This document shows positions 1-64,000 of a stretch of 64,000 nt of DNA, in pieces. The stretch is from Roseibium marinum. Lineage in GTDB: Bacteria; Pseudomonadota; Alphaproteobacteria; Rhizobiales; Stappiaceae. Numbering within the stretch: position 1 is the first letter of the stretch; each line of letters starts with the position of its first letter. The notes below the pieces were generated by a model. That model made no database searches and was not told where the DNA came from. It saw only the letters and a program-made list of their open reading frames with translations. The position numbers and the translations under genes are program-made. The DNA lies in assembly GCF_002906165.1 (NCBI RefSeq), contig NZ_PPCN01000001.1, positions 744,001-808,000 on the forward strand, read 5' to 3'.

Positions 1-142
1 ACATCGTCGAAGCCGAGGCCGGATGCCTTCTCGGCAAATGCGGTCAGGAGGTGTCGTTTTTTTTTATCCAAGACTGTCTGCAGCGCGTGTTGGGTCACGG
101 ACCTGGAAGCGGGGTCCGCTCCCGACCCTATGGCTCGACAGC

Positions 143-835
143 CTAAAAATCCAGATCCGCGTAGGTTTGGGCGGGCGGCATGCCCAGCACCTTCTCGCCC
201 AGAAGCGGGCGCATGCTGGGGCGCGATTTCACCCGGGCGTACCAGCTTCTGATGTCTTCCTCGTCGCTCCAGGAGACTTCCCCCAGATAATCGGCGCAGG
301 ACAGGCAGGCGGCGAGGGCGAAGTCGGCGAAGGACAACCGGTCCCCGGCCAGCCAGCGGCGGGCGGCGACGAGATAGGCGAAATATTTCAGATGGTGGTG
401 GATGTTGGCCCTGGCGACCCGGAGCGCGGCGGAATCCGGTTCACCGCCACCGACGGATTTCGGCATGATCTGCTTGTAGATGCGCTCGCGCACCAGGTGA
501 CCGACCACTTCCTGATCGAATTTGGTGAGGCTCCACTCCACCAGCCGCCGCGTTTCGGCTCTGGCGTCCGGATGATCGGGCATGAGGCGTTTGTCGGCGA
601 CCGCATACCCACGGGTTTCGTCGAGATATTCCATGATCGGACCCGGACCGCAGATCGAGGGACCTTCGTTTTCCACCAGGACCGGAACCGTGCCGGCCGC
701 GTTCAGCATGAGAAGCTGCTGCGTCCGTTCCCAGGGGTTGATGTGGTGCTCCTCGAACGCGGCCCCGTATTCACTGAGGATGAGTCGCACGAACCGGGAC
801 GACGGCGAGAACGGATGATGGTAAAGCGTGAGCAT
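143..835 (-). CDS. Glutathione S-transferase family protein
   Basis: A 230-residue cytosolic protein with the two-domain layout of GSTs. Residues 1-80 form a thioredoxin-like glutathione-binding half, opening with LYHHPFSPSSRFVRL, where Ser10 is a candidate glutathione-activating residue and the TVPVL segment carries the usual cis-proline. The rest is the helical domain, including LSFADFALAACL, the helix typical of GST C-terminal halves. Length is normal. The gene stands alone, divergent from uppP across a 250-bp gap in which I see no gene. The substrate cannot be assigned; this subgroup is usually annotated simply as GST. Confidence 0.9.
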   Translation of the reverse strand: MLTLYHHPFSPSSRFVRLILSEYGAAFEEHHINPWERTQQLLMLNAAGTVPVLVENEGPSICGPGPIMEYLDETRGYAVADKRLMPDHPDARAETRRLVEWSLTKFDQEVVGHLVRERIYKQIMPKSVGGGEPDSAALRVARANIHHHLKYFAYLVAARRWLAGDRLSFADFALAACLSCADYLGEVSWSDEEDIRSWYARVKSRPSMRPLLGEKVLGMPPAQTYADLDF

Positions 836-1087
836 TTAGCGGTTTAGAGCCTGAACTGTGGCGAGACTAGGTCACGCCTTCATAAAAAAGTCCGAAACGG
901 CGTGCTGCGCTTGCCCGCGGGACCGCGCAACGCGGCGCATTCGCCGGATGGGAACACCGTATTATCGGTGAGTTTGACTCAGATATGGTTATCAAGGGTT
1001 TGACGACCCGCGATTGCACCGTCAAATAGGCGGCATCCGGATTCGCGTCGCGGATTCTATCAAGCCGTTTTGGAGAAACGACAGGCA

Positions 1088-1894
1088 ATGGACGGTCAGA
1101 CGATTGTACACGCTCTTATTCTGGGGATTGTCGAAGGACTGACAGAGTTCATTCCGGTATCTTCCACCGGCCACATACTTCTCCTCGGACATTTTCTCGG
1201 CTTCGAGAGCACCGGCAAGACCTTCGAGGTGCTGATCCAACTCGGCGCCATTCTGGCGATCCTGTCGGTTTATTTCGCCCGGCTCTGGAACCTGTTCATC
1301 ACCCTGCCCAGCGATCCCACCAGCCGCCGCTTCGTCGCCGGTATCCTGATCGCCTTTCTGCCGGCGGCCGTGATCGGCGTGATGCTGCACAGCTTCATCA
1401 AGGAAGTCCTGTTCGAGAGCCCGGCGCTGATCTGCTCCACGCTGCTGATCGGCGGCGTCATTCTGCTGTGGATCGACCGGCTGCCCCTCAAGCCGCGCTA
1501 TACAAACGTCATGGACTACCCGCTGTCGCTGTGCCTGACGATCGGCTTCTTCCAGTGTCTCGCCATGGTGCCGGGCGTCTCCCGCTCCGGCGCGACCATC
1601 GCCGGTGCCCTCCTGATGGGAACCGACAAGCGCTCGGCTGCGGAGTTCTCGTTCTTCCTGGCCATGCCCACCATGGCCGGGGCCTTCGCCTACGATCTTT
1701 ACAAGAACCGCAACGTGCTTTCGATGGACGACGCGGTGATCATCACCATCGGCTTCGTCGCGTCGTTCATTTCCGCCGTCTTTGTGGTCAAGGGCCTGCT
1801 GGACTTCGTCTCCAGGCACGGCTTTGCGCCCTTCGCCTGGTGGCGGATCTTTGTCGGCCTTGCCGGATTTGCCGGACTTTATTTTCTAGGCTGA
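1088..1894 (+). CDS. uppP: Undecaprenyl-diphosphatase UppP (BacA)
   Basis: This integral membrane enzyme dephosphorylates undecaprenyl diphosphate, recycling the lipid carrier for peptidoglycan and other envelope polymers, and gives low-level bacitracin tolerance. The 268-residue protein has the family's catalytic motif [14 protein letters not shown] at residues 16-29 and the second PGVSRSG motif near residue 162, and is hydrophobic throughout. The ATG at 1088 is chosen because GGAGAAACG lies at the right distance upstream and the family begins just before the first motif. The last codons overlap the end of the convergent WYL regulator by 9 bp. Confidence 0.96.
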
Positions 1895-2914
1895 GCGTTC
1901 CAGCGGCGGCCCGGCGCCATAGAGCGCCGTCAGCTCCGCCAATTCCTGCGCCAGTTCCCGCCGCAGGCCGTCCGGCCCGATGAGTTCGGCGCCCGGGCCG
2001 AGCCAGCGGACCAGCGGCAGGATACGCGCCGGTTCCGTCGACGGAATGCTGATCAGCACCTTGCCCTCCTCCGCCGGGGTGAACACCGCGTGGCGGTAAT
2101 ACCAGTCGGTGCTCAGCTTCTGGGCCTGGCGGGAGGTGATCAGGATCTTGGCGATCTCCTCTTGCTGTTCCCAGCGGCGCATCGCGCGTGAGAGCCACGT
2201 CCCGCCGAGCAGGCTCTGGATGGAAAAGTCCTTGTCGGGCCGGAAGAAAAGCCCGCTGATTTCAAGGCCGCGCACCCGGTCGGCCCGGTAGACCTTGACA
2301 AGATCCGTGTCCACGCAGCGTCCGGCAAGATACCAGTGATCCCGGTCGAACATGACGCCGCGCGGTTCGACGTCATGGGCCTTCACGGTCTTGCGGGAGG
2401 GGTTCACATGCTCGAACCGCACGCGCTTGCCGTCCAGGATGCCGGCCATGAAACCGTCCAGCGCCTTTTGCCAGTCCCCGCTCGGCTCCGCCTTGGTGCC
2501 GGAATGGAAGATGTCCGGCGGGATCGGCTCGATGCCGACAATCCGTTCCGCATCCTTGAACAGCCCGTGGACGCCTTTCGGCAGCGAGGCGAGCAGCTTC
2601 TGTTCCGCCGAGGCGAGGTCCGCCGCCAGCGGCACCATCCGGCTGGCGCGCACCATGGCCATGGCGGCCAGCAGCGCCGCGGTCTCGTTGCGGGTCAGGG
2701 CGACGGGCGGCTGCAGGTAGCCGCTGGCCAGCCGGTAGCCGCCTTCCGCGCCCCGTTCCGCGTCAACAGGAACGCCGAGGGCGATCAGCCGGTCGATATC
2801 GCGGTAGATCGTCCTGAGCGACACCTGGAAGCGCTCCGCCAGCACCGTCGCCGGTATGAGTTTGCCGCCTGTCAACAGCAGCAGGATGCCGAGCGCGCGT
2901 TCAATCGGGTTCAT
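1886..2914 (-). CDS. YafY-type HTH/WYL-domain transcriptional regulator
   Basis: A 342-residue DeoR-like regulator. The N-terminus (about 1-65) is an HTH_11 domain with the recognition helix region [13 protein letters not shown]. The central part holds a WYL domain containing HWYLAGR, which in this family senses a ligand, often a nucleic acid or second messenger. A C-terminal WCX-like extension follows. The start at 2914 ([11 protein letters not shown]) matches the family; an upstream in-frame start would add an unrelated 17-residue leader. Its target is unknown: it is convergent with uppP and far from DUF1127, so neither is an obvious regulon member. Confidence 0.88.
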
Positions 2915-3159
2915 CGGATGGCCCCATGGGAGAGAATCTCGAAAAAAAGCATATCCCGCGAACATAACGAGATCAAACCTGACTCCCTGCTGTCAGGATT
3001 GGCCTGTCATTCTCTTTTTGTCCCCGAAGATCGAAAGAAGAAATCGGGTAACTACCGTCCCGCCCTGCTTTCATCGATCCTCCATGAAGGTTGCGGAGTT
3101 GGCCGGTTTGAAAATGTGAGAGCCTCCGGCCCGCGCCGGAATGCTCCGGGAGAAGTGAG

Positions 3160-3411
3160 ATGAGCGTTGAGATCGATACTGTATTCCACCGCCGCGCGCG
3201 CAGCCGCAGTCTTTTGGTGTCTGGCCTTCTGGTGTCCGCCCTTGGTGTATTGGCCTCCGAACTGCGGCGCTATTTCCGCCGCAGGGCGACTGCCAGGGCT
3301 TTGTCTCATCTGACGGCGGACGACCTGAAGGACATCGGCCTGGTCCGCACGGAGTTCGGCTACCGCGAGCTGCATCACGACCGGCTCGGAGCCGACTACT
3401 GGCACAAATGA
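3160..3411 (+). CDS. DUF1127 (YjiS-like) small protein
   Basis: An 83-residue basic protein. The C-terminal half contains the DUF1127 signature LSHLTADDLKDIGLVR followed by a short tail, which is characteristic of alphaproteobacteria. Small DUF1127 proteins have been linked to RNA turnover and phosphate/carbon metabolism in Agrobacterium and Rhodobacter. The N-terminal 30 residues include a short hydrophobic stretch (LLVSGLLVSALGVLAS), longer than in the shortest family members. The ATG at 3160 is preceded by GGGAGAAG. It is monocistronic and ends in a strong hairpin shared with the convergent MFS gene. Confidence 0.8.
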   Translation: MSVEIDTVFHRRARSRSLLVSGLLVSALGVLASELRRYFRRRATARALSHLTADDLKDIGLVRTEFGYRELHHDRLGADYWHK

Positions 3412-3419
3412 CGGACTTG

Positions 3420-3445
3420 CCGGCGGCTGATCCGTCAGCCGCCGG
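3420..3445. terminator. Bidirectional hairpin between convergent genes
   Basis: Perfect 11-bp inverted repeat (3420-3430 and 3435-3445) with a TCCG loop. It lies between the DUF1127 stop and the MFS stop codon and overlaps the latter. There is no T-run on either side, so it may act as a transcript-end stabiliser or a weak bidirectional terminator. Confidence 0.55.
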
Positions 3446-4697
3446 ACCTGCGCGTCAGCGCCTTGATGTCCGGCTTGTTCCAGGCCAGGAACATCACGGC
3501 GAGCGCCGCGATCGAGACCGCGATGACGCCGTAGAAGGGCAGGTCGAGGTCCAGGCCGATCAGGTCGCCGCCGAGCAGTGACACCACGCCCGCATCCAGG
3601 GTGAAGACGGCGATGGCCACGCCCATCACCCAGCCCTGTTCGCTATCGTCGACGGACGCCGAATACAGCCCGAGAAAGGTCGGATAGGCGATGCCGAAGA
3701 CGAAATAGAAGCAGAACACCGGAATGAAGGTGAGGATCGCCACGGGCGATGCCAGGAAGGCGGCGGCGGAGACGGCCCACACCACAAAGGTCACCGTCAG
3801 GATCGCCTCCTTGCTGAAGCGCTTTTGCGCCGGCACCACCAGGAAGGTGCTGGAAAAGGCCAGCGCCACGCCGATTGTCAGCATCACCATCGAGCCACCC
3901 AGCGTGCCATAGCCGAAGCGGCTGCTGAGATAATTGTCGACGAAGATGTAGAACGACATGTTGGCGAACTGAAACAGCACGAACACCGCCGTCAGCCGCA
4001 TCACCTTCGGATACTTCCTGATCTGCCACAACAGCTCGACGATTTCCGCCGGACGGAAGACGAAGGGCGGCCGGTCCGCCTGCCTGTCGTGTTTGTCGCG
4101 GAAGGCTGCGAGCACCAGGATTATGGCCACTCCCACGAGCGCGAAACACGCAAGGAACGGCAGCTTCACGCTGGCGATACTGCCCGCGAAAGCGGGATCC
4201 GACAGAAAGCCGCCGATGATCGGCCCGCCGACCAGCCCGAAGCTGATGCCGGTGATGATGTAGCCCATGTTGCGGTTGCGGTCTTCGTCGTCGCTGCTGG
4301 CGTCGATCATCGCGGCCTGGGCGATCGGCTGGTTGCCGGCGGTCAGCCCGGTGATCGCCCGCCCCACGATGAGCAGCGCGAAGCTGTTCAGGTAGAGCGC
4401 CAAGATGGACAGCGCATAACCGCCGAGCGCCCCGAAGAGGCAGATCAGGATGGCGTTCCTGCGGCCGATCACGTCGGAGAGCTTGGAGACATAGGGCGCG
4501 CCGAAAAACCAGCACAGGAAGAACACGCCGATGATCAGCCCGTAGTCGAAATGCCGCGCCGCCTCCGACGTATCGCGCGCCAGCATCGGCGAACCGGTGT
4601 CCATGATCAGCCCGTTGAGGATCGGAAACACCAGCCCCTGGCCCAGCATGTCGACAAACACCACAAACAGCAGAGTGAATTTCGCGGCAAATGACAT
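3435..4697 (-). CDS. MFS transporter (TetA/Bcr-like)
   Basis: A 420-residue inner-membrane protein predicted to have 12 transmembrane segments. The loop 2-3 signature appears as SKLSDVIGRRNAIL, near residue 75, and the first helix begins directly at the N-terminus (FTLLFVVFVDMLGQGLVFPILNGL). Both are typical of the drug:H+ antiporter group with TetA-like members. A long cytoplasmic linker near residue 200 (FRDKHDRQADRPPF) separates the two six-helix halves. The substrate is unknown. No regulator is adjacent, so a resistance role cannot be inferred. Confidence 0.88.
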   Translation of the reverse strand: MSFAAKFTLLFVVFVDMLGQGLVFPILNGLIMDTGSPMLARDTSEAARHFDYGLIIGVFFLCWFFGAPYVSKLSDVIGRRNAILICLFGALGGYALSILALYLNSFALLIVGRAITGLTAGNQPIAQAAMIDASSDDEDRNRNMGYIITGISFGLVGGPIIGGFLSDPAFAGSIASVKLPFLACFALVGVAIILVLAAFRDKHDRQADRPPFVFRPAEIVELLWQIRKYPKVMRLTAVFVLFQFANMSFYIFVDNYLSSRFGYGTLGGSMVMLTIGVALAFSSTFLVVPAQKRFSKEAILTVTFVVWAVSAAAFLASPVAILTFIPVFCFYFVFGIAYPTFLGLYSASVDDSEQGWVMGVAIAVFTLDAGVVSLLGGDLIGLDLDLPFYGVIAVSIAALAVMFLAWNKPDIKALTRRSGG

Positions 4698-4790
4698 CGG
4701 CGCCCCTCGGCAAAAGAACCGATGTCATCCCATCCCAAAACGGACCGAATTGCCAGCCCTGAATTTCCTCGAAGCACTGCCACCCGCCGC

Positions 4791-6155
4791 GGCCTGATCC
4801 CCTTCCCCCTTGTGGGGAAGGGCCAGGGAAGGGTCAGGGAAGGGGGTACACCGCGCAGCGGTATCCGGCCCGAGTCTCAAACCCCCGGCCTCACCCCAAG
4901 CACCGCGCGGGTCCCGGATCAAGTCCGGGACAGCGGAAGGAGGTGGCACCGCCCCGCCTCACACTCAGCGTCATCCCCGACTTGATCGGGGACCCAATCC
5001 ACGCTTCCACAAACGAGACCCCCCGCAAGGCGCAGGGCCTATCCGCGTGCTTTTCCAAAAAAGCATAGGCTCTGGAAACCAATGGATCCCCGATCAGGTC
5101 GGGGATGACTCCCGGAGGTGGTTGCGGGAGGCGCCCGCCGCGGCCTGATCCCCTTCCCCCTTGTGGGGAAGGGCCAGGGAAGGGGGTAACCCGCGCTAGC
5201 GGTATCCGGGTCTCGAACCCCCGGCCTCACCCCAAGCATTGCACGGGTCCCGGATCAAGTCCGGGACAGCGGAAGGAGGTGGCACCGCCCCGCCTCACAC
5301 TCAGCGTCATCCCCGACTTGATCGGGGATCCAATCCACGCTTCCGCAAACGAGACCCCCCGCAAGGCGCAGGGCCAATCCGCGTGCTTTTCCAAAAAAGC
5401 ATCGGCTCTGGAAACCAATGGATCCCCGATCAGGTCGGGGATGACTCCCGGAGGTGGTTGCGGGAGGCGCTGCCGCCCGCCGTAGCCTGATTCCCTTCCC
5501 CCTTGTGGGGAAGGGCCAGGGAAGGGTTAGGGAAGGGGGTAACCCGCGCAGCGGTATCCGGGTCTCAAACCCCCGGCCGCACCCCAAGCACCGCGCGGGT
5601 CCCGGATCAAGTCCGGGACAGCGGAAGGAGGTGGCACCGCATCGTCTCACACTCAGCGTCATCCCCGACTTGATCGGGGACCCGATCCACGCTTCCGCAA
5701 ACGAGACCCCCCGCAAGGCGCAGGGCCTTTCCGCGCGCTTTTCCAAAAAAGCATAGGCTCTGGAAAGCAATGGATCCCCGATCAGGTCGGGGATGACCAC
5801 CGGGAGGTGGGTTGGCGAGGCAATACTGCCCCACAACCGCCGCGGCCTGATTCCCTTCCCCCTTGTGGGGAAGGGTTAGGGAAGGGGGTACACCGCGCAG
5901 CGGTATCCGGGTCTCAAACCCCGGCCGCACCCGAAACGCTGCGCGGGTCCCGGATCAAGTCCGGGACAGCGGAAGGAGGTGGCACCGCCTCGCCTCACTT
6001 TCAGCGTCATCCCCGACCTGATCGGGGACCCGATCCACGCTTCCGCAAAGGAAAAACCTCGTAAGGTGCAGGGCCTATCCGCGCGCTTTTCCAAAAAAGC
6101 ATAGGCTCTGGAAACCAATGGATCCCCGATCAAGTCGGGAATGACACCGAGGAGG
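4791..6155. repeat. Array of four ~350-bp palindrome-rich repeat units
   Basis: Four near-identical units begin with the GCCTGAT(T/C)CCCTTCCCCC block at 4791, 5142, 5484 and 5844, giving periods of 351, 342 and 360 bp. The last unit runs to about 6155. Within each unit, in order: a TTCCCC/GGGGAA hairpin, a GGGTCCCGGATCAAG/TCCGGGACAGCG palindrome, a CGTCATCCCCGACTTGATC palindrome in forward orientation, a short AT-richer segment containing TTTTCCAAAAAAGCAT, and an inverted copy of the CATCCCCGA palindrome. The structure is that of a tandemly amplified BIME/REP mosaic. Open frames crossing it on both strands are by-products of the repeat. Confidence 0.93.
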
Positions 6156-6206
6156 TGGCAATGGAAGGTGGGGCGACCACCGGCAGGCGGCCGCGAGCAG
6201 ACCGCT

Positions 6207-7181
6207 TCAAGCCGGGCGGTGCGCGTCGTACTGGCCGTGTTCGCGGTAGCGTTCCAGATAGGTCGGCAGCACGGCGGCGAGCGTCGCCTGGGCGATGCCG
6301 AGGCCGTCCAGGGTGCGGCCGTCCGCCTTTGCCGCCGAAGAGACGACATTGTCGGTCTTCAGCAGCTCCACCTGGTCGGCGGTGAACGGCGCCATCGGGA
6401 ACATCTGCAAGACCTTGCCCATGGCCGAGGCTACGGGGAAGGGGATCGGCAGCAGCGTGCGCGTGCGGCGGGTGACCTCGAGCGTTTCTTCCAGGCACTC
6501 GCGGAAGCTCTTGATCTCGGGCCCGCCGAGCTCATAGACCGCGCCGGCGGCCAGATCGCCGTCGACGGCACGCGCCGCCGCTTCGGCGACATCGCACACA
6601 TAGACCGGCTGGAACTTCGTCTCGCCGCCGCCGATCAGCGGCAGCACCGGCGAAAAGCGCGCCATGCCGGCGAATTTGTTGAAGAACTCGTCTTCCGGTC
6701 CGAAGACGATCGACGGCCGCAGGATGACGCTGCCGGGCAGGGTCTCCAGCACGCCGGCCTCGCCCGCCGCCTTGGAGCGGGCATAGGCGGAGGAACTCTC
6801 CGCGTCCGCGCCGATGGCGGAGATATGCGTGATGCCGGCAAGACCCGCCGCGCGGGCCGCCTCGGCGATGGCGCGCGGGCCGAAGGCCTGCACCGCGTCG
6901 AAGGTCTGTTTGCCGGAAGGCGCCAGAATGCCGACCGCGTTGACGACGGCGTCCGCGCCCAGAACCGCCCGGTCGACGGACCAGCGGTAGCGCAGGTTCG
7001 CCTGCACCGCCATGATCTGCCCCGGCATGCCGAGCGGCTGCAGGTGCGTCGCCAGATCCGGCCGCCGCACGGCCACCCGCACCCGGTAGCCGCGCCTGGC
7101 CAGTGCCTGGACGATATGGCGGCCGAGAAAGCCCGAGCCGCCGAAAACCGTGACGAGTTTGCCGTTAAGGGAAGTGGACAT
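6207..7181 (-). CDS. Complex I NDUFA9-subunit-like NAD(P)-binding protein
   Basis: A 324-residue atypical SDR. The Rossmann motif VFGGSGFLGRHIVQAL at about residues 12-27 binds NAD(P). The protein shows the family's ISAIGAD strand and the Y-x3-K pair (SSAYARSKAAGE). The best match is the NDUFA9/39-kDa group, the accessory complex I subunit that alphaproteobacteria share with mitochondria. Start MSTSLNGKLV at 7181 is supported by homology just ahead of the Rossmann fold. It lies immediately downstream of the repeat array and upstream of (divergent from) tRNA-Leu. A UDP-sugar epimerase-like activity is less likely because the length and C-terminus fit NDUFA9. Confidence 0.88.
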   Translation of the reverse strand: MSTSLNGKLVTVFGGSGFLGRHIVQALARRGYRVRVAVRRPDLATHLQPLGMPGQIMAVQANLRYRWSVDRAVLGADAVVNAVGILAPSGKQTFDAVQAFGPRAIAEAARAAGLAGITHISAIGADAESSSAYARSKAAGEAGVLETLPGSVILRPSIVFGPEDEFFNKFAGMARFSPVLPLIGGGETKFQPVYVCDVAEAAARAVDGDLAAGAVYELGGPEIKSFRECLEETLEVTRRTRTLLPIPFPVASAMGKVLQMFPMAPFTADQVELLKTDNVVSSAAKADGRTLDGLGIAQATLAAVLPTYLERYREHGQYDAHRPA

Positions 7182-7330
7182 CGTGAAATGCCTTCTGTCG
7201 CGCCGAAAATGAACTGTCCTGCCCCGGGCGTTCGCCCGGCTCTCACCAGTCTCTTAGCCCTTTGCAGCCGGTGTGTGAAGGGCCGGCCATGACCTTGGGA
7301 GCAATGAGCGCAAAAAGTAGCATTCCATGA

Positions 7331-7358
7331 TTGACAACCCGTAACCTCCCCCTTACAA
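7331..7358 (+). promoter_or_regulatory. Sigma-70 type promoter of tRNA-Leu
   Basis: A perfect -35 TTGACA (7331-7336) is separated by 16 bp from TTACAA (7353-7358). The mature tRNA begins 13 bp further on. Confidence 0.6.
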
Positions 7359-7370
7359 GCCCCCCTCACA

Positions 7371-7457
7371 GCCCAGGTGGCGGAATTGGTAGACGCGCTA
7401 GCTTCAGGTGCTAGTGCTCGAAAGGGCGTGGAGGTTCGAGTCCTCTCCTGGGCACCA
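7371..7457 (+). tRNA. tRNA-Leu (anticodon CAG), CCA encoded
   Basis: The cloverleaf can be drawn by hand. The 7-bp acceptor stem is GCCCAGG (7371-7377) with CCTGGGC (7447-7453). The anticodon stem CTAGC/GCTAG encloses the loop TTCAGGT, giving anticodon CAG, which reads CUG. A long variable arm is present and the T-arm contains GGTTCGAGTCC. The discriminator is A and CCA is encoded at 7455-7457. The 3' half is a classical integration site: a decayed integrase gene lies about 180 bp downstream. Confidence 0.97.
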
Positions 7458-7464
7458 AATTCCG

Positions 7465-7528
7465 GTTTCGGACGGACTGCCAAAGTCCGAAACACTCAAA
7501 AAAGCTCCGGTTCGCCGGGGCTTTTTTT
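7465..7528 (+). terminator. Hairpin plus intrinsic terminator after tRNA-Leu
   Basis: Two structures lie in series. The first is a perfect 9-bp hairpin, GTTTCGGAC / GTCCGAAAC (7465-7493). The second is a classical intrinsic terminator with stem AGCTCCGG / CCGGGGCT (7503-7510 and 7515-7522), a TTCG loop and a seven-T run ending at 7528. Confidence 0.85.
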
Positions 7529-7635
7529 GTTTGTGGTGTCCGGTGTTGTCCGGTGGGGTGTGTTGGTACTATTGTCGATCTGAAGCCCATTTTGACCTGC
7601 GATGAGTTGGTCTTAGGACGGAGCGAGACCAACAT

Positions 7636-8230
7636 TTGCCTCTATCCGATGCTCAATTCGCCGCCTGAAGCAGTGAGAGAAAGAAAAGAAGATCAGTGAC
7701 GGGGTGGGGCTGTATCTCCTGATCAAGCCAACAGGTACGCAGCTTTGGCGTTTGGCATACAGATTTGGACGCAAGCAGAAATCGCCCGCACTGGGTCCGT
7801 ACCCTAGTGGAAACACGTTTAATGTTGTCGCAGACGAACTTTTGGCAAAGGTGACTAGGGACGAGCTGGCGGAAACAACTCTCACAAAAAGCGTTGGCTG
7901 CTGGACTTGGCAAGGCCCGATCTAGGGCATAGGCCGATCACTAACATTACTGCTGCTGAAATTCTGGTGTCTTTGCGCAAAGTGGAATCGCAAGGAAATT
8001 ATGAGATCGTTCGCCGACTGTGGGCGGCAATTGGTCAGGTTTTCCGCTACGCAATCGCGACAGCACGTGCGGACAATGACCGGGCATTCGGTCTGCGTGA
8101 AGCACTAACAACGCCGACAGTTGTCCATCACGCAGCGATTACAGACTGGCAGCGCTTGGCCGGATTGATCGGCGCATTGTGGGAATATGAAGGGGCGTAC
8201 GGAGAACAATATGCAAATCAAACTTCATAA
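7636..8230 (+). pseudogene. Decayed P4-type tyrosine integrase (DUF4102 family)
   Basis: The remains of a tRNA-targeting integrase can be followed through three frames. A TTG at 7636 opens PLSDAQ; a one-base deletion near 7655 shifts to IRRLK. The DUF4102 core then reads SDGVGLYLLIKPTGTQLW through LGPYP (about 7690-7810). About 35 codons are missing before FNVVADELLAKV. A second frameshift near 7890, in an A-run, leads to LDLARPDLGHRPITNIT and the SAM-like core-binding domain (IGQVFRYAIATARA). The gene stops near 8205-8230, before the catalytic R-H-R-Y domain, so it cannot be active. Its place next to tRNA-Leu marks an old integrated element. Confidence 0.88.
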
Positions 8231-8320
8231 TGAGAGCACTTCTGGGGATGTCAGCTAAAGATTCCACTCACAGTGAAAATACTATAAAAGGATGCCGTTT
8301 AGATTCAAAAATAAGGATAA

Positions 8321-8674
8321 ATGACAATGAGATTTCTTGTATTGGTTTTAGTCACTTCGTTTGCCCTTTCTGGCTGCAAGAACCAATATGAAATCACAGG
8401 AACCAACGCCAGTGGAACTGAAATTTTCAAAGGTAGCGCACTCGGGTTTCAAGCCGGCAAATTTAATATTGAGAGCAACAAAAACCGAAAATGTAACGGT
8501 AGATTTGACTCCGTCAATGACTTAGCAAGTGGATACGGCAAAGGTGACTTTAAATGCACAGATGGCAACGAAGGAACTTTCTGGTTCAATATCGAAAAGA
8601 ACTATAAAAGCGGGAATGGTGCTGCGTACATAGGTGGTGAAAAATTTAAATTCATTTACGGAAAACAAACCTGA
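8321..8674 (+). CDS. Small AT-rich lipoprotein, function unknown
   Basis: A 117-residue protein with a signal peptide ending in the lipobox LSGC (mature Cys at residue 19), so it is predicted to be a lipid-anchored envelope protein. The mature part is rich in Gly, Lys, Asn and aromatic residues (for example ENDING in KFKFIYGK) and contains two further Cys (CNG and KCTD) that could form a disulfide. ATG at 8321 has AAGGA at 8312. Base composition is clearly AT-richer than the surrounding genome and it sits in the integrase remnant region, so it is probably cargo of the former element. I recognise no family. Confidence 0.6.
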   Translation: MTMRFLVLVLVTSFALSGCKNQYEITGTNASGTEIFKGSALGFQAGKFNIESNKNRKCNGRFDSVNDLASGYGKGDFKCTDGNEGTFWFNIEKNYKSGNGAAYIGGEKFKFIYGKQT

Positions 8675-8886
8675 TTATACGCCAAGCATCTTGCCCGATC
8701 CGCGAGCAAGACCCGGCGCCCGTGAAGAATCCGCAAGCCACTGATTTTGTTCCTCTTTAGCGCTGTTTTCGGTTGTTGTTTTGCAAGATTTTAGCCTGAT
8801 TACGTCGATTTCCTTGCGATTTTACACGGCGTTTTGGTCGTGATTCATGCCCTTTGATGATGTGTTTAAAGGGGGGCGTGTCGGCC

Positions 8887-9069
8887 ATGAAGCTTAATGA
8901 CCCGGTTGAGACAGGACAGCGGGATTTTTTCCGGGCGCGATTGGATCAGGTCCTCGACATGGCGCATCCCAACTTGGAATTTGGGATGACGATTGGAGCT
9001 TGGCTTCAAAGAATTGGCATTGCTCGGTTGATCGCACTGCTATGCCGCTCAAGTGAAGAGCCGGAATAG
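8887..9069 (+). pseudogene. IS5-family transposase N-terminal fragment
   Basis: The first 30 residues (MKLNDPVETGQRDFFRARLD followed by QVLDMAHPNL) match the conserved start of IS5-group transposases, whose next segment should be the VKLA...IDW region. Here the similarity stops after HPNL and the frame continues for 25 unrelated residues to a stop at 9069. No inverted repeats or catalytic DDE region are present. This is a truncated remnant, part of the decayed island. Confidence 0.5.
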
Positions 9070-9210
9070 ATGCAGACCCGCCGATTTGTTTACCGGCTTC
9101 AATCGTCGTCAGCAGCCATTCAGAAGCCTTAAAGTGGGTGATTGAGATCAAAGGTCTGTCCGAGGTAAAGCGGTTCTACATAGCCCAGCAACGATCCGGG
9201 CAACCGAGAC

Positions 9211-9333
9211 GGAACCATCGACCTGATCGACGGCGACCGCCTTTGCGATCTGCTCAAGCGATACGATCTTGGTATGAAGACTGAAATGATCGAGGCGGTG
9301 ACGATCAACAAAGGTTGGTTCGATGGCCTTTGA
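9211..9333 (+). pseudogene. Possible C-terminal fragment of Mrr-like restriction endonuclease
   Basis: A 40-codon stretch ending at a TGA (9331) reads IDLIDGDRLCDLLKRYDLG and on to a WFDGL terminus. This resembles the C-terminal tail of Mrr/COG1715 restriction endonucleases, where a strand with (I/V)DG is followed by a short helix and an acidic/aromatic end. No start codon or catalytic domain precedes it. If correct, it is a scar of a defence gene carried by the former integrated element. Confidence 0.35.
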
Positions 9334-9400
9334 AGGCGCGGGGTTCCGGTGCGCGCGAAACGTTGGATAGGCGCGATGAAACTGCCCCACACCGGGGTCA

Positions 9401-9688
9401 TCACCGGGCCTAACCCGGTGATCCATGCCGTGCCGGTGCTCCAAGTCAGGCCTGAGATTTTTGACCCGCAACGGCATGGATGCCATGGTTGGGCCATGGC
9501 AGGACCGGGGGAGGGGAAAGAGGATTGTTATTGCCGGTCCTCAATTTTTTGACAGGTCTCCAGTGCGTCGTCCCGGACGCAGCGCAGCGAAGATCCGGGA
9601 TCGGTGGGCCGAGGTCTGTCGATAGACAGTTTTCAAGGGCTGCGGCTTGTGGCTCTCCGGTCCCGGCTCGCGCTGCGCTTGGCCGGGA
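9401..9688. repeat. Cluster of dispersed REP-like palindromes
   Basis: The gene-free stretch 9334-9800 holds three hairpins: TCACCGGG/CCCGGTGA (9401-9421), TCCCGGA/TCCGGGA (9571-9600) and TCCCGGC/GCCGGGA (9661-9688). The last two share a 14-15 bp GC-rich loop rich in CGCAGCGC-type sequence and are probably copies of one repeat family. I see no other gene here. Confidence 0.6.
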
Positions 9689-9800
9689 TGACTTCGGTGA
9701 GGCCCAAATTGCGTCGTCGGTCTGAGGGCCGTTTGGAAAGTCCTTTTCGGGGAACCGGCACCGGAATTGATGTTTCAAGATCTTTTTAAAAGGAGCCCCC

Positions 9801-10439
9801 ATGCGCCAACCCGGATCCATGAATTCCCTTGAAAACCTCGGCCGGGTGCGCCTGTCCGAAAACTTCTTCATGCGGGATTTTCTCTATTCGGAAATCTCGA
9901 ATTTTTATGGCATCCCCAACATTCCGCATCATCCCGATGTCGCCATCGAGGCGGGCACGAAGCTGTGCGAAGAGCTGTTGGAGCCGCTGCGGGCCGCCTT
10001 CGGGCATGTCGCCATCCGCTCCGCCTACCGCTCGCCGGAGGTCAACGGATTCGGCAACGAGAACGACCTCAATTGCGCCCGCAACGAGGCCAATCATGCT
10101 CATCACATCTGGGACTACCGCGACGGCGAGGGCCGTCTGGGGGCGACCGCCTGCATTGCCGTTCCCTGGGTCTGGGACCGTCACAGCGAGGAAGGCGACT
10201 GGCGGCGGCTGGCGTGGTGGATCCATGATCATCTGCCGTATAATTCGCTCTGGTTCTTCCCCAAGCTCTGGGCGGTCAACGTCAACTGGCGCGAGGCTCC
10301 CGAGCGCCGCATCGACAGCTACGCCGCGCCGGTTGGCCTGCTGACAAAACCGGGCTTCGACAACCACGCGGGCGATCACGGTGCGTGGTATGAAGGCTTT
10401 CCGGCGCTCAAGGGGCGTGGTGAGGGCGGTGGTTCGTGA
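9801..10439 (+). CDS. Peptidase M15-like / DUF hypothetical protein
   Basis: A 212-residue protein without a signal peptide. Residues 15-75 (LSENFFMRDFLYSEISNFYG, then LLEPLRAAFGHVAIRSAYRS) resemble the M15A-type D-Ala-D-Ala carboxypeptidase fold found in phage and bacterial Peptidase_M15_3 proteins. The SAYRSPEVN motif is the typical pre-catalytic loop. Downstream His residues (HAHHIWDYRD) could provide metal ligands, but the canonical HxxxxxxD arrangement is not clear-cut. AAAGGAG lies 6 nt before the ATG. It is an isolated gene following the decayed island. The assignment is to a fold, not an activity. Confidence 0.55.
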   Translation: MRQPGSMNSLENLGRVRLSENFFMRDFLYSEISNFYGIPNIPHHPDVAIEAGTKLCEELLEPLRAAFGHVAIRSAYRSPEVNGFGNENDLNCARNEANHAHHIWDYRDGEGRLGATACIAVPWVWDRHSEEGDWRRLAWWIHDHLPYNSLWFFPKLWAVNVNWREAPERRIDSYAAPVGLLTKPGFDNHAGDHGAWYEGFPALKGRGEGGGS

Positions 10440-10610
10440 AATTGCTGCTATGCAAGCCCGGAAAGGCAAGGGCGTCCCATTCCCGTTTCCGCCTCCTTGC
10501 CCCCCCGGCTAAACGAACCAATTGATACCGTCTCTGGCAACGCGGCTGGCATCCGTCTCCCACCTTTGCGGGCCCACCCCTCGCCCGGCATTTCCGGCAA
10601 CGGCACCCCG

Positions 10611-11159
10611 CTAGACATTCCCGCCCGCCTTCGCCATTTTCCCGCCTTCCCCCAGATGATCCGAGAACAGTTCTTCCATGAAGATGCTGAAGAGATGGGA
10701 GCGGCCTTCGACGTTTGCCTTTGAATAGATCTTCGCCGTTTGCGCGCGGACCGTGCCGGCGGCGGTGCCGCGCAGGCGGGCGATGTCCTCGTTGTCGAAG
10801 CCTTTGAGGACCAGAAGGGCGACGTCGCGCTCCGACGGGGTGAGATCCCAGCTGTCGAAGAAACTGTCGATGAGCTGCGTCATTTCTCCCCTGGCCGCGC
10901 GCAGGCCCGTCGCCATCGAGGAAAACCTCCTGAGAAGCTGTCTCAGCTCCAGCATCAGGTAGATGACCCCGCAGATCAGCGCCAGGGCCGCCAGGGCCTC
11001 CAGGGCCATGTGGATGTCGTCGAGATGCCCTCCCTCGGTCATGTCGACAAAGACATCGCCGACAAAAAAGAAGGCGCATAACGCCTGCAGAAGAATGATG
11101 GCGGCGAGCGTGAAGGCCCGCCGCTCATTGGCGTTTTTCGGGAAATTGAGGCTGGTCAT
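10611..11159 (-). CDS. Membrane-anchored LuxR-type HTH regulator
   Basis: A 182-residue protein. Two hydrophobic segments (about residues 17-35 and 50-70) make an N-terminal membrane hairpin, followed by a coiled linker and a C-terminal LuxR/GerE helix-turn-helix (LTPSERDVALLVLKGFDNED and the recognition helix region GTVRAQTAKIYSKA). It has no receiver or autoinducer domain. ATG at 11159 overlaps the stop of the upstream cytochrome gene (ATGA), so the two are translationally coupled, with the PepSY gene ahead. It probably reads a membrane or redox signal and acts on its own operon. Membrane-bound LuxR-type regulators of this size are poorly studied. Confidence 0.75.
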   Translation of the reverse strand: MTSLNFPKNANERRAFTLAAIILLQALCAFFFVGDVFVDMTEGGHLDDIHMALEALAALALICGVIYLMLELRQLLRRFSSMATGLRAARGEMTQLIDSFFDSWDLTPSERDVALLVLKGFDNEDIARLRGTAAGTVRAQTAKIYSKANVEGRSHLFSIFMEELFSDHLGEGGKMAKAGGNV

Positions 11160-11731
11160 TGAACGGATCGGTCCCCGGGCACTGTCTTGCGCCCCGTGAT
11201 CATCGCCGGGACGAGCGCGACGCGCGTCCGCCAACTATCGAACGCCACGCCGCAAATGTGAAGCGCCACGCTCACGAGCAGCCAGTTGAACGCCATCTCG
11301 TGGGCTTCCTCCAGCCATTTTGATCCGAAAAAACGCAGCGTGCCCATCAGGTAGCCGGTCGCCACGAGGACGAGGACGGTTGCCCAGATGTTATAGGCCA
11401 TCAGCGCGCCGAGCGGATTGTGCGACAGGTGAACGGGCCCCTTGCCGCAGACCATCAGCCGCAGATGGCGGAGCGCCGCCGCCGGGTTGGGGGGAAACGC
11501 CGCGAAACGGGCCGGGCCGGTGCCGATCAGTCCCCAGACAACCCGGGTCGCGACAAGGGCGAACGCCATGTAGCCGACGATCTCGTGCAACGGGCTGTCC
11601 CCGTCGAGAATGGCGCCGTTGAGCAGGATTGCCAGTGCGAGGCACCAGTGAACCAGCCGGACCAGCGGATCCCAGACCGCGAAGGTGCGGGCGCCGGAGC
11701 GCCCTTTGAAAGCTTCGGAAGCCGGAGCCAT
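11156..11731 (-). CDS. Cytochrome b561 / Ni-Fe hydrogenase-type cytochrome b
   Basis: A 191-residue four-helix membrane cytochrome. The first helix carries the haem-ligand context LVRLVHWCLALA, the second LHEIVGYMAFAL, and later helices contain AHEMAFNWLL and VALHICGV, giving the expected four His ligands for two b haems. It would shuttle electrons between the quinone pool and a partner. It sits between a periplasmic PepSY protein (7 bp upstream) and the membrane LuxR regulator. PepSY/cytochrome b561 pairs are often tied to periplasmic redox or iron reduction, which is inference here. Confidence 0.85.
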   Translation of the reverse strand: MAPASEAFKGRSGARTFAVWDPLVRLVHWCLALAILLNGAILDGDSPLHEIVGYMAFALVATRVVWGLIGTGPARFAAFPPNPAAALRHLRLMVCGKGPVHLSHNPLGALMAYNIWATVLVLVATGYLMGTLRFFGSKWLEEAHEMAFNWLLVSVALHICGVAFDSWRTRVALVPAMITGRKTVPGDRSVQ

Positions 11732-11738
11732 GGCGACC

Positions 11739-12005
11739 TCACTTCATGTCCACTTTCGTGACCTTGCCGGTCTGGGCATCCACATAGATTTCGCCCTTCG
11801 CGGTTCCCTTGACGAAGTAAACCTCGATCTTGCCGTCTTCCATTTCGGACTTGCGGACCTCGTATCCCTGGCTGGTGAGGGTTTCGGTGACCTGCTGCAG
11901 GCTCGTGCCGAGGCCGGTCCCGACCTTCAGTTCGGCCGGCACATCGCCCGAGGCGAATGCGGAGGTTGCGGACAGAAGAGTGGCGAGAAAAATGAACTTA
12001 CGCAT
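11739..12005 (-). CDS. Periplasmic PepSY-domain protein
   Basis: An 88-residue protein with a cleavable signal peptide (MRKFIFLATLLSATSAFA) and a single PepSY domain (LTSQGYEVRKSEMEDGKIEV, ending in DAQTGKVTKVDMK, the typical final strand). It is the first gene of a three-gene operon with cytochrome b561 and a LuxR-type regulator. PepSY domains bind or inhibit partner proteins; this small stand-alone form may be an electron-transfer or regulatory partner of the cytochrome. A direct repeat and a long perfect palindrome lie in its upstream region. Confidence 0.85.
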   Translation of the reverse strand: MRKFIFLATLLSATSAFASGDVPAELKVGTGLGTSLQQVTETLTSQGYEVRKSEMEDGKIEVYFVKGTAKGEIYVDAQTGKVTKVDMK

Positions 12006-12018
12006 GACGATCTCCTTT

Positions 12019-12044
12019 GAGTGACGCGTTCGAGTGACGCGTTC
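12019..12044. repeat. Tandem 13-bp repeat in PepSY leader
   Basis: Two exact head-to-tail copies of GAGTGACGCGTTC lie directly upstream of the PepSY start, at the ribosome-binding-site side. They may be an operator or a simple duplication. Confidence 0.7.
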
Positions 12045-12130
12045 CCGGGCGCTTCGGCATGAAACGGCCCGATGACCTCGATCTGGAGGTTCTCTTTCGC
12101 CGAAACCATTGTTCTTGCGCTTATTCGGGC

Positions 12131-12154
12131 GCGCATAAGCGCGCGCTTATGCGC
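12131..12154. promoter_or_regulatory. 24-bp perfect palindrome upstream of PepSY operon
   Basis: A perfect palindrome whose half is GCGCATAAGCGC. A further copy of GCGCTTAT lies about 10 bp to the left (around 12116-12124). It is 126-149 bp upstream of the PepSY start and 74 bp from the end of the creatininase gene, in a 222-bp gap. It is a plausible operator for the operon's own LuxR-type regulator or an unknown factor. Confidence 0.5.
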
Positions 12155-12227
12155 TGGCTTGCCGGGAGGAATGGGGCAACGCTCCCGGCGGCGGACTTTT
12201 CCCGTGCTGTCCTGAGCCCGAAAGCCC

Positions 12228-13028
12228 TTACTCCTGCGCCCACAATCTCCCCATGTCGAACCCGTCCACATCCTTCAGCAGCTCGATGAAGCCGTGCGCG
12301 GCGTGGTCCAGCGACTGGCGGCCCTTGTCGGCGGTGGCCAGGGAGGCGTTGCCGATGGCGCCGGCGGGGTTGAGGTCCTGGGCTTTCCAGCCGAACTGAT
12401 GCTGGCCGTGGGCGCGCAGGTGGGTGAAGTCTTCCACGAAGGCGTGCTGGTTGGAGCGGAAGTCCTCGGCGCGCTCCATGCGCACCAGTTCCGGGTGGAG
12501 ATGCAGCATGATCGAGGTTTCGACGTCGCCGCCGTGGATGCCGTAGGTGAGTTCCTCGGAGGAGAATACCCCCTCCGGCTGGCCGAAGCGGGCCCAGGCG
12601 GTGCCGGAGGCCAGCATGGAATGGCGCACGCGCAATTCGCGCGTCACGATGTCGATCAACGGCACGTTGCCGCCGTGGGAATTGACGATCACCAGCTTGC
12701 GGATGCCGGCGCGCTGAACGCTCTCGCCGATCTCCAGCCAGGCCTTTATGGCCGTCTCCCAGGTCAGCGTCAGCGTGCCGGGCGAGGAGATATGCTCGTT
12801 GGATTTGCCCACCGCCTGCACCGGCAGGAAGGTCGCCGGAAGGTCTTCCGGCAGCAGCTCCACGACGCGGCGGATCTGGCCTTCCGCAATGGCGGTGTCG
12901 GTGAACACCGGCAGGTGCGGACCATGCTGTTCGATCGCCGCGACCGGCATCACCGCGATCCAGTTCTCCACGTCGGTCCCGCGAAAATCGGTCGTCGTCA
13001 TTTCATGCCAATAGGGTGTCGGCAGCAT
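12228..13028 (-). CDS. Creatininase-family amidohydrolase
   Basis: A 266-residue soluble metalloenzyme. The family's metal ligands are visible: E33 and H35 in AIEQHGPHLPVFTD, the Asp at 44, H118 in NSHGGN, and the E170 of HGGDVETS. Members hydrolyse amide bonds in creatinine, 3-hydroxy-acid amides, mycofactocin or riboflavin precursors (ArfB, FAPy deformylase). Length is normal. It follows a RidA-family gene on the same strand at 67 bp, suggesting clearance of a nitrogenous intermediate. The true substrate is unknown. Confidence 0.88.
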   Translation of the reverse strand: MLPTPYWHEMTTTDFRGTDVENWIAVMPVAAIEQHGPHLPVFTDTAIAEGQIRRVVELLPEDLPATFLPVQAVGKSNEHISSPGTLTLTWETAIKAWLEIGESVQRAGIRKLVIVNSHGGNVPLIDIVTRELRVRHSMLASGTAWARFGQPEGVFSSEELTYGIHGGDVETSIMLHLHPELVRMERAEDFRSNQHAFVEDFTHLRAHGQHQFGWKAQDLNPAGAIGNASLATADKGRQSLDHAAHGFIELLKDVDGFDMGRLWAQE

Positions 13029-13095
13029 CGGATGGTCCTTCGGGTAATTCGGTCCGGCCAGGCTCGGCCCGGTTTGGGGCAGGGGCTGTCAGGTG

Positions 13096-13482
13096 TTATG
13101 GCGCGGCGGCGATGACTTCCACCTCGACGACGAATTCCGCGCGCGCGAAGCCGGAGACGATCATCAGCGTGGAGGCCGGCGGCGGGTCGGAAATATAGCT
13201 GTCGCGCACCTTCATGTAACCGGGAAGATGGGCGCGGTCGCTCACATAGGCGTTGATGCGCACCACGTCGGCAAGCGTCATGCCCGCTTCGTCCAGGATG
13301 GCGGAGATATTGTCGAAACACAGCCGCGTCTGGCCCTCCGCGTCAGCGGGGACCGTGTCGTCGGCGGCAATGCCGAGCTGGCCGGAGGCGAACAGCAGCC
13401 GGTGGTCGGGCGGAACCTCGATGGCGTGGCTGTAGCGGGCGAAGGGCGGGCGGATGCCGGCGGGCGTGTGGGCGCGTGTCAA
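13096..13482 (-). CDS. RidA/YjgF/YER057c-family protein
   Basis: A 128-residue enamine/imine deaminase-type protein. It has the trimeric RidA fold signatures: LLFASGQLGIAADD near residue 30, an RINAYVSD segment, and the C-terminal ARAEFVVEVEVIAA strand with the conserved Arg and Glu. RidA paralogues hydrolyse reactive 2-aminoacrylate-like imines or act in ring-cleavage pathways (RutC). It is operonic with the creatininase gene and divergent from the NMT1-type transporter operon, so it may deal with an enamine made from the imported compound. Confidence 0.9.
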   Translation of the reverse strand: MTRAHTPAGIRPPFARYSHAIEVPPDHRLLFASGQLGIAADDTVPADAEGQTRLCFDNISAILDEAGMTLADVVRINAYVSDRAHLPGYMKVRDSYISDPPPASTLMIVSGFARAEFVVEVEVIAAAP

Positions 13483-13833
13483 TTTTCATATTCCCGTCGT
13501 GAAAGGCAGCTAATATCTGAGAGCTTTTGCGCAAACCTATCCTGCGCTTGCCGGTTGGGCAATTTCCCCCGCTGCGTATTTTGGATGCTTTTGCTAAAAT
13601 TTCAAGCATGTCTATTTTTTATGCTGACACGGTCCCGCTCCTGTGCAATTGTCTCTCCGCTACCGGCGTCCGGCGACGCTGGCGAGAATTCTGGCGGGCG
13701 AAGGATAATACCGGATCCGCTTTATTGCCTGTTCCGCTCACAGGGCCTTATCGAGGCACAGCGGCAGAGCATTCGGCCCGTTGCGGGCGGATTGACCTGC
13801 GCGGTGTATGAAAAGATAAGGGAAGGCGGATAC
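13483..13833. other. Divergent intergenic region, no gene seen
   Basis: This 351-bp gap holds the divergent promoters of the RidA/creatininase pair and the NMT1-type transporter operon. It is AT-richer around 13560-13640. I see no TPP riboswitch core and no convincing -24/-12 sigma-54 element. A GGAAGG ribosome-binding site lies at 13821-13826 before the transporter start. Confidence 0.6.
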
Positions 13834-14844
13834 ATGACAGTTTCACGGAAAATCGGAATTGCGGCGCTTGCGTTTGTGGCATCCACGAGTGCGCATGCAC
13901 TGGAAAAGGTCACCTTCGGTACGAACTGGGTCGCCCAGGCCGAGCATGGCGGCTATTATCAGGCACTTGCGGACGGCACCTATGAGGCCTGCGGCCTCGA
14001 GGTTGAAATCAAGCCGGGCGGACCGCAGGCCAACAACCGCATCCTGCTGCCGGCAGGCAAGATCGACTTCCTGATGGGCGGCAACATGCTGCAGGCCTTC
14101 TCTGCCGTCGAGCAGGGCATCCCGACCGTCGTCGTCGCCGCGCATTTCCAGAAAGAGCCGCAGATTCTGATGACCCATCCGGGCGAGGGCCTGGACACCT
14201 GGGACAGCCTCAAGGGCATCAAGCTGCTGCTCGGCAAGGGTGGCCTGAACTCCTTCTACCAGTGGATGAAGGCCGAATTCGGTTTCACCGACGAGCAGGT
14301 CCGCCCCTACACCTACAATTCCGCGCCGTTCCTGGCCGACAAGCAGATCGGCCAGCAGGGCTACGTGACCTCCGAGCCCTTTGCCGTCGAGACCGAGGGC
14401 GGCTTCACGCCGAACATCTTCCTGATCGCCGACTATGGCTACAACACCTATGCCACAACCGTCGAAACGCGTGCGGATCTGATCGAGAGCAAGCCGGAAG
14501 CGGTCAAGTGCTTCGTCGAGGGCTCGACCATCGGCTGGGTCAATTTCCTCTACGGCGACAATTCCAAGGCGCTTGAGCTGATCAAGAAGGACAACCCGGG
14601 CATGTCCGACGGCCAGCTCGCCTTTTCCATCGAAAAGCTCAAGGAATACGGCATCGTCGACAGCGGCGACACGCTGACCATGGGCATCGGCGCCATGACC
14701 GACGAACGCCAGAAGTCCTTCTTCGACAAGATGGTCAAGGCCGGCGTCGTCAAGTCCGATATCGATTACACCAAATCCTACACGCTGGATTTCGTGAACA
14801 ACGGCGTCGGCCTCGATCTGAAGAAAAAGCTCTCCGGTAATTAA
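13834..14844 (+). CDS. NMT1/SsuA-type ABC transporter substrate-binding protein
   Basis: A 336-residue periplasmic protein with a signal peptide ending near SAHA. The start of the mature protein, EKVTFGTNWVAQAEHGGYYQ, is the hallmark of the NMT1/THI5-like group that includes ThiY (formylaminopyrimidine) and related pyrimidine or aromatic carriers. The MGGNMLQAFSAVEQG segment is the ligand-pocket loop. Start ATG 13834 follows GGAAGG. It begins an operon with ATPase, permease, a cytosine-deaminase-like hydrolase and an FAD oxidase. A pyrimidine or other N-heterocycle ligand is plausible; taurine or sulfonate is less likely because no desulfonation enzyme is present. Confidence 0.88.
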   Translation: MTVSRKIGIAALAFVASTSAHALEKVTFGTNWVAQAEHGGYYQALADGTYEACGLEVEIKPGGPQANNRILLPAGKIDFLMGGNMLQAFSAVEQGIPTVVVAAHFQKEPQILMTHPGEGLDTWDSLKGIKLLLGKGGLNSFYQWMKAEFGFTDEQVRPYTYNSAPFLADKQIGQQGYVTSEPFAVETEGGFTPNIFLIADYGYNTYATTVETRADLIESKPEAVKCFVEGSTIGWVNFLYGDNSKALELIKKDNPGMSDGQLAFSIEKLKEYGIVDSGDTLTMGIGAMTDERQKSFFDKMVKAGVVKSDIDYTKSYTLDFVNNGVGLDLKKKLSGN

Positions 14845-14952
14845 CTGGCGAACAGGATCGGCACCGTTTCGCGGCAGCCGGAAAACATGCAACCATGGCC
14901 GGAATCTGAAACCCGGAAAAACACTCCCCGGAAACTTGATGCCGGGACCTGA

Positions 14953-15061
14953 AGCGTGTCGCGTTAAATTGAATTCAGGAAATCGCCCGAACGCATTTGC
15001 AATGCAAACGCTGCCTGGGGCGTCTTCCTGAAACCATGAATCCGCTTAAACGCGACACGCT
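14953..15061. repeat. 109-bp inverted-repeat element inside the transporter operon
   Basis: Termini AGCGTGTCGCGTT and its exact complement (13 bp) bound a 109-bp element. The inner arms continue with partial symmetry around TTCAGGAA. It sits in the 240-bp gap between the substrate-binding protein gene and its ATPase gene, 24 bp before the latter's start. It resembles a MITE or REP/RUP-like palindromic unit and may attenuate or stabilise the downstream message. Confidence 0.75.
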
Positions 15062-15084
15062 ATAAAATACCGGAAACGCAATCA

Positions 15085-15894
15085 ATGACGGCCATGGCGC
15101 AAACGAAAATGCAGACTGATCCAAACCCGGCGATCGTATCGCTGAAGGGCATCTCCAAGACCTTTTCCAACGGCACGGTGGCGCTCAACAACATGTCGCT
15201 CGATATCCGCCAGGGGGAGTTCGTCTCCCTGCTCGGGCCGTCGGGCTGCGGCAAGTCGACGGCCCTGAGGATCATCACCGGTCTCACCGGACCGAGCACC
15301 GGCCGCGTGGACTGGCCCCAGGAAACGGCGAGCGCCACGGAGCACGAACTCTCCTTCGTCTTCCAGGAACCGACGCTGATGCCCTGGGCGACGGTGTTCG
15401 CCAATGTCTGGCTGCCGCTGCGCCTCAAGGGCATCTCGCAACGGCAGGCCCATGACAGCGTCATGGAAGCGCTGGAAATGGTCGGGCTGGCGGAGTTCTC
15501 CAAAAGCTATCCGCGCGAACTGTCTGGCGGCATGAAGATGCGTGTCTCCATCGCACGGGCGCTGGTGACCAAGCCGAAACTGCTGCTCATGGACGAACCT
15601 TTCGCCGCGCTTGATGAAATCACCCGCTTCAAGCTGAACAACGATCTCCTCCACCTTTGGGAGACCTTCGGCTGGACGGTCGTCTTCGTCACCCATTCGG
15701 TGTTCGAATCCGTCTATCTGTCCGACCGCATCGTCGTCATGGCGGCCCGGCCCGGACGGGTGGTCAATGACATGGCGATCGACGCGCCTTATCCGCGCGA
15801 CGAGAGCTTCCGCACCTCCACCGTCTATAGCGGCTTCTGCCGCGAGGTGTCGCAGGCCCTGCACGCGGCCATGGATGCGGGAGACGACATGTGA
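15085..15894 (+). CDS. ABC transporter ATP-binding protein (TauB/SsuB type)
   Basis: A 269-residue cytoplasmic ATPase. Walker A is GPSGCGKST at residues 51-59, followed by the Q-loop FVFQEPTLMPW, the C-loop LSGGMKMRVSIARAL, Walker B LLMDEPFAALDE, and the H-loop VTHSVFESVYLSDR. These are typical of the nitrate/taurine/HMP-precursor group that energises NMT1-type importers. A start at 15094 is also possible. It is separated from the binding-protein gene by the palindromic element at 14953-15061, and 37 bp from the permease gene. Confidence 0.93.
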   Translation: MTAMAQTKMQTDPNPAIVSLKGISKTFSNGTVALNNMSLDIRQGEFVSLLGPSGCGKSTALRIITGLTGPSTGRVDWPQETASATEHELSFVFQEPTLMPWATVFANVWLPLRLKGISQRQAHDSVMEALEMVGLAEFSKSYPRELSGGMKMRVSIARALVTKPKLLLMDEPFAALDEITRFKLNNDLLHLWETFGWTVVFVTHSVFESVYLSDRIVVMAARPGRVVNDMAIDAPYPRDESFRTSTVYSGFCREVSQALHAAMDAGDDM

Positions 15895-15931
15895 TGCACA
15901 CCCGCGCAGGTTTCCGGAAGAGGGGAAATTC

Positions 15932-16825
15932 ATGACCGTCGCGCTGACCGGCAAAGCCGCTCCGGCCGGAGACACCTATGCCGCGCCTCTCGACGCGGCC
16001 CCTCTTGACGCGGAAGAGCTGAAGCGCGTTCGCGCCGCCCGGGTCGAGTCGGTCGGCCGGTGGGTGGTGCCGCTCGTCATCCTGGTTCTGTCGATCTGGC
16101 TGTGGGACCGGATCTGCGTCTGGAACGAAATTCCCCACTATATCCTGCCCAGGCCCGGCCTGGTGTTCGAGACACTGCTCACCGACTGGCCGATCCTGTC
16201 GGTCGCGCTTCTCAACACGCTGAAGATCACCTTCGGCGCGCTTTTCATCGCCACCGCCGGCGGCCTCGGGCTCGCGGTGCTGTTCACCCAGTCGAAATGG
16301 ATCGAAATCTCCTTCTTTCCCTTCGCGGTCATCCTGCAGGTCACGCCGATCATCGCGATCGCGCCGCTGATCCTGATCTATGTGGATTCGCTCTCCGCCA
16401 GCCTGCTGATCTGCGCCTGGATCGTGGCCTTCTTCCCGATCCTCTCCAACACGGTTCTGGGGCTCAATTCGGCCGATCACAACCTGCGCAATCTCTTCCA
16501 GCTCTATGGCGCCAGCCGCTGGCAGACGCTGCGCTACCTGCGCCTGCCGGCGGCGATGCCGTATTTTCTCGGCGGTCTGAAGATCGCCGGCGGCCTGTCG
16601 CTCATCGGCGCGATCGTGGCGGAGTTCGTGGCGGGCTCGGCGGGCTCCGGCTCCGGCCTCGCCAACCAGATCCTGGAGGCCAGCTACCGGCTCAACATGC
16701 CGCGCATGTTCGCCGCCCTGCTGATGATCTCCGTGACCGGAATCCTGATCTTCCTCACCATGAACCTTCTGTCGCATCTGCTCCTGAGAAAGTGGCACGA
16801 GAGCGCCCTGAAGCGGGAGCTCTGA
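15932..16825 (+). CDS. ABC transporter permease (SsuC/ThiX type)
   Basis: A 297-residue inner-membrane permease with about six helices after a 45-residue cytoplasmic N-terminus. The coupling-helix motif lies in LYGASRWQTLRYLRLPAAMPYFLGG, matching the EAA loop of BPD_transp_1 permeases. ATG 15932 follows GAGGGGAAA. The N-terminus contains a short internal duplication, APLDAAPLDAEE. Its stop is directly adjacent to the ATG of the next gene. It forms the membrane part of the NMT1-type importer. Confidence 0.92.
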   Translation: MTVALTGKAAPAGDTYAAPLDAAPLDAEELKRVRAARVESVGRWVVPLVILVLSIWLWDRICVWNEIPHYILPRPGLVFETLLTDWPILSVALLNTLKITFGALFIATAGGLGLAVLFTQSKWIEISFFPFAVILQVTPIIAIAPLILIYVDSLSASLLICAWIVAFFPILSNTVLGLNSADHNLRNLFQLYGASRWQTLRYLRLPAAMPYFLGGLKIAGGLSLIGAIVAEFVAGSAGSGSGLANQILEASYRLNMPRMFAALLMISVTGILIFLTMNLLSHLLLRKWHESALKREL

Positions 16826-18178
16826 ATGGGCCACATCCTCAAGGCCGGGCTTCACGGATCCGGTTATCTGAAAAACGCGACGGTCCCTGCCTGCCTGATT
16901 GCCGGCAATGACGGCCTGAAACCGGAAGACATGGTCGCGGCCGATCTGGAAATCTCGAAGGGGAAGCTGGTGCGCATCCTGCCCGCCGGAACACCGACGG
17001 GACTGCACGGCACGTTCGATCTCGACGGCAGCCTGGTCCTGCCGACCCTTGTCGACCTGCACACCCATCTCGACAAGGGCCATGTCTGGCAGCGCAAGTC
17101 GAATCCGGACGGAAGTTTCCAGAGCGCCTTGCGCGCCGTGGGCGAGGACAGGGTCGCCAACTGGTCGGCCGAGGATCTGCGCGCCCGCATCGAATTCGCG
17201 CTCAAGTCCGCCTATGCGCACGGCACCTCCGCGATCCGCACCCATCTCGACAGTCTGCCGCCGCAGGACGGGATTTCCTGGCCCCTCTTTGAGGAGATCC
17301 GCGGTGAATGGGCCGGCCGGATCGACCTGCAGGGCGTCTGCCTCTTCGGCATCGACCGCCTGATGGAGGACGGCCGGACATATCTCGACGGCATCGCCGG
17401 CCGGGTCGCTGCCGCCGGCGGTGTCATGGGCGCCGTGACCTATATGGTGCCCGGTCTCGACAGGCATCTGGAAGCGGTCTTCCGCGCGGCGATGGAACGC
17501 GGCCTGGATCTCGATTTTCACGTCGACGAGACCCTCGACCCCTCCGCGGACTCCCTGCGCCATATCGCCGAAACCGCCATCCGGGTGGGTTTCGAGGGCC
17601 GCATCGTTTGCGGTCATTGCTGTTCGCTGTCGGTTCATGGCGAGGAAGAGGCCGTAAAAACACTGGATCTCCTTGCCAGGGCCGGGATCGCCATCGTCTC
17701 TCTGCCGATGTGCAACATGTATCTCCAGGACCGGCAGGCAGGGCGCACGCCGCGCAGGCGGGGCGTCACGCTGCTGCACGAGATGCGCGCGCGCGGCATA
17801 CCGGTCGCCGTCGCCTCCGACAACACCCGCGATCCGTTCTATGCCTATGGCGATCTGGATCTTGTCGAGGTTTATGCCCAGGCCACCAGAATTCTTCATC
17901 TGGATCATCCGGTCGCCGACTGGGTCAGCACGGTGACGACGACGCCGGCGGATATCATGAATGTCTCGCACGGGCGGCTGCGCCCGGGGGCCCCCGCCGA
18001 TCTGATCCTCTTCCAGGCGCGCAACTGGAACGAGCTGCTTTCCCGACCGGCGGGACCGCGCGAAGTCATCCGCGAGGGCTACAGCATCGACAGCACGCTG
18101 CCCGATTACCGCGAGCTCGATCATCTGATGCAGGACCCACTGATGCAGGACCCACTGATGCAGGAAAGGCAAGCCTGA
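16826..18178 (+). CDS. Cytosine-deaminase-like amidohydrolase
   Basis: A 450-residue zinc/iron amidohydrolase of the CodA/AtzC-like group. The first metal motif is HTHLDKGHVW (H79, H81). Further ligands appear in CGHCCSLS and ASDNTRDPFYAYGDLDL (catalytic Asp). CodA-type enzymes deaminate cytosine, isocytosine, creatinine or s-triazine rings. Encoded immediately after the importer permease, it probably acts on the imported compound. The C-terminus is odd: it carries a 5-residue tandem repeat (LMQDP) from three DNA copies of a 15-bp unit. The exact substrate is not deducible. Confidence 0.86.
   Translation: MGHILKAGLHGSGYLKNATVPACLIAGNDGLKPEDMVAADLEISKGKLVRILPAGTPTGLHGTFDLDGSLVLPTLVDLHTHLDKGHVWQRKSNPDGSFQSALRAVGEDRVANWSAEDLRARIEFALKSAYAHGTSAIRTHLDSLPPQDGISWPLFEEIRGEWAGRIDLQGVCLFGIDRLMEDGRTYLDGIAGRVAAAGGVMGAVTYMVPGLDRHLEAVFRAAMERGLDLDFHVDETLDPSADSLRHIAETAIRVGFEGRIVCGHCCSLSVHGEEEAVKTLDLLARAGIAIVSLPMCNMYLQDRQAGRTPRRRGVTLLHEMRARGIPVAVASDNTRDPFYAYGDLDLVEVYAQATRILHLDHPVADWVSTVTTTPADIMNVSHGRLRPGAPADLILFQARNWNELLSRPAGPREVIREGYSIDSTLPDYRELDHLMQDPLMQDPLMQERQA
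18125..18165 (+). repeat. 15-bp in-frame tandem repeat at the 3' end of the amidohydrolase gene
   Basis: Two full copies of CTGATGCAGGACCCA and a third partial copy encode LMQDP-LMQDP-LMQ. Copy-number change would keep the frame and only lengthen the C-terminus, just upstream of the next gene's start. Confidence 0.9.
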
Positions 18179-18180
18179 CC

Positions 18181-19587
18181 ATGAGCGCCATCGCCGCCCT
18201 TAAAGCCGACCTCGAAGGATTGCAGATCGAGGACAATCCGCAGATCGTCCGGCAAAAGAGCCGCGATTTCTTCTGGTATTCCCCGGTGCTGAAGCAGCAG
18301 CTTGAGGATGTCACCGCCGATCTGGTCGTGACGCCGAAATCCGAGGCCGAGGTCATCCGCGTCCTGAAGGCCTGCTACGCCGCCGGTGTGGCGGTAACGA
18401 CGCGCGGCGCGGGAACCGGCAACTACGGTCAGGCGATGCCCCTGTCGCGCGGCGTCGTGCTGAACCTTGCCGAAATGACGGCGGTAAGGGATATCCGTCC
18501 CGGATCCGTTGTCGCCGAGGCCGGTGCGATCATAGCGGACATCGACGCGGCGGCGCGCGCCCATTCGAACCAGGAACTGCGCATGCACCCGTCCACTTAC
18601 CGGACGGCGACCATCGGCGGGTTCATCGCCGGAGGGTCCGGCGGCGTCGGGTCGATCAACTGGGGCGGACTGCGCGATCTGGGCAATGTCATCCGGCTGC
18701 GCGTCATCACCATGGAGGCCGAGCCGCAAGTTCTGGAAATGACCGGCGACGATCTGCAGAAGGTCATGCATGCCTACGGCACCAACGGCGTGATCACGGA
18801 AGTCGAGATGCCGCTGACGGCCGCTTATGACTGGGTCGACGTGCTGGTCGGCTTCGACGACTTCATGGACGCCGCGGTGTTTTCCGACGAGCTTGCCAAT
18901 CTCGACGGGCTGCTTGTGAAGAATATCGCCCCTATCGCCGCGCCTGTGCCGCATGACTATTTCCTGCGCCACAGGAAATTCATCCGCCGGGACCAGTCGG
19001 TCGCCGTCCTGATGGTCGCGCCTTTCGCGATGCCCGCCTTCGAGGCGTTTGTCGCCCGGCAGGCAAAGGGCGAGGTACTTTACCGCTCGGATCGGGCGAG
19101 CGAGGAAGACAGAACCCGGCTGCCTCCGGCCTATGAGCTGGCCTGGAACCACACCACCCTGCGCGGCCTCAGGGTCGATCCGAGCATAACCTATCTGCAG
19201 GTGCTTTATCCTTTCCCGGACCAGATCGAGCGTGTGCGCACGATGCACGAGCTGTTCGGCGACGAGGTGCCTGCGCATCTGGAATATGTCCGCTTCGACG
19301 GCAACATCACCTGCTTCGGTCTGCCTATCGTCCGCTATACGAGTGAAGCGCGGCTCAACGAAATCATCCGCCTGCATGAGGACAACGGCTGTCCGATCTT
19401 CAACCCGCACCGCTATACGCTGGAGGAGGGCGGCATGAAACGCACCGACGCCGTCCAGCTCGCCTTCAAGAAACAGGCGGACCCCAAGGGCCTGCTCAAT
19501 CCGGGCAAGATGATCGCCTGGGAAAACCCCGATTACGATTTTTCGAGCGATCAGGTTTTTCTGTTTCCCGGCCTGCAGCAGGCCTGA
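18181..19587 (+). CDS. FAD-linked oxidase (FAD_binding_4 / GlcD-like)
   Basis: A 468-residue VAO-type flavoprotein. The FAD-binding PP-loop region is TRGAGTGNYGQAMPLSRGVV (about 78-97), with the second segment TIGGFIAGGSGGVGSINWG. The C-terminus ends with the typical LLNPGKMI tail. Such enzymes oxidise alpha-hydroxy acids, cytokinins or other C-H/C-N bonds, transferring electrons to a quinone or O2. ATG 18181 is only 2 bp after the amidohydrolase stop, so they are co-transcribed. It likely oxidises a product of that hydrolase. It lacks the Fe-S partner (GlcF) of glycolate oxidase. Confidence 0.87.
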   Translation: MSAIAALKADLEGLQIEDNPQIVRQKSRDFFWYSPVLKQQLEDVTADLVVTPKSEAEVIRVLKACYAAGVAVTTRGAGTGNYGQAMPLSRGVVLNLAEMTAVRDIRPGSVVAEAGAIIADIDAAARAHSNQELRMHPSTYRTATIGGFIAGGSGGVGSINWGGLRDLGNVIRLRVITMEAEPQVLEMTGDDLQKVMHAYGTNGVITEVEMPLTAAYDWVDVLVGFDDFMDAAVFSDELANLDGLLVKNIAPIAAPVPHDYFLRHRKFIRRDQSVAVLMVAPFAMPAFEAFVARQAKGEVLYRSDRASEEDRTRLPPAYELAWNHTTLRGLRVDPSITYLQVLYPFPDQIERVRTMHELFGDEVPAHLEYVRFDGNITCFGLPIVRYTSEARLNEIIRLHEDNGCPIFNPHRYTLEEGGMKRTDAVQLAFKKQADPKGLLNPGKMIAWENPDYDFSSDQVFLFPGLQQA

Positions 19588-19647
19588 CGATTCATGCCGC
19601 CGATTCCCGGCGGGAACAATAAATAACGTGTCGCAAAGGCCAGACCC

Positions 19648-20244
19648 ATGCGCGTTCTTGTGGTTTTCAGCCACCCCTGCAAGGAAAGTTTCAACGCCGC
19701 CCTTTGCAAAAAGGTGGTGAAGACCCTGGAGGAGCAAGGCCACGAGCTGCATCTGACGGATCTTTATGCCAAGGGTTTCGATCCGGTCATGAGCGCGGAG
19801 GAAAGGCGCGGCTATCACACGCCGCAGGCCAACACGGAGCCGATCGCCGACGACCTTGCGGACATCATGTGGTGCGAGGCGATTGTTTTTGTCTATCCGA
19901 CCTGGTGGTTCGGTCTGCCGGCGATGCTGAAGGGCTGGCTGGAGCGGGTATGGGTGCCGCACGAGACATTCAAAATGCCGACGGCGGACCAGGGCCTGCG
20001 GCCCAACATGCAGCACATCAGGCGTATCGCCATCGTCACCACCTGCGGGGCAAGCTGGTGGGTCTCCAAGCTGATGGGAGAACCTGGGCGCAAGACGATC
20101 CTGCGCGGCATCGGGCTTCTGTGCCGGCCCGGCTGCAGGACGCTCTATCTGGCCCACTACAAGATGGACAGCTCGACTAGCGAAAGCCGGGAAAAATATC
20201 TGCGCAAGGTCGAGCGAAAAATTGCGGCATTCACGGCAAAATAG
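19648..20244 (+). CDS. NAD(P)H-dependent flavodoxin-fold oxidoreductase (MdaB/NQO-like)
   Basis: A 198-residue FMN/FAD-binding quinone reductase-type protein. It begins with the first beta strand and phosphate loop VVFSHPCKESFNAAL, continues with the FVYPTWWFGLPAMLKGWLERV motif that binds the isoalloxazine, and has the family's GxxxG-type third loop region TTCGASWW. It lies 60 bp after the FAD oxidase as the last gene of the plus-strand operon. It may recycle the quinone or reduce an intermediate. Convergent with the GntR gene. Confidence 0.88.
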   Translation: MRVLVVFSHPCKESFNAALCKKVVKTLEEQGHELHLTDLYAKGFDPVMSAEERRGYHTPQANTEPIADDLADIMWCEAIVFVYPTWWFGLPAMLKGWLERVWVPHETFKMPTADQGLRPNMQHIRRIAIVTTCGASWWVSKLMGEPGRKTILRGIGLLCRPGCRTLYLAHYKMDSSTSESREKYLRKVERKIAAFTAK

Positions 20245-20256
20245 CGGCCCGCTCGC

Positions 20257-20970
20257 CTATTTAGCTTCGCCCGGCTGGCCCGGTGGAACGGCCTTTGCCG
20301 CGCCCTGTCCGATCTGGGTCTGATAGCGGGCGAAATTGATTTCCACGATATCGATATGATCCCGCATGGCCTTGGCGGCTTCGTCCCGCTGGCCGCGCAG
20401 GATGGCGTTGACGATCCCCACATGTTCCGTCTGGGACTTCTTCAAACGTCCGAGCGTGCGGAACTGGGCCCGTCGAAACGGCGCGAGCCGCTGGCGTGTC
20501 TGCAGCGTCAGGGAGGCCAGATAGCCGTTGTGGCTGCCGCTGTAGATGGCGGAATGAAAGTCTTCATTGTGGACATGATAGCGCTGCGGGTCGCCCGAGC
20601 GCATGATCTCGGCAAGCTGTTCCAGCAGCGCCTGCAGGTCCCCGCGCTCCTCGCGGGTCATGTGAATGGCCGCCAGGCCTGCACAGGCCGCTTCCAGCTC
20701 CGCCATGGCAACGAACATTTCATGTAGCGATTCAGGCGAAAGCTCCTTGACGAAACATCCCCGGTGGGGCCGCAGTTCCACCAGCCCGCTCGTCTCCAGA
20801 AGCCGCAACGCTTCGCGGATGGGTGTTCTGGAAACGCCGAAGCGGCAGGCAAGGCCCTTTTCGTCAAGTTGCTGACCGGGTGTCAGCGCGCCTTCGACGA
20901 TCTCGTCGGCAAGCTGAAGGCGGATGTCTTCCGCACGGGTCCGGCTTGCGGCTTTCGGTTTTATGCGCAT
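20257..20970 (-). CDS. GntR/FCD-family transcriptional regulator
   Basis: A 237-residue regulator. The N-terminal winged helix (about 15-75) shows LACRFGVSRTPIREALRLLE, and the C-terminal all-helical FCD domain contains HNEDFHSAIYSGSHNGYL with His/Asp ligands for a metal and small carboxylate effector. The start is taken as the ATG at 20970 (MRIKPK); a TTG nine bases upstream is possible. Its position at the downstream end of the sigma-54 operon and convergent with the NMT1 operon makes it the likely local repressor. An imperfect inverted repeat (GCAAAGCCGG/ACCGGTTTGC, 21008-21031) lies in its leader. Confidence 0.9.
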   Translation of the reverse strand: MRIKPKAASRTRAEDIRLQLADEIVEGALTPGQQLDEKGLACRFGVSRTPIREALRLLETSGLVELRPHRGCFVKELSPESLHEMFVAMAELEAACAGLAAIHMTREERGDLQALLEQLAEIMRSGDPQRYHVHNEDFHSAIYSGSHNGYLASLTLQTRQRLAPFRRAQFRTLGRLKKSQTEHVGIVNAILRGQRDEAAKAMRDHIDIVEINFARYQTQIGQGAAKAVPPGQPGEAK

Positions 20971-21073
20971 CTCGTTCAATGCCGTCCTGCCGCCTGATCC
21001 GACCGTTGCAAAGCCGGATAGACCGGTTTGCCGGGCTGTTCAAGTCAAAGGTTGTCTGCGGGGCCGCTGACGA

Positions 21074-21457
21074 TCAGGTCTCGCTGATGACGCTGACATG
21101 GGCCGCCGCCACCTGCCAGCCGGCATCGGTTTTTATCCAGGTCTGCATCTGCCGGCCGACCTTGCCGGGTGCGGTGTCACGGTAAAACAGCGTCGAAGCC
21201 GTGGCGTAGGCCGTGCCATAGGTGGTGATCACGGTCCGCTCGAGCCGCCGCGCCAGATTTCCGTCATTGCGAGCGGAGCGGAACGCTGCGATCTCCCCAT
21301 AGCCGTAAAGGTTCTCTCCGCCGCCAAAGCGGATGGTGGTCGGCGCATCGAAAAACAGCCGGTCGAGCGTGGCGACATCGTTGGACACGAGTGCGTCTTC
21401 GTATTCGGCAAAGACCGTCTCGACCTCCGCCTTCACCGCTGGAATGTCGATGTCCAT
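21074..21457 (-). CDS. HpxZ/AtzH-like DUF3225 protein
   Basis: A 127-residue protein of the SnoaL-like DUF3225 family. The family contains HpxZ of the oxalurate pathway and, as I recall it, AtzH, the 1,3-dicarboxyurea hydrolase of Pseudomonas sp. ADP. It has the FAEYEDALVSNDVATLDRLF opening helix, the RFGGGENLYGYGEIAAFRSAR core and the AAHVSVISE final strand. It is the last gene of the long minus-strand operon, overlapping the upstream stop by one base (TGATG). With AtzG and AtzE homologues in the same operon it probably acts on a carboxylated urea/biuret intermediate. Confidence 0.85.
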   Translation of the reverse strand: MDIDIPAVKAEVETVFAEYEDALVSNDVATLDRLFFDAPTTIRFGGGENLYGYGEIAAFRSARNDGNLARRLERTVITTYGTAYATASTLFYRDTAPGKVGRQMQTWIKTDAGWQVAAAHVSVISET

Positions 21458-22227
21458 CAGGTCTTCATCCTTTGCGCGCGAATGCGGTCGTGCAATTTTC
21501 CAAGAAACGGAATGTCCCGGAACTGATCCGGTTGAACCACGTCCCAGGCAACCCCTTCGGGCTGCGGGAAAGGCGTATGCGTTTCGATCAGGCCCTGCTC
21601 GGTGGCGATCGCATGAAGCGCGCTGTCATGGGCCATCATCACCAGTTGGTCGTTGTCGACAACCTGGGAGGAATGAACCGTCGTTGTGATCGGCGTATCG
21701 GGTTTCAGCTTGGACAGCTCACGGAAAATTCCGAGTTCCAGGTCGGCAAATCCACCGCCCTTTCCGGTCCGTCCGCCCGCCCGGCTGACGGCAACGCAGC
21801 CGACGACGACGAAATCCAGCGGCTCCATGTCTTCGAACTCGACCGGTTCGCCATGTTCGACGAAGCCCTGCGAGGTGGCGGCCAGCTCGAACTGGATTCC
21901 GTTTTTCGCGAGTTTTTCCGGATCGAGCCGGACGAACGGGAAGGGTTTCAGCAGTTCCGGCACCGGCGCGTAGACGATCTTGCCGTCATAAAGCGCTCTG
22001 AGCCGGACCGGGATCTGCGGCGGGTCCGGATTGCACTTCACCGTCCGCGCCGTCCGCCATTGCGGCAGTCTGGAAAGGTGATAGGCCGCCGTGTCCGCGC
22101 CGACGAAATTCGGGATGCGGCTGCCGGCCGGACCGACGCTGATCCCGTTGTCTTCAAGACCGGTCCAGATATCCTGCCGGATCTTGTCCTTGTCCTGGTT
22201 GCGGCCTGCCCAGCGTGCTGTCTCCAT
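21457..22227 (-). CDS. 5-formyltetrahydrofolate cyclo-ligase-like protein
   Basis: A 256-residue protein of the MTHFS/5-FCL superfamily. The glycine-rich loop GRTGKGGGFADLELGIFRELS is the ATP/phosphate-binding signature. The N-terminal part (RNQDKDKIRQDIWTGLEDNG) is the typical opening helix, but the protein is longer than canonical YgfA. Relatives of this form occur beside amidases and may not act on folate. Here it sits between AtzE and the HpxZ/AtzH homologue, and shares a base with the latter's start. Formyl or formimino-group handling fits the formamidase upstream, but this is inference. Confidence 0.78.
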   Translation of the reverse strand: METARWAGRNQDKDKIRQDIWTGLEDNGISVGPAGSRIPNFVGADTAAYHLSRLPQWRTARTVKCNPDPPQIPVRLRALYDGKIVYAPVPELLKPFPFVRLDPEKLAKNGIQFELAATSQGFVEHGEPVEFEDMEPLDFVVVGCVAVSRAGGRTGKGGGFADLELGIFRELSKLKPDTPITTTVHSSQVVDNDQLVMMAHDSALHAIATEQGLIETHTPFPQPEGVAWDVVQPDQFRDIPFLGKLHDRIRAQRMKT

Positions 22228-22268
22228 GAGTTTTCCCTGTCTTCAAGGTTCGTTGTGTTCAATGCGTG

Positions 22269-23672
22269 CTAAATCCGGGCGACCGGCGCCGCGGCGATGC
22301 CGTCCCGTTCAAGCTGGTGGGCGACGCGCAGCGCGAGATCCTCCCGCCATGCGGGCGCGATCACCTGCACGCCGATCGGCAGATTTGATCCATCCGGCCA
22401 GACCGGAACGGCGACCACCGGCAACCCGATGAAGGAGATCGGCTGGGTGAAGAGACCGATATTCGGCCGCGCCGGCATGGTCTCGCCGCCGAGCGTGATG
22501 GCCCTGGTGCCCGAGGGAAGGGCGCTGAAGGGGGTCGCGGGCGCCAGGATGATATCCACATGCTCGAAGATCTTCCGCATCATGGCGCGGAACCAGCTGC
22601 GGAACCTTTGCGCCTGTTGAACCCAGACCGCGGGCACCATGGTCCCCGACAGGAAACGGTCGCGCGTGTCCGGATCGAAATCGTGGGGCCGGTGGAGGAT
22701 CCGCTCGAAATGCAGGTTCGCCCCTTCCGCGACCGTGATCACATAGGCCGCCGCGCGCGCCCGGGCAGCTTCCGGAATGTCGATTTCCGCCGATGCCCCG
22801 AGGGCCAAGGCGACCTTGTCGACCGCCGCCAGCGCTTCCGGTTCCAGCTTCTGACGGAAATATCCGCCGGCAATGGCGATCCGAAGACCGTTCGCGCCCT
22901 TGGCCAACTCCGCGCGCGTGGCAAGCACCGGCCTGTCCGACTGGGCCGGGTCGTTCTCGTCGAAGCCCTGCAGGACATCGAACACAAGCGAGAGGTCTTC
23001 CGCCGATCGCGCCAGCGGACCGAGGTGATCCAGGCTGCCGACGAAGGGATAGGTGCCATGGCGCGACAGGCGGCCATAGGTCGGTTTCAGACCGAAAAGG
23101 CCGCAAAAGGACGAAGGCACGCGGATGGAGCCGTTGGTGTCTGACCCGAGCGTGACCGGCACCATGCCGCTGGCGGCCGCCGCACCCGAGCCGGAAGACG
23201 AACCGCCCGACATCCGGGAAAGATCATGCGGGTTGAGGCAATTGCCGTCATGGGCGTTCTCGCCGGTAAAGTCATAGGCGTATTCGCCCATGTTCAGCCC
23301 GCCCACCAGCACGGCTCCGGCCCGGCTCAGGTTGCGGATCAGCGTCGCATCGGCTTTTGCCGGGGCGTTCTCAAGATTGATCTTCGAACCCGCGCGCGTG
23401 ACGACACCTTCCACATCGAAGAGGTTCTTGACCGCAAAGGGAACGCCGGTAAGCGGCAGGTTTGCGCCGCTGGCAACGGCCTCGTCGATCCCGGCCGCCT
23501 CGGTGAGGGCACGATCCGCCGTCACATCGGTAAAGGCGTTGAGGACAGGGTTCAGTTTCTCAATCTGCCAAAGGCAGTCCCGAACCACGTCCACCGCGCT
23601 TGTCGTGCCGGAGCGGACAGCTTCCGCGGTGGCCGACGCGGTCATTGCGGTGAGCTTGCTGGAAACCGTCAT
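22269..23672 (-). CDS. AtzE/HpxY-family amidase
   Basis: A 467-residue amidase-signature hydrolase. The Ser-cisSer-Lys triad is K82 (GVPFAVKNLFD), S158 (MSGGSSSGSG) and S182 (SDTNGSIRVPSSFCGLFGLKP). The 24-residue spacing between the two serines is the same as in AtzF. The best match is the AtzE family (1-carboxybiuret hydrolase subunit; HpxY in oxalurate catabolism). AtzE needs the small AtzG chain, and that gene overlaps it by four bases (ATGA), strongly supporting a heteromer. The products would feed the AtzH-like and allophanate hydrolase steps. Confidence 0.9.
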   Translation of the reverse strand: MTVSSKLTAMTASATAEAVRSGTTSAVDVVRDCLWQIEKLNPVLNAFTDVTADRALTEAAGIDEAVASGANLPLTGVPFAVKNLFDVEGVVTRAGSKINLENAPAKADATLIRNLSRAGAVLVGGLNMGEYAYDFTGENAHDGNCLNPHDLSRMSGGSSSGSGAAAASGMVPVTLGSDTNGSIRVPSSFCGLFGLKPTYGRLSRHGTYPFVGSLDHLGPLARSAEDLSLVFDVLQGFDENDPAQSDRPVLATRAELAKGANGLRIAIAGGYFRQKLEPEALAAVDKVALALGASAEIDIPEAARARAAAYVITVAEGANLHFERILHRPHDFDPDTRDRFLSGTMVPAVWVQQAQRFRSWFRAMMRKIFEHVDIILAPATPFSALPSGTRAITLGGETMPARPNIGLFTQPISFIGLPVVAVPVWPDGSNLPIGVQVIAPAWREDLALRVAHQLERDGIAAAPVARI

Positions 23673-23854
23673 GGTTCAAACACCGGCGCGGCTTCGACTT
23701 CCTCGTCCAGCGGGAAGGAAAGCACCAGTTCCGCCGCCTTCTGCGTGGCGGCGATATGCGCCTCGACCACCGGCCGCCAGTCGTCCTCGATGGTCAGTCC
23801 CATGACCTTTTCCATGTGCGCCACATGGGATTTCGCGTCAAACTTGCCGCTCAT
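23669..23854 (-). CDS. AtzG/HpxX-like DUF4089 small subunit
   Basis: A 61-residue acidic helical protein. The pattern HMEKVMGLTIEDDWRPVVEAH followed by a helix and a ...LDEEVEAAPVFEP end matches DUF4089, the AtzG/HpxX group that pairs with AtzE-type amidases and resembles the GatC subunit of GatCAB. A strong CGGAGG lies 5 nt before the ATG at 23854. Its stop overlaps the amidase start (ATGA), as in the cyanuric acid operon. It probably stabilises the amidase rather than catalysing a reaction. Confidence 0.88.
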   Translation of the reverse strand: MSGKFDAKSHVAHMEKVMGLTIEDDWRPVVEAHIAATQKAAELVLSFPLDEEVEAAPVFEP

Positions 23855-23869
23855 CGAACCTCCGGAGTG

Positions 23870-24535
23870 TTATTCATTGACTGCCGCCTTCAGCGCCTGA
23901 AGAGGCGCGGTCCAGCCGACAATACCGCCCTGGGCGCGGATCATGTCCAGCGTGGCCGCCTTGAATTGGGGAAAGTAGCTTTCCGTCGCCTCCTCGATCA
24001 ACAGGCACTCGAAGCCCCGGTCGTTGGCCTCGCGCATGGTGGTCTGCACGCAGACTTCCGTCGTCACTCCGGCAAAGATCAGGCTTCGGATTTCACGTTC
24101 CGCCAGGATCTCGCCAAGCGATGTCGCGTAGAAGGCGCCCTTGCCGGGTTTGTCGATGACGATCTCGCCTTCGGCCGGGAACAGATCGGGGATGATCTCG
24201 GCTCCCGGTTCTCCCCGGATCAGGATCCGCCCCATGGGGCCGTGATCGCCGATCCGCAGGGAAGGACTGCCGCGTTCGCGTTTGGCGGGAGGGCAGTCGC
24301 TCAGGTCGTGACGATGGGTTTCCCGCGTATGCACGACCGGCCAGCCTTGCGCCCGGAAGAGGTCGAGAAGGTCTCGTGCCGGGCCGATGGCGCGCTGCAT
24401 GTGGGAAATGTCGTTGCCGAGCGTTTCGCCGAACCCGCCCGGTTCGATGAAGTCGCGCTGCATGTCGATCACGATCAGCGCCGTGTTCGCCGGATCGAAG
24501 CTGAATTCGAACGGTTCCGCATCGACTGTGATCAT
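23870..24535 (-). CDS. Isochorismatase-family cysteine hydrolase, BiuH paralogue
   Basis: A 221-residue cysteine hydrolase. The catalytic triad is D24 ([10 protein letters not shown]), K129 ([10 protein letters not shown]) and C162 ([24 protein letters not shown]). It shares the D-K-C spacing (105 and 33 residues) of the BiuH-type gene at 26073, so the two are paralogues. It lacks the N-terminal DPYRWPYNG segment and several BiuH-typical residues, suggesting a different substrate such as a ureido acid or carbamoyl compound (RutB-like). Its ATG overlaps the stop of the ABC ATPase gene (ATGA) and 15 bp separate it from atzG. Confidence 0.88.
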
Positions 24536-26076
24536 CAGTGGTGTCCCGCCATTGCGTGTCCGATGGTCGCCCGGTCGGTCCGCGCCATCGGCGACTGGTA
24601 GGTGATCCGTCCTTCCGACATGACGGCCACCGTGTCGGCCAGTTCGAGAATTTCGTCGAGATCCTCCGAGACCAGAAGAATGGCGGCGCCCTTGTTGCGC
24701 TGGTCGATGATCTGCGCCCGGATTTCGGCCACCGAGGCGAAGTCGAGCCCGAAGCACGGATTGGCGACGATCAGCACGTCGACATCGCCGGAAAGCTCGC
24801 GCGCCAGAATCGCCCGTTGCACGTTGCCGCCGGACAGGTTCTCGATGGGCTCTTCGGTGGAGGGCGTCTTCACCCGGTAGGCGTCGATCAGGCCCCTGGC
24901 CTTCTTGCGCATCGGCACCGGCGACAGCCAGCCCCTGAACGGCGAGATCGGCGACTTGTCGAAGGTACGGAAGGCCATGTTCTCCGCGACGCTCATGCGC
25001 GGCACGGCGACGTTGCGCAGCGGCTCCTCGGAAAAGCCGAAGACCTTGAACCGGTCCATCTGCCGGCGCTCCGGTTCATATGGCCTGGTATCGATGAAGA
25101 TGCGGCCGTCCTTGAGGAGGCGCTGGCCGGAAAGCACTTCGATCAGCTCCGATTGGCCGTTGCCGGAGACCCCGGCGATGCCGAGGATCTCGCCGGCATG
25201 GATTTTCAGGCTGATCGCCTCGATGGCGGGCAGCTCCTCGTCGTCATCGGCGAAGAGGCCGGCCAGTTCCAGCTTGAGCTTCTTTTCCGGCTGCGCGGTG
25301 CGCGCCGCGCTTTCCCGGATGTCCGTTTCGCCGATCATCATCCGGCTCATCTCGGCGATGGAAAGGTCCTCGACCCGGCCGCTGCCGACAACCCGCCCGC
25401 GCCGCAAAACCGTGACATCATCGGCGTAGGCGGTCACTTCGCGGAATTTGTGGGTGATCATCAGTATGGTCAGGTCGCCCGCTTTTGTCATGCCGTGCAA
25501 CAGGCCGAGCATTTCATCGGCTTCATCCGGAGTAAGCACCGAGGTGGGTTCGTCCAGGATCAGAAAGCGCTGGTCGAGATAAAGCTGCTTGAGGATTTCC
25601 AGCTTCTGCTTTTCGCCGGCCGACAGGCCGGAGACCGGCACGTCCAGGGGCACCCTGAAAGGCGTGGTCTCCAGAAAGGCGTTGAGCGCCGTGCGTTCCT
25701 TGCCCCAGTCGATCACCGCCGGTGTGTCCACCCGGGCGATGACGAGGTTTTCCGCCGCCGTCAACGAGGGCACCAGCGTGAAATGCTGGTAGACCATGCC
25801 GATGCCGAGAGCGGTTGCGGCGCGCGGATTGGGAACATCGACCTGAACATCGTTGACCAGCATCTCGCCGCGTGTCGGCTGGTAGAAACCCATCATGCAT
25901 TTGACGAGCGTCGATTTGCCGGCGCCGTTTTCGCCGAGCAGGGCGTGAAATGAGCCGGACGCGACCCTGATCGACACATCGTCCAGCGCGGTCAGACCGC
26001 CGAAAATCTTGGTCATGCCGACGGTCTCGACACCGATGGCGCGCGTCGCCCCGGGCCTTGTTCGCGCAAGGCTCAT
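24535..26076 (-). CDS. BMP-type ABC transporter ATP-binding protein (tandem domains)
   Basis: A 513-residue double ATPase of the nucleoside/BMP (RfuB/NupA-like) and sugar group. The first domain has Walker A GENGAGKS at 48-55, C-loop [15 protein letters not shown] and Walker [12 protein letters not shown]. The second domain has the degenerate [16 protein letters not shown] loop and [16 protein letters not shown], usual for this class. The start is MSLARTRPG at 26076, which overlaps the stop of the BiuH gene. It serves the two permeases and BMP binding protein encoded upstream, although the formamidase and BiuH genes are inserted between them. Confidence 0.93.
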
Positions 26077-26804
26077 GACTGTTCCCCCTTGGGTGCGAGG
26101 CCCGCGAGCAACGCCTTGCTGTCGGCGACGGCACCGAAAACACCGCCCTGCATGGTGACCATCTTCAGCGCCGCCGCGTGGTTGCCCGCATCGGTCGCCG
26201 CGCAGCAATCGGAGAGGATCAGGCACTCGAAACCCCGGTCGTTGGCCTCGCGCATGGTGGTGTGCACGCAGACATCCGTCGTGATGCCGGTGAGGATCAG
26301 GTTCTCGATGCCGCGCGTGCGCAGAAGCAGCTCCAGGTCGGTTGCGCAGAAGGAGCCCTTGCCCGGCTTGTCGATGACCGGTTCGCCGGCAATCGGCGCA
26401 AGTTCGGGAATGATCTCCCAGCCGGGCTCTCCGCGCACCAGGATCCTGCCGCAGGGACCCGGATCGCCGATCCCCGCGCCGATCTGCCGTGAACGCCAGC
26501 GCTTGTTGGGAGGCAGGTCGGCGAGATCCGGCCGGTGGCCCTCGCGGGTGTGGATGATGTGATAGCCGGCCTGCCGCATGGCGGCCAGCACCCGGCCAAT
26601 CGGCGCGATGGGCGCGCGTGTCAGGGAGATATCGTAGCCCATGCTGTCGACATAGCCGCCCTTGCCGCAGAAGTCGGTCTGCATGTCGATGATGACGAGC
26701 GCGGTATTTTCCGAGCGCAGATCGCCATTATAGGGCCAGCGATAGGGATCGGCCGTAACCTGGCCTTCCGGAGCAGGGGGTGGGAGGTCTTCTGCCAGGC
26801 TCAT
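26073..26804 (-). CDS. biuH: Biuret hydrolase (BiuH-like isochorismatase-family)
   Basis: A 243-residue cysteine hydrolase. The N-terminal [12 protein letters not shown], the [20 protein letters not shown] loop and [14 protein letters not shown] segment closely match my memory of Rhizobium BiuH. The triad is D40, K146 and C179, which equals BiuH D36/K142/C175 with a constant offset of four. BiuH converts biuret to allophanate and ammonia in the cytoplasm; allophanate would then be used by the AtzF encoded at 32374-34185. Start [10 protein letters not shown] at 26804 is 6 bp after the formamidase stop. Assignment to biuret is by similarity only. Confidence 0.82.
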
Positions 26805-26809
26805 CGCCG

Positions 26810-27829
26810 TCACTCCGCCGCGTCGCTGAGATTCTTGTCGCCAAAGGCCCGTGTCGGACTTTCGAAGCCGCAGGAGGTGCCATCGGTGTGGATCACCTCG
26901 TCTTCCCAGGGCAGCCGGTATTTTCCGGCGGCAAGGTCGCTCATGTAGGTGTAGGGGCAGTCCTGCGCGCCGCCCTTGACCGCGACATAGCCGCGGTGGC
27001 CGAACTGATAGATGTTGTTTTCGACACCCCAGGTGATCCGCGCCTCGCGAACCAGGTCCGGGCGCACTTCCGCGGTGATGATCTCGTTCGCCCGGCCGCT
27101 GGTGCCGTGGGCCATGATTGTCCCGTCGAAATTGACGATCATGCCTTCGCCCATGGAATCGAACGTGCCGTCCGTGCCGCACATGCAAACATTGGCGGTC
27201 ACCATCAGGTTGCAGAAGGCGTTGGACTGGTTGGTGAATTTCCAGCTCTGCCGGATCGGCGCGGTATAGCCGGCGGTGCGGATCATGATCTCCGCGCCCT
27301 TGTAGGCGCATTCGCGGGCCATCTCGGGAAACATGCCGTCATGGCAGATGATCAGCGCCAGCTTGCAGCCGTTCGGACCGTCGATCACCGGGATGCCCTG
27401 ATCGCCCGGTTCCCAGGGCTCCACCGGCACCCAGGGGTGCATCTTGCGGTAATAGAGCTTCAGGTCGCCCGTGTTGTCGATGATGAGGCCGGAATTATAC
27501 GGCATGCCGCCGGGGTTGAATTCCATGATGGAGAAACAGCCCCAGATGTCGTTGTCGGCACAGGCCTTTTTGAAGGCAGCGACTTCCGGCCCGTCCAGAC
27601 GGCACATGATTTCAGGATTGATGTCCATCGACAGGCCGTGCAGCGCATATTCGGGAAACACCACCAGGTCCAGGGTGGACATGTTCCGCCGCGCCTTGGC
27701 GACCATGTCCACGATCACCTGCGTTTGTTCGGCAAGATCCTGGCGCGTGACGACAGTCGGAAGCTGCAACTGCACCATGCCGAGCACCACGCCGTTCGGG
27801 GATTTGTTCAGGCCTCCAAGTCCGCTCAT
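26810..27829 (-). CDS. Formamidase / aliphatic amidase (AmiF-like nitrilase superfamily)
   Basis: A 339-residue C-N hydrolase. The catalytic triad is E60 ([11 protein letters not shown]), K129 (LYYRKMHPW) and C162 ([12 protein letters not shown]). The sequence runs parallel to Helicobacter AmiF over its whole length, including [16 protein letters not shown] and [12 protein letters not shown] near the C-terminus. AmiF hydrolyses formamide to formate and ammonia; the close paralogue AmiE takes short aliphatic amides. It lies in the sigma-54 operon between the permease and biuH, so it probably releases ammonia from an amide generated by, or imported with, the main substrate. Confidence 0.9.
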
Positions 27830-27839
27830 GGTGACGTTC

Positions 27840-28766
27840 CTATTTGGTTATCGACAGCTCGCCCGGAGCGCCTTTCAGCGACCGTCTGGGCGAGGTGCTC
27901 GCGATCATGATCAAAAGGGTGAGGATGTAGGGCGCGGCGTTGAAGAAGTGATAGCCGCGCGAAATGCCGATGGATTGCAGGGCCGGTCCGAGCGCGCCGG
28001 CCGCGCCGAACAGCAACGCCGCCCAGAAGCAGTAGATCGGGTTCCATCTGGCGAAGATGACAAGGGCGACCGCCATCAGCCCCTGGCCGGACGACAGGCC
28101 CTCCGTCCAGCTTCCCGGATAATAGAGCGACAGGAAAGAACCGCCGATGCCGGCGAAGAAACCGCCGGCCATGGTGGACAGCAGGCGGACGCGGTCCACA
28201 TGGATGCCGAGCGCCAGGGCGGCGGGCGCGCTGTCGCCGGTGGTGCGGATGATCAGCCCGTATCGGGTGTTCTTCAGCGCCCACCACAGGAAGATCGCCA
28301 GCGCGATGCCGAGCAGGAAGAGCGGATTGATTTCCAGCGCCTGGCGCACGGCCGGATGATCGCTCCAGGTGCCGAAGGAGATCGACGGCAGGCGCGGCGC
28401 TGACGGCTGGATATAGGGCTTGCCGAAAAAGAAGGCGAGGCCGGTGCCGAACAGCATCATGGCGATGCCGATGGCAATATCGTTGACCTTCGGCAGTTTG
28501 CAGAGATAGCCGTGCAACGCGCCGAAGAGCGAGCCGCACAGTCCCGCGACCAGCACCCCGAGCCAGGGTGAGCCGGTATGATAGGAAATCGCGTAGCCGG
28601 ACATGGCGCCGAAGACGAGCGTGCCTTCCAGCCCCAGATTGATGCGTCCGGATTTTTCCGTCAGCATCTCGCCGAGACTGACGAAGAGAAACGGCGTCGA
28701 GACCCGGATGGCGCCGGCGAACATCGCCAGGAGGACGGTCATCAGACCGGGATCGTCTCCCATCAT
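27840..28766 (-). CDS. BMP-type ABC transporter permease 2 (NupQ-like)
   Basis: A 308-residue inner-membrane permease of the BPD_transp_2 family with 8-10 hydrophobic helices. The family motif region is ALGIHVDRVRLLSTMAGGFFAGIGGSFLS, and a TEKSGRINLGLEGTLVFGAM segment at the N-terminus is characteristic of the nucleoside/BMP group. The start at 28766 overlaps the previous permease stop (ATGA). The stop is 10 bp from the formamidase start. Together with permease 1 it forms the heterodimeric channel. Confidence 0.93.
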   Translation of the reverse strand: MMGDDPGLMTVLLAMFAGAIRVSTPFLFVSLGEMLTEKSGRINLGLEGTLVFGAMSGYAISYHTGSPWLGVLVAGLCGSLFGALHGYLCKLPKVNDIAIGIAMMLFGTGLAFFFGKPYIQPSAPRLPSISFGTWSDHPAVRQALEINPLFLLGIALAIFLWWALKNTRYGLIIRTTGDSAPAALALGIHVDRVRLLSTMAGGFFAGIGGSFLSLYYPGSWTEGLSSGQGLMAVALVIFARWNPIYCFWAALLFGAAGALGPALQSIGISRGYHFFNAAPYILTLLIMIASTSPRRSLKGAPGELSITK

Positions 28767-29875
28767 GCGGCTCCTTTCGATCTGAAGAAGGACAGGCGGC
28801 CGTAGAAGGTCTCGGAGACCAGGATCACCAGAAAGAGAAGCCCCTGAAGCACCAGCACCGTCGCGTCCGGAAGATCCATGCGCCGCTGGACCAGCCCGCC
28901 CGAGGCGGCGATCCCGCCCAGGAAAATCGCGACCGGCACGATGACGAGCGGATTGTGCCGCGCCAGGAAAGAAACCAGGATGCCGGTAAAGCCGTAGCCG
29001 GCGATCAGCGAGGCATTGGCCTTGCCATGGATGGCGGCGACCTCGAAAAATCCGGCAAGGCCCGCGCAGGCCCCGGCGATGGCGCAGGAGATCACCATCA
29101 GCTTGCCGACGGGAAGACCCTGCGCCTGCGCCGCCCGCAGATTGCCCCCGGCGATCTGGGCGGCAAAGCCGAATGTCGTCCGGTTCATCAAGAGATAAAG
29201 GGCGCAGCACAGGAGAATGCCGATCAGCAGGCCCCAATGGACATCCGTGCCGGGAATGACGCCGATCATGTTGTCCGCGCCGAGCGGTTTGGTGGAGGGC
29301 TTGTTCGGATCCGAAGGATCGCGCAAGGCGCCTTCGACGAAGAAGTTCAGGATCGACACGGCGATATAGAACATCAAGAGGGACGCGATGGTTTCGTTGA
29401 CGCCGCGATAATGGCGCAGCGCGCCGACGATGCCGATCCAGATGCCGCCCGCCATCATGGCGGCGATCGCCATCACGCCGAGCAGCAGGTAGGCGGGCGC
29501 CCAGTCGATCATCGGGATGGCGATTGTCGCGGCGGCGAATCCGCCGAGAACCAGCGCACCTTCGCCGCCGATGATGACAAGCCCGAGACGTGCGGGAATG
29601 GCGACGCAGAGCGCGGTGAAGATCAGCGGCGCCGAGCGGACCAGCGTGTTCTGCCAGGAAAAGCTGGTGCCGAAACCGCCGCGCCAGACCAGCGCGAAGA
29701 AATCGGCCGGCGATTTGCCTACAAGCAGCAGGAAGATCGAAAACAGCACGCCTGAGACGATGAGCGCCAGAAGCGGAATGACGACAAATTCCGCCGACCG
29801 CCGGAAGCGGTCGAAAAGCTCGCTCAAGAAGCCGGACTGAACCGTGAGGCCCGGGGCTTCGGTGGTCTCTGCCAT
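28763..29875 (-). CDS. BMP-type ABC transporter permease 1 (NupP-like)
   Basis: A 370-residue permease with an extended cytoplasmic N-terminus (residues 1-30) and about nine helices. Hallmarks are IPARLGLVIIGGEGALVLGGFAAA and the ANASLIAGYGFTGILVSFLARHNPL segment typical of nucleoside-type BMP permeases. It lies 122 bp after the binding-protein gene and overlaps permease 2. The substrates of this transporter class are purine and pyrimidine nucleosides, riboflavin, or related N-heterocycles. Confidence 0.93.
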   Translation of the reverse strand: MAETTEAPGLTVQSGFLSELFDRFRRSAEFVVIPLLALIVSGVLFSIFLLLVGKSPADFFALVWRGGFGTSFSWQNTLVRSAPLIFTALCVAIPARLGLVIIGGEGALVLGGFAAATIAIPMIDWAPAYLLLGVMAIAAMMAGGIWIGIVGALRHYRGVNETIASLLMFYIAVSILNFFVEGALRDPSDPNKPSTKPLGADNMIGVIPGTDVHWGLLIGILLCCALYLLMNRTTFGFAAQIAGGNLRAAQAQGLPVGKLMVISCAIAGACAGLAGFFEVAAIHGKANASLIAGYGFTGILVSFLARHNPLVIVPVAIFLGGIAASGGLVQRRMDLPDATVLVLQGLLFLVILVSETFYGRLSFFRSKGAA

Positions 29876-29997
29876 GTCCTGTTCCTCGTTTTCCGCGTTC
29901 GCATGAAATCAGCGATGCCGGTCAGGCACGCGGCCACTCAGAAGAGTTTTTTCCCCGGACGGATGCCCGGGGAAACTGCGGGATCGAAGCGGGACGA

Positions 29998-31110
29998 TCA
30001 GGTGATCGAACCGGTGACACCCTCGATCAGATAGTCGGTCTGGTCGAGGGACGGCTCGTAATTGTCGAAGCTCGCACCGGCCGCGAGCAGCGGCGTCCCG
30101 TCCTGTTTGTTGATCGGCCCGACGAAGATCGGCTTGCCGGCCGTGACGTCGGCGCGCGCGGCGTCAGCCGCGGCGATGGCGGCCTCCGTCGCACCGGCGC
30201 CGTAAGGCGTGTTGCGGACGAAATCGACATCGAAACCGCCGCCGGTGAAGTTCGGCAGAGGCTCTCCCTCGGCCAGATCGGCCGCGAACATCTTGTAGAT
30301 GGTTTCCCACTTGTACTCGGCGCCGGTGATGAAGCCCTTCGGAGCGAGCGGTGCCTGGGAAGCGTTGTGGCCGCAGCATTTGACACCGCGGGACTCGGCC
30401 GTCTCGATCACCACCTTCGGGCCGTCGACATGACAGGTGAGAACATCGCAACCGGCATCGACCAGCGCGTTGGCGGCTTCCGCTTCACGGACCGGCATCG
30501 ACCATTCACCGGTAAAGATGACCTGGACCGTGGCATCGGGGTTCACCTTGCGCGCGCCGAGCAGGAAGGAGTTGATGTTGCGCAAAACCGTCCCGATCGG
30601 CTTGGCGGCTACGAAACCGAGCTTGTTGCTGGTGGTGGACAGGCCTGCCGCCACGGCGTCGACGTAGTGCGCCTGATCGAGATAACCGAAATAGCTGCCG
30701 GCGTTTTTCGGATCGCCTTCGGTCCACAGCGGCGCGGCATGGCGGAACTCGACATCCGGATACTTCGCGGCAAGGTCCAGCACGAAAGGTTTGTAGTAGC
30801 CGAAGGAGGTCGCGAAAATCAGGTTCGCGCCGTCCAGGTTGATCATGGATTCCATCGATTTCGCGGCCGCGATGGTCTCCGGGACATTCTCCTCTTCGAC
30901 CACGGTGACGCCCGGAACGTCCTTGAGTGCCGCCGCTGCGACGGCATGCGCCTGGTTCCAGCCGAAGTCGTCCCTGGGACCGACATAAACGATGCCGACG
31001 GTGAGGTTGCCGGCCTGCGCCAGCCGTGACAGGCTGGCCGAAGACAGCAGGGCGAGACCTGCGGCAGATGACTGCAGCAGTGTCCGGCGAGAAAGTTCGA
31101 ATTTCGACAT
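29998..31110 (-). CDS. BMP-family ABC transporter substrate-binding protein, Tat-exported
   Basis: A 370-residue periplasmic protein. The N-terminus carries a twin-arginine signal (SRRTLLQ at residues 7-13) ending near RLAQAG. The mature start LTVGIVYVGPRDDFGWNQAH and ATSFGYYKPFVLDLAAKYPD are BMP (PF02608) hallmarks. In alphaproteobacteria such proteins bind purines, uric acid or related compounds. It is the first gene of the 11-gene operon, 60 bp downstream of a probable sigma-54 promoter start. A Tat signal is common for this family here. Confidence 0.93.
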   Translation of the reverse strand: MSKFELSRRTLLQSSAAGLALLSSASLSRLAQAGNLTVGIVYVGPRDDFGWNQAHAVAAAALKDVPGVTVVEEENVPETIAAAKSMESMINLDGANLIFATSFGYYKPFVLDLAAKYPDVEFRHAAPLWTEGDPKNAGSYFGYLDQAHYVDAVAAGLSTTSNKLGFVAAKPIGTVLRNINSFLLGARKVNPDATVQVIFTGEWSMPVREAEAANALVDAGCDVLTCHVDGPKVVIETAESRGVKCCGHNASQAPLAPKGFITGAEYKWETIYKMFAADLAEGEPLPNFTGGGFDVDFVRNTPYGAGATEAAIAAADAARADVTAGKPIFVGPINKQDGTPLLAAGASFDNYEPSLDQTDYLIEGVTGSIT

Positions 31111-31180
31111 AAAGTCCTCCGTTATTACGGCAGCGCCACCAAAAGCCCGCCAATCTCCGTCTGGCCTCTGGTTTAATTTA

Positions 31181-31195
31181 GCAAGGCGCGTGCCA
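31181..31195 (-). promoter_or_regulatory. Sigma-54 (-24/-12) promoter of the BMP/BiuH/AtzGE operon
   Basis: On the minus strand the sequence reads TGGCACGCGCCTTGC, then TA. This is an exact match to the RpoN consensus TGGCACG-N4-TTGCW. The -24 element is 31190-31195 and the -12 element is 31181-31184. The predicted start is near 31170, about 60 nt before the binding-protein ATG at 31110. rpoN itself is at 47320-48885. Confidence 0.85.
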
Positions 31196-31296
31196 TTTTC
31201 TCGGTTGCGGAACTCCTCGGCGTTTCCTCTGTTAATATATTGTTTTTGCTTATATTTCTCAGGTGTCCGAGTTGCGTTTGGCGAGGTTGGTCAGGA

Positions 31297-31314
31297 ATGA
31301 TTGTATGCAATCAT
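31297..31314. promoter_or_regulatory. Inverted repeat ATGATTG-N4-CAATCAT upstream of the sigma-54 promoter
   Basis: Perfect 7-bp arms around TATG. Its core, TTGTATGCAA, resembles the TTGTATACAA-type operators of FCD GntR proteins. It lies about 102-119 bp upstream of the -24 element, a distance also suitable for an enhancer-type activator. The surrounding 31200-31380 gap is AT-rich and holds no gene. Confidence 0.5.
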
Positions 31315-31380
31315 CATTTTAGTGATTAAATTTTATGCGTATTTTTCTATATGGCTTTTTCATAGGCAATGAATGTCCGG

Positions 31381-32349
31381 CTACAGGCTTGCGGTCTTTA
31401 CCGGTTCGTAGCTCGCATCCAGCCTGGATTTCAGGTACTCGGCGCCTGAGACCGGCGCATATTTCGCTGTCCCGCCCGCTTCAATGCAGCCCGGCATGCA
31501 GGCGACTTCCGCATCCGGATTGGAATCCAGGAAAAAGGCGATGGAATAGCGTTCCAGACCGCTGGAATTGACCACGCGGTGCGGCGTTGAAACATAGACG
31601 TCGTTGGTCCAGCGCATCAGGCAATCGCCGATATTGCAGACGAAAGCACCTTCGATGGTCGGCGCTTTCAGCCACACGCCGTCCCGGCGTCGGACTTCAA
31701 GGCCGCCGACCGCGTCCGGCAGCAGAATGGTCAGGTTGCCGTAATCGGTGTGAGTCCCCGCGCCGATCTGGCCTTCTTCCGCATTGGCCGGTTGCGGCGG
31801 GTAGTGCAACAGGCGCAGGGTCGCCATCGGAGCGTCCAACATGCTTTCGAAAAAATCGTCATCCGCGCCGAGATCGACAGCGAGCGCCCTGTGAATCCGC
31901 CGGCTGAGCACCCATGCGGCGTTGTAATAGGCAAGCAGGGTTTCCTTCCAGCCCGGCAGGTCCGGCCATTGATTGACCGCCCTGAACGGTTCGCCACTGA
32001 GAATGCGCGGATCGCCGGCCTCAAGATCGAGCCCGATGTTGAAGGCTTCCTTCAGGTCCGACGGCTTGGTCGGGTCGAGGTTTTCGCCCTTCATCGGCAC
32101 ATAACCGCGATTGGTTTTGAAAAAGTTCTTCGTCAGAGGCATCTTCGCCTCTATCGGCTGGGCGAACAGCGTGCGCGCGGCAGAAAATGTGTCATCGATC
32201 AGGCTTTGCGGAATGCCATGGTTGTTCACATAGAAAAAACCGGTGTCGCGTGCCGCCCGTCCAAGCGCGGCGGCAGTCTTTTCGAGGCCGCCGGGTTTGC
32301 CGGAGATCAGCGGTTCCAGATCGATGACGGGAAGGTCCGTATCGGACAT
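31381..32349 (-). CDS. Isopenicillin N synthase-family 2OG-Fe(II) dioxygenase
   Basis: A 322-residue non-haem iron oxygenase. The facial triad is H200 and D202 (GAGTHTDYGNLTIL) with H257 (STPHRVVNS), and the co-substrate-binding Arg is R267 (ERYSIAFF). The DIOX_N domain opens the protein (LPVIDLEPL, TGFFYVNNHGIP). Family members hydroxylate or desaturate diverse small molecules; in bacteria many are tied to N-compound catabolism (for example ureidoacrylate- or xanthine-type oxidation). It is the last gene of the Dpp/atzF operon, 24 bp after atzF. The substrate is unknown. Confidence 0.9.
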   Translation of the reverse strand: MSDTDLPVIDLEPLISGKPGGLEKTAAALGRAARDTGFFYVNNHGIPQSLIDDTFSAARTLFAQPIEAKMPLTKNFFKTNRGYVPMKGENLDPTKPSDLKEAFNIGLDLEAGDPRILSGEPFRAVNQWPDLPGWKETLLAYYNAAWVLSRRIHRALAVDLGADDDFFESMLDAPMATLRLLHYPPQPANAEEGQIGAGTHTDYGNLTILLPDAVGGLEVRRRDGVWLKAPTIEGAFVCNIGDCLMRWTNDVYVSTPHRVVNSSGLERYSIAFFLDSNPDAEVACMPGCIEAGGTAKYAPVSGAEYLKSRLDASYEPVKTASL

Positions 32350-32373
32350 GGTCTTTATTCCTTTCCGGCACTC

Positions 32374-34185
32374 TTATTCGGCGGCGGCAATCGAACCACT
32401 GTCGGTAAAGCTGCGCCAGCTTTTAAGGTGCGTGATGTTCTCCGCGCCGCGAACGCCAGCGGTTTCGCAGATGAAACCCTTGACGGTCCGCCCGTCGGCA
32501 AGCTCCAGCGTTCCAAGGCCCAGCGGCGACGGAATGCCTGCCAGAAAGCTGCCGGTCTGGGTCTTCGGCATGGCCCAGATTTCCAGCTCGATCTCGCCGC
32601 CGTTTGCGGTTTCGCCGCGTACGAGACCGGGACGCTTCGGCGGTCCGCCCGCCAGTGCGTAAAGGCAATAGGCATCGCTCGTGCGTGCGGTCTCCAGAAA
32701 GCGTGCGCCGCGGGAAGTGAGTTCATGGTTGAGCGCCATGCCGGACATATGCGCGCCGCAGACGGCAAGCGCGATTTCGTCCGCTCCGGCGGCAGGGACC
32801 AAGGTGGCGGGGGCCAGCAGCGTCCAGCCGGTCGCGCCCAGCTTGTGAACGCCGAGTTGCTCCAGCCGGCTGCCGATGGAAGCCAGGAATGAGTCCCTGC
32901 CGGCCGCCGCCAGCAGGGTCACGCTGCCCGGACGCCCGTCGCTGCGCGGGGCGACCGGCACGGCAAGGCCGCACATGTCGAGCAGGTTGACGAAATTGGT
33001 GTAGGTGCCATTGCGCGAATTCGGTCCGATGGGATCGGCTTCCAGATCCGCGACGCTGTAAAAGGTCGGCATGGTCGGCACGCACAGCAGATCGAGCGAT
33101 GCGAGCACAGGTTCGGTTTTCCGGGCAAGTTCCTTCAGGCGGTAAATGCCACGAAAGGCGTCGGTCGCGCTCAGGTCCAGGGCGGCCTCGACGACCTTGC
33201 GGGTCACCGGGTGGACGGCCTCGGGCGCGTCGCGCATCAGGTCCTCGATCACGGAGTGCCGTTCGGCGACCCAGGCGCCTTCATAAAGCATGTGCGCAAC
33301 GTCGTAGAAGGGTGTGAAATCCACTTCGACGATCTCGGCCCCCTCCGCTTCGAGAAGCGCAACGCTGTCGCTGAAGGATTTCGCCTGGGCCTCGTCGCCG
33401 CAAAACTCGATGGATCCGGCATCGGGAATGCCGATGCGGAGTTTCGCAGGCACAGGGGAGAGATCGGGCGTTGGCACCACCTTCGAATAGGCGTCCGCCG
33501 CATCATATCCGGCCGCGCACTGAAACACGCAATAGGCGTCCTCCACGGTCAGCGCGAAGATCGAGATCGTGTCCAGAGTCCGGCAGGCGGGCACCACGCC
33601 GGAGGCGGAGAGGGCGCCGAGGGTCGGCTTGAGGCCGACGATATTGTTAAGGGCGCCGGGGACCCGGCCGGAGCCTGCCGTGTCCGTACCGAGGGAAAAG
33701 CTGACGATGCCGTGCGCGACGGCAACGGCGGAGCCCGACGACGATCCGCCCGGGACGATGTCCGGATCGACCGCGTTCCTGGGGGGCTGATAGGGAGAGC
33801 GGACCCCGACGAGACCGGTCGCGAACTGGTCGAGATTGGTCTTGCCGATGACAAGTGCGCCCGCCTCTTTCAGCCTTCCGACCACGAACGCGTCTTCTTC
33901 GGCCAGGTACTCATATGCCGGACAGGCGGCGGTTGTCGGTTTCCCGCCCGCGTCGATGTTGTCCTTGATGACGAAGGGAATGCCCCAGAGCGGCCTGGCC
34001 GGATCGTAGGCACCGAGGGCGGCGGCGGTCTCCAGCACTTCCTGCTTGTCGAAAAGGTAGATGAAAATCCCCGGATCATCGATGCTGTCGATCCGCCGGT
34101 AGACTTCCTCGACAATGTCCTTCGCGCTCGTACCGCTCTTGTAGGCGGCCGCAAGGGAAGGAAGCGTGAAGGGGAGATCGAACAT
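32374..34185 (-). CDS. atzF: Allophanate hydrolase (AtzF)
   Basis: A 603-residue enzyme that splits allophanate into two NH3 and two CO2. Residues 1-440 form an amidase-signature domain with K74 (PFVIKDNIDAGG), S148 (PGGSSSGS) and S172 (TDTAGSGRVPG). The spacing 74 and 24 is the same as in Pseudomonas AtzF (K91, S165, S189, from memory). A C-terminal domain (about 460-600, with SRGARFLETARTSDAYCLYAL) is the allophanate_hydrolase_C domain. The ATG at 34185 has GAGGAAT 5 nt upstream; an ATG at 34212 that overlaps the previous stop has no such site. This is the final step for carbon-free N release from biuret-like compounds. Confidence 0.93.
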   Translation of the reverse strand: MFDLPFTLPSLAAAYKSGTSAKDIVEEVYRRIDSIDDPGIFIYLFDKQEVLETAAALGAYDPARPLWGIPFVIKDNIDAGGKPTTAACPAYEYLAEEDAFVVGRLKEAGALVIGKTNLDQFATGLVGVRSPYQPPRNAVDPDIVPGGSSSGSAVAVAHGIVSFSLGTDTAGSGRVPGALNNIVGLKPTLGALSASGVVPACRTLDTISIFALTVEDAYCVFQCAAGYDAADAYSKVVPTPDLSPVPAKLRIGIPDAGSIEFCGDEAQAKSFSDSVALLEAEGAEIVEVDFTPFYDVAHMLYEGAWVAERHSVIEDLMRDAPEAVHPVTRKVVEAALDLSATDAFRGIYRLKELARKTEPVLASLDLLCVPTMPTFYSVADLEADPIGPNSRNGTYTNFVNLLDMCGLAVPVAPRSDGRPGSVTLLAAAGRDSFLASIGSRLEQLGVHKLGATGWTLLAPATLVPAAGADEIALAVCGAHMSGMALNHELTSRGARFLETARTSDAYCLYALAGGPPKRPGLVRGETANGGEIELEIWAMPKTQTGSFLAGIPSPLGLGTLELADGRTVKGFICETAGVRGAENITHLKSWRSFTDSGSIAAAE

Positions 34186-34208
34186 TTTATTCCTCGTTAT
34201 TCCTGGTG

Positions 34209-35852
34209 TCATTCAGCGGCGGATGTTGCCAGAACAGGCGGTTTGGGCGCGGCGGCCAGCAATTGCCGCGTATAGGGATGAGCCGGTGTTTCCATGACCT
34301 TTGAAGTCGGTCCCTGCTCGACGATCTCACCGTCTTTCATCACGATGACATGGTCGCAGAGCAGCCGGACGACGTGAAGGTCATGGCTCACGAAAAGATA
34401 GCTGATCCCGAGCTTTGCCCGCAGGTCGACCAGCAGGTTGAGCACGAGAGCCTGGATCGAAACATCGAGTGCGGCGGTTGGCTCGTCGAGGATCAGGAAT
34501 TGCGGATCGACGGCGATGGCCCTGGCAATTCCGACACGCGCTTTCTGGCCGCCCGAAAGCTGGTGCGGGAACCGCTCCAGCAGCGGGCGGGGCAGGCCCA
34601 CAAGATCCGCCAGTTCCTCCACCCGCGCCTTCAGGTCCAGGCGGGAAAGGTTGGTCAGCCGCGCCAGCGGCTCGCTGATCGAGTGACGGGCCGTATGCCT
34701 GGGATTGAAACTGTCGGTCGCGTCCTGGAACACCATCTGGATGGCGGCCCGGCGGGGATCGCGCGCGAAACCGGCGGCGGGTGTCAGTGCGAGATCCTCG
34801 CCGTTGAAGAGGATTTCGCCTTCGGTCGGATCGCTCAGGCGCACCAGTATCGACGAGGTCGTCGACTTGCCGCAGCCGGACTCCCCGACCAGACCGACGC
34901 TCTCGCCCTTGTTGACGGTAAAACTGATCCCCTTGACCGCGTGCACGGGACCGGATTTGCCCCGGTAGGTCTTGGTGAGGTTGCGCACCTCCAGAAGCGG
35001 CGTGTCCGATTTCGGCAGGTCCGGCTCCGGCGTGCGCTGCTCGGCCGGCAGGAGCGCGCGCACGCAAGTCCCTTCGCGCGGCGTGGCGTCGACCAGCTTG
35101 CGCGTATAGGCGTGCCTGGGTGCGGCAAACATCTGTCCGGGCGCGCCCTCCTCGACGATCCCGCCGTCCTTCATCACCACGATACGGTCACAGTACTGGG
35201 CCGCGAGGCCGAGATCGTGGGTGATCACCATGGCGCTCATGCCACGCTCGGCGATCAGGTCGGCGATCAGCTCCATCACCGCCTTCTGGGTGGTGATGTC
35301 GAGGCCGGTGGTCGGTTCGTCGGCAATCAGCAGCCTGGGATCGCAGGCAAGGGCGAGCGCGATGACGATGCGCTGGCACATGCCGCCGGAAAGCTCGAAC
35401 GGGTAGGCGTTGTAGCGCGCCTCCGCGTCGTTGATCCTGACGGCCTCGAGCGCCTTGATCGCTTCGGCCTTCGCCGTCGACCGCGTTGCCTTGGCGTGCC
35501 GCCGCAGCACGTCCTCGATCTGCTGTCCGACCTTGCGGATCGGGTTGAGGGCGGCGCGCGGGTTCTGGAAGACCATCGAGATTTCCCGGCCGCGCAGGTC
35601 CCGCATGGTGCTTTCCTTCACGCTCCTGAGATCCATGCCGTCATAGGTCAGCGCCCCGCCGGTAATGCGGCCGTTGCTTTCTAGAAGGCGCATGAGCGCA
35701 TAGGAGGTGACGGATTTGCCGGAGCCGGATTCGCCGACAACGCCAAGGATTTCACCCTTTTTCAGCTCCAGCGAAACGCCGCGCACCGCCTGGACCTCGC
35801 CGCGCCGGGTCTGGAAGGAGACCTTCAGGTCGGTGATGGACAGCAGGCTCAT
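34209..35852 (-). CDS. Fused dipeptide/oligopeptide-type ABC transporter ATPase (DppD-DppF)
   Basis: A 547-residue protein with two complete ATPase domains joined in one chain. Domain 1 has Walker A GESGSGKS at 40-47 and the oligopeptide-family tail YTRKLVDATP. Domain 2 has GESGCGKSTTS, LSGGQKARVGIARAI and YTRQLLAAAP. The domain 1 C-loop reads LSGGMCQR, with Cys in place of the usual Arg, which is unusual though not in an ATP-contacting position. ATG at 35852 overlaps the permease stop (ATGA). It powers the Dpp-type importer of this operon. Confidence 0.92.
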   Translation of the reverse strand: MSLLSITDLKVSFQTRRGEVQAVRGVSLELKKGEILGVVGESGSGKSVTSYALMRLLESNGRITGGALTYDGMDLRSVKESTMRDLRGREISMVFQNPRAALNPIRKVGQQIEDVLRRHAKATRSTAKAEAIKALEAVRINDAEARYNAYPFELSGGMCQRIVIALALACDPRLLIADEPTTGLDITTQKAVMELIADLIAERGMSAMVITHDLGLAAQYCDRIVVMKDGGIVEEGAPGQMFAAPRHAYTRKLVDATPREGTCVRALLPAEQRTPEPDLPKSDTPLLEVRNLTKTYRGKSGPVHAVKGISFTVNKGESVGLVGESGCGKSTTSSILVRLSDPTEGEILFNGEDLALTPAAGFARDPRRAAIQMVFQDATDSFNPRHTARHSISEPLARLTNLSRLDLKARVEELADLVGLPRPLLERFPHQLSGGQKARVGIARAIAVDPQFLILDEPTAALDVSIQALVLNLLVDLRAKLGISYLFVSHDLHVVRLLCDHVIVMKDGEIVEQGPTSKVMETPAHPYTRQLLAAAPKPPVLATSAAE

Positions 35853-36733
35853 GAGCGTTGCCGGGGATCGACAATGTCGCGCAACCCGTCTCCCAGAAGA
35901 TTGAAGGTGAATACCGCGAACATCAGGGCAAAGCCGGGAAAGAGGGCCAGCCACCATTCGCCGGAAACGATGAAATTCGCGCCTTCCGCGACCATGATGC
36001 CCCATTCCGCCGTGGGCGGACGAACCCCCAGACCGATGAAGCTGAGGCCGGCGGCGTTGAGGATGGCCCAGCCGAGATTGAGCGAGACCTGCACCATCAT
36101 CGGCGGCAGGGCATTGGGAAAGATATGCAGCGCAAGCACGCGGATATCTGCATTGCCGGCCAGTTTGGCGGCCTGCGCGAAGCCCGCGTCGCGGCGGATG
36201 TTCACCTCGGCGCGCACCAGGCGGGCATAGAAGGGAATGTTGATGACAGCGGTGGCGTAGACGATGTTTTCGACCGTGTTGCCGAGCGCCGCGACGATGC
36301 CCATGGCCAGGACGAACAACGGAAAGGCCATGATCGTGTCGAACAACCGGTTGAGGATCGAATCCAGCCAGCCGCCCCAATAGCCCGCGATGCTGCCGAG
36401 CACGGATCCGATCAGGAAGGACAGGGCCACCGCCGCGATCGAAATCGCCAGATCCAGGCGGGTCGCCACGATCACGCGGCTGAAGACGTCCCGGCCGAGA
36501 CTGTCGGTGCCGAACCAGTGGGCGAGCGACGGCGGATCGAGGGCGAGCGCGGCGTTGGAGGCGAGCGGATCGTAGGGCACCAGCGAGGGGCCGAGCACGG
36601 CCGCGATCATCAGCACCGCGAACATGCAGAACGCCAGAAGCGTGACCGGATTGGAGCGCAGCACATAGGCCATATGCGCAAATGCGCCGTCCTGCTGCTC
36701 GGCCGGGAGCGGGGTGGAGCCGGAATTGGTCAT
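35849..36733 (-). CDS. Dipeptide/oligopeptide-type ABC transporter permease (DppC-like)
   Basis: A 294-residue permease with about six helices. A periplasmic N-terminal OppC_N segment (YDPLASNAALALDPPSLAHWFGTDSLGRDVFSR) is followed by the BPD_transp_1 domain with the EAA loop EVNIRRDAGFAQAAKLAGN. The HWFGTD-x-LGRD motif is diagnostic of DppC/OppC. It overlaps both neighbours by 4 bp. Confidence 0.95.
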   Translation of the reverse strand: MTNSGSTPLPAEQQDGAFAHMAYVLRSNPVTLLAFCMFAVLMIAAVLGPSLVPYDPLASNAALALDPPSLAHWFGTDSLGRDVFSRVIVATRLDLAISIAAVALSFLIGSVLGSIAGYWGGWLDSILNRLFDTIMAFPLFVLAMGIVAALGNTVENIVYATAVINIPFYARLVRAEVNIRRDAGFAQAAKLAGNADIRVLALHIFPNALPPMMVQVSLNLGWAILNAAGLSFIGLGVRPPTAEWGIMVAEGANFIVSGEWWLALFPGFALMFAVFTFNLLGDGLRDIVDPRQRS

Positions 36734-37755
36734 CTGGTTTCAAATCCGATCCTGGGGTCGATGAGCGTGTAGGTGAGATCGATGACGAGATTGAGCGCCA
36801 CGAAGAGCAGCGCCATCGCCAGAACGAACCCCTGCACGGCCGCATAATCGGACACCACCAGCGCCTCGACCGCGTAGGAGCCGATGCCGGGCCACGCGAA
36901 GACCTTCTCCACCAGCACGTTGGCGCCGAGCGTGAAGGAAAACACCATGCCGAGCGTGGTGATCACCGGAAGAAGCGCATTGCGGAAGGCGTAGGTGAAC
37001 AGCACCTTGTCCTCCGTCAGGCCCGCGGCGCGGGCGGTGCGGATATAGTCGGAAGAGAGCGCGCCGAGCATGGCCGCGCGGGTCATCCGCGCCAGCGGAG
37101 CGAGGGTAAAGAGGGCCAGCGTCGTCGCCGGTAGCACGAGCTGTTTCAACGCCCCGAGCCAGGTTTCAAGGTCCCCGGCAAGCGCGGCGTCGATCAGGTA
37201 GAAACCGGTGACATGATCCGGATCGAGATAGATGAAGTCGAGCCGGCCGAGAGGCGCGGGCGCGATGCCGAGCAGGTAGTAGAAGACGTAGATCAGCACC
37301 ACGCCGGTGAAGAAGGTTGGCAGCGACACCCCTGCCGTGACGAGCACACGGCAGAGGTGGTCGACCGCCGATCCCGGACGTGTGGCTGCAAGCACGCCGA
37401 GAGGGATCGCTATGGAGCAGGACAGCAGCAAGGCCGTCAGTGTGAGCTCCAGGGAGGCCGGAAGCCGGTTGGCGAGATCCTGCAGGACCGGCTGCCCCGT
37501 GGAGATGGATTGGCCCAGGTCCCCGGTCAGCACGTCCTTCGCATAGATCAGGAACTGCTCAGGCAGGGGTTTGTCGAGGCCGAGCGCGGTGCGTATCTGC
37601 GCGATGGACTCCTCGTCCGCGGCGGCGCCGGCGAAATAGACCGCCGGGTCGCCGGGGAGGGCGCGGGTCAGCACGAAGCTGACCACAACAACCCCCAGGA
37701 TCACGGGAATGGCATGGGTGATCCTGAGTCCGACAGTCGCAAGGCGTCCGGCCAT
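36730..37755 (-). CDS. Dipeptide/oligopeptide-type ABC transporter permease (DppB-like)
   Basis: A 341-residue permease. It has the DppB N-terminus (LRITHAIPVILGVVVVSFVL, then LPGDPAVYFAG), the coupling segment ALSSDYIRTARAAGLTEDKVL, and the closing YTLIDPRIGFE motif. It is located 5 bp after the binding-protein stop, followed by DppC with a 4-bp overlap. Confidence 0.95.
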   Translation of the reverse strand: MAGRLATVGLRITHAIPVILGVVVVSFVLTRALPGDPAVYFAGAAADEESIAQIRTALGLDKPLPEQFLIYAKDVLTGDLGQSISTGQPVLQDLANRLPASLELTLTALLLSCSIAIPLGVLAATRPGSAVDHLCRVLVTAGVSLPTFFTGVVLIYVFYYLLGIAPAPLGRLDFIYLDPDHVTGFYLIDAALAGDLETWLGALKQLVLPATTLALFTLAPLARMTRAAMLGALSSDYIRTARAAGLTEDKVLFTYAFRNALLPVITTLGMVFSFTLGANVLVEKVFAWPGIGSYAVEALVVSDYAAVQGFVLAMALLFVALNLVIDLTYTLIDPRIGFETR

Positions 37756-37760
37756 CGGTC

Positions 37761-39386
37761 CTAGACCTTCTTCAGGCCGCGGACATCGAGCTGGCGGTGG
37801 AACCAGTACTCGTATCCGTCAAGTTCGCGGGTGCCGACATTGAGCGCCGGCTGCCAGAGCGCGATCCGGGGCACCTCGTCCCAGACGATCTCGATCATGC
37901 GCTTGATCTTCGGCGCATAGTCCGGGTCGTCCACGGGCATGTGCAGGGTTTCGGAGGTCAGCGCCTCGACCTCTTCGTTCCGGTAGTTGGACGAATTGAA
38001 GAGATGCCCTTCCTGGTAGGCCCAGAAGAAGTAGTAGCAGGGATAGTTCAGCCAGCCGCCGAAGGTCTCCAGATGCAGCGGCAGGCGTTTTTCCACCAGC
38101 GAAGCCGTCCGCCAGTTGGCGCCCGGGATCTTTTCCACGCTCGCGGTGATACCCACCTTGGCAAGGTTCTCCTGGATCAGCAGCGCCGCCGGTTCCATCC
38201 AGTCGCTCTGGGAAAGGTCTATGGAAAGCGGAACCTCGAAGCCGCTTGCGTAGCCGGCTTCCTCGAGCAGTGCCTTTGCCTTGTCGAGATCGGTCGCATA
38301 GGGGAATTTCTGCGGCCAGGCGATATCCGCCGGCGAGGCTGCCGGTCCGCCCCACATCGGCGCTCCGCGTCCATAGGCGGCCGTCTTGAAGACCTCCTCA
38401 TAAGGCACGGACCAGGCGATGGCCTGCCGGACCTTCTTGTCCTTGAACGGTTCGAAGGCGAGATTCGGGCACAGGCAGTAGATCGAGTTCTCGATCGGCG
38501 TGGTGGCGACCGTGATGTCCTCGGTGCCGGCAAGTTCCTTGGCGTCCTTGTTGGGCATGTTGAACGACATGTTGACGTCGCCGCGTTCCAGCAGCGCGCG
38601 CCGCGTGGCCGGGCTTGGCACCTCGCGAAGCACGACCCGCTTGACGGCGGGCACGGGACCGGACGTCCAGTTGTCGTTGCGTTCGTAGACCAGTTGCTCG
38701 CCCGGCTTCCATACCGCCACCTTGAAGGCGCCGGACCCGGCCGGGGTCTTGTGCAGATATTCCATCGCCCAGGGATCGTCCGCGGTCGCGTGTTCCAGCG
38801 CCACCTTGGAATTGATGATCATCGGCACCGGAACGGCGAGATCCGGCAGGGTCAGCTTGGACTTGCGCAAGAGGTTGATCTTGAAGGTGAGGTCGTCGAC
38901 GACCTCGAACTGTTCCGGCTTTTCCAGCGATCCGGCCTTCATCTGCACGGTCGGGAACCCGCCGACGCTCACGGCGCGGTCGAAGGACCACTTCACGTCC
39001 TGCGCGGTGATCGGCGAACCGTCCTGGAATTTGCCGTCCGGCCTCAGCTTGAAGATCAGCGCCATGCCGTCTTCGCTGACTTCCCAGCTTTCCGCCACCT
39101 CAGGTTCGATGACCGAATAGTCGTAGGAGAGGCTTCCGTCTTCCAGGGTCTTGGTGCCGAAGCTGACCAGCCGGTCATAAACGTTGACCGCGACCTGATA
39201 GCTCGGGCGGTTGGTTCCGGTGCGGTGCAGGTCGAGACTGTTGATGGTCTGGCCGGTCACTGCCACCACCACGTCATTGCCCGCGGCCGATGCCGGCAGC
39301 ACTTTCAGGAACGGTAAAACGGATGCTCCGAGCACTGTCGCTCCGGCGCCTTTCAGGAAGCCGCGCCGTGAAGTTTCATTGGTCAT
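37761..39386 (-). CDS. Dipeptide/oligopeptide-type ABC transporter substrate-binding protein, Tat-exported
   Basis: A 541-residue SBP_bac_5 protein with a twin-arginine signal (SRRGFLKG). The family signature is visible in the mature protein (LRPDGKFQDGSPITAQDVKWSFDRA). The start is the ATG at 39386 because GAGGGG lies 6 nt upstream; the ATG at 39392 would have no spacing. It is the first gene of an operon that also encodes allophanate hydrolase and a dioxygenase, so the ligand is more likely an amidated small molecule than a peptide. It is divergent from a LysR-type gene. Confidence 0.93.
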   Translation of the reverse strand: MTNETSRRGFLKGAGATVLGASVLPFLKVLPASAAGNDVVVAVTGQTINSLDLHRTGTNRPSYQVAVNVYDRLVSFGTKTLEDGSLSYDYSVIEPEVAESWEVSEDGMALIFKLRPDGKFQDGSPITAQDVKWSFDRAVSVGGFPTVQMKAGSLEKPEQFEVVDDLTFKINLLRKSKLTLPDLAVPVPMIINSKVALEHATADDPWAMEYLHKTPAGSGAFKVAVWKPGEQLVYERNDNWTSGPVPAVKRVVLREVPSPATRRALLERGDVNMSFNMPNKDAKELAGTEDITVATTPIENSIYCLCPNLAFEPFKDKKVRQAIAWSVPYEEVFKTAAYGRGAPMWGGPAASPADIAWPQKFPYATDLDKAKALLEEAGYASGFEVPLSIDLSQSDWMEPAALLIQENLAKVGITASVEKIPGANWRTASLVEKRLPLHLETFGGWLNYPCYYFFWAYQEGHLFNSSNYRNEEVEALTSETLHMPVDDPDYAPKIKRMIEIVWDEVPRIALWQPALNVGTRELDGYEYWFHRQLDVRGLKKV

Positions 39387-39471
39387 GTTCATCCCCTCTT
39401 GGACGGAAAGGGGTAAAGGCCCTTCCCATTGAGGTCACGATGCGCGACTTTAGTGAGTACCTCTAATGCTA

Positions 39472-39503
39472 AATTTGCAGCTTTGTGCTTCGTAATTTGC
39501 AGC
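39472..39503. promoter_or_regulatory. Direct repeats AATTTGCAGC 22 bp apart in the LysR/Dpp divergent region
   Basis: Two exact copies, at 39472-39481 and 39494-39503, are two helical turns apart in the 139-bp gap between the LysR gene and the Dpp operon. They are candidate binding sites for the LysR-type protein. The second copy lies 22 bp before the LysR start. Confidence 0.5.
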
Positions 39504-39525
39504 GGTAGACAGCAAGGTATTGATA

Positions 39526-40431
39526 ATGAGGCACATTCAAACGCTGGTGTTGATCGAGGCGGTGTCGAAAGCCGGGTCGATTCGCAAGGCCGCGGAAGAC
39601 ATGAACATCACCTCATCGGCCCTGAACCGGCGGATTCAGGGCTTCGAGGAGGAATTCGGCGCGCCGATCTTCGAACGTCTCCCCCGCGGCGTGCGCCTCA
39701 ATCCGGCCGGCGAACTGCTGATCCAGCACATTCGCGGGCAACTGGCCGACCTGGACCGGGTCCGCAGCCAGGTGGCGGATCTGTCGGGCCTGAGGCGCGG
39801 CCACGTCAGCATCGCCTGTTCGCAGGCGCTCCAGCCCTATTTCATGCCCAGCCAGATTGCCGCCTACCGGGCGGAGCATCCAGGCGTGTCTTTTTCGGTC
39901 CGCGTACGCGACCGGGAAGCAGCGGAAGAAGACCTGCGCGCCTTCCAGGGAGACCTTGCCCTGGTGTTCGAACCCATTCACCTGGGGGATTTCGACGTGC
40001 TTCTGACGGTGGAACAGCCAGTCTTCGCGGTGATGGCGAAGGACCATCCGCTCGCCACCAAGGACAGGCTGCGCCTTCGCGACTGCCTGGTCTATCCGCA
40101 TGTGGTGCCACCCAAGAGGATCGGCATCCGCTATCTTCTCGATCTGGCGGTCAGCCGCATGACCCAGAAAATGGAGCCCATCGCGGAAGCGGATTCATTT
40201 GAATTCATGCGCCACTATGTCCAGCACGAACAGGCGGTCGGCTTCCAGTTTCCCATCGGTCTCAATTTGCGCGGCGATGACCGGCTGATCTTCCGCCCCC
40301 TGCCGAAATCCGACATTACCTATGGCAATCTCACGCTCATGCAGATGAAGGGCCGCACTCTGTCCGTGGCCTCGGCCCGTTTCGCCAATCAACTCGCGGT
40401 CGCCCTGAGCGGCAACTGGGAAACGCTGTGA
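39526..40431 (+). CDS. LysR-family transcriptional regulator
   Basis: A 301-residue LTTR. The HTH at about 1-60 includes KAGSIRKAAEDMNITSSALNRRIQGFEEEFG and the effector-binding domain follows from about 90. The ATG at 39526 gives the canonical start; the TTG six bases earlier lacks a better ribosome-binding site. Divergent orientation 139 bp from the Dpp/AtzF operon argues it controls that operon. The effector is probably the imported compound or allophanate-type intermediate. LysR AtzR controls the cyanuric acid operon in Pseudomonas. Confidence 0.9.
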   Translation: MRHIQTLVLIEAVSKAGSIRKAAEDMNITSSALNRRIQGFEEEFGAPIFERLPRGVRLNPAGELLIQHIRGQLADLDRVRSQVADLSGLRRGHVSIACSQALQPYFMPSQIAAYRAEHPGVSFSVRVRDREAAEEDLRAFQGDLALVFEPIHLGDFDVLLTVEQPVFAVMAKDHPLATKDRLRLRDCLVYPHVVPPKRIGIRYLLDLAVSRMTQKMEPIAEADSFEFMRHYVQHEQAVGFQFPIGLNLRGDDRLIFRPLPKSDITYGNLTLMQMKGRTLSVASARFANQLAVALSGNWETL

Positions 40432-40481
40432 CCGGCGTTGCCGAATTTTCAGCAGTTCGCGGCTTTGTGTGTCTTACCGTC

Positions 40482-40512
40482 TTGACCTTCCAGTGACTGG
40501 AGACCCTAAGTG
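40482..40512 (+). promoter_or_regulatory. CueR/MerR-type promoter with 19-bp spacer
   Basis: The -35 TTGACC (40482-40487) and -10 TAAGTG (40507-40512) are separated by exactly 19 bp, as in MerR-family promoters. The spacer holds the operator CCTTCCAGTGACTGGAGACC, nearly the CueR consensus (ACCTTCC-N-GGAAGGT type). It drives copA-cueR and probably the cytochromes. Confidence 0.85.
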
Positions 40513-40544
40513 AGGGACAGTGCCCCTTCAGGTGAGAGCTTAAG

Positions 40545-42902
40545 ATGCAGGAAACAGCAGTAAAGTCAGGCCACATACCGGCAACCGAAAAGGCTATCGA
40601 TCCGGTTTGCGGCATGTCCGTGACGCCCGGCACCGGCAAGCCGACCCTGAACTACAAGGGTGACGACTATCATTTCTGCAGTTCGAAGTGCCACGACAGG
40701 TTCGGGAACGATCCCTATTTTTACCTGTCCGGAAACAACGCCAGGAAAAAGGCGATGGACGCCGAGGGGGCCGCGCGCGGTACGATCTACACCTGCCCGA
40801 TGGACCCTGAAATCGTCCAGGAAGGGCCGGGCACCTGCCCGATCTGCGGCATGGCGCTGGAGCCGGCGAGCGGCGTTTCCGACGAGCCCAATCACGAACT
40901 GATCGATTTCACCCGCCGCCTCTGGGTCAGCGCGCTGGCCTCGGTTCCGCTGCTGGTCCTGACCATGGGACCGATGCTCGGCCTGCCCGTGCGCACATGG
41001 ATCGGCGAAGGCGTCGCGATCTACCTGGAGGCCCTTCTGGCGACGCCCGTCGTGCTGTGGGCGGCGCTGCCGTTCTTCAAGCGCGGCTGGACCTCACTGG
41101 TCACCCGCCATCTGAACATGTGGACGCTGATCATGATCGGCGTCGGTGCGGCCTATCTCTATTCGATGGTGGCGACCTTTCTGCCCTTCCTGTTCCCGGA
41201 TGAGCTCAAGGGCGCAAGCGGTCACATGCCGGTCTATTTCGAGGCCGCGGCGGTGATTGTAGCGCTGGTCTTCGTCGGCCAGGTTCTGGAGCTGAACGCG
41301 CGCGAGCGGACCGGGGACGCGATCCGCGCGCTTCTGGATCTGGCGCCGAAAACGGCCCGCCGCATCACTCCGGACGGGGACGAATATGACGCGCCACTGG
41401 AAAACGTCCTGGAAGGTGACAAGCTCAGGGTTCGCCCCGGTGAAGCCGTGCCGGTTGACGGTGTGGTTCTGGAAGGCACGTCCTCGATCGATGAAAGCCT
41501 GGTGACGGGCGAACCCGTCCCGGTGCAAAAATCGGCAGGGGACAAGGTCACCGGCGGCACGCTCAACAAGACCGGTTCCTTCGTGATGCAGGCCGAACTG
41601 GTCGGCGCGGACACGATGCTTTCGAAGATCGTCGACATGGTTTCTTCGGCGCAGCGCTCGCGCGCGCCGATCCAGGGCCTTGCGGACAGGGTTGCGGGTT
41701 ATTTCGTCCCCACGGTGGTCGGCGTCGCCGTGCTGGCCTTCGTCGTCTGGCTGCTCGTCGGCCCGAGCCCCTCCCTGGTGCACGCGATCGTCGCCGCCGT
41801 CTCCGTGCTGATCATCGCCTGCCCCTGTGCCCTGGGACTGGCGACGCCGGTGTCGATCATGACGGCGACGGGACGCGGCGCGCAGGCCGGTGTTCTGGTG
41901 AAGACCGCCGAGAGCCTGGAACGGCTTGCCTCGGTCGATACGATTGTCGTCGACAAGACCGGGACATTGACCGAAGGAAAACCCGCGGTCAGCGACCTTG
42001 TGACGGTTTCCGGCATATCGGAGGAGGATCTGCTCAGGCTCGCCGGCGCGCTGGAAAAGGGATCCGAGCATCCGCTTGCGGAGGCTATTCTGGGCGAGGC
42101 GGACAAAAGGTCCGTCCAGCTTGCGGAGGCTGCCGATTTCGAAGCGGTCACCGGCAAAGGCGTCAGGGCCCGCGTCGGCGCCGACGAGGTGCTTTTCGGC
42201 AATGCCGCCTTCGCGGCGGAAAGCGGTGCGGATCTTTCCGCGGTCGAAAGCCGCGCCGAAGAACTGGCCGAACTCGGAAAGACGGTCATGTACCTGGTCA
42301 GGGTATCGGGCGGACAGGCGGCGCTTCAGGGACTGGTCGCCGTCGCCGACCCTATCAAGCCCAACGCAAGGGCTGCGATCGATGCGCTGCATCGCGACGG
42401 CATCAGGATCGTCATGGCCACCGGCGACGCACCGCGCACCGCACAGGCTGTCGCGACTGCTCTCGGCATCGACGAGGTGCGTGCGGGCGTTTTGCCCGAA
42501 GGCAAGCAAAAGCTGATCGAGGATCTGAAAGAGGCCGGCGCAACCGTCGCCATGGCAGGGGACGGTGTCAACGACGCGCCGGCACTCGCGGCGGCCGATG
42601 TCGGCCTTGCCATGGGCACCGGTGCGGACGTTGCCGTGGAAAGCGCCGGAATGACCCTGCTCAAGGGCGATCTGGAGGGCATCGTGCGCGCCCGGAAACT
42701 GGCCCGCGCGACGGTGCGCAATATCCGCCAGAACCTTTTCTTCGCCTTCATCTACAATACGGTCGGCGTTCCAGTTGCCGCGGGGATCCTCTATCCGGTC
42801 TTCGGCATATTGCTTTCGCCCATGCTCGCCGCGGCCGCCATGAGCCTGTCCTCCGTCTCGGTGATCAGCAACGCGCTGCGTCTGCGCAGGCTGAAACTTT
42901 AG
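40545..42902 (+). CDS. copA: Copper-translocating P1B-type ATPase
   Basis: A 785-residue membrane pump. There is no HMA (GMxCxxC) domain; instead the N-terminus has a YHS domain (DPVCGM at 19-24, with FCSSKC at 44-49) and a heavy-metal-binding domain ([22 protein letters not shown]). The membrane site is C426-P-C428, the phosphorylation motif is DKTGT with Asp470, the HP motif lies in KGSEHPLAE and the hinge is [10 protein letters not shown]. Cu+ export to the periplasm is likely because of the CueR-type promoter and regulator. The YHS plus HMBD arrangement is found in CopA-like pumps linked to oxidase assembly or tolerance. Confidence 0.93.
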
Positions 42903-42939
42903 AACATGGCTTGGTTCCACGCGTGAGTTGGCAGGTGGC

Positions 42940-43356
42940 ATGATGAATATAGGTACAGCGTCCCGGCAGAGCCGGCTTCCGGTCAAGACGATCCGATATT
43001 ATGAGGAGATCGGCCTGGTCCGCCCGCTACGCGGCGACAACGGCTATCGGGAGTTTTCGCAGGCGGACCTGGAGCGCCTTAAATTCCTGCAGCGGTCCCG
43101 CAGCCTGGGGTTTTCGATCGAGGAGTGCCGGGATCTGCTGTCGCTCTATGAGGACACGAACCGCGCGAGTGCCGATGTCAAAGCCATCACGTGCCAGAAG
43201 ATACAGGAAGTCGATCGCAAGATCGCCGAACTGAAGTCGCTCAAGCGGGTCCTTCTGGAGATGGTGGAAGCGTGTCATGGAGACGACCGGCCGGACTGTC
43301 CGATCATGGACGACTTGTCGGGGCGCGAGCGCACTCATGGAGGCAAGCAACACTGA
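42940..43356 (+). CDS. cueR: CueR-like copper-responsive MerR regulator
   Basis: A 138-residue MerR-family regulator. The winged helix reads TASRQSRLPVKTIRYYEEIGLVRP; a dimerisation helix follows, and the C-terminal metal loop has C112 and C120 (ACHGDDRPDCPI), the CueR/GolS pattern for Cu+ or Ag+/Au+. It is encoded 37 bp after copA in the same transcript and probably binds the copA promoter at 40482-40512. Start at ATG 42940 or 42943. Confidence 0.92.
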   Translation: MMNIGTASRQSRLPVKTIRYYEEIGLVRPLRGDNGYREFSQADLERLKFLQRSRSLGFSIEECRDLLSLYEDTNRASADVKAITCQKIQEVDRKIAELKSLKRVLLEMVEACHGDDRPDCPIMDDLSGRERTHGGKQH

Positions 43357-43781
43357 TGCGGCGGATTTTCTTGCTTATCTCGGCGGTCCTTTCCCTGATT
43401 GTGCTTGGCGTTTTGATCCGGGGGCTGGTGTCAGGCCGGACAGACCCGCAACCGGCGAACGGCGCCGCCCTCGTCGCGGTCACCGTTCCCGCTCTGAACG
43501 CTGAAACGCGTGCTGGAGAAGCGCTCTTTGCGAAGAACTGCGCGGTTTGTCACGGCGACAATGCCGCTGGCCGCGATGGCTTCGGACCGCCGCTGGTGCA
43601 CAGGATCTACGAGCCGGGGCATCATGGCGACGGGGCCTTCCATCTGGCGGCCGCGCGGGGAGTGCGCGCGCATCACTGGCCGTTCGGCGACATGCTGCCT
43701 GTCGAAAACGTGCGCCAGCGGGATTTGGAAAGAATTGTAGCTTATGTTCGCGCGCTTCAGCGCGCCAACGGGATCAATTGA
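43356..43781 (+). CDS. Membrane-anchored monohaem cytochrome c
   Basis: A 141-residue protein. One N-terminal transmembrane/uncleaved signal segment (residues 4-23) is followed by a class I cytochrome c domain with CAVCH at 62-66 and M113 in GDMLPVENV as the likely axial ligand. The start codon overlaps the cueR stop (TGATG), so it is part of the copper operon. It may donate electrons to a copper enzyme or help reoxidise periplasmic Cu+. No copper-binding motif beyond the haem is evident. Confidence 0.88.
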   Translation: MRRIFLLISAVLSLIVLGVLIRGLVSGRTDPQPANGAALVAVTVPALNAETRAGEALFAKNCAVCHGDNAAGRDGFGPPLVHRIYEPGHHGDGAFHLAAARGVRAHHWPFGDMLPVENVRQRDLERIVAYVRALQRANGIN

Positions 43782-43796
43782 AGGAGAGGCAACGGC

Positions 43797-44252
43797 ATGC
43801 GGGGCAAACGGGTCGGAGTGTTTGTGATTTTGGGGCTGGCAGGTGCGGGGGCGGCCTTCGCCCATGGCGGTGCGACCGGCATCGTGAAGGAGCGGATGGA
43901 TGCCATGTCGGAAATCGGTGACAGCATGAAATCCGTCGGCCGTATGCTGAAGAGCGGACCCTACGATCCGGACGTCGCGTTTGAAGCCGGCGCCGCGATC
44001 GCCGGTCATGCCGGCGAGGCTCTGACGGAATTGTTTCCCGAAGGCAGTCTTCAGCCGCAAAGCGAAGCGAACCCGGCGATCTGGAGCGATTGGCCGACTT
44101 TCGAGGACTATGCCGGCGATCTGCGGTCCTCGGCACTTACACTGAAAACACTGGCGGAAGACGGGGCCGACAAGCAGCAGTTGGCGGACGCGTTCGGCGA
44201 ACTTGCCGGCACCTGCAAGGCCTGCCATCAGGAATTCCGCGTCAAAAAGTAG
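43797..44252 (+). CDS. Cytochrome c' family protein
   Basis: A 151-residue periplasmic protein with a signal peptide (to about AFA, residue 22). Four helices follow, with the haem motif CKACH at 140-144 near the C-terminus, the hallmark of cytochrome c'. Cytochromes c' bind NO or other gases and may protect from nitrosative stress. It is 15 bp after the other cytochrome gene, so it likely belongs to the same copper-regulated transcript, an uncommon pairing. Confidence 0.88.
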   Translation: MRGKRVGVFVILGLAGAGAAFAHGGATGIVKERMDAMSEIGDSMKSVGRMLKSGPYDPDVAFEAGAAIAGHAGEALTELFPEGSLQPQSEANPAIWSDWPTFEDYAGDLRSSALTLKTLAEDGADKQQLADAFGELAGTCKACHQEFRVKK

Positions 44253-44384
44253 GGTTTTTGCGGAAAACCTCTGCGGACGCCGCGGCAATTTGCTTGCCAC
44301 ATACGGTGCCATGTTCTACCAGACGATCAAATTCTTCGGTTATTCCAGCGCTGGGCGCGGACCGGAAACAGGAGACGACGCTAC

Positions 44385-45005
44385 ATGACCATCCGCTACC
44401 ACAAGGGCGACCTTCCCGACCTGAAGGCCTATGAAACGGCAAGCGCGGTGGCAGTTGATTCCGAAACCCTTGGCCTCAATCCGCACCGCGATCGCCTGTG
44501 CGTCGTGCAGCTTTCCCCGGGGGATGGCACTGCCGATGTGGTGCAGATCGCCCGCGGCCAGAAAGACGCGCCCAATCTGGCGGCGCTCATGACCGATCCG
44601 GCAAAACCGAAGATTTTTCACTTCGCCCGGTTTGATGTTGCCATGTTGCGGCACTATCTGAACATCGACGTATCGCCGGTGTGGTGCACGAAGATCGCTT
44701 CGAAACTGGTGCGCACCTATACAGACCGGCACGGATTGAAGGATATCTCGCGCGAACTGCTCGGCGTGGAACTGTCCAAGCAGCAGCAAAGTTCCGACTG
44801 GGCGGCGGAAACCTTGTCCGATGCGCAGCTCGCATATGCGGCGTCTGACGTTCTGTATCTGCACGCGCTGAAGGAAAAACTGGAATTCATGCTCGCCCGG
44901 GAAGGGCGGGAACATATCGCCAAGGCGTGTTTCGACTTTCTTCCCGTTCGCGCGGAACTCGACCTGAAGGGATGGGACGAAACCGACATCTTCGCCCATT
45001 CCTGA
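44385..45005 (+). CDS. Ribonuclease D (short form)
   Basis: A 206-residue DEDD 3'-5' exonuclease. Exo I is AVDSETLGLNP, Exo II is HFARFDVAML, and Exo III is YAASDVLYLHAL, the DEDDy arrangement. It lacks the HRDC domains of E. coli RNase D. Short single-domain forms are standard in alphaproteobacteria. AGGAGA precedes the ATG. It leads the conserved lptC-lptA-lptB-rpoN group. Confidence 0.92.
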   Translation: MTIRYHKGDLPDLKAYETASAVAVDSETLGLNPHRDRLCVVQLSPGDGTADVVQIARGQKDAPNLAALMTDPAKPKIFHFARFDVAMLRHYLNIDVSPVWCTKIASKLVRTYTDRHGLKDISRELLGVELSKQQQSSDWAAETLSDAQLAYAASDVLYLHALKEKLEFMLAREGREHIAKACFDFLPVRAELDLKGWDETDIFAHS

Positions 45006-45060
45006 TTTTCGCGGGCTGTCCTGAGCCCCAGGCCTTTCAGCCTTTTGGTTTTCGGAGACC

Positions 45061-45720
45061 TTGTTGAGCATTGTCAGCGAACATCCGGGAGGCGCGGCTC
45101 CCAGACACCTGCAGAGCCGGACTCAGCGGGCCGCGCGCAGGCACAGTCTTCTGGTCCGTATCCTGCGCTGGCTTTTTCCGCTGGTCGGTTTCCTGATTTT
45201 CGCCGGCATGGCCGGCCTTGTGATTCTGTTCAACATCCTGAGCGGTTTCGGCACGACGAACATGATGCTGACCAGCGAAGGCCTGGTCATGGATCAGCCG
45301 GAGTTGTCGGGTCATGATGGCGAGCGCTCCTACAGGGTAACCGCGCGGCGCGCCATTCAGCGCCTGAGCGATCCGCGCATCATCGACCTGGAGACGATCC
45401 GGGCGGACATCGTGCTGAGTCCCGACCAGAGCGCTGAAATCGTTGCGCTCAAGGGAACCTATAACAACGCGTCCGAAACCCTTCGCCTTTATGAAGGTAT
45501 CCAGCTCAACTGGAGCGAAGGCTACAAGGTGGATCTGAAGGACGTGCAGATTGATTTGAGCACTGGCGCATTGACCACGTCGGAACCGGTTTCAATCCGG
45601 TCGGATCAGGGGCATGTTGTTGGCGGCAGACTTTCCTATGACAAGAACAAGGGTCTCGTCAGATTCTCCGATGGCATTAAGATGACCATCAACCCGGTTT
45701 CGAAGGACGGTAAACGATGA
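45061..45720 (+). CDS. lptC: LPS export protein LptC
   Basis: A 219-residue inner-membrane protein of the Lpt bridge. A basic N-terminus precedes one transmembrane helix (about 33-58, LFPLVGFLIFAGMAGLV), followed by a beta-jellyroll periplasmic domain with SEGLVMDQPELSGHD. TTG at 45061 is used: GGAGACC lies just upstream and there is no ATG before the transmembrane helix. It overlaps lptA (ATGA). Confidence 0.92.
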   Translation: MLSIVSEHPGGAAPRHLQSRTQRAARRHSLLVRILRWLFPLVGFLIFAGMAGLVILFNILSGFGTTNMMLTSEGLVMDQPELSGHDGERSYRVTARRAIQRLSDPRIIDLETIRADIVLSPDQSAEIVALKGTYNNASETLRLYEGIQLNWSEGYKVDLKDVQIDLSTGALTTSEPVSIRSDQGHVVGGRLSYDKNKGLVRFSDGIKMTINPVSKDGKR

Positions 45721-46301
45721 CATTTTTCAAACGCGCATTGATAGCGTCTGCGGCGGTCCTGTTTATCGGCTCGGCGCAGGCGCAAACCTTTTCCGATGCC
45801 TTTGCGGGTTTTGGGTCGAATGAGGGTGAGCCGATCGAGATCGAGGCCGGCGAACTGCGCGTGGAAGACGGCAATAACACGGCGACCTTTGTCGGCGATG
45901 TGGTCGTCATCCAGGGCGAGACGACACTGAAAACCGAGCGTCTGAAGGTCTTCTATGCCGGGAAGGATGAAAACGCCGGCAACGGTGAAAACCAGCCCGA
46001 GGGTGCGATCCAGCAGAAGATCTCCCGCCTGGAGGCGGCCGGCGGCGTGTTTATTTCCTCCAAGGACCAGACGGCGAAGGGCGATGAAGCCAGCTTCGAC
46101 ATGAACCGGGAATTCATGGTGATGACCGGCCGCGAGGTCGTGCTCAGCCAGGGACCGAATGTGGTGGTCGGCAACAAGCTTACCGTCAACCTGAAGACCG
46201 GTCAGGCGAATCTGACTGCCGGGCAGGGGAGCGGATCGGGCCAAAATGGCGGCAGGGTGAAGGTCCGTATTCAACCCAACAGCGTAGAAAACAGCAATTG
46301 A
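45717..46301 (+). CDS. lptA: LPS export protein LptA
   Basis: A 194-residue periplasmic protein with a signal peptide cleaved near SAQA-QTF (residues 22-23). The OstA-like jellyroll carries IEIEAGELRVEDGNNTATFVG and the MTGREVVLSQGPNVVVGNKL segment, forming part of the periplasmic LPS conduit between LptC and LptD. Start overlaps the lptC stop by 4 bp. Confidence 0.94.
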   Translation: MTFFKRALIASAAVLFIGSAQAQTFSDAFAGFGSNEGEPIEIEAGELRVEDGNNTATFVGDVVVIQGETTLKTERLKVFYAGKDENAGNGENQPEGAIQQKISRLEAAGGVFISSKDQTAKGDEASFDMNREFMVMTGREVVLSQGPNVVVGNKLTVNLKTGQANLTAGQGSGSGQNGGRVKVRIQPNSVENSN

Positions 46302-46412
46302 GCCTGGAAACAGCCCGCATTGGCATGAATGCGAGTTGCCCCGGGCACAAATCCCTGATCTGACTCGACAGCGCTTGTCACAGATCTTATGTGAACCTGC
46401 GGCAGGGACTGG

Positions 46413-47225
46413 ATGGACGACTCATCGGTGAAGATAACCTCCATGGATTATGACGGGCCGCAGGCAAGCGCGCCGGAACCGGCCGGGCGCAAGGACGATC
46501 TTTCCCGGGCTCTGGTCGTCGAGGGCATCGGCAAGACCTACGGCCGCCGCCAGGTCGTGAAATATGTAAGCCTGTCCGTGAAACCCGGCGAAGCTGTTGG
46601 CCTTCTGGGACCGAACGGCGCCGGCAAGACGACGACCTTCTACATGATCACCGGGCTGATCCGCCCGGATCAGGGCAAGATCCTTCTGGATAGCTTCGAC
46701 ATCACCCGCATGCCCATGTATCGGCGGGCCCGCCTCGGCATTGGCTACCTGCCTCAGGAAGCGTCGATCTTTCGCGGCCTGACGGTGGAGGAAAACATCC
46801 GTGCCGTTCTGGAAGTGATCGAACCCAGCCGCCAGAAGCGCCGGGAGGAACTTGATTCGCTCCTTGCCGAATTCGGTCTAACCCATCTGCGCAAGGCGCC
46901 GAGCATCTCGCTATCCGGGGGCGAGCGCCGCCGTGTTGAAATAGCCCGCGCGCTGGCGAGCCGCCCGTCTTTCATGCTGCTCGACGAACCCTTTGCCGGA
47001 ATCGACCCGATTGCCGTCGGCGATATTCAGCAGCTCGTGCGTCACCTGACGCAGCGGGGTATCGGCGTTCTGATCACCGACCATAATGTGCGCGAGACAC
47101 TGGGCCTGATCGACCGGGCCTATATCATCGCGTCCGGCGAGGTTCTCACCGAAGGCCTTCCGCAGGAAATCGTCACCAACCCCGATGTGCGGCGATTGTA
47201 TTTGGGTGAACGATTTACGCTTTGA
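46413..47225 (+). CDS. lptB: LPS export ABC transporter ATP-binding protein LptB
   Basis: A 270-residue ATPase. Walker A is GPNGAGKTT, then the Q-loop [17 protein letters not shown], the C-loop [15 protein letters not shown] and the [11 protein letters not shown] Walker B. It has an alphaproteobacterial N-terminal extension of about 30 residues; the ATG at 46443 is an alternative start. It energises the LptBFG complex together with LptC and LptA. Followed after 94 bp by rpoN. Confidence 0.95.
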
Positions 47226-47319
47226 TGACAGGTGGCCGCCTAGGCTATAAGGTCTGTAAACAAGCGATAAGCAAAAAGCAGACCAATCGCCTTTCACTCA
47301 AACGGCGCCCGGGACATTA

Positions 47320-48885
47320 ATGGCCATTTCGACAAAGCTGGAGATGCGACAGAGCCAGTCGCTGATCATGACGCCGCAATTGATGCAGGCGATCAAGCTT
47401 CTGCAAATGTCCAACCTCGACCTTGTCGACTATGTCGAAGCCGAGCTCGAGCGTAATCCGCTTCTCGAAAAGACGGACGTGCAGGGCAGCGATGCCGGCG
47501 GTCCCGCGGACGACGGCGACACCGGACGCTCGTCTGATCAGGGGCCGGCAGGCGATGACGGCGCTGCCGCCGCCGGCGACGAAGCTGTTTCGAGCGACTG
47601 GTTGCAAAGCGATCTGGAGACCGGCTCGGAAGCCATCGCCTCACGCATGGACACCGATCTCGGCAATGTGTTTCCCGACGAACCCGGTGTTCCCGCCTCG
47701 CCCGATCCGGCCCTTCTCAAGGGCGGCGACAGCTACAAGAACGCCTCCAGCGGCAGCGCGTCGGATGACTACAATCTCGAGGCCTTCGTTGCCGAGGAAA
47801 TATCGCTCGGCGCCTGGCTTGAAGAACAGATGCATCTCGCCCTGAGTGACGCGGCCGACAAGATGATCGGCGGCCATCTGGTCAATTCCCTCGACGAGAA
47901 CGGCTATCTCTATCTGGATCTCGATGAGACGGCGGAACAGCTCGGCGTCGATATCGACCGGTTGGAACGGGTGCTGGGCGTGCTTCAGACCTTTGAGCCT
48001 GCCGGTGTCTTTGCCCGCAATCTGGCCGAATGCCTGAAGCTTCAGCTGATCGACAAGAACCGTTTCGATCCTGCGATGGAAGCGCTGATAGACAATATCG
48101 AGCTGCTTGCCAAACGGGACCTTGCCGCGCTGAGGAAAGCCTGCGGTGTGGATGACGAGGATATGATGGAGATGATCGCGGAGATCCGTGCGCTCGATCC
48201 GAAACCCGGCAGCGTGTTCGGCTCGTCTTTCGTGCAACCTGTCGTCCCCGATGTCTTCGTGCGGCCCGCCAATGACGGCAGCTGGACCGTGGAACTGAAT
48301 TCCGACACCCTGCCCAGGGTGCTTGTCAACCAGACCTATTATGCGAAGGTCATCAAGACGGCACGCAGCGACACGGAAAAGGAATATCTCACTGAATCGC
48401 TGCAGACGGCCAATTGGCTGGCGAAAAGTCTGGATCAGCGGGCCCGGACCATCTTGAAGGTCTCGTCGGAAATCGTCCGGCAGCAGGACGGCTTCCTGAC
48501 CTACGGCATCGCGCACCTGCGTCCGCTGAACCTCAAGACCATCGCCGAAGCCATCAGCATGCATGAATCCACGGTCAGCCGGGTGACTTCCAACAAGTAC
48601 ATGGCAACGCCGCGCGGCATCTACGAATTGAAATATTTCTTCTCCTCCGCCATTTCGGCGACGGTGGGCGGCGACGACGCGCATTCAGCGGAAGCCGTGC
48701 GCCACAGGATCAGGCAGATGATCGATGCCGAAGACGCCAAGGCGATCCTGTCAGACGATACAATTGTCAAAATTCTGAGGGATAGCGGCATCGACATCGC
48801 ACGCAGGACGGTAGCAAAATATCGCGAAGCAATGAAAATCGGGTCTTCGGTGCAGCGCCGGCGGGAGAAGAACTCCCGGATTTAA
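47320..48885 (+). CDS. rpoN: RNA polymerase sigma-54 factor RpoN
   Basis: A 521-residue sigma factor. The glutamine-rich Region I is MRQSQSLIMTPQLMQAIKLL (about 6-25). An acidic spacer Region II follows (residues 50-130, rich in Asp, Ala and Ser), then the core-binding domain, an HTH (TIAEAISMHESTVSRVTSNK), and the RpoN box ARRTVAKYREAM near the C-terminus. It directs transcription at TGGCAC-N5-TTGC promoters such as that at 31181-31195. Clustering with lptB, hpf and ptsN is conserved in alphaproteobacteria. Confidence 0.98.
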   Translation: MAISTKLEMRQSQSLIMTPQLMQAIKLLQMSNLDLVDYVEAELERNPLLEKTDVQGSDAGGPADDGDTGRSSDQGPAGDDGAAAAGDEAVSSDWLQSDLETGSEAIASRMDTDLGNVFPDEPGVPASPDPALLKGGDSYKNASSGSASDDYNLEAFVAEEISLGAWLEEQMHLALSDAADKMIGGHLVNSLDENGYLYLDLDETAEQLGVDIDRLERVLGVLQTFEPAGVFARNLAECLKLQLIDKNRFDPAMEALIDNIELLAKRDLAALRKACGVDDEDMMEMIAEIRALDPKPGSVFGSSFVQPVVPDVFVRPANDGSWTVELNSDTLPRVLVNQTYYAKVIKTARSDTEKEYLTESLQTANWLAKSLDQRARTILKVSSEIVRQQDGFLTYGIAHLRPLNLKTIAEAISMHESTVSRVTSNKYMATPRGIYELKYFFSSAISATVGGDDAHSAEAVRHRIRQMIDAEDAKAILSDDTIVKILRDSGIDIARRTVAKYREAMKIGSSVQRRREKNSRI

Positions 48886-49102
48886 GGCCTATGGCGCTGA
48901 ATTACCGGGACCAGGCCAAGCGGTTTCTCTCCTGTCTTCAAGATGTCCACTGAAAGAAAACACTGAATTCGTTCCTAGTTTCTTGGGCGGGGTTTTTCTT
49001 TTCCATAAACGTTTGACTCTTCGCGTTGACGCAATTATGCACCGCCCTCGTGACCTAAACAGGGGATGGCGCTTCGGCGCTGACTGGTCCATTCTGTAAG
49101 CT

Positions 49103-49142
49103 TGAAACGTTTCGCGTTTCAGCACCGGCGGCATTGCCGGTG
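49103..49142 (+). promoter_or_regulatory. Two consecutive hairpins in the hpf leader
   Basis: TGAAACG/CGTTTCA with a TTTCG loop (49103-49121) and CACCGGC/GCCGGTG (49123-49142) stand back to back 34 bp before the hpf start. They may be a processed leader or a riboregulatory structure. The gap 48886-49175 holds no gene. Confidence 0.5.
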
Positions 49143-49175
49143 ACCTGTCGGTCAATAGAAAAAGAAGAGGTCCCC

Positions 49176-49763
49176 ATGGCTTTGCGGATTTCGGGTAAGA
49201 ATGTTGATGTCGGCGACGCTCTGCGCGTCCACATCACAGACCGAATTGAAGATGCCCTGTCGAAATACTTCACGGGTGGCTATACAGGCCACGTTACGCT
49301 CAGCAGGGAGGGCGCCGGCTTCAAGTCGGAGTGCAACCTGCATCTGGACACCGGGATACTGCTGCAGGTGTCCGCGCAGGACCAGGACCCGCGCAACAGT
49401 TTCGATCTTGCTGCGGAGAAGATCGAGAAAAGGCTGCGGCGCTACAAGCGCAAGCTGAAGGACCATCACAGCCACAGCGGCAACGGCCGTGAGGCACTCG
49501 AGGCGGCCTCTTATGTGCTCGCCTCACCGGACGAGGATGAGGAAGTGCCGGTGGATTTCAATCCGCTTGTCATTGCCGAGACCTCTGCGAAAATCAAGAC
49601 AATGACCGTCGGCATGGCGGTCATGGAGCTGGATATGACCGAAGCACCGGTTGTCATGTTCAAAAATGCGGCAAACGGCGGTGTCAATGTTGTTTACCGC
49701 CGGCCGGATGGCAACATAGGCTGGATTGACCCGGCGTTGGTGGCCAGCGTGGCTGCCGAATAA
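49176..49763 (+). CDS. hpf: Long ribosome hibernation-promoting factor
   Basis: A 195-residue long HPF. The N-terminal S30AE domain (1-110) starts with LRISGKNVDVGDALRVHITD, and the C-terminal dimerisation domain contains APVVMFKNAANGGVNVVYRR...GWIDP. It binds 30S subunits and forms 100S dimers in stationary phase. ATG 49176 follows AAGAGG. A 13-bp hairpin follows the gene. Confidence 0.95.
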   Translation: MALRISGKNVDVGDALRVHITDRIEDALSKYFTGGYTGHVTLSREGAGFKSECNLHLDTGILLQVSAQDQDPRNSFDLAAEKIEKRLRRYKRKLKDHHSHSGNGREALEAASYVLASPDEDEEVPVDFNPLVIAETSAKIKTMTVGMAVMELDMTEAPVVMFKNAANGGVNVVYRRPDGNIGWIDPALVASVAAE

Positions 49764-49773
49764 AGATGCGGAC

Positions 49774-49803
49774 GAGGTCGGCTTCCTGATGGAAGCCGAC
49801 TTC
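49774..49803 (+). terminator. Hairpin between hpf and ptsN
   Basis: Inverted repeat GAGGTCGGCTTCC/GGAAGCCGACTTC (49774-49786 and 49791-49803; one mismatch, G-T pair). The loop is TGAT. There is no T-run, so it may limit readthrough or protect the hpf end rather than terminate fully. Confidence 0.5.
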
Positions 49804-49823
49804 TGAAACTTGTAGGCGAACGA

Positions 49824-50291
49824 ATGGATCTTAGTGATCTTCTGGGTAAAGACGCGGTTATTGCCGACCTTAAGGCCAAAAGCAAAAAACAGGCTATTCA
49901 GGAACTCGCGTCCAGGGCAGCGGAGCTGACCGGTCTTTCCGAACGCGAAATTTTCGACACGCTCCTTCAGCGCGAGCGTCTGGGCTCCACCGGTGTCGGC
50001 AACGGCATTGCCATCCCGCATGGCAAGCTCATCCGTCTCGACAAGCTTGTCGGCCTGTTCGCCAAGCTTAAGAAGCCGGTCGAATTCGATTCCCTCGATG
50101 ACGAACCGGTGGATCTGATCTTTCTGCTGCTGGCGCCGGAAGGCGCCGGAGCCGATCATCTCAAGGCTCTTGCCAGGATCGCGCGGCAATTGAGGGACTC
50201 TGTCGTGACACAGGGCATACGCGGCTCCTCCGACGCGGACGAGATCTACGCGCTTCTGACCCAGCCCCTGGCATCGTCCAACGCCGCCTGA
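49824..50291 (+). CDS. ptsN: Nitrogen-regulatory PTS IIA protein (PtsN, EIIA-Ntr)
   Basis: A 155-residue cytoplasmic IIA domain. The phosphorylated His is H66 in GIAIPHGKL. It is part of the PTS-Ntr system (PtsP-PtsO-PtsN), which links nitrogen and potassium status to metabolism and sigma-54-dependent genes. Located after hpf, as usual in alphaproteobacteria. Confidence 0.96.
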   Translation: MDLSDLLGKDAVIADLKAKSKKQAIQELASRAAELTGLSEREIFDTLLQRERLGSTGVGNGIAIPHGKLIRLDKLVGLFAKLKKPVEFDSLDDEPVDLIFLLLAPEGAGADHLKALARIARQLRDSVVTQGIRGSSDADEIYALLTQPLASSNAA

Positions 50292-50345
50292 ATTTTCAGC
50301 CGGCCGGATTCGACGCAAACGCTTTGGGCAGCCTTCTTGATATTT

Positions 50346-52163
50346 TCAGGCTTTCGCCGGGTTGACATCGACCTGAACGAGGTCCTGCGAGCCGGTTGCC
50401 GGAATATGGCTCCTGGCGAGCGCGGGAAGGTGCAGGTCGCCGAGTTCGGCAGGCGGAGCGGTTTCTTCGGGGATGCGCCAGAGCGTGGAGCGCAGCGCGA
50501 GCATGCCGAGTGTCCGGGTTGATGTGGTCACCGCGATCCCAATCGCCAGGAGCGGGCCGAGGGCGACTGGAATAACCGGCCAGACCAGGCCAATCGGTTG
50601 TCCGGCGATCCAGGCGAGCCCGGCGAGCCCGAACAGGGTCTGCGGCCAGAGTTTGCGGGCGGTGAGCAGAACCGGCAACCGTGAAACACCCCGCGCCTGG
50701 GCACCCCAGCCAATGGTCTTGCCGAAGATGAGGCCGCCCATGAACAGGGTATGGGCGACGGCCATGACAGGCGCCAGCATGGCCGAATAGAGGATTTCCG
50801 CGAAAACGCTGATGAGCACGCGAACCGGCCCGCCGAACGCCTTGCGCAGATCCGCCCGCGCCAGAACGTCGGCGACCGTTGCCAGCTTGGCGGCGAACAC
50901 CATTGTCAGCACGGTGAAGAACAGGAGCGCACCGGTGTCCATGCGGTAGGGTGTTTCCTCCGACACCAGCCCAAGCACCGCCGCCGCTGTCATGAAGCCG
51001 ATCCAGGCGGGGGATCCCAGAAACATCAAAATCGCCAGAAAGAGCTGCACGCGGCTGACCGCCTTCAGTCCCGGCATGCCAAGCAGCCGCCGGTATTGCA
51101 GGTTGCCCTGGCACCAGCGCAGGTCGCGGCGGATAAATTCCAGCAGATGCGGCGGGTTGACCTCATAGCTGCCGGTTTCCAGCGGCAGGACACGGACTTC
51201 GTATCCGGCGCGGCGCATCAGCACCGCTTCCACCTGATCGTGGGACAGGATCGAACCGGCCAGCGGTCCCTTTCCCGGCAGTTCCGGCAGTTTGCAATGT
51301 TCGGTGAACGGTTTCAGGCGCAGGAGTGCGTTGTGGCCCCAGTAGGGCCCGCAATCGCCCTGCCACCAGGCACTGCCCATCGTATAGGAGCGCATGCCGA
51401 GCCGCATGCCGAACTGGAAGACACGGGCAAAGGCGCTCTCGGTCGGCAATCCGACCACGAGGCTCTGCAGAATGCCGACCTTGGGATTGGCTTCCATGCG
51501 CCTGACGAGGCCGGTGATCGCCTCCGCCGACATGTAGCTGTCGGCATCGAGCACCAGCGCGAAATCATGCCTGTCGCCCCAGCGACGGCAGAAGTCTTCG
51601 ATGTTTCCGGCCTTGTAACCGGTGTTTTTGGCGCGCCGCCGGTAATGAACCTCCATCTGGCCCCGGAACCTCTCGCCAAGGCGGGCCGCCATCTGCTGTT
51701 CCCGCAGGGCGATATCGTCCATCGACGTGTCGCTGAGCACATAAAGGCTGAACTGTTCCGCCTGACCCGCCCGGACCAGATGCGACATCATGGCGCTGAG
51801 GCTGGTTTCAAGGCTGGCGACGTCCTCGTCGCGGACGCAGGACAAAAGCGCGGTCGAACTGGTGAGCGGACCCTCGCCCGGGTTGATCGGACAAACCGTC
51901 TCGACCGGGTTCCGGGCAAACCGCATCACCACAAGCCCGATGACCGCATTCCAGAACCCGATGATTGTCCATGGCAGTGTCACCATGAAACAGAACAGGA
52001 TGAAAAGGTCGAGCGCCGAATAACCGCCGGGCGAAAGCGTGACCGCCATCAGGGCGGTGAGGCCAATGAACCCGGCGACGACGAGAGTGGAGAAGATCCC
52101 TCGTCTGACGGTCATGCGGGCAGCTGCTTTATCCGAAATAGACATGTCAAAGACCCGAAACAT
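50346..52163 (-). CDS. opgH: Glucans biosynthesis glucosyltransferase OpgH/MdoH
   Basis: A 605-residue inner-membrane GT2 enzyme that makes osmoregulated periplasmic glucans. N-terminal helices are followed by the cytoplasmic GT2 domain with D206-x-D208 (LVLDADSY) and the (Q/R)xxRW-type RRDLRWCQGN, then C-terminal helices. ATG at 52163 follows GGAAG; a GTG at 52178 is less likely. It appears without opgG in the window. It is shorter than E. coli MdoH (847), as in many alphaproteobacteria. Confidence 0.93.
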   Translation of the reverse strand: MFRVFDMSISDKAAARMTVRRGIFSTLVVAGFIGLTALMAVTLSPGGYSALDLFILFCFMVTLPWTIIGFWNAVIGLVVMRFARNPVETVCPINPGEGPLTSSTALLSCVRDEDVASLETSLSAMMSHLVRAGQAEQFSLYVLSDTSMDDIALREQQMAARLGERFRGQMEVHYRRRAKNTGYKAGNIEDFCRRWGDRHDFALVLDADSYMSAEAITGLVRRMEANPKVGILQSLVVGLPTESAFARVFQFGMRLGMRSYTMGSAWWQGDCGPYWGHNALLRLKPFTEHCKLPELPGKGPLAGSILSHDQVEAVLMRRAGYEVRVLPLETGSYEVNPPHLLEFIRRDLRWCQGNLQYRRLLGMPGLKAVSRVQLFLAILMFLGSPAWIGFMTAAAVLGLVSEETPYRMDTGALLFFTVLTMVFAAKLATVADVLARADLRKAFGGPVRVLISVFAEILYSAMLAPVMAVAHTLFMGGLIFGKTIGWGAQARGVSRLPVLLTARKLWPQTLFGLAGLAWIAGQPIGLVWPVIPVALGPLLAIGIAVTTSTRTLGMLALRSTLWRIPEETAPPAELGDLHLPALARSHIPATGSQDLVQVDVNPAKA

Positions 52164-52205
52164 TTTTTTGACTTCCAATCAGGGCGATCATCGCGATAGT
52201 GCGCA

Positions 52206-52229
52206 TGTCAAAATGTCCTTAAATTGACA
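52206..52229. promoter_or_regulatory. Inverted repeat TGTCAA-N12-TTGACA between divergent opgH and dehydrogenase genes
   Basis: Six-base arms with a 12-bp spacer in the 110-bp divergent region. TTGACA at 52224-52229 and its mirror could serve as -35 elements for both directions, or be an operator. Confidence 0.4.
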
Positions 52230-52273
52230 GAGGCGGTGTGGATGAGCAGGAACGGTAAAGGTAGAGCGGGGAT

Positions 52274-53275
52274 ATGGTGGTGACGGGCGACACACCCCTC
52301 TCGCAGGCGCTCTGGTATACCGGTCCGGCGCAATGCGCAATCGATGTCGTGCCGTGCGGAGCTCCGCGGGCCGGCGAGGTTCTGGTGCAGACCCTCTTCA
52401 GCGGAATCAGCCGGGGCACCGAGGGCCTGGTCTTCCGCGGAGAAGTTCCCGAAAGCGAATGGCAACGGATGCGGGCTCCCTTTCAGGCCGGAGACTTTCC
52501 CTACCCGGTCAAATACGGCTACGCCAATGTGGGCAGGGTGCTGGAGGGTGATCCTGACCTTGCCGGCCGCATCGTATTTTCGCTCTATCCGCATCAAAGC
52601 GTCTTTGTTCTCCCATCCAGTGCCTGCGTGCCCGTACCGGCCGGTATACCGGCCGAAAGAGCCGTTCTGGCGGCCAATATGGAAACCGCGATCAACGCTT
52701 TATGGGACGGAAAACCATCACCTGGGGATCACATCTGCGTGGTTGGCGGCGGAGTTGTCGGATTGTTGACCGCCTATCTGGCAAGCAGGCTCCCCGGATC
52801 GCGGGTGACGCTGGTCGACACGAATGCCGCAAGGGAAGAAACGGCCACGGATCTGGGCCTGAATTTCGCGCTTCCCGAACACGCGCCGCGCGATCAGGAT
52901 CTCGTCTTCCACACCAGCGCCAGCTCGGCCGGCCTTGCCACGGCGCTGGCCTGCGCCGGCGATGGGACATCGGTTGTCGAAATGAGCTGGTACGGATCCC
53001 GCGACGTGCTGGCGCCGCTCGGCGCGGATTTCCATTGCCGCCGCCTGAAGCTGGTCTCCAGTCAGGTGGGCACCATCCCGGTGGAGCGGCAGGCCCGCTG
53101 GACATTCCGGCGCCGGCTGGAAACCGCATTGTCCCTTTTGCAGGACCCGGCTCTGGACCGGTTGATCAGCCACCGGGTGGACTTTCCGGAGCTTCCCGCG
53201 CAGCTTCCCGAATTGTTGAACAAGGCTTCGGATGTGCTGACGGCGCTGGTCGTCTATGACAGTGGCCCGGGCTGA
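52274..53275 (+). CDS. BchC-like MDR-family dehydrogenase
   Basis: A 333-residue medium-chain dehydrogenase/reductase of the group that includes BchC. The GroES-like domain contains LFSGISRGTEGLVFRG, and the NAD-binding domain has CVVGGGVVGLLTAYLA at about 155-170. The usual catalytic zinc Cys of alcohol dehydrogenases is replaced (SGISRG), so a zinc-free mechanism is possible. It is the first gene of a compact cluster with the PTPS-like protein, glycosyltransferase and methyltransferase. It may oxidise a side-chain hydroxyl, as BchC does. Confidence 0.87.
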   Translation: MVVTGDTPLSQALWYTGPAQCAIDVVPCGAPRAGEVLVQTLFSGISRGTEGLVFRGEVPESEWQRMRAPFQAGDFPYPVKYGYANVGRVLEGDPDLAGRIVFSLYPHQSVFVLPSSACVPVPAGIPAERAVLAANMETAINALWDGKPSPGDHICVVGGGVVGLLTAYLASRLPGSRVTLVDTNAAREETATDLGLNFALPEHAPRDQDLVFHTSASSAGLATALACAGDGTSVVEMSWYGSRDVLAPLGADFHCRRLKLVSSQVGTIPVERQARWTFRRRLETALSLLQDPALDRLISHRVDFPELPAQLPELLNKASDVLTALVVYDSGPG

Positions 53276-53323
53276 TCCATTCTCACCTCATCCACCCCTT
53301 CGAAATTTCAGGATCCTAGAGAC

Positions 53324-53722
53324 ATGTATGCTGTTGAAGTCCGCGACCACGTGATGATCGCCCACTCCTTCAAGGGCGAGCTTTTCGGCCCCGCCCAGGC
53401 GCTTCATGGCGCGACATTCGTCATCGACGCGGCCTTTCTGGCCGAAACGTTGGACGCAAACGGCGTTGTCATCGACATCGGCCGGGCACATGACGCCCTG
53501 AAAGAAGTGCTGCAGCCGCTCAACTACAAGAACCTCGACGAGGTGCCCGCGTTCGCCGGTATCAACACCACGACGGAGTTCCTCACCAGGCACATCCACG
53601 ATCACCTGGCGAAAGCCGCGCGGGACAACCGGCTCGGCCGGCCGGGCAGCGAACTCGGCGCCATCCGGGTGACGATTTCAGAATCCCACGTCGCCCGCGC
53701 CTGGTATGAAGCCGCGATCTGA
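53324..53722 (+). CDS. 6-pyruvoyl-tetrahydropterin synthase / QueD-like protein
   Basis: A 132-residue T-fold protein. Visible family features: H14 (MIAHSF), H28 in LHGATFVID, the LNYKNLDEVPAF segment, TTTEFLTRHI and ISESHVARAWYEA with the conserved Glu. The third zinc ligand of the HGH motif is replaced by Ala30 (HGA), so a canonical three-His zinc site is not possible. It probably handles a dihydroneopterin triphosphate-derived pterin. It is 48 bp after the BchC-like gene and its stop lies 8 bp before the glycosyltransferase ATG. Confidence 0.82.
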   Translation: MYAVEVRDHVMIAHSFKGELFGPAQALHGATFVIDAAFLAETLDANGVVIDIGRAHDALKEVLQPLNYKNLDEVPAFAGINTTTEFLTRHIHDHLAKAARDNRLGRPGSELGAIRVTISESHVARAWYEAAI

Positions 53723-53729
53723 CCCCGGC

Positions 53730-54782
53730 ATGAAACAGCTCTTCTTCGCCTTTCCGGGAAACCTGGAGACGCCGACCGGCGGTTATGGCTACGACCGGCG
53801 GATCATTGCCGGGTTGCGCGATCTCGGCTGGCAGGTGGAGCTTGTGCCTCTTGGCGAGGGGTTTCCCCATCCATCGGCACAAACCCTGGCCACGGCGGAA
53901 AAGCAGCTCGCCGCGCTGCCTCTAGGCGCTCTCGTGGTGATCGACGGGCTGGCCTTCGGCACGATGGCCGGGGCCGCAGCGGCGCTTGGGCATGAATTGT
54001 CCCTGATCGCTCTCGTGCACCATCCGCTCTGTCTGGAAAACGGTCTGACGGATGGGCAGGCCGAGGCCATGCGGGAAAGTGAGCACAAGGCGCTCGCCTT
54101 CGCCCGGCATGTGATCGTCACCAGTCCCGCGACCGCCCGGCAGGTGGCCGATCTGTTCGAATATCCGGCGAACCGGATATCCGTTGTTCTTCCCGGCACC
54201 GACCGTCCCGAAGCCCTTCCGCGTGAAAAGTCGAATGTGGTCAGGCTGCTGGCTGTTGGAACAATCGTGCCGAGAAAAGGCTACGACCTGCTGTTTCAGG
54301 CCCTTTCCGCAATGCCGGACCTGAACTGGCATCTGGAGATTGTCGGAGGACTGGATGCCGATCCGGAGTGTTATCGTACACTGCTTCAGCAGGTAGGCGA
54401 TCTGAACCTTGCCGGGCGGATCACGTTTCGCGGCGCCGCCTCGCCGGAGGATCTGACCGGGTTTTACCGCGATGCGGATATCTTCGTGCTCGCCAGCCGC
54501 TACGAGGGGTATGGCATGGCCTATACGGAAGCCTTGGCCCATGGTCTGCCCGTTATCGGCAGCGGCGACGGCGCCGTGCGGGACACCTTGCCTCAAGGGG
54601 CGTCGCTCTATTGCGGTGTTGAAGACGTCGGCGCGCTGCGCGAGGCGCTTGAACTGCTGATCACCGATGCCGCGACACGCTCGCAAATGGCGGCCGCTGC
54701 CCGGATTGCCGCCGAAGCGCTTCCCGGCTGGCAGGATGCCGCCGGGCAATTCGCGCAAATCTTGCAGGAGGTTCCGCAATGA
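53730..54782 (+). CDS. Glycosyltransferase family 4
   Basis: A 350-residue GT-B enzyme. The N-terminal half has TPTGGYGYDRRIIAGLRDLGW and the C-terminal half has the donor-binding GTIVPRKGYDLLFQAL and the EX7E-type motif ASRYEGYGMAYTEALAHG. The start is ATG 53730, 8 bp after the PTPS-like stop. It overlaps the methyltransferase start by 4 bp. A glycosyltransferase next to a pterin enzyme suggests glycosylation of a pterin, as in cyanobacterial glucosylpterins, which is inference. Confidence 0.87.
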   Translation: MKQLFFAFPGNLETPTGGYGYDRRIIAGLRDLGWQVELVPLGEGFPHPSAQTLATAEKQLAALPLGALVVIDGLAFGTMAGAAAALGHELSLIALVHHPLCLENGLTDGQAEAMRESEHKALAFARHVIVTSPATARQVADLFEYPANRISVVLPGTDRPEALPREKSNVVRLLAVGTIVPRKGYDLLFQALSAMPDLNWHLEIVGGLDADPECYRTLLQQVGDLNLAGRITFRGAASPEDLTGFYRDADIFVLASRYEGYGMAYTEALAHGLPVIGSGDGAVRDTLPQGASLYCGVEDVGALREALELLITDAATRSQMAAAARIAAEALPGWQDAAGQFAQILQEVPQ

Positions 54783-55585
54783 GCGGATTTTCATCTGAAT
54801 GGCTGGCCTTGCGCGAGCCGCTCGACCTTGTGGCGAGAAACGCCGAAGTCGAAGAGGCGTTTCTGGGGCGGTTGCCCGAAAGACCGCTGCGTATCCTGGA
54901 TCTGGCGAGCGGCGCCGGATCGACAATCGCCGCCATGCACGCAAAGTTTAGCCAGCCGGTGAACTGGCTGCTCACCGACCATGATCCGGCCCTGCTCGAG
55001 ATAGCCGCAGAGCGCTGGCGCAACGAGGCGACAGGCAGGCTGGAAACACGGCAGGTCGATCTTGCCGGTGATCTGGAGGATCTGCCGCTCGCGGATGTGG
55101 ACGCCGTCACCACATCGGCTTTTCTGGATCTCGTCTCCGAGGAATTCCTGCTGCGTCTCACGGACGTGATTGTCCGGGCCGGAAAACCGTTTCTCGCCAG
55201 CCTGACATACGACGGACGCACGGCGTTCGAGCCGTCCCATCCCTTTGACGCGACCCTGGGCGCGGCCTTGAACGCGCATCAGAAATCCGACAAGGGCTTC
55301 GGTCCGGCACTCGGGCCGGACGCCGCGGTCAGGGCCACCGGCCTTTTTGAAGACCGGGGATACAGGGTGGTTCGCGGACCGTCCGACTGGCGGGGAGGAC
55401 CCTCTTCCCCGGAATTTCTGCTGGAATTTCTGCGGGGCTGGGGTCGGGTCGGTCAGGAAATCGGGCTGGAAGAAAGCTCTCTGGACGCCTGGTGGGGCGA
55501 TCGCCAGGGGAAAATCCGCTCGGGAGAGCTTCACGTGGAAGTCGGCCACATCGATTTCGCGGCCTTGCCTTCATCCGCCCTTTGA
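54779..55585 (+). CDS. Class I SAM-dependent methyltransferase
   Basis: A 268-residue methyltransferase. Motif I is ILDLASGAGSTIAAMHAKF (about 38-56), motif II DHDPALLEIA and motif IV LADVDAVTTSAFLDLVSEEF. Start overlaps the glycosyltransferase stop (ATGA), so it is co-translated. Probably methylates the product of the cluster. The acceptor is unknown. Confidence 0.85.
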   Translation: MSGFSSEWLALREPLDLVARNAEVEEAFLGRLPERPLRILDLASGAGSTIAAMHAKFSQPVNWLLTDHDPALLEIAAERWRNEATGRLETRQVDLAGDLEDLPLADVDAVTTSAFLDLVSEEFLLRLTDVIVRAGKPFLASLTYDGRTAFEPSHPFDATLGAALNAHQKSDKGFGPALGPDAAVRATGLFEDRGYRVVRGPSDWRGGPSSPEFLLEFLRGWGRVGQEIGLEESSLDAWWGDRQGKIRSGELHVEVGHIDFAALPSSAL

Positions 55586-55676
55586 CCGAGGCCGGTCAAC
55601 TTTTCCGCTTTCATGATGTTTCCATGTGAAAGCACATTGATTTAGTATGGCAAGACTTACAGGGGGAGAGACCGGC

Positions 55677-56207
55677 ATGGCCGAGGTGAATGAGCGTTAC
55701 AGCCTGATCGCGCGTTCCATCCACTGGCTGACGGCGCTGCTGGTGCTGTCGATGGTGCCGGCCGGGCTGATCATGATCCGGATCGGCGGCGGCCCGCTGC
55801 AGAACCAGCTCTTCGATTTCCATCGCTCCGTCGGCGTGGTTCTGATGATCCTGACGGTCATCCGGCTCGCTTACCGGCTCACCCATCCCCCGGCGCCTCT
55901 TCCGGCCGATATTCCCCCTGTGCAGCAGTTGGCGGCCAAGGCGACCCACGTCTTTTTGTATCTCTTCCTGCTCCTCAATCCGTTCATCGGATGGGTGGCG
56001 ACATCCGCCTATGGCGCCTCGATATCGGTCTTCGGCGTGTTCACCATGCCTGCCATCGTTGCGAAGGACCGCGCTCTCTCGGAACAGCTTTTCGCGGTCC
56101 ATGAAGTTCTGGGCCTGCTCTTCACGGCCGCTGTCCTGATGCACATCGCCGCCGCGCTCTATCACGGTATCATCCGCCGGGACGGCGTGTTGAGTCGCAT
56201 GGTTTGA
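55677..56207 (+). CDS. Cytochrome b561
   Basis: A 176-residue four-helix haem protein. His ligands lie in SIHWLTALLVLS, DFHRSVGVVLM, AVHEVLGLLF and VLMHIAAALYH. It exchanges electrons with ubiquinol and often reduces superoxide or periplasmic partners. ATG 55677 follows a strong AGGGGGAGAG. It stands 90 bp after the methyltransferase gene and may be separately expressed. A 245-bp AT-rich gap separates it from the ACP operon. Confidence 0.9.
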   Translation: MAEVNERYSLIARSIHWLTALLVLSMVPAGLIMIRIGGGPLQNQLFDFHRSVGVVLMILTVIRLAYRLTHPPAPLPADIPPVQQLAAKATHVFLYLFLLLNPFIGWVATSAYGASISVFGVFTMPAIVAKDRALSEQLFAVHEVLGLLFTAAVLMHIAAALYHGIIRRDGVLSRMV

Positions 56208-56414
56208 GTGCCGCAAAGGCACCTGAAAACACAAGCCAATAGATACTTGTCCTGATGCGCTGGAATTAAAGGCGACTTCCAGCGTGTGGTCATGGATGTT
56301 TACACTTTATTTACTTAATAAAATTTAACCAAAGTTGATTTGTAATTTTTTACCATGCCCCTTAAGTACAGTTTATTCTTTTTTTGCGAAAAATAGTTCT
56401 TCGGAACACAGTCA

Positions 56415-56433
56415 CCGGTTCACGGTGAACCGG
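56415..56433. promoter_or_regulatory. 19-bp perfect palindrome before the ACP operon
   Basis: CCGGTTCAC and GTGAACCGG flank a single G. It ends 10 bp before the AAGGATT ribosome-binding site and 20 bp before the ATG of the carrier protein gene. It is too tight to form a normal RNA loop; an operator is more likely. The upstream region (56290-56400) is very AT-rich, suitable for a promoter. Confidence 0.55.
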
Positions 56434-56453
56434 CAGAAGTGGCAAGGATTAAC

Positions 56454-56702
56454 ATGAAACAGGCTATTCGGACCCTCTTGGCGAAACACGGCAACCTGCC
56501 TGTGGCGATTGAAAGCATCGATGACGGTGCGGATCTTTATGATGCCGGCCTGTCTTCCTTCGCATCGGTTCAGGTGATGCTGGCTCTGGAAGAGGAATTC
56601 GATATCGAGTTTCCCGAGCATCTGCTGAACCGCAAGTCCTTTTCGTCCGTGGAGGCGATTGCGGCCGCGCTGGCTGAAATTCGCGAAGACCAGGCAGCCT
56701 GA
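56454..56702 (+). CDS. Acyl carrier protein partner of amino-acid:ACP ligase
   Basis: An 82-residue carrier protein. By alignment with AcpP helix II (VMLALEEEFDIEF), the phosphopantetheine serine is S35 in AGLSSFASVQ, with LSS in place of the usual DSL. ATG 56454 follows AAGGATT. It leads an operon with an acyl-CoA dehydrogenase, the class II-type ligase, DUF1839 and GH2. In Bradyrhizobium such proteins are aminoacylated by Bll0957-type ligases. Confidence 0.9.
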   Translation: MKQAIRTLLAKHGNLPVAIESIDDGADLYDAGLSSFASVQVMLALEEEFDIEFPEHLLNRKSFSSVEAIAAALAEIREDQAA

Positions 56703-56705
56703 TCC

Positions 56706-57887
56706 ATGACCGCCGCCAGCAGGATTACCGCCATGGGTCTGACCGAGCGCGCCAAGCGGGCTGCCGGGATCGCCGCTGAATTTGCCGATAAGGTGGATGT
56801 CGGAGGACGCTTCCCGTCCGAGGGCATGGAGGCGCTCAAGACGGAACGCCTGATGGGCGTCCTGATCCGTCCGGAACTCGGCGGCGAAGGGGCGACCATG
56901 ACCGAGATCGCCGATGTATGCGCGATCCTGGGCCAGGCCTGCGCATCGACCGCCATGACCTATGCCATGCACCAGATTCAGGTTGCCAGTCTTTCTGACT
57001 ATGCGATCGGCAGTGCCTGGCACGAGGCCTTTCAGAAACGGATCTGCGACGAGCAGCTCCTGATCGCATCCGCGACCAGCGAGGCGGGCATCGGCGGCAA
57101 TCTCCGCAATTCCCTGTGCGCCATCGAGGTTGACGGGGAGACCGCGCGGCTGACCAAGGACGCGACCGTGATTTCCTACGGCGCGGAGGCGGACGCCATC
57201 ATGGTCACCTCCCGCCGTCACCCGGACGCGGCCCATTCGGACCAGGTCGCGACGGTTTTCCTGAAGGACCAGTACACGCTGGAGCGGACAAGCGTCTGGG
57301 ATACGCTCGGCATGCGCGGTACCTGCTCGGAAGGGTTTGTCTTCAAGGCTGAAGCCCCGGCCGGCCAGATCCTGCCGCGTCCTTTCGCGGAAATCGCCGC
57401 CCAGTCCATGCTGGCGGTGTCCCATCTTCTGTGGGGCGCGCTCTGGTACGGAATTGCCGCCGACGCGGTGGCGCGCGCCCAGAGCTTCGTGAAGGCGGCT
57501 GCCCGGAAATCTCCCGGCCAGATGCCGCCCGGCGCCCTTCGTCTGGCGGAAGCCTCAAGCCTGCTGCAACTGGTCAAGGCCAATGTGGTTGCCGGCCTCA
57601 AGCAGTTCGCGGATTGCAAGGGCGACGGCGATGCCCTGAATGCCATGAGCTTTTCCGTCGCCATGAACAATGTGAAGATCGGCACGTCGCAGACCATCCT
57701 GACAATCATCAATCATTGCATGCTGATCTGCGGGATCGCCGGCTACAAGAACGGCACACCGTTCAGCCTCGGCCGGCATCTGCGCGATGCCCATTCCGCT
57801 CAGCTGATGATTTCCAACGACCGGATCCTGGGCAACACGTCGACGATGCTGCTGGTCAACAAACAAGACACCAGCCTTTTGGGGTAA
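56706..57887 (+). CDS. Acyl-CoA dehydrogenase-like flavoprotein
   Basis: A 393-residue FAD-dependent dehydrogenase. ACAD signatures: LIASATSEAGIGGNLRNS in the N-terminal domain, WDTLGMRGTCSEGFVF for the middle beta domain and the helical C-terminal domain with FSLGRHLRDAHSAQLMISND. The gene starts 3 bp after the ACP stop and runs directly into the ligase ATG. Its substrate is probably an aminoacyl-ACP made by the next gene, like related carrier-linked amino acid oxidations; that is inference. Confidence 0.86.
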   Translation: MTAASRITAMGLTERAKRAAGIAAEFADKVDVGGRFPSEGMEALKTERLMGVLIRPELGGEGATMTEIADVCAILGQACASTAMTYAMHQIQVASLSDYAIGSAWHEAFQKRICDEQLLIASATSEAGIGGNLRNSLCAIEVDGETARLTKDATVISYGAEADAIMVTSRRHPDAAHSDQVATVFLKDQYTLERTSVWDTLGMRGTCSEGFVFKAEAPAGQILPRPFAEIAAQSMLAVSHLLWGALWYGIAADAVARAQSFVKAAARKSPGQMPPGALRLAEASSLLQLVKANVVAGLKQFADCKGDGDALNAMSFSVAMNNVKIGTSQTILTIINHCMLICGIAGYKNGTPFSLGRHLRDAHSAQLMISNDRILGNTSTMLLVNKQDTSLLG

Positions 57888-58799
57888 ATGATGGACGTGC
57901 AAGTCTCTTTTCTGGATCAGCTCTTCTCCGAAGGCGTGCTGTACGATAGCGGTGTCGACGGCCTTTACGCCCGCAGCGGTGAATTCGAGGAGGTGATTTC
58001 GAGGTTCGAAACCTTTGCTCTTTCCTACGGCAAGGACGAAATTTCCGAAGCCATGGTCTTCCCGCCGGGCATGACCATGCAGAACTTCGAGACCAGCGGC
58101 TACATGAAGAGTTTCCCGCAGCTTGCCGGCACGGTTCACGCATTCTGCGGCAACGATCACGACCATATGGGCCTGCTGCAATGCATCGCCGCGGGTGACG
58201 ACTGGTCGAAGCATCAAAAGCCGACCCAGGTCGCGCTCACGCCTGCCGCCTGCTATCCGCTGTATCCGATCCTCTCCCGGCGTGGCCCCCTGGGCGAAGA
58301 CGGGGCCTATGTCGCCCTTCAGTCCTACTGTTTCCGTCATGAGCCCTCGCGGGATCCGGCACGGATGCAGATGTTCCGGATGCGGGAATATGTGCGCGCC
58401 GGATCTGCCGAGCAGACGATGGCTTTCCGGGAAACCTGGAAGAAGCGCGGCGAGGACATGATGAAGCGGCTGGAACTGCCGCATCACGTCGACGTCGCCA
58501 ACGATCCCTTCTTCGGACGCGCCGGCAAGATCATGGCCTCCGGCCAGCGCGAACAGGAACTGAAGTTCGAAATGCTGGTGCCGATCACCTCGGAGGAAAA
58601 TCCGACGGCCTGCATGAGCTTCAACTATCACATGGACAATTTCGGCAAGGTCTGGGACATCCGCCAGGCGGACGGGGCGCCGGCGCACACCGCCTGCGTC
58701 GGCTTCGGCCTCGAGCGGCTTGCCCTTGCCCTGTTCCGGCATCACGGCTTCGACACCGCCCGCTGGCCCGAAGGCGTCAGATCGGCCCTTTGGGGGTGA
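57888..58799 (+). CDS. Amino acid:[carrier protein] ligase (class II aaRS-like)
   Basis: A 303-residue homologue of the seryl-tRNA synthetase catalytic core without a tRNA-binding arm. Motif 2 region is CFRHEPSRDPARMQMFRMRE, motif 3 is GFGLERLALALF. The zinc ligands of Bradyrhizobium Bll0957, as I recall (C131, E176, C279), map to C122, E167 and C270 with a constant offset of nine. Such enzymes activate glycine or alanine and load it onto a carrier protein. The ACP is the first gene of this operon. It directly follows the ACAD stop. Confidence 0.92.
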   Translation: MMDVQVSFLDQLFSEGVLYDSGVDGLYARSGEFEEVISRFETFALSYGKDEISEAMVFPPGMTMQNFETSGYMKSFPQLAGTVHAFCGNDHDHMGLLQCIAAGDDWSKHQKPTQVALTPAACYPLYPILSRRGPLGEDGAYVALQSYCFRHEPSRDPARMQMFRMREYVRAGSAEQTMAFRETWKKRGEDMMKRLELPHHVDVANDPFFGRAGKIMASGQREQELKFEMLVPITSEENPTACMSFNYHMDNFGKVWDIRQADGAPAHTACVGFGLERLALALFRHHGFDTARWPEGVRSALWG

Positions 58800-58815
58800 G
58801 AGGATCGAGCACCCC

Positions 58816-59841
58816 ATGACAGAAGCCGTTGTCTTTGAAGCCTTGAGTGCGGCCGGCTATATACGCAGCCCGCTGCACGCGCTGGAGCGGGACTGGCCGG
58901 AAACCAATTGCTATCTCGATGCCTGGATCGAGGTGCTGCCGTCCCTTGGCCTGCCGCCGGAGGCCTGTCTGGCCTATTCGCTCACGCAGGATTTCGAGGG
59001 CGACCAGTTCACCTTCTTCAAGGTGCCGCTTGAGGATCTGGAAGCGCTCTACGGCCTGAAGGTCACGGAGCTGGCAATCTACGACCGGGTCGAAAACCAC
59101 ATTTTCCACCAGCTCGAACGCGGCCGCCTCTCCCTGGTGGAGGTGGACAGCTACTTCCTGCCCGACACGCAGGGCGTCGGCTATCACGAGCTTCACGGCA
59201 AGACGACCATCGCCATCAACCGGATGGATTTCGAAAACCGGACGTTGGAGTATTTCCACGGCCTCGGCCTGCACCGTCTTGAGGGCGATGACTTCGACGG
59301 CGTGTTCCAGCGTGGCGCGCACGAAAAACCCGTTGCTTTCCGGCCCTATACCGAGTTTGTGAAGTTTCCTGAAAAAGTGCCGTCGCGGGAGCAAATCCTG
59401 TCGGTTTCCGAAGACCTCCTCCGCCATCATCTGAAACGCCGTCCCGCCGAAAACCCGGTCGCAAGCTTTGCCCGTGTGTTCCCGGAGCAGGTGGAACGGG
59501 TGAGCGAGCGCGATTTCGATTTCTTCCATCTCTACGCCTTCAATACGCTGCGCCAGCTCGGTGCGAATTTCGAACTGTTCTCCTCTTATCTGCAATGGCT
59601 GGCCGCTCAGGGACGAACCGGGTTCGAGGAGGCTGTTGCCGAGGCGAAGACGATTTCGTCCACTTGCAAGATGGTTCAGTTCAAGCTCGCCCGGGCGGTG
59701 ATGCGCAAGAAGTTTCAGGGGCTTGACGAAAGTTTGCTTCCGGCGGTGACCGCCTGGGACAACCTGATACTGCATCTTGACCGGCACTATGGTGACGGCG
59801 AGGCAGGCTTTGCGCCCGTGGTCAGCGCAGCCGGTGCCTGA
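58816..59841 (+). CDS. DUF1839-family protein
   Basis: A 341-residue protein of unknown function, commonly next to amino-acid:ACP ligases. It reads NCYLDAWIEVLPSLGLPPEA near the N-terminus and has long soluble segments with no transmembrane stretch. The family may be a C39-peptidase-like or BtrH-type N-terminal fold transferring the aminoacyl group from the carrier to an acceptor (BtrH does this in butirosin synthesis). That is plausible here but not shown. ATG 58816 is 16 bp after the ligase stop. Confidence 0.85.
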   Translation: MTEAVVFEALSAAGYIRSPLHALERDWPETNCYLDAWIEVLPSLGLPPEACLAYSLTQDFEGDQFTFFKVPLEDLEALYGLKVTELAIYDRVENHIFHQLERGRLSLVEVDSYFLPDTQGVGYHELHGKTTIAINRMDFENRTLEYFHGLGLHRLEGDDFDGVFQRGAHEKPVAFRPYTEFVKFPEKVPSREQILSVSEDLLRHHLKRRPAENPVASFARVFPEQVERVSERDFDFFHLYAFNTLRQLGANFELFSSYLQWLAAQGRTGFEEAVAEAKTISSTCKMVQFKLARAVMRKKFQGLDESLLPAVTAWDNLILHLDRHYGDGEAGFAPVVSAAGA

Positions 59842-62283
59842 ATGGCTGATTTCAACGGAGCGCATTGGACCATCGCGTTATGCGCACCCGGCTCTGCGGA
59901 CGCCGGGGACAGGCGTCTCGACGGTGTCCCGGCGAAGGTTCCCGGAACAGCAGCGGGTGCCCTTGCCACTGCCGGTCTATACGACCCCGAAAATCCGCAA
60001 CCGCTTCATGACAAGGACGTCTGGTATCGGACGGAATTCGACACTGATCCGGGCCGGTACCGCTTGTCTTTCGGCGGGCTTGCGACGATTGCCGAGGTCT
60101 GGCTGAACGGCAAGCGTATTCTGGACAGCCGCAATATGTTCCGCAAATACGAAGCCGAGGCCGAGCTCTCCGCGAGCAACAGGATGGAAATCTGCTTCCG
60201 GGCGCTGGAGCCGCATCTGAACGTCAGGGGACCGCGTGCCCGCTGGAAGCCGCAACTGGCAACCTCGCAGGGCTTGCGCCTGATCCGCACGACCCTTCTG
60301 GGTCATATGCCTGGCTGGTGTCCGGACATTCATGCCGTTGGTCCCTACCGGCCGATCCGGCTTGAACCGGCCGATACGCCCCGGATCACCGACACGCACA
60401 TCCTTGCCGATCTTGCTCCCGACGGCAGCGCGACCCTCACGGTTTCGCTGAAGCTGGAAAACGCCGGCGGCACGCCTGAGCTGTCCTGCGCGGGAACGAC
60501 CGCCGAAATGACCCGGCAGGAGGACGGCACCTGGACGGCGGTGCTGAGACCGGTCGATGTCACGCCATGGATGCCGCATACCCACGGCGATCCCGCGCTC
60601 CATGACGTCACGGTCAAGGCGGGAGAGCGGCAGTTTTCTCTCGGCAAAACCGGCTTCCGCCGCATGGAAGTGGATCACGGTGCGGACGGCCAGGGCTTCG
60701 GGCTCAAGGTCAACGGCGTGTCCGTCTTCTGCCGAGGCGCCGTGTGGACCAGTGCCGACCTTCTCAACCTGTCTGGCGATGCGCAAACCTACCGGTCACT
60801 TCTTGAGGCGGCCCGCGACGCGGGCATGAACATGCTGCGCATCGGCGGCACCATGCTCTACGAGACCAGGGCGTTTTTCGAGATTTGCGACGAACTCGGT
60901 CTGCTGGTCTGGCAGGATTTCCAGTTCGCCAACTACGACTACCCGGTCAAGGACGAGGAGTTCGTCCACGAAATCCACGCAGAAATCCGCGACCAGCTTG
61001 CGGAAACGCAGGGCTGTCCGTCGCTGGCCGTTCTGTGCGGTGGCAGCGAGATCTATCAGCAGGGCGCCATGATGGGCCTGCCGGAAGATCGCTGGAAGGG
61101 TCCGCTTTGCGAGGAAATCCTGCCGGACCTGGCGGGCAGCCTCCGCCCCGACGTGCCCTATGTGCCGAATTCGCCGTCCGGCGGTGTGCTGCCGTTCTCA
61201 CCGGGGGAGGGCATTGCCCACTACTACGGTGTCGGCGCCTATCTGCGCCCGCTGGAGGACGCCCGCCGCGCCAATGTCCGCTTTGCCGGCGAATGCCTGG
61301 CCTTTTCCAACATCCCCGAACAGCGCGGCCTCGACGAAGGCCTGCCCGGCATCAGGCCCGGCCACGATCCGCGCTGGAAGGCGCGCGTGCCGCGCGACCG
61401 TGGCGCGGGCTGGGACTTCGAGGATGTCCGCGACCACTACCTGAAAACGCTCTATGGGATCGATCCCACCGCCCTGCGCTACGGCGATCCGGACCGCTAT
61501 CTGGATCTTGGCCGCGCGGTGACCGGCGAGATCATGGAACAGACCTTTGCCGAATGGCGCCGCGAGGGCTCGTCCTGCCGGGGAGCCCTGGTCTGGACCT
61601 TTCAGGATCTCGCCATGGGAGCGGGATGGGGTGTGATCGACGCCGCCGGCAGACCGAAGCCGGCTTTCTACGCCCTGAAGCGGGCCTTTCGTCCTCTCCA
61701 GGTCTCGGTGACCGATGAAGGCACCGGCGGCCTTGCCATTCATGTCATCAATGACCGGCCAGAGGAAAAGACGGTCACGCTCACGCTCGACTGCCTGAAG
61801 GACGGCCGGGTGCCGGTGGTTTCAGGGCGAAAGGATCTGACCCTTGCTCCGCACAGCGCCCGGACCCTCAACGCCGTTGAACTGACCGGAGCCTTTTTCG
61901 ACGTGACCTATGCCTACAGGTTCGGTCCGCCCTCGCATGATGTCACGGTGGTGCGGCTTCTTTGCAGGGAGAGCGGGGAAAGTCTGGTGGAGGCTTTTCA
62001 GTTTCCGCTTGGTCCGGATTTGGCGGCGTGTTCCGCGACACTCGATACCAATCTCCGGCAGAGCGAGGATGGCGCCTGGTGGCTGGATCTGGAAACCGAC
62101 CGGATGCTCCGGTCGGTGAATATCCACGTCGATCCTTTCCGGCCTTCGGACAACTGGTTTCATCTGGCCCCGGGAAAGAAGCGCCGGATTGAACTGCGGC
62201 CAGATCCGCGAACGGAGAGCCCGGCCCGGCCCATCGGCTTCGTTTCCGCGTTGAACCGCAATGGAAAAGTTACAGTCACCTAA
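59842..62283 (+). CDS. Glycoside hydrolase family 2 (beta-mannosidase-like)
   Basis: An 813-residue enzyme of the GH2 beta-mannosidase type. The N-terminal sandwich and immunoglobulin-like domains are followed by the catalytic TIM barrel. The general acid/base is likely E403 (LCGGSEIYQQ) and the nucleophile E484 (FAGECLAFSNIP). There is no signal peptide, so it should be cytoplasmic. Its ATG is immediately after the DUF1839 stop, so it is part of the aminoacyl-ACP operon, suggesting a mannosyl or similar glycoside as product or acceptor. It overlaps the convergent ExoP-type gene by 4 bp. Confidence 0.88.
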   Translation: MADFNGAHWTIALCAPGSADAGDRRLDGVPAKVPGTAAGALATAGLYDPENPQPLHDKDVWYRTEFDTDPGRYRLSFGGLATIAEVWLNGKRILDSRNMFRKYEAEAELSASNRMEICFRALEPHLNVRGPRARWKPQLATSQGLRLIRTTLLGHMPGWCPDIHAVGPYRPIRLEPADTPRITDTHILADLAPDGSATLTVSLKLENAGGTPELSCAGTTAEMTRQEDGTWTAVLRPVDVTPWMPHTHGDPALHDVTVKAGERQFSLGKTGFRRMEVDHGADGQGFGLKVNGVSVFCRGAVWTSADLLNLSGDAQTYRSLLEAARDAGMNMLRIGGTMLYETRAFFEICDELGLLVWQDFQFANYDYPVKDEEFVHEIHAEIRDQLAETQGCPSLAVLCGGSEIYQQGAMMGLPEDRWKGPLCEEILPDLAGSLRPDVPYVPNSPSGGVLPFSPGEGIAHYYGVGAYLRPLEDARRANVRFAGECLAFSNIPEQRGLDEGLPGIRPGHDPRWKARVPRDRGAGWDFEDVRDHYLKTLYGIDPTALRYGDPDRYLDLGRAVTGEIMEQTFAEWRREGSSCRGALVWTFQDLAMGAGWGVIDAAGRPKPAFYALKRAFRPLQVSVTDEGTGGLAIHVINDRPEEKTVTLTLDCLKDGRVPVVSGRKDLTLAPHSARTLNAVELTGAFFDVTYAYRFGPPSHDVTVVRLLCRESGESLVEAFQFPLGPDLAACSATLDTNLRQSEDGAWWLDLETDRMLRSVNIHVDPFRPSDNWFHLAPGKKRRIELRPDPRTESPARPIGFVSALNRNGKVTVT

Positions 62284-64000
62284 GCGCTGAGAGCGGCTGA
62301 CCGTTCAACGGACACGATCACATGATCCGCTGCATCCCGCAGTACGGCTTCGACCTGTGGCGATGCCATGGGAGATTCCGAAATCACAATGAGGTCGAAT
62401 TCGGGATCCAGACCAGACCCGTTCAGGACCTGGTAGCTGTCTTTCGTGTCTTGCTGGTATTTTCTGCGGCCATGCGTCAGGCTCAGGAAATCGATGTCGA
62501 GATTTGCCAGTTTGACGGCGTCATTGAGATCCGTCGCCGGGTGCGGCCGGTCCAGCATTTTCGGCGAAAGCCGCTCGGCCGCCGCATTGTTGTCGACAAG
62601 CAGAACCCGGAAATTCTTCAGGCTGGCCGCCGCGAAAACAACCGACAGGGCCGCCATGCTGTGCCCGCCGTCGGTGCTGGTCACGATCACGGTGCTTGCG
62701 AAACCGTCGACGCGGTCGGACTGGAGCTTTTTGAGAATGGTGAAGACGGATTTCCAGTAAGGGCGCATTTCGCGGTCGGTCGCCCCGCTCTTGAAGTCCC
62801 AAAGCGACGTCAGCAGATCTTCCGTGTCCATGTCCTCCAGGCGCCCCTGGGAGGGCGGCCGGGGCAGATAAGACACCGCCAGCGCGGCCGGGGGCGCTTG
62901 CGGGGCGAGTTGAGGTGATCTCGGAGCCGGAATTTCCGGCACGGCGGGTGTGGCAAGATCGCCTGCCGATGCGTAGGCGACATCGGATCGTGGATATAGA
63001 AGATAGCGCATGCAAAGGGAGAACGCCGAGCGGCCAATCGCCAGCAGAGTGCCGATCATGCCGCCGAGAAAAAGCCCCAGCAGCACAAGCAGTTTCTTTT
63101 TCGGCCAGACAGGAGACGACGGCGGAATCGCCGGCGAGATGATCCGCGCGTTCGGAATGCTGATCTGATCGATCTCGGTGATTTCCTTCGTCCGGCTCAG
63201 CAGATTTTCATAAAGCGTCTTGTTGGTGTCCGCGTCGATCTGCAGTTCCTGCAATTCGATGCGCGATTGCTGGTCGAGATTCGACCTCGAGCGCACCGTA
63301 TCGAGTTGGATTTCAAGCTTGGCGACGCGATCGCGCAGAACATCCGCTTCAAGTTGCGCGGTACTGGCGATCCGGCGTATTTCGCTTTCGATCTGTCCGC
63401 GGATTTCCCGCGTCTGGGCACGGGCCCTGATCAGGTCCGGATGAGACGGCAGCAGTTCGGCGGAAAGGTTTGCCTCGGCGCGGGCGACGGTCGCATATTG
63501 CTGGCGCAGATTGGCAATCGTCGTGGACGCGGTCACATCGGTGAGCGCATCGAGATCCGCGCCCGAGTCGATCATCCGCCGAATTTCAGAGGCCTTTGCC
63601 TCGGCGGCGGCAAGCGCGGCCTTCTGCTCAGTGAGCTGGGTATTCAGTTCCGCCAGCTCCTGATCGGTCAACAACCCGTTCTGGTCGGTCGATTGCAGAT
63701 TGTTTTTGGCCTTGAAGGCCTCGACCCTGGCTTCGGCCTCGCGAAGCTGACCTCTCAAAATCTTGAGCCTGTCCCCGACCTTCTCCTCGACCGTGCGGCC
63801 GACATTGGACACCTGACCCGCCTGGTCGGTGATATAGGTTTCGACAATGGCGTTGGACAGGATCGCGGCCTGTATCGGCGATCCCGCATCGACCGAAACG
63901 TTGATGACGAAGGTGAGGCCCTCGCGGTCGACCGACATGGCATCGCGGAGCGCTTCCACGGAACTGTTCGCGGATGCCTCCTGGGTCTCCGGAGAGCCTT
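62280..64000 (-). CDS. ExoP/Wzz-type polysaccharide co-polymerase, 5' end outside window
   Basis: At least 573 residues are inside the window; the N-terminus is cut at 64000. The visible part has the end of the Wzz domain, a long coiled coil (EARVEAFKAKNNLQSTDQNG to about residue 290), a GNVR-like region (ELQIDADTNKTLYENLLSRT), a C-terminal transmembrane helix (KKLLVLLGLFLGGMIGTLLAI), and a BY-kinase-like P-loop fold. Walker A is degenerate (VTSTDGGHSMAALS, no GKS/T lysine), A' reads LLVDNN, and there is no C-terminal tyrosine cluster, so the kinase is probably inactive. It would regulate chain length in exopolysaccharide export. Confidence 0.87.
   Translation of the reverse strand, partial: GSPETQEASANSSVEALRDAMSVDREGLTFVINVSVDAGSPIQAAILSNAIVETYITDQAGQVSNVGRTVEEKVGDRLKILRGQLREAEARVEAFKAKNNLQSTDQNGLLTDQELAELNTQLTEQKAALAAAEAKASEIRRMIDSGADLDALTDVTASTTIANLRQQYATVARAEANLSAELLPSHPDLIRARAQTREIRGQIESEIRRIASTAQLEADVLRDRVAKLEIQLDTVRSRSNLDQQSRIELQELQIDADTNKTLYENLLSRTKEITEIDQISIPNARIISPAIPPSSPVWPKKKLLVLLGLFLGGMIGTLLAIGRSAFSLCMRYLLYPRSDVAYASAGDLATPAVPEIPAPRSPQLAPQAPPAALAVSYLPRPPSQGRLEDMDTEDLLTSLWDFKSGATDREMRPYWKSVFTILKKLQSDRVDGFASTVIVTSTDGGHSMAALSVVFAAASLKNFRVLLVDNNAAAERLSPKMLDRPHPATDLNDAVKLANLDIDFLSLTHGRRKYQQDTKDSYQVLNGSGLDPEFDLIVISESPMASPQVEAVLRDAADHVIVSVERSAALSA

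Follow-up and report, generated by a model that had tools for sequence, protein, structure and literature searches.

What is the nitrogen source served by the hydrolase and transporter genes in the middle of the window (the whole stretch of 64 000 nt analyzed here), and under which control do they stand? An eleven-gene operon for amide-nitrogen scavenging behind a sigma-54 promoter had been predicted at this locus. We found the eleven genes on the minus strand between 31110 and 21074, in the predicted order and behind a sigma-54 site, and the scavenging of amide nitrogen was supported by the analysis described below. The operon, its neighbors and its upstream elements are:

32374..34212, minus: allophanate hydrolase AtzF, just upstream on the same strand (TIGR02713, 764 bits)
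31381..32349, minus: 2OG-Fe(II) oxygenase, just upstream, a recurrent neighbor
31323-31339 and 31352-31368, strand not assigned: two weak NtrC-like boxes, 2 mismatches each to TGNYTAWWWWWTARNCA
31298..31313, strand not assigned: palindrome TGATTGCATACAATCA, candidate GntR operator
31181..31195, minus: sigma-54 -24/-12 element TGGCACG-CGCC-TTGC, 70 bp before the BMP ATG
29998..31110, minus: BMP-family substrate-binding protein (PF02608)
28763..29875, minus: ABC permease 1 (PF02653, BPD_transp_2)
27840..28766, minus: ABC permease 2 (PF02653, BPD_transp_2)
26810..27829, minus: formamidase (NF009803, 576 bits, cut-off 406; PDB 5g3o, 358 bits)
26073..26804, minus: biuret hydrolase BiuH (NF050097, 430 bits, cut-off 370; PDB 6azo, 418 bits; residues)
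24535..26076, minus: ABC ATPase with two ABC domains (PF00005)
23870..24535, minus: triuret hydrolase TrtA (PDB 6xix, 300 bits; 6/6 diagnostic residues)
23669..23854, minus: AtzG-like subunit (PF13318)
22269..23672, minus: AtzE, 1-carboxybiuret hydrolase (693 bits, cut-off 461)
21457..22227, minus: FTHFCL, a 5-formyltetrahydrofolate cyclo-ligase paralogue (PF01812, 5-FTHF_cyc-lig; fold)
21074..21457, minus: AtzH (HpxZ family) of the Arg66 type (HpxZ/AtzH, 179 bits, cut-off 135)
20257..20979, minus: GntR/FCD regulator, 94 bp after AtzH on the same strand

Overlaps of 1–4 bp do occur, but only at 5 of the 10 gene junctions, the other five being gaps of 122, 10, 5, 15 and 41 bp, so that the claim of overlap at most junctions was too strong. 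The family calls of the original prediction hold, although its gene list left out AtzF and the oxygenase upstream as well as the GntR-FCD regulator downstream, and the enzyme listed there as a cysteine hydrolase can be named more exactly.

Triuret and biuret hydrolases

Triuret and biuret are chained relatives of urea. The protein encoded at 23870–24535 contains the catalytic triad of TrtA (D24-K129-C162) and all six residues in which TrtA differs from BiuH (F35, N41, A134, E160, Y187 and I205), according to the list in the accessible text of PMC7948467. Judged by structure match and residues, this product is triuret hydrolase TrtA. The neighboring BiuH scores above its family cut-off (NF050097, 430 versus 370 bits) and has BiuH-type residues at the diagnostic positions. 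Ten TrtA positions were invariant across 144 TrtA copies save position 134, and ten BiuH positions across 124 BiuH copies save position 151 (3 copies), one of the 124 being uncovered at the first of the ten. A phylum-level search returned 37 matches, of which the weakest may be BiuH rather than TrtA. Because TrtA has BiuH as a neighbor and AtzF is encoded just upstream, we regard the locus as a triuret/biuret operon. The substrate had been predicted as an unspecified amidated N-heterocycle or biuret derivative; a biuret derivative was the correct type of compound, triuret being one, while an unspecified substrate or an N-heterocycle is unsupported, because the diagnostic residues in the two hydrolases are those of enzymes whose substrates are known.

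Sigma-54, NtrC and GntR control

The sigma-54 site is exact, and a transcription start is predicted near 31169. Within the window, sigma-54 pattern matches with at most one mismatch were not significantly enriched (6 seen, 4.5 expected); in the whole genome the exact pattern occurs 11 times compared to 2 for the reversed pattern. We observed TGGCAY-N5-TTGC before the BMP gene in all 18 operons of the window's family and in all 17 other order-level operons, the reverse-complement control giving 0. This supports the predicted promoter at the operon head, and control by nitrogen limitation, likewise predicted, appears probable from the sequence.

NtrC-like boxes with at most 2 mismatches were found upstream of 15 of the 18 family operons (shuffled controls averaged 0.37, with a maximum of 3 over 300 shuffles), the pattern having been derived from the same 18 sequences that were later scored. 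For the order-level set the count was 9 of 17, and in 3 of the 9 the box overlaps the GntR site (shuffled controls averaged 0.06, with a maximum of 1 over 200). Of the 11 close-clade operons with a named source, no more than 3 had such a box. Elsewhere in the same genome, copies precede glnB-glnA, nifR3-ntrB-ntrC, an amt gene and the binding protein of a urea-type transporter; further copies lie before a deaminase/ABC pair and before another ABC binding protein, which carries a sigma-54 site, and 2 of the 8 sites adjoin no clear nitrogen gene. We propose that the operon is probably under NtrC control and that the GntR regulator, through presumed binding, probably adds a second, substrate-specific control. 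Against NtrC control, though in a different lineage, an ntrC mutant of Burkholderia cenocepacia showed better, not worse, growth on biuret (accessible text of PMC5491218).

Conservation and a variable slot after TrtA

Lack of a conserved gene order across related genomes had been named in advance as evidence against the operon; we found the order retained in 17 of 18 fetched relatives. For a wider comparison, 126 loci were gathered by TrtA or by the FTHFCL of the window, and the core of BiuH, TrtA and transporter, the genes by which cores were chosen, was complete in 101 of them. The profile search of genome contigs used the best 80 of 576 matches, and its counts are therefore not a census. 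The formamidase gene occurs in 54 of the 101 complete cores and is missing from 47. Among the 83 complete cores outside the window's family, taken with short flanks, 20 have formamidase only, 33 AtzF only, 16 both and 14 neither. The formamidase was considered as a stand-in for AtzF, since some Rhizobium-like loci have one or the other.

The slot after TrtA varies among cores and holds a cupin, an AtzH-like protein, or AtzG-AtzE together with AtzH. In the window, AtzE exceeds its family cut-offs, adjoins its partner gene atzG and has the AtzE structure as its closest match. AtzH has all nine pocket residues (Y22, R46, R63, R66, R73, F94, R96, Q106 and Q108) listed in the accessible text of PMC6219798, the residue numbers there and in the alignment differing by 3, a shift that was set by hand. 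Across 97 loci, among which L155 repeats L087 and L250 is an apparent duplicate of L152, Arg66 in AtzH and the presence of AtzE coincided: 57 loci have both, 36 have neither or a gap (L115, with a gap at residue 66, was counted as not Arg66), and 4 are exceptions (Fisher 1e-18); on the AtzH tree, residue 66 needs only 5 changes, 2 of them on firm branches, and a pair test cannot reach significance. The exceptions are L174 and L176 (AtzE with V66), L255 (R66, AtzE absent from the fetched region) and L107 (R66, no AtzE, contig end near AtzH).

We tentatively propose a joint reading, which we hold to be possible though somewhat short of an even chance, in which a swappable module for carboxybiuret occupies the slot after TrtA, the single AtzH residue 66 switches the substrate, and the FTHFCL paralogue is a further, as yet undescribed N-carboxyurea enzyme. 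AtzH with Arg66 would take 1,3-dicarboxyurea as its substrate and accompany AtzGE; proteins having C, A, L, V, S, F or Q in that position would decarboxylate 1-carboxybiuret directly and correspond to so-called TrtB; and in other loci the Cupin_7 protein would do the same job. On this reading, relatives of the operon show one pathway step swapped between different enzymes, and the AtzH/TrtB family receives single-residue predictions that can be tested directly.

The FTHFCL and the 2OG oxygenase

COG0212 paralogues have been linked to thiamin. The FTHFCL of the window has the cyclo-ligase fold (Foldseek matches 2jcb, 1ydm, 1wkc and 3hy6, E 1e-8 to 3e-7), but with 23.7 bits it stays under the cut-off of 84.9 of the equivalog TIGR02727. 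It is missing from 75 of the 101 complete cores. Twenty order-level orthologues were fetched; triuret operons contain 18 of them, always beside AtzH. Three roles were rejected. FTHFCL is not TrtB, as it is not among the genes found in the Herbaspirillum TrtA loci (L113, L137) and is absent from those 75 cores; it is not a partner of AtzE only, as it occurs with AtzH and without AtzE in L041, L151, L158, L255, L260, L261 and L262; and salvage of thiamin pyrimidine is not its main role, given the 18 of 20 orthologues in triuret operons. In one locus (L040), FTHFCL and a BMP transporter adjoin thiamin genes. The 2OG oxygenase accompanies 19 of the 26 complete cores that carry FTHFCL, 18 of these 26 belonging to the window's family. 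The roles of both genes are not accounted for by the triuret scheme, and the operon points to a cyclo-ligase paralogue and a 2OG oxygenase of unassigned role beside ureide genes.

Proposed pathway and alternative explanations

Taken together, we consider it highly likely that the operon serves uptake and mineralization of triuret and biuret and is controlled by sigma-54 and probably by NtrC. Gene identities, diagnostic residues, order and promoter come from this analysis, and the reactions from the published enzymology of relatives. The BMP-type ABC transporter would import polyureas, and TrtA would convert triuret to ammonia and 1-carboxybiuret. AtzG-AtzE would turn 1-carboxybiuret into 1,3-dicarboxyurea and ammonia, and AtzH would decarboxylate 1,3-dicarboxyurea to allophanate. 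Carboxybiuret may also decarboxylate spontaneously to biuret, and BiuH would convert this or imported biuret to allophanate, which AtzF, encoded just upstream, would split into ammonia and CO2. Formamidase would contribute the nitrogen of formamide. The two routes from carboxybiuret, through AtzGE and through BiuH, are redundant, which speaks against the scheme.

Pseudomonas sp. ADP is known to degrade cyanurate through AtzGEH (accessible text of PMC6219798), and AtzD, adjoining the ATPase gene, occurs in 9 of the 18 order-level triuret operons with FTHFCL; the operon might thus be a cyanuric acid operon that lost the ring-opening AtzD and survives as a biuret/triuret remnant. We regard this as unlikely, since TrtA retains all key residues and AtzD is absent from all 18 complete family cores, the window included. 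A search for AtzD with PF09663 gave no match in the window's own genome, the control genomes remaining silent too. Service to another ureide or N-heterocycle (oxalurate, a urate product or a pyrimidine) through the 2OG oxygenase, a cytosine-deaminase-like enzyme and FTHFCL seems quite improbable to us, as the two hydrolases carry the diagnostic residues for triuret and biuret, AtzE is nearest to the AtzE structure and AtzF lies upstream. The HpxX/HpxZ names shared with oxalurate catabolism agree with it, as do the oxygenase in 19 of 26 FTHFCL-bearing cores (18 of the 26 from the window's family) and the cytosine-deaminase-like, FAD-oxidase or flavodoxin-like genes that adjoin triuret operons in L028, L030, L083, L176 and L179. 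Mixed scavenging of small amides, with formamide as a main and triuret as a side substrate, would fit the 54 cores with formamidase; with 47 cores lacking it and the core defined by BiuH, TrtA and transporter, the genes used in choosing cores, we think this very improbable.

Comparison with known systems

Triuret is an impurity of urea fertilizer and a product of urate oxidation, and the grouping of TrtA, BiuH and AtzF is already in print (both in the accessible text of PMC7948467); its association with a BMP-type transporter has likewise been published (accessible text of PMC12625717). The earlier statement that no operon of this exact composition has been described is therefore true only narrowly, for the full form: in the open-licence literature we found neither an operon that combines formamidase with AtzG-AtzE-FTHFCL-AtzH under sigma-54 control nor a report of sigma-54/NtrC control and the swappable module. 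The operon would tie triuret breakdown to nitrogen-starvation control across a bacterial order.

The cluster of ammonia oxidizers, trtA-biuH-trtB-atzF with bmpA-nupABC and gntR, has the transporter type and hydrolases of the window, while AtzGE, formamidase and the 5-FTHF gene are not reported in the accessible text (PMC12625717). The Rhizobium atzD-biuH plasmid cluster (R. leguminosarum, accessible text of PMC5806882; R. beringeri, L043) shares the order of BMP transporter, formamidase, BiuH, ATPase and TrtA; in L043, however, AtzD stands between BiuH and the ATPase, Cupin_7 after TrtA replaces AtzGE/FTHFCL/AtzH, and no AtzF was found within the fetched 18.6 kb. The Herbaspirillum triuret pathway comprises TrtA, TrtB, BiuH and AtzF (accessible text of PMC7948467), of which TrtA, BiuH and AtzF are common to the window. 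The order in Herbaspirillum sp. RV1423 (L137), AtzF-BMP-permease-permease-BiuH-ATPase-TrtA-AtzH-like-GntR, is close to ours, but formamidase, AtzG-AtzE and FTHFCL are additional in the window, which also has the strict sigma-54 site that L137 lacks and carries Arg66 instead of Cys66 in AtzH. The gene after TrtA in Herbaspirillum encodes an AtzH-like protein with Cys66.

With atzDGEHF of Pseudomonas sp. ADP (accessible text of PMC6219798) the window shares the order AtzG, AtzE, AtzH with AtzF close by; it differs in that AtzD is absent, BiuH is present, FTHFCL lies between AtzE and AtzH, and AtzF is upstream. The 2018 AtzH paper left open why there are AtzG-AtzE-AtzH clusters lacking AtzD (accessible text of PMC6219798). 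In the window operon, unlike in atzDGEHF, carboxybiuret would come from TrtA, and we offer TrtA as the carboxybiuret source that would explain atzG-atzE-atzH clusters without atzD.

Gene content and layout of the operon

The operon and its neighborhood consist of the following features (window coordinates):

32374-34212, - strand: AtzF (allophanate hydrolase), immediately upstream of the operon
31181-31195: sigma-54 site TGGCACG-CGCC-TTGC, 70 bp before the BMP start codon
31110-21074, - strand: eleven genes, namely BMP, two permeases, formamidase, BiuH (biuret hydrolase), ATPase, TrtA (triuret hydrolase), AtzG, AtzE, FTHFCL (5-formyltetrahydrofolate cyclo-ligase paralogue) and AtzH
15085-20244, + strand, beside the operon: ABC transporter, cytosine-deaminase-like (PRK07583, 621 bits), GlcD-like FAD oxidase and flavodoxin-like genes

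The positions of the eleven genes and of the promoter in the original prediction were borne out by the gene coordinates and the located site, and its gene families agree with Pfam and NCBIfam scans. It had also held that most junctions overlap, but only half do (5/10, by 4, 4, 1, 4 and 1 bp); the other junctions have gaps of 122, 10, 5, 15 and 41 bp in scripted coordinates. For the second cysteine hydrolase, the top solved structure was 6xix (300 bits), the Herbaspirillum triuret hydrolase (PMC7948467), with the best BiuH structure at 218 bits. At the residues listed in that paper as separating TrtA from BiuH it carries 6/6 TrtA-type letters, and the neighboring hydrolase matches the BiuH consensus at each of them; judged by sequence, the second hydrolase is TrtA. 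With identity cut-offs applied, ten positions were checked in each enzyme: in TrtA (144 copies, 146 loci) all but position 134 were invariant, and in BiuH (124 copies, one of which was uncovered at the first checked position) all but position 151, which varied in 3 copies. AtzE matched the solved AtzE structure at 481 bits (runner-up GatA, 247), and AtzH retains 9/9 pocket residues named in PMC6219798. Genes similar to the 15085-20244 set recur next to triuret operons at L028, L030, L083, L176 and L179.

Conservation of the gene order and the sigma-54 site

FTHFCL is present in 19 of 87 Stappiaceae genomes, the window's own genome counted, and the predicted order recurs with all eleven genes in 17 of the 18 others. 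In the eighteenth relative, G059 (L187/L037), a deletion fuses an opp-type binding-protein gene (about residue 183) to FTHFCL (about residue 39); the intervening genes are gone, through natural loss or an assembly fault. We observed TGGCAY-N5-TTGC exactly in 18/18 family upstream regions including the window, while the flanking sequence has diverged. A further set was drawn from other families of the Rhizobiales: 33 of 397 genomes searched matched, 3 of them from the window's family, and 20 of the remaining 30 were examined. Triuret operons were found at 18 of these 20 FTHFCL loci, and in all 17 whose BMP upstream region was covered the exact site lies at -71 to -96 (reverse-complement control, 0). 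In a comparison of 105 upstream regions, 25 of the 29 whose BMP has at least 64% identity carry an exact site (18 of these are from the window's family, the window itself counted), as do 16 of the remaining 76, compared to 0/105 in the control. The site is missing, among others, from most betaproteobacterial and gammaproteobacterial operons and from cupin operons of alphaproteobacteria that carry a LysR gene (L048, L049, L131, L133, L148, L160, L163, L170, L171).

In the 6.06 Mb genome itself, TGGCACG-N4-TTGC occurs exactly 11 times, compared to 2 for the reversed pattern. Six of the ten other sites sit 38-84 bp before an ORF, which from the translations we named HesB-like, FixA/ETF-like, ferredoxin, TRAP binding protein, glutamine-synthetase-like and flgE; a seventh overlaps the start of an ORF, and two could not be paired with any ORF start. 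The first three genes lie in an apparent nif cluster (G000:C1:320000-336000, L180) with four exact sites, which suggests that the organism may fix nitrogen. A 15-base site identical to the window's occurs at G000:C7:16742-16756 (L184), upstream of a further gene for an ABC ATPase, at a distance of 287 bp and with a short ORF between.

Candidate regulator sites

The palindrome TGNYTAWWWWWTARNCA, a pattern derived from the same family sequences and hence looked for elsewhere, was found at up to 2 mismatches in 15/18 family upstream regions (300 shuffles: mean 0.37, maximum 3); the window's own copies are weak. In its own genome there are 8 distinct sites at up to 1 mismatch, compared to 2 for the reversed pattern, and 2 of the 8 have no clear nitrogen link.

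Table. Other own-genome TGNYTAWWWWWTARNCA sites; gene names other than P-II and activators were read off translations
Before P-II gene glnB, glnA next; sigma-54-like site present
Before nifR3 with ntrB and activator gene ntrC
Before second amt gene
Before urea-type ABC binding protein
Before ABC binding protein; sigma-54 site 102 bp away
Between deaminase and ABC gene set; sigma-54-like site

The palindrome also occurs in 9/17 order-set regions, 3 of the 9 overlapping the palindrome TTGYATRCAA, and in 3/11 named operons; it is probably an NtrC box. In Pseudomonas sp. ADP, sigma-54/NtrC-linked regulation governs the atz genes. A Burkholderia cenocepacia ntrC mutant showed improved growth on biuret (PMC5491218), which counts against NtrC activation in that species; few betaproteobacterial operons examined carry the sigma-54 site. 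TTGYATRCAA, a candidate GntR operator, was present in 4/4 family members with GntR adjoining the operon and 0/14 without, in 15/15 order loci with a GntR gene and 1/2 without, and in 4/8 and 1/3 named loci, respectively.

A variable slot after TrtA

A wider survey covered plasmids, a phylum sample (37/398 genomes matched at E 1e-60 or better; 20 regions examined) and the best 80 of 576 named-contig matches. We observed a recurrent core, BMP-permease-permease-(formamidase)-BiuH-(AtzD)-ATPase-TrtA, and after it a stretch whose gene content varies.

Table. Slot types of the 101 cores that are complete (126 loci in all, counting the window family); presence means anywhere in the retrieved stretch
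AtzH-like without AtzE or FTHFCL: 28/101
AtzE+FTHFCL+AtzH: 23/101
Cupin_7: 21/101
AtzE+AtzH: 16/101
FTHFCL+AtzH: 3/101
AtzE without AtzH: 3/101
None of AtzE, AtzH, FTHFCL, Cupin_7: 7/101

Cupin and AtzH co-occur in none of the 101 cores, of which 54 have formamidase, 65 AtzF and 9 AtzD. In one group of cupin-type operons (L043, L044, L083, L177 versus L081, L084-L086, L088, L089) formamidase and AtzF substitute for each other, a pattern that weakens when every core not belonging to the window family is counted. TrtA is also matched at E 1e-60 or better by 77 Escherichia plasmid records, none among the best 60 listed.

The AtzH residue at position 66 sorts with AtzE presence. Among 79 loci, Arg66 accompanies AtzE in 43 and stands without it in 1, while another residue accompanies AtzE in 2 and another residue or a gap is found without it in 33; in a further set of 18 loci Arg66 was present in 14/14 with AtzE and absent in 3/4 without. 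The alternatives are C, A, L, V, S, F or Q, with Cys66 in both Herbaspirillum genes after TrtA. Loss of one arginine would be explained by carboxybiuret having one carboxylate fewer than dicarboxyurea, and we infer that TrtB, the Herbaspirillum carboxybiuret decarboxylase, would be the AtzH-like protein after TrtA. On the AtzH tree the pattern can be accounted for by just 5 changes, of which 2 fall on firm branches, which leaves dependence of Arg66 on AtzE unproved.

FTHFCL has a predicted 5-FCL fold (pLDDT 87.5) and scores below the equivalog cut-off. The tyrosine of the FYD motif matters for folate; in a weak match to Thermus 1wkc (E 0.37), FYD corresponds to FAD in FTHFCL. The gene lies outside triuret operons at 2/20 order loci and at plasmid loci L038-L040. 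L254 and L256 hold orthologues with no triuret operon within the retrieved stretch; at L039 and L040 FTHFCL adjoins a BMP transporter that shares 61-71% identity with that of the window, with neither BiuH nor TrtA within that stretch. The L040 locus borders a thiamin gene cluster.

Proposed pathway and relation to known systems

The window locus holds a gene for every step of a pathway that we infer for this organism from published enzymology. TrtA would supply 1-carboxybiuret from triuret, its described reaction (PMC7948467); AtzEG would convert this to 1,3-dicarboxyurea and AtzH would turn the latter into allophanate, as both enzymes are reported to do (PMC6219798). BiuH would form allophanate from biuret, and AtzF would complete the pathway from allophanate. 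In open-licence papers we found no report that sigma-54 or NtrC controls a triuret operon, that formamidase forms part of one, or of the AtzGE/cupin/AtzH exchange. Already published are triuret hydrolase and its clustering with biuH and atzF (PMC7948467), and the co-location of triuret genes with bmpA-nupABC (PMC12625717).
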